A DNA stretch of 40,473 bases from a virus, in IMG/VR virus record IMGVR_UViG_3300020578_000178, positions 1 through 40,473 of that record; one strand, written 5' to 3'. The first letter of the stretch is position 1; every line of letters starts with the position of its first letter. The position numbers and the translations under genes are program-made. The notes beneath the pieces are model-generated. The model was not told the DNA's origin and did not search any database. It saw nothing but the letters and a program-made list of their open reading frames with translations. Shown here piece by piece: positions 1-40,473 of this stretch.

Positions 1-461
1 AAAATTGCTACTTTGGAATCTCCCGTGGTTGTCGAACCCGCGTTTTGCACCAATGTTGCATTATTTCCAATTGCAGTAATACCAACACCACTAATAACTG
101 TGGTGCCAGAAACTACAGCGACTTGGAACAACGTATCAGGATCATCAGCAACATAGGCAAAAATCTTTGTGCCTGCTTTAATTGCTTGAGATGCTGGATA
201 AAATTGTTGATTTTGAACTTGACCGGTAGAACCGTTTGTAAAAGTAACGCCAAGAAACACGCCACACGGTGTTGCTGTGGTTGTTCCTGTGTCTTTCTCA
301 ATCGTTCCAGCAGCCACCCTTTTTACTAGATCGCCATAGAAAATGTTCGTAGCATAGCCACTTGCAATTTCCATCAGGCGAGTCTGTCCCGCATAGACTT
401 GTCCACCAATTAGATTGACGGGCTTTAGTCCATACGGTGCACTTACGGTTGGATAAGCCAT
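1..461 (-). CDS. Virion structural protein (coat or head-decoration type), 3' truncated by window edge
   Basis: The frame opens at an ATG at 461 and stays open to base 1, giving 153 residues with no stop, so the C-terminus is outside the window. A good ribosome site (GGAG, 7 nt before the ATG) supports the start. The N-terminus reads MAYPTVSAPYGLKPVNLIGG and is followed by a Gly/Thr/Val-rich, beta-type sequence without Cys clusters or membrane segments. I recognise this opening from structural proteins of uncultured aquatic phages. Its place directly after scaffold and a conserved head protein fits a major coat or decoration protein. I cannot tell which of these it is. It is the last gene of the packaging/head operon that is visible here. 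Confidence 0.7.
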   Translation of the reverse strand, partial: MAYPTVSAPYGLKPVNLIGGQVYAGQTRLMEIASGYATNIFYGDLVKRVAAGTIEKDTGTTTATPCGVFLGVTFTNGSTGQVQNQQFYPASQAIKAGTKIFAYVADDPDTLFQVAVVSGTTVISGVGITAIGNNATLVQNAGSTTTGDSKVAI

Positions 462-480
462 AATTAAGCTCCAAAAGGAT

Positions 481-915
481 TTATTTAGCGCCTTTACCAA
501 AGCTAATGGACGACTTACGATCCGCAAAGATCGGCATCCGTGCATCACTCTGGCGCATTAGATTGTTATCGACGGTTTCCATCTGCCGTTCAGCTTGGTT
601 ACCGTAGTACGCATTACGCGCATCTACCATCTCTTCAGCCGCACTGCACAACATCAAGCCGCCAATTTCAATATTGCCGTTAGCATTAGGCGGAAGCAAA
701 AGTTCCGGGTGATCCTCGGCGCGTACTGGCTCCCAACCCTCCCGCATGCGCGTCGAGACGTTAGTCGCCATCGGCTGCCCTAGCAGTTGTGTCGCAATCC
801 ACCGGAACTTCTTCCCCGGTTGGGGAGTTGGGTCTGGCAAATGCGAAGGTGGAACATATACTTGCCTTGCTGTTTTTTCGCGTGTTGCAACGTCACGAGG
901 GGTGCGATCTACCAT
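481..915 (-). CDS. Conserved phage head-region protein, function unknown
   Basis: A 144-residue protein, started by an ATG with GGAGG 6 nt upstream. It begins one base after the stop of the scaffold-like gene, so the two are probably translationally linked. The sequence is hydrophilic with a Pro-rich start (residues 21-34), a REGWEPV motif in the middle, an IEIGGLMLC stretch, and a VDNNLMRQSDARMP block near the C-terminus. I recall similar proteins next to the capsid genes of aquatic phages, where they are listed as structural or hypothetical. There is no signal peptide or membrane segment. A head-completion or capsid-associated role is inferred from position only. Confidence 0.65.
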   Translation of the reverse strand: MVDRTPRDVATREKTARQVYVPPSHLPDPTPQPGKKFRWIATQLLGQPMATNVSTRMREGWEPVRAEDHPELLLPPNANGNIEIGGLMLCSAAEEMVDARNAYYGNQAERQMETVDNNLMRQSDARMPIFADRKSSISFGKGAK

Positions 916-916
916 A

Positions 917-1882
917 TCAAGCCTCCAATTTAGCTACTTCAGCCGCATACTGCTGTGGGGTTAGTCCATACTTCTTTGCCAAGTCTAGTTGTCTTGTCGT
1001 CAACTGGATTTTCTTTGTTCCAGACGAACGAGAAGCAGGCGCTACCACTGCCGCAGGCTTTTTAGGTGTCTCGCTGAATTTTTGCGACGAAACTTGTCTT
1101 TGCTGCCCAAATAGCTCGGGGAAAGTGTTTGTCATGCGCTCATCAATTTGAGCGAAGTACTCGTCTGAACGCGGGTCTACCCCTGCGGTGACTAGCTTGT
1201 GATGCAGCCCTAGTGCGTAGCTGGTGTATTCTTCGAACCCCGGTTGACCGTACCACTGGTTTTTTGCCTGCCAGCGCAGGGACTTCTCGTCCGGTTGAAC
1301 CTGTTGGGGCTGAGATTGCGGTAGTTGTATCTCATTATTTTCTTCTTGTAAAGGGGTTGGGCGATAATTATTTATCTGCGACAACCGCATCTTGGCATCG
1401 GTCAATGCTTCTTGAGCGGCAATGATGGCATCGGTGTCAAACGCCTCGTGTGCATCCTTGTACATCCGCTTGGCTGCTTCCAACTGCGCCTCGGCCTCCC
1501 GCTTGGCGGTGCCAATAAACGCTTCCTGCCCGTAATTGACCGTCTGCTTTAGCTTCTTGTTTTCTTCCGAGTAGTAATGCAACAGGCGTTCCATCTCGTG
1601 AGTCTGCCGTTCCAGCTCTTCCTTACGGCGACGCTCATCGTGACGGGCATGTGTTAACTCTTTGATACGAGCCTGCACATTGGCCGAGTACGATTCAATC
1701 TCGTCTTCGGAAGGGTCAGCAACGTCTTTGTCTAGGGGCTTACGGCCTCTGTCGCGCTCTGGGGTGTCATCGACGACCTCGATCTCAACTTCGCCACCTT
1801 CGGCAAGAACTTCTACCTCGTTCTCGGGTGACGCAGTGGGTTCTTGTTCGTCGGGAAACTTAAACTCATCTAACGTGCTCAT
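917..1882 (-). CDS. Scaffold-like protein
   Basis: A 321-residue, strongly charged protein between the co-chaperonin and coat-type genes, the usual place of the internal scaffold that guides capsid assembly. Residues 1-65 are very acidic (Glu/Asp-rich). Residues about 65-170 are a long Glu/Lys/Arg coiled-coil region with no helix breakers. After a Gln/Pro-rich hinge near 180-205 there is a smaller, more basic C-terminal part, which would suit coat binding. An AGGAGGTG sequence, a very complete match to the 16S anti-Shine-Dalgarno, lies 7 nt before the ATG and suggests high expression, as expected for scaffold. There is no serine-protease motif, so no built-in maturation protease is visible. 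Confidence 0.65.
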   Translation of the reverse strand: MSTLDEFKFPDEQEPTASPENEVEVLAEGGEVEIEVVDDTPERDRGRKPLDKDVADPSEDEIESYSANVQARIKELTHARHDERRRKEELERQTHEMERLLHYYSEENKKLKQTVNYGQEAFIGTAKREAEAQLEAAKRMYKDAHEAFDTDAIIAAQEALTDAKMRLSQINNYRPTPLQEENNEIQLPQSQPQQVQPDEKSLRWQAKNQWYGQPGFEEYTSYALGLHHKLVTAGVDPRSDEYFAQIDERMTNTFPELFGQQRQVSSQKFSETPKKPAAVVAPASRSSGTKKIQLTTRQLDLAKKYGLTPQQYAAEVAKLEA

Positions 1883-1899
1883 TTGATAACACCTCCTAG

Positions 1900-2328
1900 T
1901 TAAGCGCGGGTAATACCGCGTGGGTCATCCACCACACCTTCGACCTGATCGTCGTTGATGAAACGGAACTCTGTGCCATAGACCTTAAGACGCGTGCCTG
2001 CGTATGCCCGCACGAGAATGAAATCGCCCGCCTTACACCAAGGACCTGACGGGTATTTGTTTTCATCTTTGTAAGCATCTGGACCAACATCGACGACAAA
2101 CAAAACAACAGTAGTGAACTCTTCCTGCTTTTTGACTTGCTCAGACTTGATGATGCTGCTGTTCTCAAACGTCTCATCCGCAGGCGGTAGCGTGCATAAA
2201 ATCTTCCACCCAACAGCTCTGGGCAACATGCGTCCGCGCTCCTCAATGGGAATGTCTTCGCCGGGAGCCTCGCTGGTTTGTATCGGCTCCGGCATTTGAA
2301 TACCCGGTGGTAGCAGTAGTTCACTCAT
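1900..2328 (-). CDS. GroES-like co-chaperonin (Cpn10 family)
   Basis: A 142-residue protein. After a Pro-rich leader of about 40 residues it follows the Cpn10 pattern: GWKILCTLPP (first strand), a loop with SSIIKSE in place of the GroEL-contacting mobile loop, VVDVGPDAY, then KAGDFILVRAYAGTRLK and a C-terminal FINDDQVEGVV. In the family this protein caps GroEL and modifies the folding chamber. T4 gp31 is a phage example required for capsid folding. Its place between portal and scaffold suggests the same job for the coat protein. The second ATG (2328) is preferred because AAGGAG sits 6 nt before it and directly touches the ATG at 2334. The gene overlaps the end of the 66-aa gene by 8 nt, and its ribosome site is inside that gene. 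Confidence 0.72.
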   Translation of the reverse strand: MSELLLPPGIQMPEPIQTSEAPGEDIPIEERGRMLPRAVGWKILCTLPPADETFENSSIIKSEQVKKQEEFTTVVLFVVDVGPDAYKDENKYPSGPWCKAGDFILVRAYAGTRLKVYGTEFRFINDDQVEGVVDDPRGITRA

Positions 2329-2521
2329 CTTCATCTCCTTTATTCATTGCTTCAACAAGGTCTAATATATGACGCTCTGCAATGGCAAGACCTTGAATAA
2401 GCCCGCAGAGATATTTATAGGAGGTGAAGTCTGGACATTGCCCAGTGGCAATGTCATCAGCGTAGTTGTTCATATCAGCCCGTAACTTGTCGCGCAGTAC
2501 GGATGCGAAAGAGTCGATCAT
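2321..2521 (-). CDS. Small conserved phage protein next to portal, function unknown
   Basis: A 66-residue, mostly helical protein (start MIDSFASVLRDKL, end NKGDEDE). Its ATG overlaps the portal stop codon (2518-2521) and its end overlaps the co-chaperonin start, so it is part of a translationally coupled chain. It has no Cys pairs, membrane segment or recognisable enzyme motif. Small helical proteins at this place are common in related phages, but I do not know a function. A head assembly role is inferred from position only. Confidence 0.6.
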   Translation of the reverse strand: MIDSFASVLRDKLRADMNNYADDIATGQCPDFTSYKYLCGLIQGLAIAERHILDLVEAMNKGDEDE

Positions 2522-5025
2522 TTGTTAGGTTTCTCCTTTTTGTTGGACGAGGCGTAAGCGTTTAGTTGATTCACCATTGCCTGCTTACGTTGGAAGTCGG
2601 ACTGTTCACGTGCTTTAGCCGCTTCCAACCCCAAACGCACGCCTTCTCGTTCTTGTTCACCGACAACACGCGCTTTGGTCTCTTCGATCTGCGCTTGGGT
2701 CTTCATCGCATCTAACTGCAACTGACCATCCAAACGCTCTCTATCCAACTCCAGCCTGTCGCTCTGCGCTGCCGCATCGAGGGCTAGTTTCTGTTTCTTA
2801 AGATCAAGCTCCTGCTGCTTGATCTGTAGTTCTTGCATCTGCATCTGAACCAACGGGTCTTGTGCCTGTTGTTGTGCTTGCTGCTGTGCAGCCTGCGCTT
2901 GGTTCTGCTGCAACACCTGCTGTGCTGCCTGCGCCATCATGGTCGATAGCGCTACCTCAACCTGCGGTGGCAACTGCTCATCTTCAGGTGGCAACGAGAA
3001 CCCAAGCTGCTGTTCAATCTTCTGGCGATACAGGAACCCTGCATGCTCTGCGATATGCGCCGCCATTGCCGCTTGAATCTGTGGTGCACGCGGGTTCTGC
3101 CCAATCAACTGCATCATCATAGGGTCTTGCGCTGCGGACATATGCACAGCAATATGCGACTGATGGTCTTGATACAGGAACGCTTTTAACGGCTCGCCTT
3201 TCAGACACGCCATGTTTTCTGACACAGGGTCTTTGGGTTTCTGGTCGCTTGGCAGCGGTACTAACTTCTCAGCGTTCTTGATGTTCAACACGTCCAACAT
3301 CGCACGGTGCAGCTCTGGCATGTCGTAAATGTTCGGTGCCATCTGCGCCATCTGAATGACTGCTTGATACTGCACCACCCGCTGACTCATGGTGGACGCG
3401 TTGGGGTCTGACACGGGGATTACGTCCACCATGTCATAGTCAGTCTTCTTGGCTTTCTTGGTGCCGTACTCTGGCGTGTAGTCGTAGTCCGGATCAGTGA
3501 AGTCGCGGATGATGTCTTTGAGTAGTTTGAGTTCTTTCTTCAGCGTGAAGTGAACTCGCGCATGCACCGCAGTCAACACTTTCAGTTGCCGCTCCAAGAG
3601 CGCCAGCGTTGTGCCCACCGGGGCTTGTGCCGACATGTCTGAAATCTTCATGTCTGCGGTAGCGGCAAACCGTCGCCCTTCTTCCACGATGGTGTTCATC
3701 AACTGGAACAACGTGGCCGATGGTTCTTTGTACGGCAGCGGCAGTATGGAGTCACGGATGTTGCCCGAGGCTACATCCACATCACGCCACTCACCCGGAG
3801 CAATCGGTGTGTCGTCGCCCTTAATACGCAAGCCGCGTGACTTCAACCCACCGGGCAAGTTCGACAACGTACCTGAGTCGGTCAACTGCCTCATCAGCGA
3901 TGTGGCGTTCTTGGCAAACCCACCGATCAAATGAAACAAACCGAAGCCATACGCACCAAAGCCGGGGACATACTGGTAGTGCACAAAGTGCTGACGCTTT
4001 AGCTGAAGCGGGTCGTCTTCTAACCAATTACGACGCACTGCTAAAACCGTATTGGTACCTTTTAGTATGGTGACTACGTACGGCAGCGCAATACTCGTTT
4101 CTTCACCCTCTTCATTTTTGTCTTCAAAGCCCTTTAAGTTCAAATCCACATGGCACTCAAACAACACATAACGGTCGTCGTTTAAGTTGGTAAAACCTGT
4201 TTCTTTGTCTTTGGCTTTCTTAATGTCGTCCTCCATCTTGGGAGGATCAGGCAGCTCGATGTCACAGTAAAACCCGCCTTGCTGCAACTTAATAATCTCG
4301 TTTTTGGTTTTGCGCATCACATGCGTCATGCGATGGCAAGTGTCCAAGTCTGTCGTACCGTACGGCAGTAGGATGTCTTCTGCTGGAATAAACATCGCCA
4401 CTTGGCGACCGAGGTTGGGGTCGTAATAAATTTTCTTAAACGCCGAGCCTGTTGCTGGCAGTGACCACAGCATGCGCTCGTGTTCTGGCCGGTACTCCGT
4501 CATCACTTCCGTCAACTGGAAGTTCATATCCTCTTCTACGCGTGCTGCGGCTTCTTGTATGTCTGGCGTATCTTTACCAATAATCTTGGTACGCACCGGC
4601 CCCTGTGCAGGGAACGTCTCGGTAATCGTCTCAGCTTGAAAGCGGACAACCGCCTCTGTGATCATTGGGTGGAATACGCCACATGCGCCGTTCCATGGTT
4701 CTGTTCTTTCTTCAATCTGCAAGCCCAACAGCTTGATGCCTTCTACGTAAGACTTTTCCCACTCTTTGCGAGCGTTCTTATCGTTGTTGATGTCTTCTTC
4801 CAAATCGCCTGCCACTTGCAGCAGCACATCGTCATCAATAAAGTCCGCAAGGTTAGCGTTGAACGTCTCTGCCGTTGTCGGTTCAGGCAGCAATGAAATT
4901 TGAAGACCGGCTGTTTTAATGCTGACTTCTTCCGGGTCTACGATCTCAATCTCAAGGTCGGGTTCTTCTTCCCCTAGTGCGGCCAAGCCTGTTGGTGCTG
5001 CGTAAAGACTTTTGTCGATTGCCAT
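2518..5025 (-). CDS. Portal protein
   Basis: An 835-residue protein directly downstream of the terminase, expected to form the dodecameric ring at the unique capsid vertex through which DNA enters and leaves. The N-terminal 90 residues are acidic. Residues about 85-150 carry the typical block with EWEKSYVEGIKLLG followed by TEPWNGACGVFHPMITEAVV, as in portals of podovirus-like aquatic phages. The central part is the alpha/beta portal core. From about residue 690 there is a long Gln/Ala-rich stretch and then a charged coiled coil to a Lys-rich C-terminus, which could form a barrel extending into the capsid. The length is within the range of large portals. It starts 3 nt after the cupin gene. 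Confidence 0.85.
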   Translation of the reverse strand: MAIDKSLYAAPTGLAALGEEEPDLEIEIVDPEEVSIKTAGLQISLLPEPTTAETFNANLADFIDDDVLLQVAGDLEEDINNDKNARKEWEKSYVEGIKLLGLQIEERTEPWNGACGVFHPMITEAVVRFQAETITETFPAQGPVRTKIIGKDTPDIQEAAARVEEDMNFQLTEVMTEYRPEHERMLWSLPATGSAFKKIYYDPNLGRQVAMFIPAEDILLPYGTTDLDTCHRMTHVMRKTKNEIIKLQQGGFYCDIELPDPPKMEDDIKKAKDKETGFTNLNDDRYVLFECHVDLNLKGFEDKNEEGEETSIALPYVVTILKGTNTVLAVRRNWLEDDPLQLKRQHFVHYQYVPGFGAYGFGLFHLIGGFAKNATSLMRQLTDSGTLSNLPGGLKSRGLRIKGDDTPIAPGEWRDVDVASGNIRDSILPLPYKEPSATLFQLMNTIVEEGRRFAATADMKISDMSAQAPVGTTLALLERQLKVLTAVHARVHFTLKKELKLLKDIIRDFTDPDYDYTPEYGTKKAKKTDYDMVDVIPVSDPNASTMSQRVVQYQAVIQMAQMAPNIYDMPELHRAMLDVLNIKNAEKLVPLPSDQKPKDPVSENMACLKGEPLKAFLYQDHQSHIAVHMSAAQDPMMMQLIGQNPRAPQIQAAMAAHIAEHAGFLYRQKIEQQLGFSLPPEDEQLPPQVEVALSTMMAQAAQQVLQQNQAQAAQQQAQQQAQDPLVQMQMQELQIKQQELDLKKQKLALDAAAQSDRLELDRERLDGQLQLDAMKTQAQIEETKARVVGEQEREGVRLGLEAAKAREQSDFQRKQAMVNQLNAYASSNKKEKPNK

Positions 5026-5028
5026 GAT

Positions 5029-5487
5029 TTAATCCTCAAGTTTGTTAGGGCAACTGCCATGCGTTAAGCCGTTAACATCAAGCCAGTCGTTCCCTACGCA
5101 AGAAGGTGGTGTGCCGTTGAGCCATTTTTGAATGGACAAAAAAGAACCGCCCAGATTCCCGGTTATTCCTTCGTGCCAGTAAGATGGGTATATCCTCACC
5201 GGAACTGGGTTGTTGGCAATCTGCGTATGCGAGTAAATGACCCCGTTAATGACAAAATCTAAATCCCCCGACAGATATAACTCATAACTGTCTACGTTGG
5301 GGTGAATGTGCGACGGAGCACTAGAGTTAGGCCGCGCAGTAAACATCTGTACTTGGTAGCAGCTATCACGGTAAAGACACGTTCCCGTCATGTTGTCATA
5401 GACCGTAACTGCATTAGGCGGTGGGAACAACGCTCGGTTGGCAAGCCACCAAGAAGCAAACGCTGTTAGATCGTCAAAGTGTTCCAT
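5029..5487 (-). CDS. Cupin-fold protein between terminase and portal
   Basis: A 152-residue protein. Its centre (residues about 55-85) contains PSHIHPNVDSYELYLSGDL, which fits the first cupin motif (HxH followed by Glu and Gly). The second motif is represented by the later RIYPSYWHEG segment, whose His could be the third metal ligand. Cupins are small beta-barrels used as metal-dependent oxygenases, isomerases or simple binding modules. The ATG shares one base with the large-terminase stop codon and the portal follows after 3 nt, so it is co-expressed with packaging genes. The role is unknown. Sugar or nucleotide modification, or a purely structural use, are both possible. Confidence 0.6.
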   Translation of the reverse strand: MEHFDDLTAFASWWLANRALFPPPNAVTVYDNMTGTCLYRDSCYQVQMFTARPNSSAPSHIHPNVDSYELYLSGDLDFVINGVIYSHTQIANNPVPVRIYPSYWHEGITGNLGGSFLSIQKWLNGTPPSCVGNDWLDVNGLTHGSCPNKLED

Positions 5488-7016
5488 CAGTAATAAGCCG
5501 CTTTGCGTGGGATGCTATACCGCACGTCATCCGGTTCGTCCGTATCTAATGAAATGAAGCCGCCCTGCCTAAAACGCAGAAGGGCTTGAGAGGTGGTGTC
5601 TACAAAGTCGTCGTGCTCGCCCACCGGGAACGCTGCCACTTCTTCGATGACTTCTCGTGCCCAGCGGGTATCAGGTGCCCAGACTTTACCAGAGGAGAAT
5701 AAATCCGCAATAGCGTTGACTCGGACGATCTTGTCGTTGCCTCGGCTGGGGGAGAACTCTTGGACGGGGATGCCCATTGCTCTGAGTTCTTGGATGAGCG
5801 GGGCACCGGCTGCCTTTTTCTCCACAATGAACGCATCGGGTTCCCACTCCTTGTAGTGCTTCAAGGCGACTTGTTTTAATTCTGGAAACGCTATTCGGTC
5901 TTTAAACGCATCGAGCAGTATGACCTGCGGGGTGTCGTTCTCTTCCTCGTTGTAGAACACGCCCCATGTGGTGCAGGCGGAAAAGTCAGACGAGTTCTTG
6001 GTCTCGTACGCCGTATCCCAGCTCTGGATAATGTACTCGCACTTCGGGGGGTCGTCGTTTAGCCAGATGCGCCAGCTTTTTCGCGCGATGATGGCTGACG
6101 ACTCTGAGGTGGGCTGCTGCATGTACTGGGCGTTCCAGTACCGGGGATCGAGCGCTGCTTTAACTTTCTTTAGCTGGTCTAACGGCCATTGTTCAGGCCA
6201 CAGGCTTTTCTCTTTATCTGAATTCTCGTGCAGGATGGCGGGGAGTTCGACGATTTCCCACGGCAGGGCTTCTGGATTTCGTGTCTGGTAGTCAATCAGC
6301 TTACCGGTTATATCCAACAGCGACCACCTAGTCATAATGACAATGATTGCCCCTCCGGGCATTAGACGCTGCAATGGACCTGTCTGGAACCATGACCACG
6401 CGGTATCAAAGGCAAGTCTGGAGTTTGATTTTATGTCCTGTTCCGAATGAGGGTCATCGACCACAAACAAATCAGCCCCACGACCGGCCAACGCACCGCC
6501 GACACCAGCAGCGTAGTACTGCCCCCCTGCACCGGTTGACCATTTACCTGCTGCCTTCTGATCGTCTGCAATGCGTGTATCAGGGAACAGCTCTTGATAC
6601 TCGTCACTCTCAATCAGGTTTCTCACCCGCCGACCAAAGTCTTCCGATAGCCCCGCCGTGTGGGTGCCCATGATGATCTTTTTATTGGGATACTTGCCAA
6701 GAAAATAAGCCGGGAACAGATAGGACGAAAATTCGGACTTGCCGTGACGTGGCGCAATATTGATAATGACGCGCTTCTTTTTGCCTTCGATCACGTCTTC
6801 GAAAATGCGGGAGAGTTTTCTGTGATGCGCCCCAATCTTGAAGCCGGGGTAGACGTGCGTGGCAAACCCGAGAAGTGAGTCTTTACCTATCTGCTTTGAC
6901 GCACGGGATGCGCGCTCTTCCAAGTCCGCCAACAGCTCCGCTTTCTCCTGCGGGTTTAGCGTGGGCAAAATGCGGTTTAGCGCCTTGATTTCTTCAGGAC
7001 TCAGTATTGCGTTCAC
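5487..7016 (-). CDS. terL: Terminase large subunit (packaging ATPase/nuclease)
   Basis: A 509-residue protein that pumps DNA into the prohead and cuts it. The N-terminal ATPase has a Walker A-type APRHGKSE (residues 88-95), a Walker B LFVVDD (183-188) and the MTRW coupling motif (228-231). The C-terminal RNase H-like nuclease begins with SWDTA (332-336), whose Asp is a metal ligand. It has a second acidic site around IVEKKAAG and ends with EHDDFVDTTSQALL, giving the third acidic ligand. The order and length are normal for this terminase family. It overlaps the small-terminase gene by 23 nt and the cupin gene by 1 nt, so the three are one translational unit. Confidence 0.95.
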   Translation of the reverse strand: MNAILSPEEIKALNRILPTLNPQEKAELLADLEERASRASKQIGKDSLLGFATHVYPGFKIGAHHRKLSRIFEDVIEGKKKRVIINIAPRHGKSEFSSYLFPAYFLGKYPNKKIIMGTHTAGLSEDFGRRVRNLIESDEYQELFPDTRIADDQKAAGKWSTGAGGQYYAAGVGGALAGRGADLFVVDDPHSEQDIKSNSRLAFDTAWSWFQTGPLQRLMPGGAIIVIMTRWSLLDITGKLIDYQTRNPEALPWEIVELPAILHENSDKEKSLWPEQWPLDQLKKVKAALDPRYWNAQYMQQPTSESSAIIARKSWRIWLNDDPPKCEYIIQSWDTAYETKNSSDFSACTTWGVFYNEEENDTPQVILLDAFKDRIAFPELKQVALKHYKEWEPDAFIVEKKAAGAPLIQELRAMGIPVQEFSPSRGNDKIVRVNAIADLFSSGKVWAPDTRWAREVIEEVAAFPVGEHDDFVDTTSQALLRFRQGGFISLDTDEPDDVRYSIPRKAAYY

Positions 7017-7626
7017 CGTCGTCCTCTGCTGTGTCTAACTCTTGACAATCTATTTCTTGAATTTCTTGAATTTCTTGAACATCGGTAATGTCCACAATCT
7101 TTGCTATTTTGTTAAGCTTTTCTTTGATGCGTGTTTCTAGTTCAACGTCGGATAGTTCGGTCTTCTTGACCTCAATTTTCTCAGTGAATAACCCGACCTC
7201 GGTAACCTTGCCCAAGAGAGCAAGCGCTTTTAAGCGGACAGAAGCGGTGGGGTGTTTGGTTTCTTCCAGTAATTGCGCTACCGCATAACCACGAATCTCT
7301 TGCGCTTGATTAATAAAATGCCAATCATACGCCGTTAGCATGCCGACCAAGTGCTGAACAGCCGCAGGGGTTTTGATTTGTTCCAGCGCCTTGTGGGTTT
7401 GATTAGGCGGTTGGGCCGTAACCAGTTGGGTAAAGGCTGTCCGCGCCGCACTGACCTGCGCTTCGGTAGCAATTTCTTCTTCGTCTATTGCGCCTAGCTC
7501 TTTTAGCCAGTCTAAGGTGTTGGTTTGTGCGTCAACATGTTCCGTGGGGTGTGTTTTTTCCACGGGCACAAACCCAACAGGAGCGGCCTCAATTTGCGGC
7601 TCAAAATCAATCAAATGGTCAAACAT
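6994..7626 (-). CDS. Probable terminase small subunit
   Basis: A 210-residue protein at the head of the packaging operon, overlapping the large terminase by 23 nt. That is the usual place of the small terminase, which recognises DNA for packaging. An upstream in-frame ATG exists at 7734, but AAGGA lies 8 nt before the ATG at 7626, and this start (MFDHLIDFEP) keeps the intergenic terminator outside the gene. The middle (residues about 60-150) is helical with repeated Ala/Leu blocks. The C-terminus is acidic and contains a QEIQEIQEI repeat encoded by three tandem copies of ATTTCTTGA (plus-strand sense, 7052-7078). No classical HTH is obvious. The assignment rests mainly on synteny. Confidence 0.6.
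   Translation of the reverse strand: MFDHLIDFEPQIEAAPVGFVPVEKTHPTEHVDAQTNTLDWLKELGAIDEEEIATEAQVSAARTAFTQLVTAQPPNQTHKALEQIKTPAAVQHLVGMLTAYDWHFINQAQEIRGYAVAQLLEETKHPTASVRLKALALLGKVTEVGLFTEKIEVKKTELSDVELETRIKEKLNKIAKIVDITDVQEIQEIQEIDCQELDTAEDDGERNTES
7052..7078. repeat. Three tandem copies of a 9-bp repeat inside the small-terminase gene
   Basis: ATTTCTTGA occurs three times without interruption (7052-7060, 7061-7069, 7070-7078). Read on the minus strand it encodes the repeated tripeptide QEI near the C-terminus. A 9-bp unit keeps the frame, so copy number could change by slippage without breaking the protein. Confidence 0.9.
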
Positions 7627-7657
7627 GCGATGGTCCTTGCAACCACGTTGGCCGCAG

Positions 7658-7684
7658 TGTATAGTTGAAGCTGCAAGCGTGCAA
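7658..7684 (-). promoter_or_regulatory. Weak candidate promoter for the packaging/head operon
   Basis: On the minus strand TTGCAC (7684-7679) and TATACA (7663-7658) are separated by 15 bp, about 30 bp upstream of the small-terminase start codon. The match to the sigma-70 consensus is partial and the spacing is short, so this is only the best-looking site in the right place. Confidence 0.25.
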
Positions 7685-7724
7685 GTGTTGCCGTTTGTTT
7701 CTCCCCTCGTTAATCGCGAGATTG

Positions 7725-7748
7725 GCCCCGGCAACGGGGCTTTTTTTT
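7725..7748 (+). terminator. Rho-independent terminator, plus strand
   Basis: GCCCCG and CGGGGC form a 6-bp GC stem around a GCAA tetraloop (7725-7740), followed directly by eight T (7741-7748). It works only on plus-strand transcripts, which would be antisense RNA coming out of the head module, because no plus-strand gene lies upstream. It therefore looks like an insulator in front of the early operon. Confidence 0.8.
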
Positions 7749-7928
7749 CGTTTGTGCTGTTAGTTTTTTAACAACAGTGGTTTTTTAAAATTTTTATAAT
7801 ATTGGTGGGGGGTGTGGATGGTGTTGTCTAGGTGATAACGGGAATAGTGGGGATGGTTGTAAAACACTGTTCTATGGGCTGCCCCCCTGCCATGCAAATT
7901 TAGGGGGGTGGGGGTACGGTGGGGTGCG

Positions 7929-7950
7929 AAAAACGGCCAAAATCAGGCCG
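7929..7950 (-). terminator. Terminator-like hairpin, minus strand
   Basis: On the minus strand CGGCC (7950-7946), a 7-nt loop and GGCCG (7938-7934) are followed by five T (7933-7929). It would stop minus-strand transcription arriving from the early region before it enters the packaging operon. The stem is short, so confidence is moderate. Confidence 0.45.
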
Positions 7951-7952
7951 AA

Positions 7953-7975
7953 AACGGGGTGAATCTGACCCCATT
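7953..7975. repeat. Dispersed palindrome, copy 1
   Basis: AAC-GGGGTGA-ATC-TGACCCC-ATT. It differs from the consensus (GGGGTCA-NN-TGACCCC with AAC/ATT flanks) by one base in the left arm and a 3-nt centre. It lies in the divergent region about 90 bp before the first early gene, just upstream of a candidate promoter. Confidence 0.85.
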
Positions 7976-7977
7976 CG

Positions 7978-8006
7978 TTTCGATCAAAACATGGTTTCTG
8001 GATAAT
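7978..8006 (+). promoter_or_regulatory. Weak candidate promoter for the early operon
   Basis: TTTCGA (7978-7983) and GATAAT (8001-8006) are 17 bp apart. The -10 matches the sigma-70 consensus at five of six positions, the -35 at only three. Palindrome copy 1 ends 2 bp upstream of the -35, which would suit an operator. A start near 8013 would leave a leader of about 50 nt before the first early gene. Confidence 0.3.
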
Positions 8007-8063
8007 GGGTCTTGTCGCTGGCAAATGCCATGCGGCAAACCCTTTAACGCAATGGAGTCAATC

Positions 8064-8498
8064 ATGCAAAACGTCAAAGCAAACCAATCACTCGAAACCC
8101 TAGTCATCACCGCTATCGATCTAGACAAAAAGCAAGTGACAAACCGCGCGCAGCTCGCAGAGCTGGCAAAGCAATTCAAGCTGACAGACTGGCGTGACTT
8201 TGTCGCGGCGATTCTTGCTCGTGAGTACGGTGTCGAAGTGAAAATCAGTCAGAAATTCGGCTGGGCGACATTCGATAAGGATACTGCGGCAGAGCAACTA
8301 CTCTCGCGCATTTTCAAACTGCATCCAGAGCAACCGAAATTCGCTGCGAAGCACACTACGCAAGCGAAAAAAGAGGCCGTTAAAGCGCCGCGCAAGACCT
8401 ATACCGCCGTCAAAGCGCTCATCCTCGACTCAGGCATGACGCAGCCTGAGTTCAATGCGCTGATCGCTGAGTTGAAAGCCTCGATCACTTTCAAATAA
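8064..8498 (+). CDS. Hypothetical early protein, 144 aa
   Basis: The first gene of the plus-strand operon. The ATG at 8064 has GGAG 6 nt upstream. A longer frame from 7908 would add an unlikely N-terminus encoded by the palindrome region. The protein is helical and charged. Residues 1-50 contain the block QVTNRAQLAELAKQFKLTDW, followed by a mixed region and a Lys-rich linker (about 95-115), ending in a small helical C-terminal part. I do not recognise a family. The basic linker could suit nucleic-acid binding, but this is only a composition remark. The stop codon overlaps palindrome copy 2. Confidence 0.65.
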   Translation: MQNVKANQSLETLVITAIDLDKKQVTNRAQLAELAKQFKLTDWRDFVAAILAREYGVEVKISQKFGWATFDKDTAAEQLLSRIFKLHPEQPKFAAKHTTQAKKEAVKAPRKTYTAVKALILDSGMTQPEFNALIAELKASITFK

Positions 8499-8518
8499 TG
8501 GGGTCAACTGACCCCGTT
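8497..8518. repeat. Dispersed palindrome, copy 2
   Basis: AAT-GGGGTCA-AC-TGACCCC-GTT. Both 7-bp arms are perfect. The flanks are AAT/GTT, the reverse of the AAC/ATT flanks of all other copies. It overlaps the TAA stop (8496-8498) of the first early gene. Confidence 0.95.
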
Positions 8519-8601
8519 TTCTTCCGGCGGGGCAACGGAGAGGGCTGGCCGTTGTTCCGTTTCCTGTCCAATCCAGCCCGATCAACCCGAAAGGCATCAC
8601 C

Positions 8602-8736
8602 ATGAAAACCATCCAACACTTCGCGCTGGGCGTTGGCCTATCGCTCACTTTCCTTTTGCTTGCATCGGGTTCAATACCCGAATGGGTGGGCATCGTGTAT
8701 CTCGTATGCCTTGCGCTGCCTATCGTCGTTGACTAA
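8602..8736 (+). CDS. Small membrane protein, 44 aa
   Basis: ATG at 8602 with AAAGG 7 nt upstream and stop at 8734-8736. The product begins MKTIQHFALGVGLSLTFLLL. Hydrophobic residues about 7-21 form one membrane helix, and a second hydrophobic stretch (about 28-41, WVGIVYLVCLALPIVV) may form another, separated by a short SGSIPE turn. It looks like a two-helix hairpin inner-membrane protein. I do not know its role. Small early membrane proteins often act in superinfection exclusion or host control, which would be a guess here. It sits alone between palindrome copies 2 and 3. Confidence 0.6.
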   Translation: MKTIQHFALGVGLSLTFLLLASGSIPEWVGIVYLVCLALPIVVD

Positions 8737-8737
8737 G

Positions 8738-8759
8738 AACGGGGTCAACTGACCCCATT
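8738..8759. repeat. Dispersed palindrome, copy 3
   Basis: AAC-GGGGTCA-AC-TGACCCC-ATT, an exact consensus copy. It begins 1 bp after the stop of the 44-aa membrane gene and ends 19 bp before the next start codon. Confidence 0.95.
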
Positions 8760-8778
8760 TCACCTGAGAGAAACCACC

Positions 8779-8985
8779 ATGAACGCCAACAAATACGCAG
8801 TCCACGCACAGATCACCAAGCTGCCCGTCACCACCATCGAACGCTACTTCAGCCTGTACCGCCAGCAAGAGATAGCACGAGAGACTAGGAACCGCGAACG
8901 TGCCTATCTCATCGGCCTAGACCTGCACAGGCTGAACAAAGCACACCCACAACTACGCAAAGTACTCAATGTTAGTGGGTACTAA
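8779..8985 (+). CDS. Hypothetical early protein, 68 aa
   Basis: A small basic protein beginning MNANKYAVHAQITKLPVTTI and containing an Arg/Glu-rich central helix (YRQQEIARETRNRERAYLIG). Upstream there is only a weak purine-rich site (GAGAG). There is no membrane segment and no known motif. It is the last gene before the long AT-rich gap and lies 19 bp after palindrome copy 3. The charge pattern could fit a nucleic-acid or protein-binding helix bundle, but no function can be assigned. Confidence 0.55.
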   Translation: MNANKYAVHAQITKLPVTTIERYFSLYRQQEIARETRNRERAYLIGLDLHRLNKAHPQLRKVLNVSGY

Positions 8986-9010
8986 CACAAAAAACAGTTA
9001 AAATGACAGG

Positions 9011-9033
9011 TATCCTAGATTTGAACAACTATC
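9011..9033 (+). repeat. Left arm of 23-bp perfect inverted repeat
   Basis: The arm begins TATCCTAGAT and ends CAACTATC. Its exact reverse complement is at 9275-9297, 241 bp away. The identity stops abruptly on both sides, although nearby TGACAGG and TGGCAGG (reverse strand) give weak extra symmetry outside the arms. Confidence 0.95.
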
Positions 9034-9110
9034 TGAGAAATCCGTCAATGAAAACCCTCGCCCACTCTAGCGTTAGGCAGGTTGGTGGCTATCTATCTAT
9101 CTATATATAA

Positions 9111-9142
9111 ATATAAAGATATAGTTAGTTATGTCTTTATAT
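9111..9142. repeat. AT hairpin inside the inverted-repeat-bracketed gap
   Basis: ATATAAAGA (9111-9119) pairs exactly with TCTTTATAT (9134-9142) around a 14-nt loop. It follows a short CTAT repeat. It is the most AT-rich point of the window and could be an unwinding or protein-binding site. Confidence 0.6.
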
Positions 9143-9152
9143 AGGTGCGCGG

Positions 9153-9180
9153 TTTTCTTTTTTCCTTCCTTCTTTTTTCT
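9153..9180 (+). other. Pure pyrimidine tract, 28 bases
   Basis: Only T and C occur from 9153 to 9180, with T-runs broken by C and CC. Such tracts can form unusual DNA structure or bind single-strand or replication proteins. In this place, between the arms of the inverted repeat, it supports a special role for the gap. Confidence 0.7.
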
Positions 9181-9274
9181 GAAGGGCTATAGTTCTTTTT
9201 GAAAACGATAGATACCATACCACCAAACCGGTTTTGCCCAGCACCCATGCGGGTTTTGGCCGTCCACTTTTTTG

Positions 9275-9297
9275 GATAGTTGTTCAAATCTAGGATA
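9275..9297 (-). repeat. Right arm of 23-bp perfect inverted repeat
   Basis: Exact reverse complement of 9011-9033, beginning GATAGTTGTT and ending TCTAGGATA. It lies about 70 bp before the start of the 256-aa gene. Confidence 0.95.
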
Positions 9298-9364
9298 GTA
9301 CGGCGAGCGACCTGCCATTTCTCAACAATAAACCGTCAAAATCTGAATGAACGGAGCAGCGCTT

Positions 9365-10135
9365 ATGGACTACTTATACCCTTCATACATGGCGATGAGC
9401 GAGAGCAAACTAAACCGGCATCTCGCCAAGCGCAAGTTCCCCGATGCGCTACGTCATAAGATTGTCGAACTCGTAACGCACCAGCGCAAGCACCGCGCCA
9501 ACGAGAGAAGAAAACGGGGGCAACTGACCCCATTATGGGAACACCTGATGCAGCCCTTGATGTTCGAGATTCGTTTGGTGCGAAGTGCGCTGTCCTACAC
9601 CAGCAGGAACGGCGAACGCAATGCTGTCCGAGTTGAGGCATTGAACGCATACCTGATCGTCATGACCACGCTATACAACCGCTTCAAAGACTTACGCAAG
9701 GCCAACGACAAGTCGCCTGTGCGTATGGCAAAAGAAAAAGACCCGCCGCTACCCAACGGCGGCGAGCATTGGACAGACTGGATACCTGACCACATCAGGC
9801 AGCGCACCCTCGCTTTGTTCAAAGAGATACCCAAACTAGCCCACGCCAAGACCAAGCGCCCGTTCGAGCGGCGTATGCCGCCGTCTGTGCATGATGAAAT
9901 CAAGCAGCGTGTGGTGAAGAGGCTAGAGAATGACCTTGCTGTATTGGAAACAGATTTGAAACTGATGGAGATGCACCCCAATCCCAACCCTGATGACAAC
10001 GAAGCCCCGCACAACAAAGCATTAAAGGCACAGCGCAGCAGGGTCAACCGAGCAAAGCGCGCCAGAGAAATACTGGAGGCGATGCACCCCACCGAGGCGC
10101 TGCCAATCACATGGCACGCACTGGTGTCCGAGTAG
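9365..10135 (+). CDS. Hypothetical protein, 256 aa, with palindrome copy inside the frame
   Basis: The start at 9365 (MDYLYPSYMA) is preferred because GGAG lies 8 nt upstream. The in-frame ATG at 9347 has no ribosome site. The protein is very basic and helical (many Arg/Lys), with a long charged coiled-coil-like region toward the C-terminus (about residues 170-240). Around residues 50-58 it reads KRGQLTPLW, which is the translation of palindrome copy 4 (9513-9534), so the repeat is part of the coding sequence. I do not recognise a family. The high positive charge suggests nucleic-acid contact. It is followed 3 bp later by palindrome copy 5. Confidence 0.6.
   Translation: MDYLYPSYMAMSESKLNRHLAKRKFPDALRHKIVELVTHQRKHRANERRKRGQLTPLWEHLMQPLMFEIRLVRSALSYTSRNGERNAVRVEALNAYLIVMTTLYNRFKDLRKANDKSPVRMAKEKDPPLPNGGEHWTDWIPDHIRQRTLALFKEIPKLAHAKTKRPFERRMPPSVHDEIKQRVVKRLENDLAVLETDLKLMEMHPNPNPDDNEAPHNKALKAQRSRVNRAKRAREILEAMHPTEALPITWHALVSE
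9513..9534. repeat. Dispersed palindrome, copy 4 (within a gene)
   Basis: AAC-GGGGGCA-AC-TGACCCC-ATT. The only change from consensus is T to G in the left arm. In the reading frame of the surrounding gene this changes GGT to GGG, both glycine, so it is silent. Confidence 0.9.
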
Positions 10136-10138
10136 TAG

Positions 10139-10160
10139 AACGGGGTCACCTGACCCCATT
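10139..10160. repeat. Dispersed palindrome, copy 5
   Basis: AAC-GGGGTCA-CC-TGACCCC-ATT with perfect arms and a CC centre. It starts 3 bp after the stop of the 256-aa gene and ends 17 bp before the next ATG, just ahead of its AAAGGAG ribosome site. Confidence 0.95.
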
Positions 10161-10177
10161 ATTAAAAGGAGAAGCAA

Positions 10178-10510
10178 ATGAAGATCGTATACAACAGCAA
10201 GGGCTATGGCCTACAGCTAACCGCAGATGAGATGCAGATGATCGCAAAAGAGTTGGGCGAAACGGTACGCGAACCCAACAAAGGCAGCAATGAAACGTGG
10301 TTCAGAGGAATGGACTGGATGTCGTTTCGCAAGAACGAGTATCTGGTGTCGTTGGTAGAGCAGGGCAAGCTGAGTAACAAAGACCTGCGCATCGTTGACC
10401 TGTGGAATACCGACGACTGGTACATCGACACAGACTGGACCACATTCGAGGATGTGATGTATGCAGAACCTCGCTACGTCAGCGCAGTAACAGACTACTG
10501 TGAACCCTAA
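10178..10510 (+). CDS. Hypothetical early protein, 110 aa
   Basis: A start at 10178 is supported by AAAGGAGAAGCAA just upstream. The protein is acidic and rich in Trp and Tyr (for example WFRGMDWMSF, and WNTDDWYIDTDW near residues 86-97), with an N-terminal strand MKIVYNSKGYGLQL that looks like a small alpha/beta domain. Acidic, aromatic-rich small phage proteins are sometimes DNA mimics or host-enzyme inhibitors, but I see no specific family and do not assign a function. It begins a four-gene cassette between palindrome copies 5 and 6. Confidence 0.65.
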   Translation: MKIVYNSKGYGLQLTADEMQMIAKELGETVREPNKGSNETWFRGMDWMSFRKNEYLVSLVEQGKLSNKDLRIVDLWNTDDWYIDTDWTTFEDVMYAEPRYVSAVTDYCEP

Positions 10511-10531
10511 CCACAACGAAAGGAGAAGCAA

Positions 10532-10630
10532 ATGGATGAAGAAGAAATCTTTATGGTCGCTGTCGCTTTGGTCGGCGCTTTGGTTGGCTGCGTACTGGCA
10601 GCCATTGTGATGTTGATTGTTTTGAACTAG
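10532..10630 (+). CDS. Very small membrane protein, 32 aa
   Basis: ATG at 10532 with AAAGGAGAAGCAA upstream and TAG at 10628-10630. The product has an acidic N-terminus MDEEEIF and then one continuous hydrophobic helix (VAVALVGALVGCVLAAIVML). It is a typical single-span small protein with a cytoplasmic acidic tail. The function is unknown. The strong, stereotyped ribosome site shared with its neighbours is the main evidence that it is translated. Confidence 0.6.
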   Translation: MDEEEIFMVAVALVGALVGCVLAAIVMLIVLN

Positions 10631-10640
10631 GAGAAATGAA

Positions 10641-10880
10641 ATGACTGAAGCAGAAAAGTTAGTTTTGCAATTCAAATCAGAGCGTGCCGTGATGCGTGTG
10701 GCCGAGCTTTATACCAACGACCAGCTACACGACGCAGCACACAGGATGAAACACGAGGGCGGCCATTTCGCCTCACGCCTAGCCGATGCCTATTTCTACG
10801 CTGACCTATCCAACAGACGCAAGCTATTGGATGCGTTTGGGGAGTTGTTCGAGCGGTTCGTACCAAGAGAGGGGGAGTGA
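10641..10880 (+). CDS. Hypothetical early protein, 79 aa
   Basis: Starts at 10641 after TAGGAGAAATGAA. A helical soluble protein beginning MTEAEKLVLQFKSERAVMRV and with a C-terminal FGELFERFVPREGE helix. It contains several His residues in the middle (HDAAHRMKHEGGHF), which are not in a recognised metal motif. The next gene starts one base after its stop, with the ribosome site inside its last codons. No function can be given. Confidence 0.6.
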   Translation: MTEAEKLVLQFKSERAVMRVAELYTNDQLHDAAHRMKHEGGHFASRLADAYFYADLSNRRKLLDAFGELFERFVPREGE

Positions 10881-10881
10881 G

Positions 10882-11214
10882 ATGAAAACAGCAGACATGA
10901 CAGGAGCCGCGCTGGACTGGGCGGTAGCGATGATTGAATTTCCTGAGCCTGATTATGAAAATGACGACCGCTTGGTTTACGTTTATGGCGATGACGAGTT
11001 TCACTTCAGCCCATCAACCGACTGGGCACAGGGCGGCGCGATTATTGAGCGGGAGAGAATTACGGTGCGCCACTACAACGACGCATTGTGGGACGCATCA
11101 ATAGGAAGATTGGATTATGTAGCAGATGGCACAACCCCACTCGTCGCAGCCATGCGCTGCTACGTAGCAAGCAAACTAGGAGAGGAGGTGAAGATACCAG
11201 ACGAGCTTAAATAA
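10882..11214 (+). CDS. NinX-like protein (DUF2591)
   Basis: A 110-residue protein. The start at 10882 is chosen because GGGAG precedes it and because MKTADMTGAALDWAVAMIE is the typical family N-terminus. The middle has FSPSTDWAQGGAIIERERI and the C-terminus has PLVAAMRCYVASKLGEEVKI, both hallmark segments of the DUF2591/NinX family found in the nin region of lambdoid and other phages. The biochemical role of the family is not known to me. It closes the cassette 10178-11214, and palindrome copy 6 begins right at its stop. Confidence 0.8.
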   Translation: MKTADMTGAALDWAVAMIEFPEPDYENDDRLVYVYGDDEFHFSPSTDWAQGGAIIERERITVRHYNDALWDASIGRLDYVADGTTPLVAAMRCYVASKLGEEVKIPDELK

Positions 11215-11236
11215 AACGGGGTCAACCAACCCCATT
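11215..11236. repeat. Dispersed palindrome, copy 6 (degenerate right arm)
   Basis: AAC-GGGGTCA-AC-CAACCCC-ATT. The left arm is perfect and the right arm has two changes, so only GGGGT/ACCCC can pair. It begins at the base after the NinX-like stop codon. Confidence 0.85.
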
Positions 11237-11273
11237 TCCAGCAGTAACAAAATCAACAACAGGAGAAACAACC

Positions 11274-12863
11274 ATGCAACTACACACGACAAGTACGTGG
11301 GTCAACCCACACGAGTCCGACTTCGATCTGCGGCGACGCCATGATCGAGAGGACAGAGAAGCCCATCACCGCCATTACAAGCTGCACAATTACAACGGCG
11401 GCCAAGCACGGAGATTGTTCGACGATCTGGCAGCGGTGCTGCGCAGTATGGCTGTGGCGGCAGAGGACGAGTTCTATACAGCACGGCACTACCCACACAT
11501 CAAGCGCGAGGATGCGCTTGAGCACAAGTGGCACGCCAACTTGCAAAGCCGGTTCAAAGCCCACCCCGCTGTGTTCGCTGCGATGGTCGATTGGCAACCC
11601 CACTCGGTTCACAATCTGGTTTTCGAGTGGCCGCACGTATCTGAGACTGACCCCAACCGGCTGGCCTACACACGCGACAACCGATCCGGCCATGCCGATC
11701 GACAGACCGTCACAACGGTGGGTAAGTATCTAGCGCGGCACTTCCCCGGCATGCAAGACCACGCCATCCGTGACTTGGCTGCACGCTTCGCTGGCTACCA
11801 CTTCGAGCTATGGGATACCACCGACGACATCATCCGTTCGGTGCAGGACGGACCAGCAAGCTGTATGCAGTGGGAAAACGACTGCGACCATCCGTATGAA
11901 GTCTATGCCCCTGCGTTGGGCTGGCGTGCGGCGGTGCGCTTGGATGGGCAGAAAAATATCGTTGGCCGCTGTCTGGTGTACGAGTCAGACAGAATAAGTA
12001 AACGCTACGTTCGCTCTTACGCCCACAAGGAGGGGGGTTACTCGCACAGCGACGAGGGTCTTGAGGCGTGGCTGCGTGAGCAGGGGTATGACAAGCACTA
12101 CAATTGGGATGGGTGCAGACTCGCTCGCATCGAGTCATGGGAAGGAAGTACCTTCCTTGCGCCCTACCTCGACGGTGATACCAAGCGGGTGGCCGACGCA
12201 GGTACGTACTTAGTCGTTGACCCCAACGGTCGCTTGCTGTTTGACTGTACCGACGGCGGGCACGGCAACTGCGGTGGGCGTGAGTGCGACAACTGCGGCG
12301 CTGACCACGACGAGGAAGACACCACATGGGTCGGGCGGCACGGGGATTACGGCGTGTGTCCAGACTGTATGGACAACTTCACCTATGTGTTAGGACGTAG
12401 AGGCACCTCGTACTACATCCACCAAGACGATGCGGTTCATGATGCGCACGATGGGCAGGCGTATGACCCCGAGTATCTCGCTGACAACAACATGGTCGAG
12501 CTGCACGATGGCGACATCACCTGTCAAGACAACGCTGTGTATCTCGAAACGCGAGGGGAGTGGTGGGACGCTGACGATTGCGACGTAGTGTTCTGCGAGC
12601 ATGACGATACCTATGAGCACATCGAGGATGTAGTCCAGCTTGCCGACGATACATGGGCAGACCCAGACAACACATGGGAGTGTCACGTATCGGGCGACAG
12701 GTATCACAACGATGCGCACAAGCGAGAGCGTGTGCAGTTGTCCACGCTGAACAACCAAGAAGAAATATACGTGCATGAAGACAACATCGAGGAGTACTAC
12801 GCCAACCTCGACGCTATAACGGGGTCAACGCACCCCATTCTTGCTGTAACAACTACCGTCTAA
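11274..12863 (+). CDS. Large acidic, Cys/His-rich protein of unknown function, 529 aa
   Basis: The start at 11274 follows CAGGAGAAACAACC. The N-terminal 300 residues are mixed alpha/beta and rich in His and Arg (opening region HDREDREAHHRHYKLH). Residues about 325-365 form a zinc-ribbon-like unit with CDNC (337-340) and CPDC (361-364). The remaining 160 residues are extremely rich in Asp, Glu and His, with isolated Cys in ITCQDN, DDCDVVFCEHDD and WECHVSGD. This looks like repeated degenerate metal-binding modules. Palindrome copy 7 lies inside the frame and encodes the ITGSTHPIL part of the C-terminus. I do not recognise a family. Host takeover, DNA mimicry or metal-dependent assembly are only guesses. 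Confidence 0.65.
   Translation: MQLHTTSTWVNPHESDFDLRRRHDREDREAHHRHYKLHNYNGGQARRLFDDLAAVLRSMAVAAEDEFYTARHYPHIKREDALEHKWHANLQSRFKAHPAVFAAMVDWQPHSVHNLVFEWPHVSETDPNRLAYTRDNRSGHADRQTVTTVGKYLARHFPGMQDHAIRDLAARFAGYHFELWDTTDDIIRSVQDGPASCMQWENDCDHPYEVYAPALGWRAAVRLDGQKNIVGRCLVYESDRISKRYVRSYAHKEGGYSHSDEGLEAWLREQGYDKHYNWDGCRLARIESWEGSTFLAPYLDGDTKRVADAGTYLVVDPNGRLLFDCTDGGHGNCGGRECDNCGADHDEEDTTWVGRHGDYGVCPDCMDNFTYVLGRRGTSYYIHQDDAVHDAHDGQAYDPEYLADNNMVELHDGDITCQDNAVYLETRGEWWDADDCDVVFCEHDDTYEHIEDVVQLADDTWADPDNTWECHVSGDRYHNDAHKRERVQLSTLNNQEEIYVHEDNIEEYYANLDAITGSTHPILAVTTTV
12818..12839. repeat. Dispersed palindrome, copy 7 (within a gene, degenerate right arm)
   Basis: AAC-GGGGTCA-AC-GCACCCC-ATT inside the last codons of the 529-aa gene. 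Compared with consensus it carries one silent change (ACT to ACG, Thr) and one replacement (GAC to CAC). Confidence 0.85.
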
Positions 12864-12882
12864 CAATCAAGGAGAAACAATC

Positions 12883-14022
12883 ATGTCTACACAGACTACA
12901 CACAGCATGCACGGCACAGTTCAGTACAACGTATTGAGCAAGCTTCTTTCAACCAAGCGCCCACATGGGTCACAGACCAACAAGCGCATCACCGAGTGGC
13001 TACGCACACAGCTACCGTTCCAACTAAGCAAGGCGGCATTCCTCGATGGGGCGGGTAACCTGCACGTGGATAACAGATCACTCAGTTCTCACAAAACCCT
13101 GTTCGTCGCGCACGTGGACACTGTGCATCGTAACGAAGGCAAGAACAAGATCAACAAGACCAAGACGCATTGGTACGCCAAGGGTGACGTGCTTGGCGCT
13201 GACGATGGTGCTGGGGTTGCGCTGCTGTTTCATCTCATCTGGTCTAACGTGGCAGGCTACTACATATTCACGCAGGGCGAGGAACGCGGAGGGGTAGGCG
13301 CACGCTACCTAGCCGAGCGGATGCCTGACTTGCTGCGCGAGTTTGACCGAGCCATTGCGTTCGACAGACGGGGCATCGACTCCATCATCACACATCAAGG
13401 GTGGGGGCGGTGTTGCTCTGATGAGTTCGGTGACGCACTGGCTGATGCGCTGATGGAACACAACGACAACCTGATGATGCTGACCGACGACACGGGCGTG
13501 TACACCGACACCGCTGAGTTCACCGAGTTCATACCCGAGTGCACCAACATATCGGTGGGCTATGACCGTGAGCACACGCAGAGCGAGAGCCTCAACCTCG
13601 TTCACTATCAACAACTCTCTTCTGCTGCCGCACAGATTGACTGGGACAGCCTCCCCACGTCACGCGATCCTAGCGTGGCTGAAAGTTTGTACGACAACTA
13701 CAGCACGCATGGTCAAGCTGGTTGGTGGACACAGTACACCATGCCAACCACAAGCTACAGCACAACCAAGTACCACTACCCAGACCCAAGACGCGAGGAG
13801 GCCATCGATGCAGTTATCGATGCGCAGTATGGGTACCACTTGCCGTTGTCGGACATGATCGCCGCGTCGGTGTGGCCTGAAGACAAGCAGCTTGCGCTGC
13901 GTCACATGAACTTCAAACAGCTAGACCCTGCGATGCTCGATGAGGCGTTCGAGATGCTAGACGCAGGGGAAGATATAGACTTAGTGCTAGGCATGCTGTT
14001 CGATGAGATGCACGTACACTAA
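12883..14022 (+). CDS. M20/M28-type zinc metallopeptidase
   Basis: A 379-residue protein with a start after AAGGAGAAACAATC. It carries the full ligand set of co-catalytic zinc exopeptidases in order: AHVDTVH (H77, D79), GADDGAG (D107/D108), GEERGG (E133, E134), AFDRRG (D161) and DREHTQSE (H231). The fold is expected to be an alpha/beta aminopeptidase or deacylase that removes N-terminal residues or acyl groups. No separate lid domain is obvious. About 120 C-terminal residues beyond the catalytic core are unrelated and acidic. There is no signal peptide, so it should act in the host cytoplasm. The substrate is unknown. It is expressed with early orphan genes, which suggests host modification rather than virion maturation. 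Confidence 0.8.
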   Translation: MSTQTTHSMHGTVQYNVLSKLLSTKRPHGSQTNKRITEWLRTQLPFQLSKAAFLDGAGNLHVDNRSLSSHKTLFVAHVDTVHRNEGKNKINKTKTHWYAKGDVLGADDGAGVALLFHLIWSNVAGYYIFTQGEERGGVGARYLAERMPDLLREFDRAIAFDRRGIDSIITHQGWGRCCSDEFGDALADALMEHNDNLMMLTDDTGVYTDTAEFTEFIPECTNISVGYDREHTQSESLNLVHYQQLSSAAAQIDWDSLPTSRDPSVAESLYDNYSTHGQAGWWTQYTMPTTSYSTTKYHYPDPRREEAIDAVIDAQYGYHLPLSDMIAASVWPEDKQLALRHMNFKQLDPAMLDEAFEMLDAGEDIDLVLGMLFDEMHVH

Positions 14023-14028
14023 GACCAC

Positions 14029-14050
14029 AACGGGGTCAGTTGACCCCATT
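14029..14050. repeat. Dispersed palindrome, copy 8
   Basis: AAC-GGGGTCA-GT-TGACCCC-ATT with perfect arms and a GT centre. It is 6 bp after the peptidase stop and 15 bp before the next ATG. It is the last copy in the window. Confidence 0.95.
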
Positions 14051-14065
14051 TTTAAGGAGAAGCAA

Positions 14066-14317
14066 ATGGAAGAAGGCCCACGCCTTTTGAAGTACACCAT
14101 TGACAGTGTGACTGACATCCTGCATGAGGTAATGAACGCCCCTAATATAGATAAGTACGGCGGATTTGCCGCAGCGATGGGCGGCACGTCATTGGCGCTT
14201 GTCAGACTCGCGCACCACTTGGGTGTTAACAAAGCGGAACTGAAGCACCGTCTCTGCGAAGACGTAGACCGAATCTATGCCTCGGAAGATGCGATTGATG
14301 CAGAGGATTGGCAGTAA
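14066..14317 (+). CDS. Hypothetical early protein, 83 aa
   Basis: The ATG at 14066 has AAGGAGAAGCAA directly upstream. An earlier in-frame start at 14003 would read through the palindrome and the previous gene and is rejected. The protein is helical, with YTIDSVTDILHEVMNAP at residues about 10-26, a Gly/Ala-rich turn, and an acidic C-terminus. No motif is recognised. It is followed by a long perfect palindrome that probably ends or regulates the transcript. Confidence 0.6.
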   Translation: MEEGPRLLKYTIDSVTDILHEVMNAPNIDKYGGFAAAMGGTSLALVRLAHHLGVNKAELKHRLCEDVDRIYASEDAIDAEDWQ

Positions 14318-14323
14318 TGTGTT

Positions 14324-14353
14324 GTAAACCTGTCAAGCGCTTGACAGGTTTAC
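14324..14353. promoter_or_regulatory. 30-bp perfect palindrome: terminator or operator
   Basis: The sequence GTAAACCTGTCAAGC is followed at once by its exact reverse complement. As RNA it could form a 13-bp stem with a GCGC loop, followed on the plus strand by ACTTTTCC, a weak U-tract. As DNA it is a symmetric operator that contains TTGACA, the -35 consensus, in both orientations. On the plus strand a weak -10 (TACGGT) lies 17 bp downstream of it. It separates the cassette region from the replication operon. Confidence 0.7.
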
Positions 14354-14389
14354 TTTTCCGCAGTACGGTTAACTTTTCATGGAGGATAC

Positions 14390-14614
14390 ATGGAAAAAAA
14401 AGTCACGCCTTATGACACCGGCAAAGTAAAGATCGGTGTGTACTACCAACCGCCAAGGTTTCCAATGGAAGACCACGAACTTGCGTTGCAGAATATGTTG
14501 TTAGGCAAGAGCGTGTCTGAGGAGTGTCGTGAGCCTTGGTATCGCAAAGTTCCCACATGGTTTGCTGCATGCGCATTCATCGTGGGGTATATCGTACTAA
14601 TCGGGAGCCTATGA
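14390..14614 (+). CDS. Small protein with C-terminal membrane anchor, 74 aa
   Basis: Start at 14390 with GGAGG 4 nt upstream. Residues 1-53 are polar (MEKKVTPYDTGKVKIGVYYQ and on), and residues about 54-73 form one hydrophobic helix (VPTWFAACAFIVGYIVLIGS) at the very end, so it would be tail-anchored in the inner membrane. The stop overlaps a possible start of the next gene in an ATGA. Function unknown. Confidence 0.6.
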   Translation: MEKKVTPYDTGKVKIGVYYQPPRFPMEDHELALQNMLLGKSVSEECREPWYRKVPTWFAACAFIVGYIVLIGSL

Positions 14615-15240
14615 CCATGCCAGACCTAAAAACAGCGTTGAACAACGCAATACAGGAGAAACAAATGCAAACAGCCAACGCAACAGCACAACCGCCAACA
14701 CCACCAGAAGTCTTAGAAACCGTACGTGAGTGGGCAGCAGACGATATGCGCGCGCGTATCCCACGCACACCACAGTACACAGGGTTCCTAACCCGTGATC
14801 TGTTCTTGTTCATCCAAGCTAACCCCAAGTCCACTGCCAAGCAAGCGGAGAATGTCATTACAAAACTGCCGTACAAATACAACGGAGGTTCAGTTGGCAC
14901 GCTGCTCTCGCAGATGATGAGAGCAGGGTTGATGACGCGTGATGAGGAGTCTAGGTATAGCGTTGCAGTAGACCACTACTACCCCGTCAACAAAAACAAA
15001 ATCCGCAAGCGGTACAAGGTGCGTCAGAACAAACCGGTCAAGCAAGCTACCAGCAAGCCGGGGCCAAAACCTCAAACCGTTGTGGCAACAGTTAAGGCAG
15101 CGCAACAACCTCAATCCTTAACAAAAACCCCGAGCGACCTCGATCAACTATTGTCGCAGTTGACGTTTCCGCAAGCGATTGAGCTGTACAAAAAGCTGCG
15201 AGATATGTTGGGGTCCGCTACGCGCATGCCGCTGCCATGA
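14611..15240 (+). CDS. Hypothetical protein with winged-helix-like region, about 209 aa
   Basis: The ATG at 14611 overlaps the previous stop (ATGA). An alternative ATG at 14665 has the strong AGGAGAAACAA site used by neighbouring genes and may be the real or a second start. Residues about 45-140 (from the first ATG) include TRDLFLFIQANPKSTAKQAE, SVGTLLSQMMRAGLMTRDEE and SRYSVAV. This is a helix-turn-helix/wing pattern like replication or transcription winged-helix proteins. A basic, Gln/Pro-rich linker follows, and a conserved-looking C-terminal helix FPQAIELYKKLRDML. It is probably a DNA-binding protein. The exact role is unknown. Confidence 0.55.
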   Translation: MTMPDLKTALNNAIQEKQMQTANATAQPPTPPEVLETVREWAADDMRARIPRTPQYTGFLTRDLFLFIQANPKSTAKQAENVITKLPYKYNGGSVGTLLSQMMRAGLMTRDEESRYSVAVDHYYPVNKNKIRKRYKVRQNKPVKQATSKPGPKPQTVVATVKAAQQPQSLTKTPSDLDQLLSQLTFPQAIELYKKLRDMLGSATRMPLP

Positions 15241-15398
15241 GGTACTGGGTTTACGACGAAGACCACAAGCTGATTCGTAAATTCTGGGACAAGTGGGAAG
15301 CAGAGCGGTTCATGCAAAAGGGCTGGACGTTAGTTGTTCAGCCCAAACCCAAAGCACGCAAGCCCACCATCGAAGAGTACGGCGCAGCACCTTTCTAA
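15237..15398 (+). CDS. Small hypothetical protein, 53 aa
   Basis: An ATG at 15237 overlaps the stop of the preceding gene (ATGA), and the frame ends at TAA 15396-15398. The product starts MRYWVYDEDHKLIRKFWDKW and is Trp- and Lys-rich, with a helical N-terminal half and an extended basic C-terminal half ending in GAAPF. Coupled translation and compositional similarity to its neighbours support it. The function is unknown. Confidence 0.55.
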   Translation: MRYWVYDEDHKLIRKFWDKWEAERFMQKGWTLVVQPKPKARKPTIEEYGAAPF

Positions 15399-15411
15399 TC
15401 AAGGAGACAGC

Positions 15412-15675
15412 ATGCTAGAGCTACAACACAGAGAAATGCTAATGGACGCAGCCGCTCGTTACAAAATAACGCGCGACTTGGAAGAATTCAATGAAGCGGT
15501 TAACTTGGTTAAGTCGCTTGCACCAGAAAAGTTCTTCAAGACCAACGACCCACGCAACCCTGACCTTGCATTAGAGCGGCGTGTGTTCTTCAACGAACCG
15601 TTCAGCACGTTCTGGTCAGGCAAAGCCATTAACAAATACGTCAGAGGAAGCTATATAACGGAGAAGAACATATGA
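15412..15675 (+). CDS. Hypothetical protein, 87 aa
   Basis: The ATG at 15412 follows AAGGAGACAGC. A longer frame from 15334 would overlap the 53-aa gene and has no ribosome site. The N-terminal half is helical (MLELQHREMLMDAAARYKIT) and the C-terminal half is mixed, with FFNEPFSTFWSGKAINKYV. No motif is recognised. It overlaps the next gene by 4 nt. Confidence 0.55.
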   Translation: MLELQHREMLMDAAARYKITRDLEEFNEAVNLVKSLAPEKFFKTNDPRNPDLALERRVFFNEPFSTFWSGKAINKYVRGSYITEKNI

Positions 15676-15896
15676 AAGCATTTCCAAATGTAACGAGCGA
15701 AAAAGGCATGGACTTACGCGATTACTTTGCGGCTAAATTTATGTACACAGCGTTTAAGATGGTAGAACATAACCATAACTGTGATTTTGGTGATAATTGG
15801 GAGTGGTCATACGACGAAGAGGAGTTTGAATCCTTGGCTGATTTAGCGTATGAAATGGCAGCCGCAATGGTAAAAGCAAGGGAGAAGAACACATGA
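15672..15896 (+). CDS. Hypothetical acidic protein, 74 aa
   Basis: An ATGA overlap with the preceding gene and another with the following one place it in a coupled chain. The product is acidic and helical with a central DNWEWSYDEEEFE stretch. No membrane segment or known motif is present. It could be a small regulatory or inhibitor protein, but nothing in the sequence decides this. Confidence 0.55.
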   Translation: MKAFPNVTSEKGMDLRDYFAAKFMYTAFKMVEHNHNCDFGDNWEWSYDEEEFESLADLAYEMAAAMVKAREKNT

Positions 15897-16117
15897 TATG
15901 TCCCACGTGCGACCACAACAAGCTGCATACGTACGACTCGCGCAAGATGTTAGATGGTGTGTTACGTAAAAGAAAATGCCTAAACTGCGACTTCCGTTTC
16001 TATACGTACGAGCGCATAATGTCAGAGGAAGATTACGACAAACTCCAACAGCAGCTAAGAGAGGCCACCTATGACACCGGAAGCCAAAGTGAAATTGAAC
16101 GTGAGGAAGCTACTTGA
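15893..16117 (+). CDS. NrdR-like zinc-ribbon protein lacking the ATP-cone
   Basis: A 74-residue protein that starts MICPTCDHNKLHTYDSRKM and continues with RKRKCLNCDFRFYTYERI. The CPTC (3-6) and CLNC (29-32) pairs, the DSR and the RFxTYE end match the N-terminal zinc ribbon of the ribonucleotide reductase regulator NrdR, which binds DNA. Bacterial NrdR is about 150 residues, with an ATP-cone after this ribbon. Here the ribbon is followed only by about 35 polar residues. It may bind NrdR-type operators without nucleotide sensing, or be an unrelated use of the ribbon. It overlaps the VRR-NUC gene by 47 nt. Confidence 0.7.
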   Translation: MICPTCDHNKLHTYDSRKMLDGVLRKRKCLNCDFRFYTYERIMSEEDYDKLQQQLREATYDTGSQSEIEREEAT

Positions 16118-16379
16118 TGCACACGCTATCTATTATTTTTTTCCTCCTGCTAACGGTTATGGTCGGGCTGGCATTCCTGACATTGTTTTTTGTGTACATG
16201 GAATTTTCGGCGCGATTGAATGTAAGGCCGGACGGGGAGTTCTTACAGCCCTTCAAGAACGAGAGCTTGCAAAGATTGACGCAGCAGGTGGCTTCACGTT
16301 TGTCGCAAGAGAAACAAACCTCGATGAACTCAAGGAGAAACTGACATGTCTGGTCCAGAAGATTTTTTTCGACGCATAA
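16071..16379 (+). CDS. VRR-NUC domain nuclease
   Basis: A 102-residue single-domain protein of the VRR-NUC branch of PD-(D/E)XK nucleases. GRAGIPDIVFCV (about 31-42) carries the catalytic Asp, AIECKAGRG (about 48-56) carries the E-x-K pair, and LTALQERELAKI follows as in the family. Phage members are thought to cut branched or flapped DNA and often accompany DNA polymerase and helicase genes, as here. The start at 16071 lies inside the end of the NrdR-like gene in another frame. A hydrophobic second frame in this region (from 16114) is a shadow of this conserved gene. Confidence 0.85.
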   Translation: MTPEAKVKLNVRKLLDAHAIYYFFPPANGYGRAGIPDIVFCVHGIFGAIECKAGRGVLTALQERELAKIDAAGGFTFVARETNLDELKEKLTCLVQKIFFDA

Positions 16380-16618
16380 TGAAAATGTCTGAGCAAGACC
16401 GTAACCATTTCCAAGGCATTGTTGAACGTCTTGTCCATTGCTACGGAGAAGATGCAGCACAGGCAGTAATTGTTTTTACCCACACCGACGCAGATAAAGC
16501 AGAAGCACTAACACTTAATTGCAACGACATGGACGCACTGTCTTTGATTGAATCCATACACACCTACTTTTCTTTTATCAACACTATCGACGCACCGCCC
16601 AAGGAGAAATTTAATTGA
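16346..16618 (+). CDS. Hypothetical protein, 90 aa
   Basis: The ATG at 16346 has AAGGAG with an 8-nt spacer and lies within the end of the nuclease gene (34-nt overlap). The product is acidic and helical (MSGPEDFFRRIMKMSEQDRN, later DADKAEALTLNCND). It has no known motif. Its TGA overlaps the TTG start of the DNA polymerase, so it may couple polymerase translation. A small accessory replication role is possible but unproven. Confidence 0.55.
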   Translation: MSGPEDFFRRIMKMSEQDRNHFQGIVERLVHCYGEDAAQAVIVFTHTDADKAEALTLNCNDMDALSLIESIHTYFSFINTIDAPPKEKFN

Positions 16619-18582
16619 GCCGCCCCTACGACCGCACACTCGTAATCGATTTTGAAACAAGATGGGACAGCAAGCAGTACACGCTGTCCAAGATGACAAC
16701 CGAAGAATACGTACGCGACCCCCGATTCAAAGCGTTTGGTGCTTGCATCAAACACCTAGACGAAGAAGGACCCGCGGTCTGGGTACGCGGCGCTGAACTT
16801 GCACGCTGGTTTGCAGAGATTGATTGGAGTCGCACCGCAGTGTTGGCACACAACGCGCAGTTTGATGTGTCCATACTAGAGTGGCACTATGACTGTCACC
16901 CTGCGTTTATCTTTGACACCTTATCGATGGCGCGTGCCTTGCGTGGGGTGGAGGCAGGCAATAGTCTTGCCAAGCTTGCTGAAGCGTTTGAGTTACCGCC
17001 CAAAGGACGAGCGGTGCATAGCACTGATGGGCTGGAAGACTTGACGTGGGACATCGAGATAGAGTTGGCCGACTACTGCAAGCATGACGTGATGTTGTGT
17101 GAAGCAGTATTCGCACGACTGCGACCGGGGTATCCGACATCAGAGCTGCGGCTGATCGACATGACGCTAAAGATGTACACCAGACCGCAACTGGTGCTCG
17201 ATCAAGAGATGTTAGTTAAAGCCATTGATGAGGAAAGGACAACACGTGAGGAACTATTGGCGCGACTTGGGGTGGACGATGCGACGCTATCGAGTAATCC
17301 TAAATTCGCGGCTTTGCTTACTTCGTTGGGATGTCGTGTACCTCATAAGCAAAGCAAAACGACAGGTAAAGAAACTCTGGCACTCGCTAAAAACGACGCG
17401 CTTTTCCAAGCACTTCTCGAAAACGAGCGTGAAGACGTCAGACTTCTATGCGAAGCGAGGTTGCGAGTTAAATCAACGACGGAACGAACACGAGCGCAAC
17501 GGTTTCTCGACATCGCGCAGCGCGGTGCGTTACCCGTGCCACTTTCATATTACGGGGCGGTCACCGGACGATGGACCGCGTCGAAGGGAAGTGCCATAAA
17601 CATGCAGAACTTGAAGCGCGGGTCGTTCTTACGCAACGCAATCACGGCACCTGATGGGCACGTGGTGGTAGCCGGTGACTTGTCGCAGATCGAGCCGCGT
17701 GTGTTGGCGTGGCTGTGCGACTACGAGGACATGCTGGATATTTTTCGCAACGGTCAAGACCCCTATGCGCAGTTCGGTGCGCGTATGTTCAACATCCCCG
17801 GCATGACCAAAGAAAGTCACCCTGCCCTGCGTCAGAGCGCGAAGTCGGCACTACTGGGGTGTGGGTATGGGTTGGGCTGGGCGTCGTTCGCAAGCCAGCT
17901 AATGACGGGGTTTCTTGGCGCACCACCTGTACGATACGAAGCACAGTTTGCGCGGGAGTTGGGGGTCAACGGGGATTTTTATAGAGAGTTTATAAGCTGG
18001 AAACAAACCGAGGTGCGTTTGCGCGACATCCCGCACACTTGCACACTGGACGAGTTGGTGATGCACGCTGTCGCCGCCAAGCGGATCATTGACATCTATC
18101 GCTTGACTGCGTATCCAGTTGTTTCTTTTTGGGAAATGTGCACACGTTTAATTCGTGACTGTCTTTACGACGGTATGGAGTTCGAGTATAAATGTCTAAT
18201 CTTCCGCAAGGGCGAGATTGAGCTGCCTAACGGAATGAAACTGCTGTACCCTGATCTGCGCGTTGAGAAAGACGATGAGGGTAGGCCGCAGTATGTGTAC
18301 GGCGAAGATGCTACTAAGCTGTATGCAGGTAAGGTTACCAACAACGTCACGCAAGCACTGGCAAGAATTGTGATGACGGATGGTATGCGTCGCATCAACG
18401 AACGCTATCCTATCGTTGGAACAGTGCATGATGAATTATGGACGGTAGTACCTGAGTCGGAGGCGGAAGAAGCCAAAGATTGGGTTCTATCGCAGATGAC
18501 TATGGAACCTTCTTACATGCCGGGGATTCCATTGAACGCGGACGTGGGCTACCACCAACGCTACGGCATGGCTAAAAACTAA
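16615..18582 (+). CDS. Family A DNA polymerase with 3'-5' exonuclease
   Basis: A 655-residue replicative polymerase. The DnaQ-like exonuclease has exo I DFET (12-15), exo II AHNAQFD (78-84) and exo III YCKHD (154-158). The polymerase has TGRWTASKG (317-325), motif A DLSQIEPRVL (355-364), motif B in RQSAKSALLGCGYG (406-419, with Arg, Lys, Gly and Tyr in the O-helix pattern) and motif C HDE (605-607). No 5'-nuclease domain is present, as in other phage polymerases. The start is a TTG at 16615 that overlaps the previous stop (TTGA) and has AAGGAG 8 nt upstream. The rare start and coupling may keep its level low. It acts with the primase-helicase encoded at 24.2-27.2 kb. Confidence 0.95.
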   Translation: MSRPYDRTLVIDFETRWDSKQYTLSKMTTEEYVRDPRFKAFGACIKHLDEEGPAVWVRGAELARWFAEIDWSRTAVLAHNAQFDVSILEWHYDCHPAFIFDTLSMARALRGVEAGNSLAKLAEAFELPPKGRAVHSTDGLEDLTWDIEIELADYCKHDVMLCEAVFARLRPGYPTSELRLIDMTLKMYTRPQLVLDQEMLVKAIDEERTTREELLARLGVDDATLSSNPKFAALLTSLGCRVPHKQSKTTGKETLALAKNDALFQALLENEREDVRLLCEARLRVKSTTERTRAQRFLDIAQRGALPVPLSYYGAVTGRWTASKGSAINMQNLKRGSFLRNAITAPDGHVVVAGDLSQIEPRVLAWLCDYEDMLDIFRNGQDPYAQFGARMFNIPGMTKESHPALRQSAKSALLGCGYGLGWASFASQLMTGFLGAPPVRYEAQFARELGVNGDFYREFISWKQTEVRLRDIPHTCTLDELVMHAVAAKRIIDIYRLTAYPVVSFWEMCTRLIRDCLYDGMEFEYKCLIFRKGEIELPNGMKLLYPDLRVEKDDEGRPQYVYGEDATKLYAGKVTNNVTQALARIVMTDGMRRINERYPIVGTVHDELWTVVPESEAEEAKDWVLSQMTMEPSYMPGIPLNADVGYHQRYGMAKN

Positions 18583-18593
18583 CAGGAGAAACA

Positions 18594-18932
18594 ATGTACG
18601 CCAAAAGAAAACCACAACCGCCACCGTTACATTTGCCCACGCGCATTCGTATTGGCAAACGGTTGTACTCCATCGATGTGGTCGAGACGTTAATAAACAA
18701 GGGCGACATGGCGCGGCACTACCCTGCCTTGCAGAAAATCAAGATCGCCCAGCGCAGTAATTTAACGGGAAAACGATACACAAGTGACGACCTCAACGAT
18801 TCGTTCTGGCACGAGATAGTCCACGCTATTCTGCATGACATGGAAGAGCACGAGCTAAACAAGAATGAACGGTTTGTCACAGCGTTTGCCGCCCGACTAA
18901 CCAAAGCAATCAAGTCCGCGAGGTTCAAGTGA
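18594..18932 (+). CDS. Small HEXXH-motif protein (zincin-like)
   Basis: A 112-residue protein starting after CAGGAGAAACA. The segment SFWHEIVHAILHDMEE (about 81-96) contains HEIVH, the zinc-binding HEXXH motif, and the later NERFVTAFAARL supplies an acidic residue that may be the third ligand. This resembles the ImmA/IrrE- or SprT-like small zincins seen in phage replication clusters. The N-terminus is basic and Pro-rich. The substrate is unknown. It is not possible to say from sequence whether it is an active protease. The GTG of the next gene overlaps its stop. Confidence 0.7.
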   Translation: MYAKRKPQPPPLHLPTRIRIGKRLYSIDVVETLINKGDMARHYPALQKIKIAQRSNLTGKRYTSDDLNDSFWHEIVHAILHDMEEHELNKNERFVTAFAARLTKAIKSARFK

Positions 18933-19594
18933 ATAAAGTCGTCTGGTCGCACAGTTCATTGAAAGACTACGAGGGCTGCCCGCGCCGTTATCAAGAGGTC
19001 AAGGTACTGAAGCACTACCAGTTTGAAGAAACTGAAGCGACACGGTACGGCACGGAGTTTCACAAAGCAGCCGAGGACTACATCAAAGAAGGCAAGGAGT
19101 TGCCAGAACATTTCGCGTTTATCAAAGCCACGCTGGACGCGCTCAACAGCAAGCCCGGACGAAAGCTTTGCGAACAAGAGATGGCACTGGACTCCGAGCT
19201 TAAACCGTGCGGCTGGAAGTCAGAGCAGGTGTGGGTACGGGGTATTGCTGACTTACTCATCATCGATGATGACAACTTAACTGCATGGATCGTTGACTAT
19301 AAGACAGGCAACAACAAATACCCAGACCGTGAGCAGCTAAAGCTCATGGGTCTGTTGGTGTTTGCGCACTACCCACACATTCGTAAAGTCAATGCCGCAC
19401 TGCTGTTCGTGGTCAAGAACGACATGGTCAAGTACAGCCTGACGGTTGACGATGCGCAAGCTGCATGGTGGGAATACAGAGAACGCGTTGCCCGTATCGA
19501 ACAAGCGCACGATACAGGCGTTTGGAAAGCCAAACCGTCGCCACTATGTCCGTGGTGTCCGGTTATCACATGTGAACACCACCCAAGGAGTTAG
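18929..19594 (+). CDS. RecB/Cas4-like PD-(D/E)XK exonuclease
   Basis: A 221-residue nuclease starting at a GTG that overlaps the previous stop (GTGA), with GAGG upstream. It has the typical opening WSHSSLKDYEGCPRRYQ, GTEFHKAAEDYI (His motif), VRGIADLLIID (motif II Asp) and WIVDYKTGN (motif III D-x-K). The C-terminus has CPWCPVITCEHH, and with the early Cys could hold an iron-sulfur cluster or zinc as in Cas4/AddB-type enzymes. Such enzymes resect DNA ends for recombination and repair. It is next to polymerase, VRR-NUC and helicase genes, so it belongs to the replication-recombination module. There is no CRISPR locus nearby, so a Cas4 role in adaptation is not suggested. Confidence 0.85.
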   Translation: MNKVVWSHSSLKDYEGCPRRYQEVKVLKHYQFEETEATRYGTEFHKAAEDYIKEGKELPEHFAFIKATLDALNSKPGRKLCEQEMALDSELKPCGWKSEQVWVRGIADLLIIDDDNLTAWIVDYKTGNNKYPDREQLKLMGLLVFAHYPHIRKVNAALLFVVKNDMVKYSLTVDDAQAAWWEYRERVARIEQAHDTGVWKAKPSPLCPWCPVITCEHHPRS

Positions 19595-19596
19595 TC

Positions 19597-19824
19597 ATGC
19601 CGCGCGACTACAAAAAAGAGTACGCCGAATACCACGGCAAGCCTGAACAAATCCAGAACCGTGCAGAGCGCGTCAAGGCGCGGCGCATGCTGGAGAAGAC
19701 CAACGCTGTTACTAAAGGTGACGGTAAAGATGTAGACCACAAGAAGCCGCTACGCTCTGGCGGCACAACCACCAAGAGCAACCTCCGCGTTCGTAGCGTC
19801 AAAGCGAATAGAGGGGATAAATAG
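19597..19824 (+). CDS. Small HNH-like protein
   Basis: A 75-residue very basic protein. Residues about 46-70 read DVDHKKPLRSGGTTTKSNLR, followed by VRSVKANRGDK, matching the DH..P...GG...NL pattern of the HNH beta-beta-alpha metal fold. The usual zinc-binding Cys pairs are absent and the protein is short, so it is a minimal HNH domain. It could be a nicking enzyme in replication or packaging, or a decayed homing endonuclease. It lies 2 bp after the Cas4-like gene and 9 bp before the helicase, within a continuous operon. Confidence 0.7.
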   Translation: MPRDYKKEYAEYHGKPEQIQNRAERVKARRMLEKTNAVTKGDGKDVDHKKPLRSGGTTTKSNLRVRSVKANRGDK

Positions 19825-19833
19825 GAGATCGTG

Positions 19834-21396
19834 ATGCAAATTATTGAAGACAAAGCACTGCTATTTAAAACGCACAATCCGCACAAGTATCAAATCATTC
19901 CGAAGCACAAAATTGTTAACAACTACGACGATGGCAGCGCAGAAATTGCTGTCTACTGGGGGCTAGATGAAGCGCGCGTACTCAAGAATCTTGGCGTTAA
20001 AGATGTCCCGTCTCCGATTACTCGCCGCTACGCATGGCCGGGGCGGTTTAAACCCATGTCTCACCAGATTGAAACCTCAGCGTTCCTCACCCTTAACAAG
20101 AAGGCTTTTGTTTTCTCGGAACCCGGCACAGGTAAAACTCTCTCAGCGCTTTGGGCTGCTGACTACCTCATGGAGAGAGGCGTAATCAGACGATGTTTGA
20201 TCCTCTGTCCACTATCGATCATGCATTCAGCATGGTTGGGCGACTTAAATAACAGCATCATTCATCGCACCGCTGTAGTTGCGCATCACTACCAAGCAAG
20301 TCGTCGTATTGAGATGGTGCAGCAAAACTACGAGTTTGTTATTACCAACTACGACGGGCTGAACTTAATTGCTGACGAGATACGTAACGATGGCCGCTTC
20401 GATCTCATCATCGTTGACGAAGCCAATGCGTACAAAACCACCACCACCAAACGCTGGAAGTCGTTGCAGTCCGTCGTCACCGCCAACACGCACTTGTGGA
20501 TGATGACGGGAACCCCCGCTTCACAGTCTCCTGCTGATGCCTACGGCCTTGCTAAGATGGTTAATCCTGATGGGGTGCCTCGGTTCTTCACAGGTTGGCG
20601 CGACAAAGTAATGAACAAAGTCACGCAGTTTAAGTGGATGCCAAAGATGAACGCTGCCGAGGAAGTACACAAGGCGCTGCAACCAGCGATTCGTTTCACC
20701 AAAGAACAATGTCTTGATCTGCCACCAGTGATGACGATGGCGCGTGACGTGCCGCTAACTCCACAGCAGGCCAAGTACTACAACCTGTTGAAAGAACGCA
20801 TGCTAGTGCAAGCGGCGGGAGAGACCATCACCGCAGTCAATGCCGCTGCTGGTGTATCCAAACTGCTACAAATCTCGTGCGGTGCAGCCTATACGGACGA
20901 CAAGGAAGTAATCGAGTTTGACGCTGCCCCCCGCCTGTCTGTACTGGAGGAAATACTGGAGGAGACCAGCCGCAAGGTCATCATCTTCGCCCTATTCCGC
21001 AGCACCATCGACACCATCCAGACACACTTAACAAAAAAGAACGTAGCCAATGAAGCAATACATGGCGACGTACCACCGAGCAAACGCGCTGACATCATCC
21101 GGCGCTTCCAATCAGAACCCAACCCCCGTGTGCTTGTCATGCAGCCTCAAGCGTCTGCACACGGTATCACCTTGACCGCTGCGGATACTGTTATCTTCTA
21201 CGGTCCACTAATGTCTGTTGAGCAATACACCCAGTGCATAGCACGCGCAGATCGCAAGGGGCAGAACTCAGACAAGGTGACGGTTGTACATATCCAAAGC
21301 AGCCCGATTGAACGCAAAATGTTTAAAGCTTTGCAAGATAAGGTGACTGACCACGCGCTGCTGACCCAGTTGTTCAATACCGAAATAAACTCGTGA
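19834..21396 (+). CDS. SF2 helicase, SNF2-type
   Basis: A 520-residue helicase. GTGKT (98-102) is the Walker A, VDEAN (193-197) is the motif II in DEAH/DEXX form, MTGTPAS (about 222) is motif III, and QCIARADRKGQ near residue 472 is the motif VI of SNF2-like enzymes. The Q-motif-like MSHQIETSAFL precedes motif I. The two RecA lobes are complete and there is no extra nuclease domain. The ATG at 19834 is preferred to the GTG one codon earlier because AGGAG has a 6-nt spacer to it. It probably remodels branched DNA or displaces proteins during replication and recombination. Confidence 0.9.
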   Translation: MQIIEDKALLFKTHNPHKYQIIPKHKIVNNYDDGSAEIAVYWGLDEARVLKNLGVKDVPSPITRRYAWPGRFKPMSHQIETSAFLTLNKKAFVFSEPGTGKTLSALWAADYLMERGVIRRCLILCPLSIMHSAWLGDLNNSIIHRTAVVAHHYQASRRIEMVQQNYEFVITNYDGLNLIADEIRNDGRFDLIIVDEANAYKTTTTKRWKSLQSVVTANTHLWMMTGTPASQSPADAYGLAKMVNPDGVPRFFTGWRDKVMNKVTQFKWMPKMNAAEEVHKALQPAIRFTKEQCLDLPPVMTMARDVPLTPQQAKYYNLLKERMLVQAAGETITAVNAAAGVSKLLQISCGAAYTDDKEVIEFDAAPRLSVLEEILEETSRKVIIFALFRSTIDTIQTHLTKKNVANEAIHGDVPPSKRADIIRRFQSEPNPRVLVMQPQASAHGITLTAADTVIFYGPLMSVEQYTQCIARADRKGQNSDKVTVVHIQSSPIERKMFKALQDKVTDHALLTQLFNTEINS

Positions 21397-21465
21397 AAGG
21401 GGGTTGCATTGCTAAACAAAACGCAGTAATCTGTCCAACTCTAGACAAAATAAATGGAGAAGCAA

Positions 21466-21870
21466 ATGTCAGACGAGCTAATTCCGCTCGACAAACTTGC
21501 AATGGTGTACCGCAAGATCAAAGCGGAGATTGACCAATTAACGCAAGCGTACGATACTAAGTTGGAGCAACTCAAAGCGCAGCAAGACGAGCTTCGATTC
21601 GCAATGAAAGACCAGATGAAAGCGCTGGGCGTGACATCTGTTCGCACCGCCTTCGGTACTGTGTCAATGGTTCACAAGACGCGCTACAGCAGCGACGACT
21701 GGGACTCGTTCAAGAAGTTTATTGTCGAGCACGATGTCGTTGATTTGTTGGAGAAGCGTATTGCACAAACCAACATGGCACGGTTTCTTGAAGAAAATCC
21801 GGGCATTGTTCCACCCGGATTAACATCGTTATCGGATTTTGAAATCCGAGTAACTAAACCTTCTAAGTGA
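21466..21870 (+). CDS. Conserved phage protein with coiled-coil N-terminus, 134 aa
   Basis: The ATG at 21466 follows TGGAGAAGCAA. Residues about 10-50 form a Lys/Glu/Gln-rich coiled coil (KIKAEIDQLTQAYDTKLEQL). The second part has TSVRTAFGTVSMVHKTRYS and then DDWDSFKKFIVEHD, and it ends with a Pro-rich segment NPGIVPPGL. I have seen this arrangement in phage replication regions, loosely like Gp157-type proteins, but no activity is known to me. Its last codons are part of a 16-bp direct repeat (21857-21872) that recurs after the next gene. Confidence 0.6.
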   Translation: MSDELIPLDKLAMVYRKIKAEIDQLTQAYDTKLEQLKAQQDELRFAMKDQMKALGVTSVRTAFGTVSMVHKTRYSSDDWDSFKKFIVEHDVVDLLEKRIAQTNMARFLEENPGIVPPGLTSLSDFEIRVTKPSK

Positions 21871-22116
21871 GAACGACATGGACACTATGCCTTTAACTGA
21901 AGCCCCCTTATCTTGCGGTATGCAAGAAGGTTTTGCAACAGAAGCTGAAGCGATTGCAGTATGGCACACGCTTGAAAATAAATTCGAGTACAGTATTAAG
22001 TATATTGTTTCGCATGTCACAGGCGAAACAATTGCATTTGTCTTTGAAAAATGTGACCCCAAGATGTACCAAACGTATTATGGATTTGGTGAAGTACTTT
22101 AACCTTCTAAGTGAGA
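21857..22116. repeat. Pair of 16-bp direct repeats flanking a 74-aa gene
   Basis: AACCTTCTAAGTGAGA occurs at 21857-21872 and again at 22101-22116. The first copy includes the stop of the upstream gene and the leader of the 74-aa gene. The second is the leader of the next gene. The region between them is exactly one gene, which suggests gain of this gene by recombination or duplication of the leader. Confidence 0.85.
21878..22102 (+). CDS. Hypothetical protein, 74 aa, between direct repeats
   Basis: Starts with MDTMPLTEAPLSCGMQEGFA and is a mixed, acidic small protein with an aromatic C-terminus (YQTYYGFGEVL). Its ribosome site is weak. It uses the repeated leader AAGTGAGA shared with the next gene. 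I recognise no family. The flanking direct repeats suggest it is a later insertion into the operon. Confidence 0.55.
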   Translation: MDTMPLTEAPLSCGMQEGFATEAEAIAVWHTLENKFEYSIKYIVSHVTGETIAFVFEKCDPKMYQTYYGFGEVL

Positions 22117-22122
22117 CTCTAT

Positions 22123-23049
22123 ATGACTAACGTAACGCTATTTAATCCCGCTAATGTTCCCGCTTTCGCACGTAATAATGAAATGTCGGACACCGCTAAA
22201 GCACTAACCGGCGGCATGTCCGCGCCTACTAAGCGTCTGTCTATTAAAGGTGGTGTGTTTCGTCTGTTAGCCAATGGCAAGGAGATTGGTGCCGTAGATG
22301 AACGCCATCTTGACGTTATTGTTGTTAAAGCCGCACCTAAAATTAGCCGTATTTTTTATATGGCAAAGTACGATCCAGACAATCATGCAGCACCAGATTG
22401 CTGGTCGAACGATGGAGAGCGTCCTGATCCTGCTGCCGAAAACAAACAAGCGTTGACTTGCATCAGTTGCCCGCAGAACGAAGCTGGTTCGGGTAATGGT
22501 AATAGCCGCGCTTGCCGTTACCAGCAGCGTCTAGCTGTTGTACTGGCAAACAATCCAGAAGGCGATGTGCTACAGGTAACACTACCTGCTACGTCCATCT
22601 TTGGTAAGGAAGATGCAGAGAAACGCCCGTTGCAAGCTTACGCACGGTACTTGGCAATGCAGAATCCGCCGATCAACCCAGAGCAGATCGTTACGCGTAT
22701 GCGGTTTGATACTACTGCTGAAGCGCCAAAACTTTTCTTCCAACCAATGCGTTGGCTGACAGATAAAGAGTATGAAGTAGTGCAGCGGCAAGCTAATACG
22801 ACTGAAGCAAACCGCGCTGTTGTTATGACGGTAGCACAGGCCGATGGGGTCAAGCCGTTAGCATTGGCAGGTAAGCCACCTGCGGCGGTCGAGGCAGAGT
22901 TCGAAACGCCAAAAGCCAAGAAAGCCAAAGTCGAACCGACGAACGACGATTCGGAACCAGAAGTTCGTAAGACTTCTGCCAAGCCGAGTGCAGTACCGGA
23001 GAAGAAAACCAAGTTGGCTGACATCGTAGCCGACTGGGACGAGTCGTAA
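22123..23049 (+). CDS. Candidate single-stranded DNA-binding protein with Cys motif, 308 aa
   Basis: The ATG at 22123 is preferred to the GTG at 22111, which lies in the repeated leader. The N-terminal 230 residues are beta-rich, with KRLSIKGGVFRLLANGKEI, a WSNDGERPDP loop, and CISCPQNEAGSG with a second Cys in SRACRYQQRLAVVL, so a metal site is likely. It continues with LQVTLPATSIFG. The C-terminal 60 residues are low-complexity and charged, ending in the acidic DIVADWDES. An OB-like core plus a disordered linker and acidic tip is the layout of SSB proteins (T7 gp2.5, bacterial SSB). No other SSB is visible in the replication module. This is inference and not a family match. Confidence 0.5.
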   Translation: MTNVTLFNPANVPAFARNNEMSDTAKALTGGMSAPTKRLSIKGGVFRLLANGKEIGAVDERHLDVIVVKAAPKISRIFYMAKYDPDNHAAPDCWSNDGERPDPAAENKQALTCISCPQNEAGSGNGNSRACRYQQRLAVVLANNPEGDVLQVTLPATSIFGKEDAEKRPLQAYARYLAMQNPPINPEQIVTRMRFDTTAEAPKLFFQPMRWLTDKEYEVVQRQANTTEANRAVVMTVAQADGVKPLALAGKPPAAVEAEFETPKAKKAKVEPTNDDSEPEVRKTSAKPSAVPEKKTKLADIVADWDES

Positions 23050-23157
23050 GTTCACGGGGGAAAGCGGATGCTGTGAACCGAGGGCAGTGTGTTCGGTCTG
23101 GGGCACGATGCACGGCCTCACAGACGCAGCGAGTACCCCACCTTCTTAAACGAGTAC

Positions 23158-23184
23158 AAGGAGAGGGGCTTTGGCCCCCAAACT
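23158..23184 (+). promoter_or_regulatory. Ribosome site separated from its start codon by a hairpin
   Basis: AAGGAG (23158-23163) is 21 nt from the ATG at 23185, too far for normal initiation. GGGGC (23165-23169) and GCCCC (23174-23178) can pair around TTTG between them. If the hairpin forms, the effective spacer is 7 nt (A plus CAAACT). T4 genes 25 and 38 are known examples of such structured spacers. Confidence 0.4.
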
Positions 23185-23664
23185 ATGCCGATAATATTCC
23201 CATCAAATACTAAAGGCGTAACCACCGGGATGCTGCGGCAGATTAAGCAGCAAGGCTATACCACCGCAAACGGGGGTTTCTTTGACCAAACCGAGCTGAC
23301 CGGCCTCGCTGTAAATGTTTCGTTGTATCTTGAACCGATTGAACCTTTGGGGAAATACATGAGCGCACTAGAGAAAGCAAGAGAAGATGCGGAAGAAATG
23401 ACCGCAGCACTACTAAAAAACACCAATGCTATGGTGGAGCAAGCAAAAGAAACACACAAGCAGCTAAACGACATCAACGGCAAAATGCGTGACGGAGCGG
23501 AAAAACTGGGCGGTGCGTTGGAGAAGTTTAATAAAATCGCAGGCAACACTAATTTTGCAGAAACAGCCAAACAAGCAGAGTCGCTTGTGTCCAGTTTAGA
23601 GCGTCTCGCGGCGCTGGAAGCTAGCGGCATGTTAGATAAAGTAATGAAAGCAATGACAAAATAG
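23185..23664 (+). CDS. Coiled-coil protein of unknown function, 159 aa
   Basis: The frame from ATG 23185 begins MPIIFPSNTKGVTTGML. Residues about 58-155 are a long amphipathic coiled coil rich in Lys, Glu and Ala (KYMSALEKAREDAEEMTAAL and on), with no motif. Alternative starts are GTG 23089 and ATG 23359, the latter with GGGG about 7 nt upstream. The choice of 23185 depends on the hairpin-spaced ribosome site. The function is unknown. Such helical proteins in replication modules may be oligomerisation adaptors. Confidence 0.5.
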   Translation: MPIIFPSNTKGVTTGMLRQIKQQGYTTANGGFFDQTELTGLAVNVSLYLEPIEPLGKYMSALEKAREDAEEMTAALLKNTNAMVEQAKETHKQLNDINGKMRDGAEKLGGALEKFNKIAGNTNFAETAKQAESLVSSLERLAALEASGMLDKVMKAMTK

Positions 23665-23772
23665 CCCAGCCGGAGGTGGCGCATATAACACCGGCAGCGG
23701 GGGCTGTGGAACTTTCAGGTACATGTGACTCCTAACCGCAGTGACCCCGCATCACTAACTTAATTTACATAT
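23665..23772. other. Structured untranslated gap before the HTH gene
   Basis: The gap contains GCGGGG-g-CTGTGG (23697-23709), which pairs with CCGCAG-tga-CCCCGC (23736-23750). That gives a 12-bp two-part stem around a 26-nt loop. A smaller stem-loop precedes it (23669-23695, GCC...GGC with GGTG/CACC). There is no coding signal. It may be an RNA regulatory element for the HTH protein or a small RNA. Confidence 0.4.
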
Positions 23773-24051
23773 ATGGCCTACTCACAAAAAACCATCAAAG
23801 CTATTGCGTCTGCGCCAAAAACCCCCGGCACTCGGTTAGGTCGATGGGCAGTCCATTTAGATTTTCCCGTTACCAAGATCGCGTATGCGTTGGGCGTGAC
23901 ACGGCAGACGGTTTACAACTGGTTCACCGGCAAGGAAATTTTTGTTGCATACCAACCCCGTGTCGAACTACTACTCAAAATTATGCAGCACTCAAAAACT
24001 GCTGATGAAGCATGGAGAAAAATATGTCAGGAATACGGCCTCAAACCCTAA
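23773..24051 (+). CDS. HTH DNA-binding protein, 92 aa
   Basis: Residues about 30-55 contain TKIAYALGVTRQTVYNWFTG, a clear helix-turn-helix (TRQTVYNWF as recognition helix) of the XRE/resolvase-type class. The C-terminal part has several aromatic and Trp residues (DEAWRKICQEYGL). There is no Shine-Dalgarno before the ATG. The upstream structured gap suggests post-transcriptional control or a leaderless message. It could be a phage transcription regulator or an origin-binding factor. The latter is attractive next to the primase-helicase, but there is no direct evidence. Confidence 0.7.
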   Translation: MAYSQKTIKAIASAPKTPGTRLGRWAVHLDFPVTKIAYALGVTRQTVYNWFTGKEIFVAYQPRVELLLKIMQHSKTADEAWRKICQEYGLKP

Positions 24052-24221
24052 GCGATAAAGAACTATTGAACGCTGCGTACATCTTGTTCGACCCAAACAA
24101 CGGCATGCCTTTAGATTATCAAAAAGAATTGCTTCGCCGTTTGGCTGAGTTTGTCGATAAGTATCCCGTTCACACAACAGACTACAAGAAGTCCGCAAAC
24201 CAGCTTTCGCTGTTTGATTAA
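24024..24221 (+). CDS. Small protein with C-terminal sliding-clamp-binding motif
   Basis: A 65-residue protein. The ATG at 24024 has GGAG 7 nt upstream (inside the HTH gene, 28-nt overlap). The product starts MSGIRPQTLSDKELLNAAYI, has a basic helical middle (DYQKELLRRLAEFVDKYPVH) and ends with QLSLFD. QLSLF matches the bacterial beta-clamp-binding consensus QL[S/D]LF, and such motifs often lie at the very C-terminus. The protein may recruit the host clamp to the phage replisome, or block it. It is encoded just before the primase-helicase. Confidence 0.6.
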   Translation: MSGIRPQTLSDKELLNAAYILFDPNNGMPLDYQKELLRRLAEFVDKYPVHTTDYKKSANQLSLFD

Positions 24222-24238
24222 AACAATAGAGGATCGCT

Positions 24239-27169
24239 ATGGCACCGCTTGAATTTTTAGCGGCGGTTTTACCATCAGTAGGGAATGGATACTACTGCTT
24301 GGTGGAACTAACAAAAAAGAACGAGCACCTATTCTTTGAAACAATTGAAGATGCGGCACTCACAATACAGAAATGGAGCGAGCAAAAATACGATAGCTAC
24401 TTTGCACTAGGCACTTTTAAAAATAACAAATCGCGTGAAGCAAGCAACGCTGGCATGTTGAAATGTATTGCGATTGATATTGACTGCAACCACAAGCTAG
24501 ATTTGCCTGACAAAACTGGCGTCATCAAAGAAAAAGCCTATGCCTCTGCCAAGGCAGGGTTTGAAGCGATCATTCGCTTCTCAGAAGAAGTCGGGCTATC
24601 TGCACTGGGTGATCCTTGGTTCGTGCATTCAGGCGGTGGGGTACACGCATACTGGCCGCTGGAAGAAGCTGTGCCGGTCAGCGAGTGGAAGCCGGTGGCC
24701 GAGCAGTTCAAGCGTTTGTGCTTTGAAAAGAAGTTAGGCATTGATGCGACTGTGACGGGGGACGCTGCGCGTATCATGCGTATCCCCGGCACAACCAATA
24801 CGGGGATTAAAAACCGCGCAGCAGTTCGCGGTGCTACGCAGGTGCGCTTTATGAACGAGGGAACGACGTTCAAGCTGGATGCTATTAGAGACCTTGTACA
24901 AGCCCAGCTAGTTGGTACGCCCTACCAACACAAACCCACCCCACCAGCCAACGTCATCGAGCTTCCCGGCAAGCGTCCGTCAGCCCCCGCCCAAAGCACA
25001 GCGGTGAAGCTGTTTGAGAATGGCACAACCAAGTGGGCAACGATTGTCGAAAAAACCCAGCAAGGTGGGGGCTGTGGTCAACTCGCATACTACTGCGAGC
25101 ATGCGGCTGACGATGGAATGGAACCGCTATGGCGGGGGCTGCTGTCGATAGCCCAGAAGTGCGAGGAAGCTGACGAGGCGGCGATCTGGTTGTCCAAGAT
25201 GCACCCCTATGACGAAGAGCGTATGCACACTAAGCTGCGCGAGATTAAAGGCCCCTATCCCTGCATCAAGTTCGATAGCGAAAACCCCGGCATCTGCACT
25301 AGCTGCAAGCACTGGGGCAAGATTACCAACCCGCTGGCCTTGGGGCGGCAGTATGCGGTAGAGACAACGCGCAAAGTCATACAGGTCAATGAAACACCTG
25401 TAGAAAGGCCGGAACCCCCTCGGGGGTATGCGTATGGTTCTCAAGGTGGCGTGTTTGTAGAAAGAGAAGATGAGGATGCAGAAGGCAACAAGCTCAAAAA
25501 GCAGATATTGCTCACGCCTTATGACTTGTTTCCCGTAGACATTTTAAATATTAACGGCGAGCACACAGTGCACATGATGGCGCTGCGTCCAACGGGACCC
25601 CAGACGGTCAAGATTCCGCAGAAGGCCGTGGTCAGTAAAGATGAAACGGTTAAGCATTTAGCTAACCAAAACATCATCGCTGCGTTTGGTACAGGCAATG
25701 ACAAAAATTTGTTTGACTATGTTCGAGCATCGGTCGAAAAGATGAGCACTGAGAAGCCTCCTGTTATTGTTCCGCACAGTTTTGGTTGGCAAGAAGATGA
25801 CAGCTTCGTTTTTGCGGGCAAGATATACAGCCGCAAAGGGGCAATCGCTGTGCCGATGGACGGGCTAGAGAATCTGGTGGTACACACACAGCCTAAAGGT
25901 ACGATTGAGAACTGGCGAGCCTTCATTAACCTGCTGATTAGAAAACGCATGTACAAAGTGCTAACAATCATCTTAGCAGGGGCGGCTTCTCCATTGATGC
26001 GTTTTACAGGCATCTACGGGCTAACGTACCACTGTGGTTCTACCGCATCGGGCACAGGTAAATCGTTGGCGTTGGAAGGGGCAGCGTCCATCTGGGGGCA
26101 TCCCGTTCAGTACCGTACAGGTAAAGGCACGTCTGCTGTTGCCATGCAGCATCGCCTCGGTCTACTACACAGCTTGCCGTTGGTTACGGACGAAATCACC
26201 AGCAAGAATCGAAACGACTTCGAGTGGTTTGCAGATTTTCTACTAGACATGACTGAGGGTAAAGGCAAGGAACGTATGGAAGCGGGGGCAAACAAAGAGC
26301 GTTTGAACCTGTTGACGTGGATGGCTATCGCCATCATGTCGTCCAACACGCACGTCGTGGACTTTTTTGGCGGCGACCGCAAGCATGCTGCGGAAGGTGA
26401 ACTGCGACGTGTGCTTGAGTTTGTCATGAGCGACGTTCTAACTTGGCAGGGCGACGAGGTGGAGATCATCAAAATGCTACCGCACAACTACGGTGTCGCA
26501 GGTGAGATGATGATTCAGTATATGGTCAATAACGTAGAAGAACTAAAAGAAACCACACCACAGATTGTTAAGCGCATGTACAAAGAGTTTGGCGCAACTA
26601 ATGATGAGCGTTTCTGGATGGCCGGTATAGGCGCACAGATGGCAGCAGCAATTCTCATGGGTAGTAAGAAGGGCGGCATTGTTGACTTTCCAATAGAACC
26701 AATTATGCAGGAGCTTGCTCACTCTGTTAACTATATGCGAGGTAATATACGCAGCACTAGCCGCACAGCTGAAGACGTACTCAACTCTTACACACGCGAG
26801 TTTTACGGCAACTTTATTATTCTGAAACAGGATTTAGGATCGCTTTCAGCCGCGCTGGGCAACGGCGATACCATTGACGAATCAACAACAAGGTCGAATA
26901 TTATGGGGCGAGTGGAACATGGTTTTACTCCCGGCCATGTGGACTACTACATCGAAGAACGATTGCTTAAGACGTATTGTTCATCGATGAGTTTTGGTTT
27001 TGCCGACTTCAAGCGCCAACTTGAAAGCGTGTTTACTGTCTCTTATGTGGGACGTAAAGACATGATGGCTAAAACTAAAGGCCCACAAATGCGTGTGGCA
27101 GTCATGAAAATATCAAGACGCATAGACGATGACGACTTTACACATAAACTACCCTTGGTCGCAGCTTGA
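24239..27169 (+). CDS. Primase-helicase fusion (AEP-type primase with DUF927-like helicase)
   Basis: A 976-residue replication protein. The N-terminal primase has AIDIDCN (79-84, catalytic D-x-D), HSGGGVHAYWPL (130-141) and DAARIMRIPGTTN (175-187), as in archaeo-eukaryotic-type primase-polymerases of phages and plasmids. The middle (about 240-370) is a helical region with a Cys-containing PGICTSCKHWGK. The C-terminal half carries Walker A STASGTGKS (598-606) and an acidic Walker B-like LVTDEITS (about 648), with the DUF927-type ATPase lineage around it. In one chain it could prime and unwind. The family A polymerase and SSB candidate would complete the replisome. Its 3' end overlaps the next small gene by 41 nt. 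Confidence 0.85.
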   Translation: MAPLEFLAAVLPSVGNGYYCLVELTKKNEHLFFETIEDAALTIQKWSEQKYDSYFALGTFKNNKSREASNAGMLKCIAIDIDCNHKLDLPDKTGVIKEKAYASAKAGFEAIIRFSEEVGLSALGDPWFVHSGGGVHAYWPLEEAVPVSEWKPVAEQFKRLCFEKKLGIDATVTGDAARIMRIPGTTNTGIKNRAAVRGATQVRFMNEGTTFKLDAIRDLVQAQLVGTPYQHKPTPPANVIELPGKRPSAPAQSTAVKLFENGTTKWATIVEKTQQGGGCGQLAYYCEHAADDGMEPLWRGLLSIAQKCEEADEAAIWLSKMHPYDEERMHTKLREIKGPYPCIKFDSENPGICTSCKHWGKITNPLALGRQYAVETTRKVIQVNETPVERPEPPRGYAYGSQGGVFVEREDEDAEGNKLKKQILLTPYDLFPVDILNINGEHTVHMMALRPTGPQTVKIPQKAVVSKDETVKHLANQNIIAAFGTGNDKNLFDYVRASVEKMSTEKPPVIVPHSFGWQEDDSFVFAGKIYSRKGAIAVPMDGLENLVVHTQPKGTIENWRAFINLLIRKRMYKVLTIILAGAASPLMRFTGIYGLTYHCGSTASGTGKSLALEGAASIWGHPVQYRTGKGTSAVAMQHRLGLLHSLPLVTDEITSKNRNDFEWFADFLLDMTEGKGKERMEAGANKERLNLLTWMAIAIMSSNTHVVDFFGGDRKHAAEGELRRVLEFVMSDVLTWQGDEVEIIKMLPHNYGVAGEMMIQYMVNNVEELKETTPQIVKRMYKEFGATNDERFWMAGIGAQMAAAILMGSKKGGIVDFPIEPIMQELAHSVNYMRGNIRSTSRTAEDVLNSYTREFYGNFIILKQDLGSLSAALGNGDTIDESTTRSNIMGRVEHGFTPGHVDYYIEERLLKTYCSSMSFGFADFKRQLESVFTVSYVGRKDMMAKTKGPQMRVAVMKISRRIDDDDFTHKLPLVAA

Positions 27170-27326
27170 ACGCGGTCAGGGATTTTTTGTGCCTTGCATA
27201 GACACAGAAGCAGTAAAAGCGGAGGGACTACAAAAAGCACTCCGCTTCCGTCTGTTCGACGCTAGGGCTAGGGTAGGAGTTAAAAACGGCCTTATTGGGG
27301 TCTGGTTCTTTCGCTTAGATCGATAA
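27129..27326 (+). CDS. Small conserved phage protein, 65 aa
   Basis: Starts with MTTLHINYPWSQLERGQGFF and continues VPCIDTEAVKAEGL, ending GVWFFRLDR. I recall similar small proteins, with the GQGFFVPCID-type start and the GV-F-R end, in phage genomes. The function is unknown. It overlaps the primase-helicase by 41 nt in another frame, and its last 35 bases overlap the 3' end of the 2207-aa virion gene on the opposite strand. It is the last plus-strand gene of the operon. Confidence 0.6.
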   Translation: MTTLHINYPWSQLERGQGFFVPCIDTEAVKAEGLQKALRFRLFDARARVGVKNGLIGVWFFRLDR

Positions 27327-30300
27327 ACCGCCTAGCAGTTTCGTATTGCGCCTTATCTATTTTTTCTAATAACGCGTCTTTTTGTTCTGTGGTCAGCTTC
27401 GGCATTTCAATGATGATGCGCTTGTACTTGGCAAATTCCCCTAGTTTCTGCTGCACTGCACCCGACACCTGCATCATGGCAACTTGGTTGCGGTATTCTT
27501 CCAAGAACTCCATTGCTTCTGCCTTCTTACCGGACTCAACCAAGCGTTTGAATGTCCCGGTCGCTTGCTGAATCTCCAGCATCCGCTCGTACGCAGCGTC
27601 TAGCGTGCCCCTTCCTTCTACCGGCTGGAACAGCCCACCAATGAACGGCGTCTTGCTTGCTTTTAAGGTCGGCTCGGCTACGTCTTTGCCGAGTTCGGTA
27701 TTCAGTATAGGGTTGGCTATCGAAATTATTGCCATACCCAAGCCCCCTGTGTAGCCGCGAATCAGGTAGTCCAGCTTGATCGGCGTAAGTCCTATGTCGC
27801 CTGTCAAACTGCCAATCAACTTGGAGAGTTCCGTTGTGCTGGCGCGATATCGTTCGGTTGGCAGCAGTGTGTGCTGCTCGCGCATCGACTCAATATCACC
27901 ACTAAAGAATGACCTACCTAGTACAACTTCAGTCACCGGCTTAATCGCGGCTGGCAGCGCAAACGGGTTCGACAGCCCAACCAACTTGACCATGCCTTTG
28001 GTGATGTCGTCGTTGCGCTCATCGGCGGCAAAAATGTTGTACACGGCTTCTGGCAAAGACTTGAACAAATAACCAAATTCAAACGGAATAGGTACCTTCA
28101 ACGGCTCGTCTGCGAACGGCGTGTACACAAACCAGTTACCCAACCGCTCTTCCGGTTTGGCGCGTTTGTACGCTTCGTCATCTTCCATCATCATGGCGTA
28201 CGCAAAAGTTCCCAATGCCATCAACGTACCGCGCATCAACATTTTTTGACGTATCTCAAGCTGCTTATGGTACGGCATCCCGCCGTACTTGTTGGTGAAC
28301 GTGCGGTACATCACGTCCAAACCTTGAATCTGCGCATTAAAGAACGGGATCAGCGTGGACATATACTGCATGCTAGGCGACAAACCACGGCGGCTAAAGT
28401 TCATCGACTCAAGCGTGCGCAGGTAGGCTTGCATATCCGACATACCCTTGGCTATCGAGTCCTTGTAGATAGCAGCACGCGTTGCCGCGTCGCCCTGCAT
28501 AGCAAACGCATCCGCTTTTGCCATCAGTTTCGTCCATCCACTCTTACCCATACTGATGTCACGAAACGCCTTCTCCATGTCCTTCTCGTCGCCGGTTAAG
28601 ACGTTGCTGCTAATCGCACCAGCCGCCATGAGCTTGCGTTCTTCTTCGCTGCGTCCGGCCACCATCTTAGCCAACTCTTTAAACGAATTCAGAACCGGCA
28701 CGCCATCCATGCCTGTAGTCATGTAAGCAGTCAACGGGTCACGCACCGCTTGGCGCAACGCGTAGGCAGGGTTACGTGTAACGAACTTGCGCAGATAGTC
28801 AGCAGGTATTCCCATCAAGCGCACCGCCGCAGGGATGGTGGTCTTGATACCTTCCATGCCCTTGACGATTAACTCGGCTGGGATGCCGTATTTGTTTGTG
28901 TCAATCACAGCAAAGTGTTCTTTGCCCTTGACGTTAAACCGCACAGTGTCGGGGCCACTAGGACCAACGCCTTCACCCAACGCACTAGCAATACCCATGC
29001 GCTTTAGCAAGAACGACGTATCCTTGACGGACTGATTACGCAAGCCCATGTTGGTCAGGATGAACGTGTTCTGCACCGCGCTGGTAAAGATCGGCATGAT
29101 CTGGGTGTTACCACCTACTAGCGAATGTAGCTCTGGCTGCTCTTTGATATTGGCGATACGGATTGGGCGTTCTTTCTCCACCAGCAACTGCAACTCACCG
29201 CCCTTGACGCGGTAGTAGGGCACGTAGTCAATCGCCTTCAACTCAGCGGCTTTCTCTTTGGTCATGTAGCCGGTCTGAACTAGGAAGTCCAGCAGCCCTG
29301 CGTTGTACTCCTTGTATATCTTGGCGGCTTCTTCAAACGCGTTGGAAGCCCGTTCGTTGGCTTTCAGTTCAGCCATTACCTCGTTGTACTCTTGCTTGGC
29401 AAGCGCGGGGTCGTTGATTAGCAGCTTTTCCCAGCCCACTTGATCGGCACGCATACCCGCCACGTACGCCGTGAACATCGCTTCCAACTGCGTGCCATTG
29501 TTGATTCCCGACTTTTCCAGCGCCTCGGCTACCTGCGTCATGTTCGCTCCGGGTTTGCTCTGGTAGCTGAACTCTTTGCCGCGTTTGGTCTGCTGCTCAA
29601 CAATACTAAGGGGGCCGTTAGTCAGGAACTGGGTGGCAAGCTGCGTGCGCTGCTGGCCGAAGCGCAGGTAGTACTCGGCCTGCTCTGCCTCTAATTCTTT
29701 TACAACGTCACTATCAACACCTTTTCTTATAGCCTCTGACAACGCTGCGTACTGGTCAACAAACTGTACGCGACCCGCCAGCCCTAACGAGTTAGCGCGA
29801 AAGTTATCAACCGCCGTTTGCTCCTGCGCAACAAACGAGGATGCAAACCGCGTAGGTTGAGTCTGAGACCTAAACCCAAACACGCCCTTGGCCTTTTCCA
29901 CCACGCCCACGTCTTCCAACGGTTTTGCCCTTTCCTGCTCGGCTACCTTCTGATCCACACTGGTTGGGATCATCAACGCTTCAACTGCCGACACCGATGC
30001 GTCCAGCATGTTCTCGACGTTCTTCACACCGATCATGCGCAGGATAATGCTGACAAACCCACGGAACGCATCCGACAAGCGCCACTTTTTCTGACGCAGT
30101 TGCTTCTGCAAGTTCTCGTTCGACATCACCTCGGCAGCGAATTCAGATACGCTGCTCTTGGCGTTTTCGCTAGTAATCGCCGGGTCTTTCTTTGCCGCGT
30201 TGTATAGCGCCACTAGCTCGCGGTACGCCGCCTGCTGTTCTTTACTCAACAGGTTGATGTCGTCTTCTGCCATCTGAATCGTACGCTCAACCGCAGCGTG

Positions 30301-33300
30301 GGTGCCTTCGTGCAGCAGCACCTCTTGCGTTAAGCCATAGCTGCGGTTCAGATCGATCTTGCGGCTGGTTGCTTTGCCCAGCAGTTCTTGGCCGTTGGAA
30401 TGATACAGCCTGTCGTGTATCTCAACGTCTGTCTTGTCTGCGTACACTTCAAGCGCAGCGGCCACCGCACGGTTTAGCGGCTGGTTGGTATCGTCTTCAA
30501 CAATCCCCTTGTACGCATCGCGCAGCTTGTTCTCTTCCAGCAGCTTGACCTGATCTTTTGTCAAGTCTCTACTTTCAGTTTCCGACCCTTCGGCGTAACG
30601 CTCTTTCTCCTGCGCTTCGGCAATGTCGCGCTTCATCTTCTCGTTGGCAGCTTTCGTCATCGCTGCCTGCATCGCGGAACCTTTACCTGCCTTGGCCTCG
30701 CGTGCTTTACGTGTGCGCTCTCTTGCTTCTTCGCGTTGCTGGTAGTCGTAGGCTTCGCTCTTCTCAGCGGACAGGCCGCTTTCAAACTCCGCTTGTTTAC
30801 GCTCAGTCTCTGCACGGCTCTCAGTTGAGGCAGTGCGTGTTGTCTTCATCTTAGGTAGCTTGCGCGTCACCTGCGGCGTGCGTAGGCTCTTGACTTCCTG
30901 CACGCTATCTTGCAAGGCTTCCTGATATTCTTCTTTAGCTTCAGCCAGCTTCTTCTTAAAGTCTGGGTGCTGTTTGCCCAACTCAATGGCTTTAGCGCCG
31001 ACCAGTTTAGTCAACTCGTCTTTCAGTTGGTTCAGTTCGGCAAGGCGCTCTTTAGCAACCTTGACCATATTGGCTTCCGCAGTCTTGTATTTTTCGGACG
31101 TGTCGCCGTATTTCTCTTTTAGTTTGGCAAGGCGCTCGTTCGCGGTAGCGATAAATTTGTTGTGCTGCTCTGCTTTGGCAACAAGGCGCTTCTGATACGG
31201 CGCAGCAAACGACTGGTACTCGTCCATCGTCTCGCCAAGTTCTTTGGCAACTTTGGTTTCGCTTACCTTTACCTTGCCTTCGGTTGCCCGTTTCGCAGCC
31301 TTGGCTTCCTTGGACATCTCACGCTTGGACTTGCCTTCGCGCATCAACGCTTCTTGCTTTTGGCGTGGGGTCAGGATGGTGGGCGTAGCAACTTCTCCCG
31401 GCGCTGGGGCTAATTCACCGGTTTGCTTAAATAACCGCCGCCACGTCTTCTCGTACGCATCACGAATAGGCAGAATCTGTTTTAGTGTTTTCTCATAGTC
31501 ACGCTTGGCAGTCGCAACTTGGTTCTGAAGCGTGGTGAGCTTGTCTTTAGGCGCTTTGGCTTTCTTAGCCTCGGCCAGCTTTGCTTCACGCTCTTCTAAC
31601 TTAGCCCACTTGTCGTGCAGTATCTGTAGTTTTGAACGCTTGGCGTTGCCTACCGGCTTGTTAACAAGGTCTGTTAAACGCGCCAGCTCTTGCATCACAT
31701 CGTCGTAAACGTAGACCAGCTCGCCTTTATTGGGGCCACTACGAATCTCACGTACGTCATAGTTGGGTTCACGACGAACGATACCGCCTATCTGCTGGTC
31801 AAGCGCAGCAGCCACTAACTCACGTGGTGACTGTCCTGCTTTTTCTGTTCTTGCTTTTTTGTCCGCAGCCTCACGAGCGCGACGCATGGCTTCGATGGTA
31901 CGTTCGTCCCGGTTGTTAATCGCCGTGTTCAGCAGGTTAAAGTCACCCAGTAGGTCAAGCTGGAACGCTGTTACCGGCTTTTCGCCTTCTTTCTTTCCCG
32001 GAAGTAAACCACTAGGTTCAGGCGCAGGCGCTTTCAATCTTGCCAGACGGTTCTCTAGCTCATCTACTTTCTGTTGGGCTGTGTACAGTGCGGCACGCCG
32101 CATATCTTTTTCAGCGCCAGTCCCTGCATACTGCAAGCCTCGGGCTTTGTACGCCGTTATGGTGTCTTGTTTAACCAGCGCATCGCGCTCGGCAATCGCT
32201 TGATCTAAGACCTTTTGTGTGGTTTCAATGGCGCGTTGTTTTTTCTCATCAACTGGCGGCGCTTCAGCTATAACTTCCTCTGCCTTTGGCGCAGCACCGC
32301 CAAACATATCAATCGTCTCATCTTTGGGTGTTGCTTTTACCCGCAGAATTTCACGCTCTTTGTCCAACTGGGTAGCCTGCGTATCGCGCTCGGCTTTTGC
32401 AGCGTTTAGTTTCTCCAGCAGTTTAGGCAGCGCATCGAACTCACCCAACTCAGCGGCGTTATCGACTTTCTTCTGGGCAGCGGCAATCTTCTTGTCCAGC
32501 GCTTCAAGCGTGGCAGTAGCGTCCTGCTCAAATGTCTCTGGGGATTTGGTCGTGCCGCCCGCCTCCTCGATGCTGGCTTGCATCTGGTCTAGCTGGCTCT
32601 TGAGTTCGTTGTACTTGGGCAGTAGCGTGTTGTACGCGTCTGCGTCCCCTGCCTTGGCTGCGTTTTGCATCGCCGTTTCCAACGGCTCCATCTGGGCAAC
32701 AGCCGTATCGTAGTCATCCATCATCTTGATGACATTAGGCGCTTGCTGTGTCACAGCTTCTTCAGTAGGCGCAAGCTGGGTAGGTACTGGCGTTATGTCA
32801 CGGAACCGGCGCTCTGGTTCAGCACCGGGGATAGGGGTGATGTCTTGGAACCGGCGCTCTTCAATAGGGATTTCTTCAGCCGCAGGAGCGGGTGGGGTGG
32901 GCGGTGCTTCTGGCTCTGCGGTTTGCCGCGCTTCGGCTGCCTTGGCTTGTTGCGCTGCTGCCAGTTGATCCTGTGCAGCGCCTTTCTCTCCCAACCGACC
33001 CACAGCACCCAGCGGTCCCAACAGACCCGCACGGTAGGCAGTCTCACCATACTCGGCAAACGCTTCAGGTCCTGTTAGGGGCAAGCCTGCCTGCGCACGC
33101 TCCAGCATCTGCTGCATAACTTCAGTCGGGATTTCAATCGCCGCACCGGTGGCAGTACCCTTGGCAAGCGTTGCAAGTAGCCGCTCGTTAGCTAACTTCT
33201 CAGCTTGAGCCGCACTACGTCCAAAGAAGGCTTTGGTCGGAATCCCGGTTAGCTTGGTAACAAAGGTGCCGCCTAACGGAATCAATGTACCCGCAACGTC

Positions 33301-33915
33301 CAGCGCCGCACTGGGGGCTGCGGTTTTCAGTAGTTCGCCTCGGTCAATGCTGACCGGTTCACCACGTTTAGCCTGCTCTTGTGCACGACGTTCCGACTGT
33401 GCACCTGCGGCCATTAAAAGCGAAGGTGCGGTTGCACCAAGTAAACCGCCACCAATCGCCCCAGCAGGACCCAGTGGCGTACCAAGCATAGCCCCAAGTC
33501 GCGCACTACCTAATGTAGCAGCAATCTGAGGGGATTGTTCTGCTAAAGCCAACGGCACCTGACGTGCCAGTTCTTTCCCGGCAGCTAGGAGGCCCTTCTC
33601 TTCGTAGGCTTTCTTTAGGCGCTCAAGACCAATCTGATCTTCGTATTTACCGCCAATCTCTTCTTGACGTGCAAGTCCTGCTTGGGCGGCTGCTACTGCT
33701 TCTTCGGGTGTACCACCAAGAACACCAACACCTGTGCGCCCTGCGGATAGCTGTGACTCTAGCCCTCGTTGGAACGCCGCACCGATGCCACGTTTGGGGG
33801 CGCTTGCTTGTAGGTGTTGTTGTAGCGCGGCAATGACCTGCGCGTCTGTTGCCCCTTCAGGTCCTTGGATGTCGTATATGTTTCCATCAGGACCGCGAAC
33901 GCTATAGATTGGCAT
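27292..33915 (-). CDS. 2207-aa polyvalent virion/ejection protein with metallopeptidase motif
   Basis: The largest gene of the window. The N-terminus PDGNIYDIQGPEGATDAQ matches a small domain common at the start of phage virion proteins. The next 300 residues are Ala/Gly-rich with hydrophobic stretches that could enter a membrane. About residues 330-1100 are Lys/Glu/Gln coiled coil. The segment VLLHEGTHAAVERTI (about 1197-1211) has HEGTH, a zincin motif, followed by SVSEFAAEVMS as a possible third ligand. The C-terminal 700 residues resemble large polyvalent-protein (LPD38-like) regions, with SMNFSRRGLSPSMQYMSTLI. Such proteins are thought to travel in the capsid and enter the host with the DNA. 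ERRFQDITPIP-type repeats lie near residues 360-380. Confidence 0.75.
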   Translation of the reverse strand: MPIYSVRGPDGNIYDIQGPEGATDAQVIAALQQHLQASAPKRGIGAAFQRGLESQLSAGRTGVGVLGGTPEEAVAAAQAGLARQEEIGGKYEDQIGLERLKKAYEEKGLLAAGKELARQVPLALAEQSPQIAATLGSARLGAMLGTPLGPAGAIGGGLLGATAPSLLMAAGAQSERRAQEQAKRGEPVSIDRGELLKTAAPSAALDVAGTLIPLGGTFVTKLTGIPTKAFFGRSAAQAEKLANERLLATLAKGTATGAAIEIPTEVMQQMLERAQAGLPLTGPEAFAEYGETAYRAGLLGPLGAVGRLGEKGAAQDQLAAAQQAKAAEARQTAEPEAPPTPPAPAAEEIPIEERRFQDITPIPGAEPERRFRDITPVPTQLAPTEEAVTQQAPNVIKMMDDYDTAVAQMEPLETAMQNAAKAGDADAYNTLLPKYNELKSQLDQMQASIEEAGGTTKSPETFEQDATATLEALDKKIAAAQKKVDNAAELGEFDALPKLLEKLNAAKAERDTQATQLDKEREILRVKATPKDETIDMFGGAAPKAEEVIAEAPPVDEKKQRAIETTQKVLDQAIAERDALVKQDTITAYKARGLQYAGTGAEKDMRRAALYTAQQKVDELENRLARLKAPAPEPSGLLPGKKEGEKPVTAFQLDLLGDFNLLNTAINNRDERTIEAMRRAREAADKKARTEKAGQSPRELVAAALDQQIGGIVRREPNYDVREIRSGPNKGELVYVYDDVMQELARLTDLVNKPVGNAKRSKLQILHDKWAKLEEREAKLAEAKKAKAPKDKLTTLQNQVATAKRDYEKTLKQILPIRDAYEKTWRRLFKQTGELAPAPGEVATPTILTPRQKQEALMREGKSKREMSKEAKAAKRATEGKVKVSETKVAKELGETMDEYQSFAAPYQKRLVAKAEQHNKFIATANERLAKLKEKYGDTSEKYKTAEANMVKVAKERLAELNQLKDELTKLVGAKAIELGKQHPDFKKKLAEAKEEYQEALQDSVQEVKSLRTPQVTRKLPKMKTTRTASTESRAETERKQAEFESGLSAEKSEAYDYQQREEARERTRKAREAKAGKGSAMQAAMTKAANEKMKRDIAEAQEKERYAEGSETESRDLTKDQVKLLEENKLRDAYKGIVEDDTNQPLNRAVAAALEVYADKTDVEIHDRLYHSNGQELLGKATSRKIDLNRSYGLTQEVLLHEGTHAAVERTIQMAEDDINLLSKEQQAAYRELVALYNAAKKDPAITSENAKSSVSEFAAEVMSNENLQKQLRQKKWRLSDAFRGFVSIILRMIGVKNVENMLDASVSAVEALMIPTSVDQKVAEQERAKPLEDVGVVEKAKGVFGFRSQTQPTRFASSFVAQEQTAVDNFRANSLGLAGRVQFVDQYAALSEAIRKGVDSDVVKELEAEQAEYYLRFGQQRTQLATQFLTNGPLSIVEQQTKRGKEFSYQSKPGANMTQVAEALEKSGINNGTQLEAMFTAYVAGMRADQVGWEKLLINDPALAKQEYNEVMAELKANERASNAFEEAAKIYKEYNAGLLDFLVQTGYMTKEKAAELKAIDYVPYYRVKGGELQLLVEKERPIRIANIKEQPELHSLVGGNTQIMPIFTSAVQNTFILTNMGLRNQSVKDTSFLLKRMGIASALGEGVGPSGPDTVRFNVKGKEHFAVIDTNKYGIPAELIVKGMEGIKTTIPAAVRLMGIPADYLRKFVTRNPAYALRQAVRDPLTAYMTTGMDGVPVLNSFKELAKMVAGRSEEERKLMAAGAISSNVLTGDEKDMEKAFRDISMGKSGWTKLMAKADAFAMQGDAATRAAIYKDSIAKGMSDMQAYLRTLESMNFSRRGLSPSMQYMSTLIPFFNAQIQGLDVMYRTFTNKYGGMPYHKQLEIRQKMLMRGTLMALGTFAYAMMMEDDEAYKRAKPEERLGNWFVYTPFADEPLKVPIPFEFGYLFKSLPEAVYNIFAADERNDDITKGMVKLVGLSNPFALPAAIKPVTEVVLGRSFFSGDIESMREQHTLLPTERYRASTTELSKLIGSLTGDIGLTPIKLDYLIRGYTGGLGMAIISIANPILNTELGKDVAEPTLKASKTPFIGGLFQPVEGRGTLDAAYERMLEIQQATGTFKRLVESGKKAEAMEFLEEYRNQVAMMQVSGAVQQKLGEFAKYKRIIIEMPKLTTEQKDALLEKIDKAQYETARRFIDLSERTRPQ

Positions 33916-33921
33916 ACTTAT

Positions 33922-36255
33922 TTACCCCGGTCGTTTGCCTAGTACGGTAAAGCCTTCTGTACCACCACCCCCATCTCGCAGAATGCTCATTGGACTCATC
34001 TCATTTTTAAGATTTTGCACACCGAACATTGCCGCCATTCTAGGATCGTACTGGGCCGCCGCTATGCGTCTAATCGCTTCAAGGCGATCTACGTTGTACT
34101 CTTTCATGACTTGCTGAATCTGCCGTTCTTCGCGCGAAGTGTCGAGGTTTTCAGCTAGTTTGCCATAGTACTTCTCCATGATATCTTTAAACGACTTCTC
34201 TTGCGCCAGCTTCTCGCGTTCGCGTTTGGCTGCAACAGCACCCAAGCCTGCCCGACCAAAGTTACTAAACAACTGCGACAACTCGCCGCCTGCTTGTCCG
34301 CCGGGGGAAGCCAACATGCCCAGACCTAACATCAGCAAATCTTCGTTGTCTAGACCAAACGCTTTCTTTTGTTCAGCAGGCGGTCTCTCTTCAGCTACTG
34401 GTGCGGGTGCGGGGGACGGTGTTGCGTCCGGCTCCGGTTTAACACCCCGATTTTCTTCATTTGGGTAAACATCACTTACCGGCGGGGCGGTTTCTGGCAT
34501 TTCAGCTTGATTAGTTCCTACAGCAGCGCGGGGGATGTTTCTTGCCGACGGTATGGCGCTTCTAGCTACAGCGCCTACTTGTGTGCGTCCTGCTTGATCT
34601 GCTGCTCGTGCGGCTTCTTCTGCACGAATTGCTTCGGCGCGTTTAGCGGCTGCGGTGGCAGCTTCTTCTGCCTTACGTACGTCTCTTGCCTGTTCTCCCA
34701 GTTTACGACGGCTTGTCGCCTCCGCCCCAAATGCAGCGGCTTCTGGGCTAATGGGGAAAGTCTGCGACTTTCGTGGCTCAAACGCGTAAGCAGCTTTGGC
34801 TTCTGGTTTTGGTCCGTCTAGTCTTGGGAGTGCCGCAGTCTGGGCGCGTTCCGCTGCTGCCGCTGCTTCTGCCTCTGCTGCTTTTTGACGTGCAGATATT
34901 CCCGGTAACCCGGCCTCTTCTTTTGGTTTGCCCTTACCGCGCCCTAATCCTAGCAACAATAGGTTTTGAATGTTAGACGCGTCGTTAACACTTAGTGTAC
35001 CGTCCGGGGCATTTTTTGATAGCCACTCGGCAGACTTGTCTAAGTTCTTGCTTACGAAGTCTGTTAGCTGTGTAGTAGGTGCTTGGCGGTATCCCGGTTC
35101 TTGTGTCCGACCGAACATACGCCCAAACGGGTCCATAAAGTCTTTTGCCGCAGCCCTAGCGCCCAGTGCTGTTTCTTCTGGGACAGTCGCCATTCTCGCG
35201 CCGCCATAGGCAATCTCACCCGCAGCAAAAGGCAGTAAGTTTGCAAAGTAGTCCGCCGTTGCAGCAGCCGCACCTGCTTGTGGTGCTTTACCTTCTATCG
35301 TGCCCGTAGCAGTCGGCGGAGTACTAATGATGTTGCCCATCGGATCGACCATCGCTTCTTCGGCAACCGGCGCAGGGCCTGCGCGACGTGGGGTAGGTGC
35401 GGGGGCAGTACGTGCCGGTTTAGGTTGTGCTACGGGTGTTGGGTTTTTAATTTCTGTTGGTTTGAATTCATCACGCGGCACAACATCTGCCGCCGCTGCC
35501 ACAGGCAGTGGGATGTAGTTGTTTAGTTTCTTAAGGTAGTTGAACGGCTCTTGTTTGTTCGAAGTGCGCACGTCTTCGTGCAGCTTCTCTGGCACCAACT
35601 GCCCTTTGTTTTTCTTCAGGTGGCGGTTAAGCACCCCTTCACCTTGGTTGTAGGCAACAGCAACTTTGGCAGGGTCTCTGTATTTCTTAAAGAAGTCTTG
35701 CATGAGCGATAGCGACGCGTCCATATTTTTATATGGGTCTTTGCGCTCTTCTGGTTTCAACCCCTTTGCCCGTGCAGTTTGCTTGGCAAGCTGTCCAATG
35801 CCTACAGGGCCAGTTTTGGATTTGGCGTTGGGGTCGTAGCCAGACTCAGTTTGAAAAATCGCGTCTACAAACTTAGGATCAAGCCCTAGCTGCCGCGCTT
35901 TCTCAATCGCATACGCGCGGTACTTATCGCGCTCTGCCTGCGGCGCACCGCCTTTAGCATACCCTGCGATACCACCATCAGCCATTGTTTCTAAATTGCG
36001 TGCTTGAAGCTGCGGAATACCCGCAGCCATTTGTGGCATAGCCGGTGCCATCTGTGCTACGGCAGCGTCCGCTACCGGGGGTTGTGGTTGTGCTTGTTGC
36101 GCTTGAGCAGCAGAGCGCACGCGTTTACGGCGGTTGCTCTCGGAAATGGCAAGCGGTAAAAGGTAAGGGTCGTTTTTATTCATCGCAGCAAACTTCTGCA
36201 ATGCAGCGTCGTCCATCATGGACAGACGTGTTGTGATTTGGTCTACGTTCATCAT
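33922..36255 (-). CDS. Internal virion protein with lytic transglycosylase domain, 777 aa
   Basis: Residues about 108-210 form an SLT-type lytic transglycosylase. FQTESGYDPNAKS holds the catalytic Glu (E137), GPVGIGQLAKQT follows, and AVAYNQGEGVLNRH is the C-terminal family segment. It would cut peptidoglycan during DNA entry. Before it is a short Gln/Ala/Pro-rich region and an ADGGIAGYAKGG motif that I know from related phage virion proteins. After it come long Ala/Pro/Glu-rich low-complexity and coiled-coil regions to the C-terminus. Two ATG codons (36255 and 36252) are adjacent, and either may be used. It lies 6 bp from the ejection protein gene and 2 bp from the next gene. Confidence 0.8.
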   Translation of the reverse strand: MMNVDQITTRLSMMDDAALQKFAAMNKNDPYLLPLAISESNRRKRVRSAAQAQQAQPQPPVADAAVAQMAPAMPQMAAGIPQLQARNLETMADGGIAGYAKGGAPQAERDKYRAYAIEKARQLGLDPKFVDAIFQTESGYDPNAKSKTGPVGIGQLAKQTARAKGLKPEERKDPYKNMDASLSLMQDFFKKYRDPAKVAVAYNQGEGVLNRHLKKNKGQLVPEKLHEDVRTSNKQEPFNYLKKLNNYIPLPVAAAADVVPRDEFKPTEIKNPTPVAQPKPARTAPAPTPRRAGPAPVAEEAMVDPMGNIISTPPTATGTIEGKAPQAGAAAATADYFANLLPFAAGEIAYGGARMATVPEETALGARAAAKDFMDPFGRMFGRTQEPGYRQAPTTQLTDFVSKNLDKSAEWLSKNAPDGTLSVNDASNIQNLLLLGLGRGKGKPKEEAGLPGISARQKAAEAEAAAAAERAQTAALPRLDGPKPEAKAAYAFEPRKSQTFPISPEAAAFGAEATSRRKLGEQARDVRKAEEAATAAAKRAEAIRAEEAARAADQAGRTQVGAVARSAIPSARNIPRAAVGTNQAEMPETAPPVSDVYPNEENRGVKPEPDATPSPAPAPVAEERPPAEQKKAFGLDNEDLLMLGLGMLASPGGQAGGELSQLFSNFGRAGLGAVAAKREREKLAQEKSFKDIMEKYYGKLAENLDTSREERQIQQVMKEYNVDRLEAIRRIAAAQYDPRMAAMFGVQNLKNEMSPMSILRDGGGGTEGFTVLGKRPG

Positions 36256-36257
36256 GA

Positions 36258-37487
36258 TTACGACCCCATCTTCATAAGCGCCAAATCAGCCAAACCTGCT
36301 GGTTCGTTCACCATACCGCCTTCTGCTTTACTTGGTTGGTCAAACAACCCTCTGTACGTCAGATAACCGCCAATACCCTGAGATATAAGTGACGGGTCTT
36401 TCATGTAGTTCATCTGTGAGTACTGTGAAAGCGGCAATCCGCGTAGCGCGTCAAACATAAATCCTACCTGTTGATACGGATACTGCTGCTGGCGCATAAA
36501 GTCTTGGTAGTCCGTATCAAGACGCCCTTGTTCCAGCGCCTGCCGTTGAGCACCCGCAGCGTTCAACGCATTGATGATGTCCTTCTGCTGGCCGAACTGC
36601 ATCTGCCCTAAGTTACCCAACATACCGGCTGCGGCCAACTGCTGCTGAATACCTTGCATACCCAGATTGGCACCGAACTGACGGGACTGCTCGCCTAACT
36701 GCTGTACACCTAATTTTGCTTGCAAGTTGGCTTGGCCTGTACCAAACCCCATCTGCTGATTTGCCAGCGCTGCTTGTAGCGCCCGCTGTTGGTCAGTTTG
36801 AAACTGCTGTGCTGCTTGTTGGAACGCACTTTGACTGCCACGGGATTGGATGTCCCCTAGTTGTTGCCCTAAGTTACGCTGGCGTTCTGCTTCAACAATA
36901 GCTGATCTAGCACCGCCAAAGGCACCTTGTTGTACTGCACGTGCTTGGTTCTGCTGCCCCATAATGTTTGATTGGCGCATAGCTTCGCGCTTCTCAATGT
37001 CGGTCACCGCTTGTTGGTACGGCGACATGTACGATGACATTACATTCGGGTCAATAAACTTACCGGTGCTGACATCTCCCGGCTGCTGCATTTGAAACTG
37101 TTGTAACTTCGCAGGGTCATAACGCACATCACCCGCACGCAGTCCTGCCAAGCCTGCCATTTGTGTTGCCGTGCCTAGCTGCGGAGCAGAAGACATATTA
37201 GCGACGTTTTGCTGCGCCTGTAATTGGAACGGATCAAACCCGGCTATACGCTGACCGCCGTAGGGTTGGTAGCCCAGATCAGCAATCGCTTCTGCTTTGC
37301 CGAGGTACTTTTCGACATAAGGCCGCGCATATTCAGGGATGCTGGTCTGGGTGATATTCTGGCTAGTGGGCTGACTGCCCCCACCACCCTCGCTGTACAG
37401 TTTTATTTTCCCGCCTTCTTTTTTGAAAGCGCCGAGGTCGCCGGGTACGCACCCCGCCTCCATCATGCCAAATGAGATACGGCTCAT
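36258..37487 (-). CDS. Gln-rich virion-associated protein, 409 aa
   Basis: Start at 37487 with AGGAG 8 nt upstream. The N-terminal 60 residues are mixed, with a GGGGSQPTSQ linker. Residues about 85-330 are strongly Gln/Ala-rich (for example QQFQMQQPGDVS, RQRNLGQQLGDIQSRG) and predicted helical, like internal or ejected virion proteins. There is no enzyme motif. The gene lies in the ejection block and overlaps the GNAT-like gene by 4 nt. The role is inferred from the neighbourhood and composition. Confidence 0.6.
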   Translation of the reverse strand: MSRISFGMMEAGCVPGDLGAFKKEGGKIKLYSEGGGGSQPTSQNITQTSIPEYARPYVEKYLGKAEAIADLGYQPYGGQRIAGFDPFQLQAQQNVANMSSAPQLGTATQMAGLAGLRAGDVRYDPAKLQQFQMQQPGDVSTGKFIDPNVMSSYMSPYQQAVTDIEKREAMRQSNIMGQQNQARAVQQGAFGGARSAIVEAERQRNLGQQLGDIQSRGSQSAFQQAAQQFQTDQQRALQAALANQQMGFGTGQANLQAKLGVQQLGEQSRQFGANLGMQGIQQQLAAAGMLGNLGQMQFGQQKDIINALNAAGAQRQALEQGRLDTDYQDFMRQQQYPYQQVGFMFDALRGLPLSQYSQMNYMKDPSLISQGIGGYLTYRGLFDQPSKAEGGMVNEPAGLADLALMKMGS

Positions 37488-37894
37488 ATAGATACTCCTA
37501 CGACTCGGTATTTTTCTTTAAAACCGTAACGTGTCCACAAACGTGCTACGGATTCTCTGGCACTCCCCTCAATCTTGGTTGCGCCATTAACCAACATAAA
37601 ATTCTTCAATTGCTCAAATGTATCTGCGTTTGTAATTAAACGACCGCCTATCGACATGATGTAGCCCACACGTGCATCAGGACGGTTGAAAAAGTTAATA
37701 ACCGCCGCGCCGTGAATTTTGTTTTCTTCATCCACAGCAATTAACGCTGCCCAAGTACCGTCAATCAAGCGCATTTTGTACTGATCCAGCGTGTACTCGT
37801 ACGTACCCCCTGCCTCCCACGCACTTCGAATAAACGGTTCGATGTGCGGCCACATTACATTTATGTACTGAAGTTCAATGCACTGTATCTTCAT
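37484..37894 (-). CDS. GNAT-like protein in virion gene block, 136 aa
   Basis: The 136 residues follow a small acetyltransferase pattern: an N-terminal helix pair, IAVDEENKIHGAAVINFFNR as beta strands, DARVGYIMSIGG in the acetyl-CoA region, and a C-terminal SARESVARLWTRYGFKEKY. The latter resembles the family's N/Y-x-x-A-x-x-L-Y-x-x-x-G-F ending. The usual glycine-rich R/Q-x-x-G-x-G/A loop is poorly preserved, so activity is uncertain. It overlaps the upstream gene by 4 nt and is part of the virion operon. Similar GNAT-like genes occur between structural genes in other podovirus-like phages, with unknown substrate. Confidence 0.6.
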   Translation of the reverse strand: MKIQCIELQYINVMWPHIEPFIRSAWEAGGTYEYTLDQYKMRLIDGTWAALIAVDEENKIHGAAVINFFNRPDARVGYIMSIGGRLITNADTFEQLKNFMLVNGATKIEGSARESVARLWTRYGFKEKYRVVGVSI

Positions 37895-40332
37895 GCGGGC
37901 AGATGCTTATCTGCTCTACTGTTTACTGCTACTCGTTTTTTGCCTACCGTTTTGTTTCGGGCTTTTTGCACACGGTCCATCATCGCGTACAGCTTCCGCG
38001 CTCCAGCTTCTGTGGAGCCGTTACCGAGTTCGGACACGATGCGTGCAGGGATAACAAATTCACCATCAGCGAGACGAGCAGGCTGCCGCTGACCAATAAC
38101 AGCAGGAATAGAATCCGAAACTCCATCGCCGGGTCCTTTCAATAATCTGCCACCATCAGAGTAACCACCAAGATTTGCAACGCCCCCGTATGCAAAACGC
38201 TGCTCACCTGTGTACGAATCAACCGGCGCATCAAGTCCAGTTGATATGACATTAGCTGGCATCGGATGCTGCATCATCGGGTTGCTATACATCGGGGTCT
38301 GAAACTGCGACTGCGGATACATCAAATTGTCCCCCACCGAGTTCATAGCTGACATCTGTTCAACGGAGCCACCCACTGCGTATTCCGGTTGCTGCTGCTG
38401 TCTTTGTGCTTGTTCTGCCAAACGCCTATCCATCATGGCGTAGAAGTTGGACATATCACGAGGACGTGCGGCTTCTTGTTCAGGAGTGCGCATAGCGCCT
38501 TCCAAGCCAATCGCACCGCTGTGCGTCACAAACGGTTTTGGTGCCAATGGTTTAGTTAGTTTGGTCAAATACTCTTCCGACTGCATCAGCGTTTTCTTTA
38601 GTTCCGCCGGAGTCATACGCTGCTCTTGGGTGTAGTACTTCAGCCCTTCAGGGTCAATCGTCCGCCCCAACAAATCGCGGTACATGTTTGCCGCTTGGGT
38701 TGCCGTGGCGTAGCTGGCTTCTTTCTTCGCGGCTGCAAGCTGCTGTTGACGTGCAGCATACTCGGGCGATGCTTTAAGGATAGTGTCTAACTCAGAAGGC
38801 GAAAACTCACGTTTGGTGTAAGCCGCGATGCCTTCAGGGTCTACGTCACGTCCAAAGTACTGCTGATACACAGGGTTCAACGTCTCTGCCGTATACGCTT
38901 GCGGGTCAGTGCTAAGTTTGGGTGTAGTAGGCATGCCCGGACCGCTTTTCTGTACAAACTTACCAATCTCTCGGTCGTAATCGTACTTATACGGGTCTTT
39001 TATTTTTTGAGGATCGTACTCATCGTAAGGCGAACCGCTGCCGGGACCGTATGGCGGTGGTCTATACATAAAATGCGGGTCCATACCGCCGACGTAGTAA
39101 TAGTCGTCTTTATCTTCGTCCAGTGGGCGAGTGCCGGTGTACCGTGTGTAACCGCCACCCGCAAAACTTGCCAAGCCCATCAGTCCACCCCCCGCAGCAT
39201 ACTCAGGCCCCGGTGCTTCGTATGGTTCCAATGCGGTATAGACATCGTCAAAATAACGGCGCTCGGATGTGCCGTAACCTGTGTCGCCGTGACCGGCAGG
39301 CTCGTAATTACGCTTTAAACGGTAAGGGCGAATTAACGCCTTAGTTTTACCGGGAGGCTTGAAGTCAGGCCGCGCGGCATTTGCCACACTTGCAATTGAT
39401 GCAAGTCCTGTGCCGGCAGGCATATTTTCCCAAACGGATTTCAGTCCTTCTACGGGATCAGCGCCGATGGCTTTAAACCCCTGTTTCATTTGAGTAAAAT
39501 CAGGACTATAACCACCACCGTCTAAAAGTCTAGGGTTAGAACTTGGATCCCTTCTCATAAAATTTGGCAAGACTCCCTGTGCACTTGACACATTACTTAC
39601 CGGATTTCCCAATGCTGCTTGCGCAGCATCTATATTTATTGGGGCACCGCCATAATAAGTAGAAGACGTAATAAGCGGCATTGGCGTAACCGTTGATGAA
39701 GCAAACTTATGGGCAGGATATTTAGAGACCAACTGCGTGGGGATAGAGATTGGAGTTGTAGAAAGACCGCCCGTGTAAGCCGAACTGGGGCCAAATATTA
39801 CACCTGCGGGGTTTGTGCCAATAGCAGCGGTTTTGAGCGCGTCTAACGCTGGGGTTGATCCCGGCGGAAAAACAGGCGCTCCCTGTATTGCCCTTGCTGC
39901 GCTTGCTGCGCCTGCGGTTGCCGCATTTGCGCCTGCGGTTGCTGCCTTTGCGCCAGTAGCTGCCAGCCCTTGTCCAAGACCCGCCCCGCCAAACGCACCA
40001 AGACCGGCCATCAGCCCCTTATTCAAACTGCCCGTAGCCAGCCCTGTCAAACCGCCAATAGTCAGTGCAGTGGACAAAGGATTCGCAGCAAGAAACGAAA
40101 GAGAAGTACCGGCAGTCATCGGCGCAAGCAAAGCGCCTGCTACCATCGGCAGAATTTTAGACAGAAAGCCTGCTTCGGGCAGGCCGGTTTCCGGGTTGAT
40201 TGTTAGACTACCGCCATGCGCAAGCGCCAACGCTTGCAGACCATGCACCTCGTTTGGTGTCATGTGGACAAGAACCGAGTCGCTGCCCCTCCCTTGGGAC
40301 TGCACTTGCTGGGCTAGATTGTGGACGCTCAT
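37891..40332 (-). CDS. Large virion protein with two DUF4214-like repeats, 813 aa
   Basis: Residues about 55-150 are Gly/Ala-rich and hydrophobic (SKILPMVAGALLAPMTAGTS and on), possibly membrane-inserting on ejection. About residues 480-600 hold two DUF4214-type units, YQQYFGRDVDPEGIAAY and MYRDLLGRTIDPEGLKYY, with the LGR-x-x-D-x-x-G pattern found in secreted and surface proteins. The C-terminus contains GPGDGVSDSIPAVIG and LADGEFVIPARIV, which I know from phage virion proteins in many aquatic phages. A GAGG ribosome site is 5 nt before the ATG at 40332. The fibre-like gene ends 63 bp upstream. Confidence 0.7.
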   Translation of the reverse strand: MSVHNLAQQVQSQGRGSDSVLVHMTPNEVHGLQALALAHGGSLTINPETGLPEAGFLSKILPMVAGALLAPMTAGTSLSFLAANPLSTALTIGGLTGLATGSLNKGLMAGLGAFGGAGLGQGLAATGAKAATAGANAATAGAASAARAIQGAPVFPPGSTPALDALKTAAIGTNPAGVIFGPSSAYTGGLSTTPISIPTQLVSKYPAHKFASSTVTPMPLITSSTYYGGAPINIDAAQAALGNPVSNVSSAQGVLPNFMRRDPSSNPRLLDGGGYSPDFTQMKQGFKAIGADPVEGLKSVWENMPAGTGLASIASVANAARPDFKPPGKTKALIRPYRLKRNYEPAGHGDTGYGTSERRYFDDVYTALEPYEAPGPEYAAGGGLMGLASFAGGGYTRYTGTRPLDEDKDDYYYVGGMDPHFMYRPPPYGPGSGSPYDEYDPQKIKDPYKYDYDREIGKFVQKSGPGMPTTPKLSTDPQAYTAETLNPVYQQYFGRDVDPEGIAAYTKREFSPSELDTILKASPEYAARQQQLAAAKKEASYATATQAANMYRDLLGRTIDPEGLKYYTQEQRMTPAELKKTLMQSEEYLTKLTKPLAPKPFVTHSGAIGLEGAMRTPEQEAARPRDMSNFYAMMDRRLAEQAQRQQQQPEYAVGGSVEQMSAMNSVGDNLMYPQSQFQTPMYSNPMMQHPMPANVISTGLDAPVDSYTGEQRFAYGGVANLGGYSDGGRLLKGPGDGVSDSIPAVIGQRQPARLADGEFVIPARIVSELGNGSTEAGARKLYAMMDRVQKARNKTVGKKRVAVNSRADKHLPA

Positions 40333-40395
40333 CGCTACCTCATCCCTAAAAATTTGTCAAAGTCTATCATGTGGGTGCGTGCATACAAAGCAACT

Positions 40396-40473
40396 TCACC
40401 CAACTTTCCAGTTAGTGCCATCCGAGTAAACGGGCACGTTGGTACTGCCCCCACCAGCCACCGTACTACCAAA
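40396..40473 (-). CDS. C-terminal end of a fibre-like virion protein, 5' truncated by window edge
   Basis: The open frame from the window edge ends at a TGA (40398-40396), giving 25 residues. It ends with STNVPVYSDGTNWKVG, the type of C-terminus often seen in phage tail fibre and other distal proteins. Only the last part is visible and the rest lies outside. Its identity rests on this short tail and on gene order, so it is tentative. Confidence 0.5.
   Translation of the reverse strand, partial: FGSTVAGGGSTNVPVYSDGTNWKVG

Follow-up and report, generated by a model that had tools for sequence, protein, structure and literature searches.

Repeated inverted repeats at early gene junctions are known from T4-type phages, where mobile promoter/stem-loop cassettes carry an early promoter with each copy, and the repressor sites of phiC31 are inverted repeats in the early region. 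The repressor sites of the latter phage are multiple and dispersed (PMC4557955). The Cluster A mycobacteriophages, for example L5 and Bxb1, have 20-30 repressor sites that lie in short intergenic spaces, mostly off promoters, and each subcluster has its own stoperator and a matching immunity repressor, the two diverging together (PMC6550527, PMC9283540). Mycobacteriophages of Cluster O (Corndog) have 34 copies of a 17-bp palindrome (TGTTCGG-N3-CCGAACA) distributed genome-wide, with one sequence throughout the cluster, and the authors predicted a dimeric DNA-binding protein (PMC4351075).

The stretch of DNA analysed here (the window) is a phage record of 40,473 bp. When it was searched for GGGGTCANNTGACCCC with up to 3 mismatches, exactly eight places were found, all at 7,953-14,050; 100 dinucleotide shuffles had a mean of 1.33 matches with a maximum of 4, and none of the 100 reached eight. 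This is in agreement with the first-pass annotation, which had listed eight copies and none elsewhere in the window. Some of its details hold for part of the copies only: the length of 22 bp is correct for the others, but the copy at 7953 has 23 bp and a 3-nucleotide centre (AACGGGGTGAATCTGACCCCATT), and the outer AAC base of the proposed consensus is not fixed. The copy at 8497 runs in the opposite direction (AATGGGG...CCCCGTT), which makes the half-site degenerate at its outer base (AAY), and the copies at 11215 and 12818 keep only GGGGT...ACCCC. Five copies had been placed within about 8 bp of a stop codon, and those at 8497, 8738, 10139, 11215 and 14029 are indeed at distances of 0-8 bp; the 9513 copy falls within the 9347-10135 reading frame and the 12818 copy within the last codons of the 11274-12863 frame. 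A distance of 15-45 bp to the next start codon, claimed for most copies, applies to five or six of the eight. The features of the region are:

7953-7975, no strand: palindrome P1, AACGGGGTGAATCTGACCCCATT, 5' of gene 1 and followed by a conserved NNCGAT-N16-GATAAT promoter-like element
8064-8498, plus strand: gene 1, a fast-evolving protein of 144 aa, proposed from sequence comparisons as the cognate DNA-binding protein
8497-8518, no strand: palindrome P2, oriented the other way and overlapping with the stop codon of gene 1
8738-8759, no strand: palindrome P3, 1 bp past the stop of a 44-aa frame (ATG at about 8602)
9347-10135, plus strand: F2, a conserved early protein of about 260 aa, present in 56 contigs, with a palindrome behind it in almost all relatives
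9513-9534, no strand: palindrome P4, within the 5' portion of the 9347-10135 frame; the relative L009 has it in the corresponding position
10139-10160, no strand: palindrome P5, 3 bp past the F2 stop
11215-11236, no strand: palindrome P6, immediately 3' of the stop of the 10882-11214 gene and 5' of F0
11274-12863, plus strand: F0, a conserved early protein of 529 aa, with a palindrome just 5' in nearly all relatives
12818-12839, no strand: palindrome P7, within the final codons of F0
12883-14022, plus strand: F1, a peptidase (phrog_4191)
14029-14050, no strand: palindrome P8, 6 bp past the peptidase stop, where the array ends

Nearly every relative whose contig spans the early region has 4-8 palindrome copies, with mirror-repeat controls giving 0-3 in most contigs. 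The copies are found at conserved junctions: around the first early gene, after the gene family of 9,347-10,135, before the 11,274 gene and after the peptidase gene. The palindrome sequence is uniform inside each phage and different between phages. Whole contigs have exact matches in the early region alone (18,051-24,414 of a 66-kb contig), and a stop codon is found between -17 and +12 nucleotides at 56% of 276 sites, compared to 10% of random positions. The first-pass annotation had regarded a random spread of the motif, or its absence from the same junctions in relatives, as arguments against a regulatory role; the outcome favours such a role, because the junctions are conserved even though the sequence of the palindrome varies. 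Four near-identical contigs have no copy at the stop of gene 1. No array was found in the isolates Pelagibacter phage HTVC027P, DSL-LC04 and 023Pt_psg01, whose TerL proteins are 48-51% identical. L007 is unrelated and has a single copy of the 22-mer, a chance match, and peptide patterns of F0, used alone, retrieved no loci.

The palindromes are short, present in multiple copies and located at gene boundaries, and the gene content between the copies varies among relatives; all this is also what would be seen if they were mobile, as REP or MITE-like repeats are, or if cassettes were exchanged by recombination at these joints, the latter as proposed in the first-pass annotation. Alignment breakpoints are indeed found within 25 bp at 10.4% near palindromes and at 5.6% for random positions, but the number of breakpoints per stop is 0.80 at palindrome-bearing stop codons and 0.77 at stop codons without palindrome: the excess over random positions equals that of other stop codons and is thus a gene-boundary effect. 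The 22-mer of the window is absent from 84,980 prokaryote genomes (GTDB set), while mobile palindromes of the REP/MITE type are expected as the same repeat in host genomes, and these were rejected as candidates. Since, moreover, the junctions stay the same with a different sequence in every lineage and all copies change together, we give mobile repeats or exchange joints almost no credence.

Symmetric protein binding or an RNA hairpin had been suggested from the nearly invariant cores and the varying centre of the motif. Hairpins formed where transcripts end, as terminators or as elements for processing or stability, would agree with copies just 3' of stop codons, with the GC-rich stems in the window and with the T-rich runs behind some copies. 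However, deviating palindrome copies have 134 one-sided changes and only 6 compensated ones, and G-U accounts for 22 of the 134, equal to the chance expectation of 1/6. The spacer between the half-sites is constant within a genome and ranges from 0 to 6 across genomes; 118 of 120 exact half-site pairs are separated by the spacer of their own genome and there is no direct or everted series. Changes on one arm, G-U at chance rate and a genome-fixed spacer fit DNA half-sites bound by a dimer and do not fit an RNA hairpin. Other lineages have perfect palindromes without a loop (GGGACACGTGTCCC) or AT-rich stems, arguing also against an intrinsic terminator, and Rfam gave no match in the five sources searched. 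Function as RNA is therefore very unlikely, and the symmetric protein binding is the suggestion supported by the sequence evidence.

Gene 1 is placed between P1 and P2 and has a promoter-like sequence of its own in front. Paired variants of protein and site were available from more than 100 environmental phage contigs. Similarity of the half-sites and similarity of gene 1 had a rank correlation of 0.53 and control genes had lower values (TerL 0.40, F4 0.37, F2 0.32, peptidase 0.25, F0 0.16), with Mantel p-values from 300-500 permutations and with shared ancestry of related phages not fully removable. The correlation of gene 1 was still 0.42-0.52 once each control was removed. Within gene 1, it is one predicted helix that correlates with the half-site, a putative recognition helix near residues 75-86 (EQLLSRIFKL). 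In a retrieval test, loci were fetched by the gene 1 protein alone and then inspected for the predicted palindrome: loci with the helix KTxVRD had GGGTCA-N3-TGACCC in 71 of 71 cases (at the gene 1 stop in 67), and essentially all loci with the helix (R/K)KAL(G/Q)R had GGGGACA palindromes. When gene 1 proteins were clustered at 70% identity, T at helix position 6 was found with TCA in 16 of 16 and K with ACA in 7 of 9. Among close gene 1 proteins, helices that differ by YW, HQ and HT are paired with the half-sites GGGAGCA, GGGGACA and GGGGTCA, respectively. Since the small, fast-evolving product of gene 1, encoded at the first palindrome, changes in step with it, this protein is very probably the reader of the palindromes and the controller of the early genes.

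A different early protein (F2, for example) or a host protein could be the binder, with gene 1 co-varying merely as a linked and fast-evolving gene: F2, F4 and TerL correlate with the palindrome too and, given gene 1, retain partial correlations of 0.20-0.29. The strongest correlation is nevertheless that of gene 1, changes in its helix are matched by changes of the half-site in several subfamilies, and retrieval by gene 1 protein yielded the predicted palindrome; a host protein would not be expected to have a different site in each phage. We consider another binder to be highly improbable.

The gene 1 protein had no match to Pfam, PHROG or PDB sequences, none among 50,697 phage records and none in GTDB genomes with a single-protein query. 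Foldseek searches with two AlphaFold models (pLDDT 84 and 87) gave no match either, known DNA-binding folds included.

Promoter association is restricted to P1: 32% of P1 sites have it in comparison to 15% of controls, with 14-17% at the other sites, and a promoter-operator at every site was therefore rejected. P1 lies upstream of the promoter, downstream of the promoter or, in a third set of lineages, inside gene 1, so that a simple operator overlap is not general. The resemblance to stoperators noted in the first-pass annotation is supported by the lack of promoter enrichment outside P1 and by the many sites at stop codons.

On the sites, their conserved junctions, the DNA-type constraint and the co-variation of gene 1 down to helix and half-site, all evident from the sequences, we base the following reading. 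Gene 1 would encode a homodimeric, sequence-specific DNA-binding protein of the phage, with the palindromes as its dispersed sites, and the best interpretation is an autoregulated early protein whose sites are stoperator-like, the phages being apparently lytic. Gene 1 probably regulates itself. As the protein accumulates, it would fill the sites located where early genes, or sets of them, end, and by analogy with mycobacteriophage stoperators the bound protein would most likely be a roadblock to the elongating RNA polymerase; such roadblocks may shut down or meter the first ~6 kb of early genes. We regard autoregulated roadblocking at early genes as probable. Since the protein and all sites change together, each lineage appears to have a private address code, which would stop the protein of one phage from acting on the genome of another lineage and may have an effect on superinfection.

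The same co-variation would be observed if the gene 1 protein bound the palindromes for a purpose other than transcription, such as compaction or organisation of early DNA, marking for replication or packaging, or protection. Most sites are away from promoters, and the Cluster O authors, too, came to the conclusion that transcription initiation is not what the palindromes of those phages are for (PMC4351075). The restriction of the sites to ~6 kb of early genes, and there to gene ends, would be odd for packaging or genome-wide compaction, and we judge a non-transcriptional purpose to be rather unlikely, if less so than any of the alternatives above.

Of the known systems, the Cluster A stoperators and the Cluster O palindromes come nearest. 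The array with its proposed roadblocks is similar to that of Cluster A in that many sites are off promoters and in that site motif and protein diverge together, gene 1 taking the place of the repressor. However, Cluster A stoperators are asymmetric 13-mers, oriented with transcription and recognised by a monomeric protein that has two DNA-binding domains, whereas the sites here are symmetric (P2 of the window is inverted relative to the other copies), number 4-8 and are found in the early region only. Gene 1 has no detectable relation or shared fold to the Cluster A repressor with its HTH and stoperator domains. Cluster A phages are also temperate and maintain lysogeny; no tyrosine integrase, the only integrase type searched, was found in 25 contigs, which may be incomplete, while 14 control genomes were positive. 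With Cluster O the array shares two 7-bp inverted arms with a short variable centre (3 bp in Cluster O), many copies, palindromes not at promoters and a non-temperate phage; it differs by other, lineage-specific sequences, the limitation to the early region and an identified co-varying candidate binder. Dispersed inverted-repeat sites are common to phiC31, where they are read by the phage repressor, but phiC31 is a temperate phage with repressor isoforms. Cassettes of the T4 type were rejected: the promoter-like score at sites other than P1 equals the control, while in T4-type cassettes each copy has an early promoter.

It is possible, and we suggest it tentatively, that gene 1 represents a new family of DNA-binding proteins, perhaps with a new fold, that exerts stoperator-like elongation control in obligately lytic phages and is driven by selection to split into dozens of specificity groups, such that silencing between related phages in a co-infection is prevented (or permitted). 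If true, this would be recognition of the immunity type without lysogeny and with a readable residue-to-base code, and it suggests that rapid co-divergence of regulator and site extends beyond lysogeny. Cluster O arrays have been described in non-temperate phages without a binder or function; the contigs studied here point to one gene and one helix, so that the role of such arrays in lytic phages becomes directly testable. They also provide a natural specificity library for a protein family without known relatives.

The window is an entire IMG/VR virus record (40,473 bp) and carries the gene set of a short-tailed phage (terminase, portal, DNA polymerase, exonuclease, helicase, primase and lytic transglycosylase). 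A motif search found all eight palindromes (half-site GGGGTCA) where the first-pass annotation had placed them and none elsewhere in the window; the copy at 8497 is inverted, and two of the eight keep GGGGT...ACCCC alone. The features of the region are:

7953, 8497, 8738, 9513, 10139, 11215, 12818, 14029: palindromes P1 to P8
8064-8498 (+): gene 1, 144 aa, proposed DNA-binding protein of the palindromes
9347-10135: early protein F2
11274-12863: early protein F0, 529 aa
12883-14022: peptidase F1

With the peptidase gene (12,883-14,022) as query, 80 related contigs were retrieved. Contigs that extend over the stretch upstream of this gene almost all have four to eight copies of one palindrome, the sequence of which is private to each contig: examples are GGGTCA-N3-TGACCC, GGGGACA-N3-TGTCCCC, GGGAGCA-N3-TGCTCCC, GGCGGAAC-N-GTTCCGCC, GTGATACA-N3-TGTATCAC, TTCCTAC-N2-GTAGGAA and AGATAGA-N3-TCTATCT. 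Mirror-repeat controls gave 0-3 copies in most contigs. Close relatives have close variants of the window palindrome (GGGGTG in contig L009, GGGGT-N6 in L032). Positions are conserved: either side of the first early gene, after F2, before F0 and after the peptidase; a stop codon adjoins 56% of the sites (10% at random), and exact copies in a 66-kb contig are confined to 18,051-24,414.

Such palindromes could be read as DNA or as RNA hairpins. Within genomes, and with sites called under a mismatch limit, 134 arm deviations at strongly conserved positions are one-sided and 6 are compensated; G-U accounts for 22 of the 134, the chance expectation of 1/6. Each genome has a single spacer length (118 of 120 exact half-site pairs), between genomes spacers range from 0 to 6, and exact half-site pairs include no direct or everted series. 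One-sided deviations with chance-level G-U, together with the genome-fixed spacer, point to half-sites that would be read as DNA by a protein with two-fold symmetry.

The candidate for this protein is the gene 1 product. Where gene order can be read, most lineages have gene 1 between palindromes one and two; some have the first palindrome within the gene 1 coding sequence. The proteins (about 120-190 aa) diverge strongly, with a mean column identity of 16-28%, and are mosaic, with C-terminal segments common to proteins with differing N-terminal parts. Gene 1 similarity correlates with half-site similarity (0.53) more strongly than that of TerL, F4, F2, peptidase or F0, and the correlation persists after removing each of these. 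AlphaFold models of the window (pLDDT 84) and L016 (pLDDT 87) proteins agree: two long helices, a beta hairpin, the proposed recognition helix, a linker and a C-terminal helical hairpin. A structure search matched neither model to solved or viral structures, Pfam, PHROGs and PDB sequences gave nothing of substance, and isolated phages contain no relatives of gene 1.

The decisive test of the pairing is retrieval of loci by protein search alone. An alignment of GGGTCA-lineage proteins, plus one GGGACA protein, led to 71 additional loci. Every one of them contains GGGTCA-N3-TGACCC, in 67 at the gene 1 stop. Proteins with the helix (R/K)KAL(G/Q)R retrieved GGGGACA loci, and the window's subfamily retrieved loci with GGGGTG and GGGGTC variants. 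When the proteins are clustered at 70% identity (33 clusters), a T in position 6 of the helix pairs with TCA half-sites (16/16) and a K with ACA (7/9), counts unaffected by three helix assignments that were pattern errors. In one subfamily of 69-82% identity, the residue pairs YW, HQ and HT at helix positions 1-2 correspond to GGGAGCA, GGGGACA and GGGGTCA, respectively; position 6 in the window's subfamily is R with GGGGTC and S or L with GGGGTG. At L194:5530-6420, a protein with an ACA-type helix and window-type C-terminus accompanies a palindrome with an ACA core and the window's outer AAC...ATT, a hint that the outer bases are read by a second region of the protein.

Cluster A mycobacteriophage stoperators are likewise dispersed sites with a co-diverging repressor, but they lack symmetry and a monomer binds them (PMC6550527, PMC9283540). 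Cluster O palindromes resemble the present array in anatomy and lytic lifestyle, but no protein is known to bind them (PMC4351075). Promoter-like sequence is enriched downstream of P1 sites (32% vs 15% in controls) and at no other palindrome, which fits an autoregulated gene, with elongation or some other process as the target of the remaining sites. The parallel with stoperators leads us to favour bound palindromes acting as roadblocks that would shut down the first early genes. Lysogenic immunity is an unlikely purpose, as a search of 25 contigs found no tyrosine integrase; a function in competition among co-infecting phages is speculative.

A terminator-like hairpin right behind P2 (8519-8580 in the window, the equivalent place in many relatives; clear T-run in L062) suggests that gene 1 is transcribed as a unit of its own. 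A 47-nt inverted repeat (77%; 9011-9057 and 9251-9297), located between F2 and the gene of the third palindrome, surrounds an AT-rich 193-bp stretch; this is a possible replication origin. The syntenic 46-nt pair in L008 (414-459 and 664-709) differs in sequence.

A second conserved element, the hairpin CGGTTRGC-stem-TGCCG(T/A)CTCA-stem, lies directly 5' of an AGGAG ribosome site (46 copies, 31 contigs, 10 different stems), 13-21 bp past a palindrome in 19 of 25 called cases. Contigs with it include L032, L038, L042, L044, L046, L052, L062, L068, L071 (e.g. 5265-5300), L072, L079, L080 and L084. As its stems co-vary, it looks like an RNA element.

Planktothrix phage Pag-Yong1 (OL906435), an isolate, has about 30 copies of GGTTCA-N3-TGAACC genome-wide, in early and late regions, and an unrelated contig (IMGVR_UViG_3300033463_001124) has at least 26 TGTTAA-N4-TTAACA palindromes, possibly another dispersed-site array.
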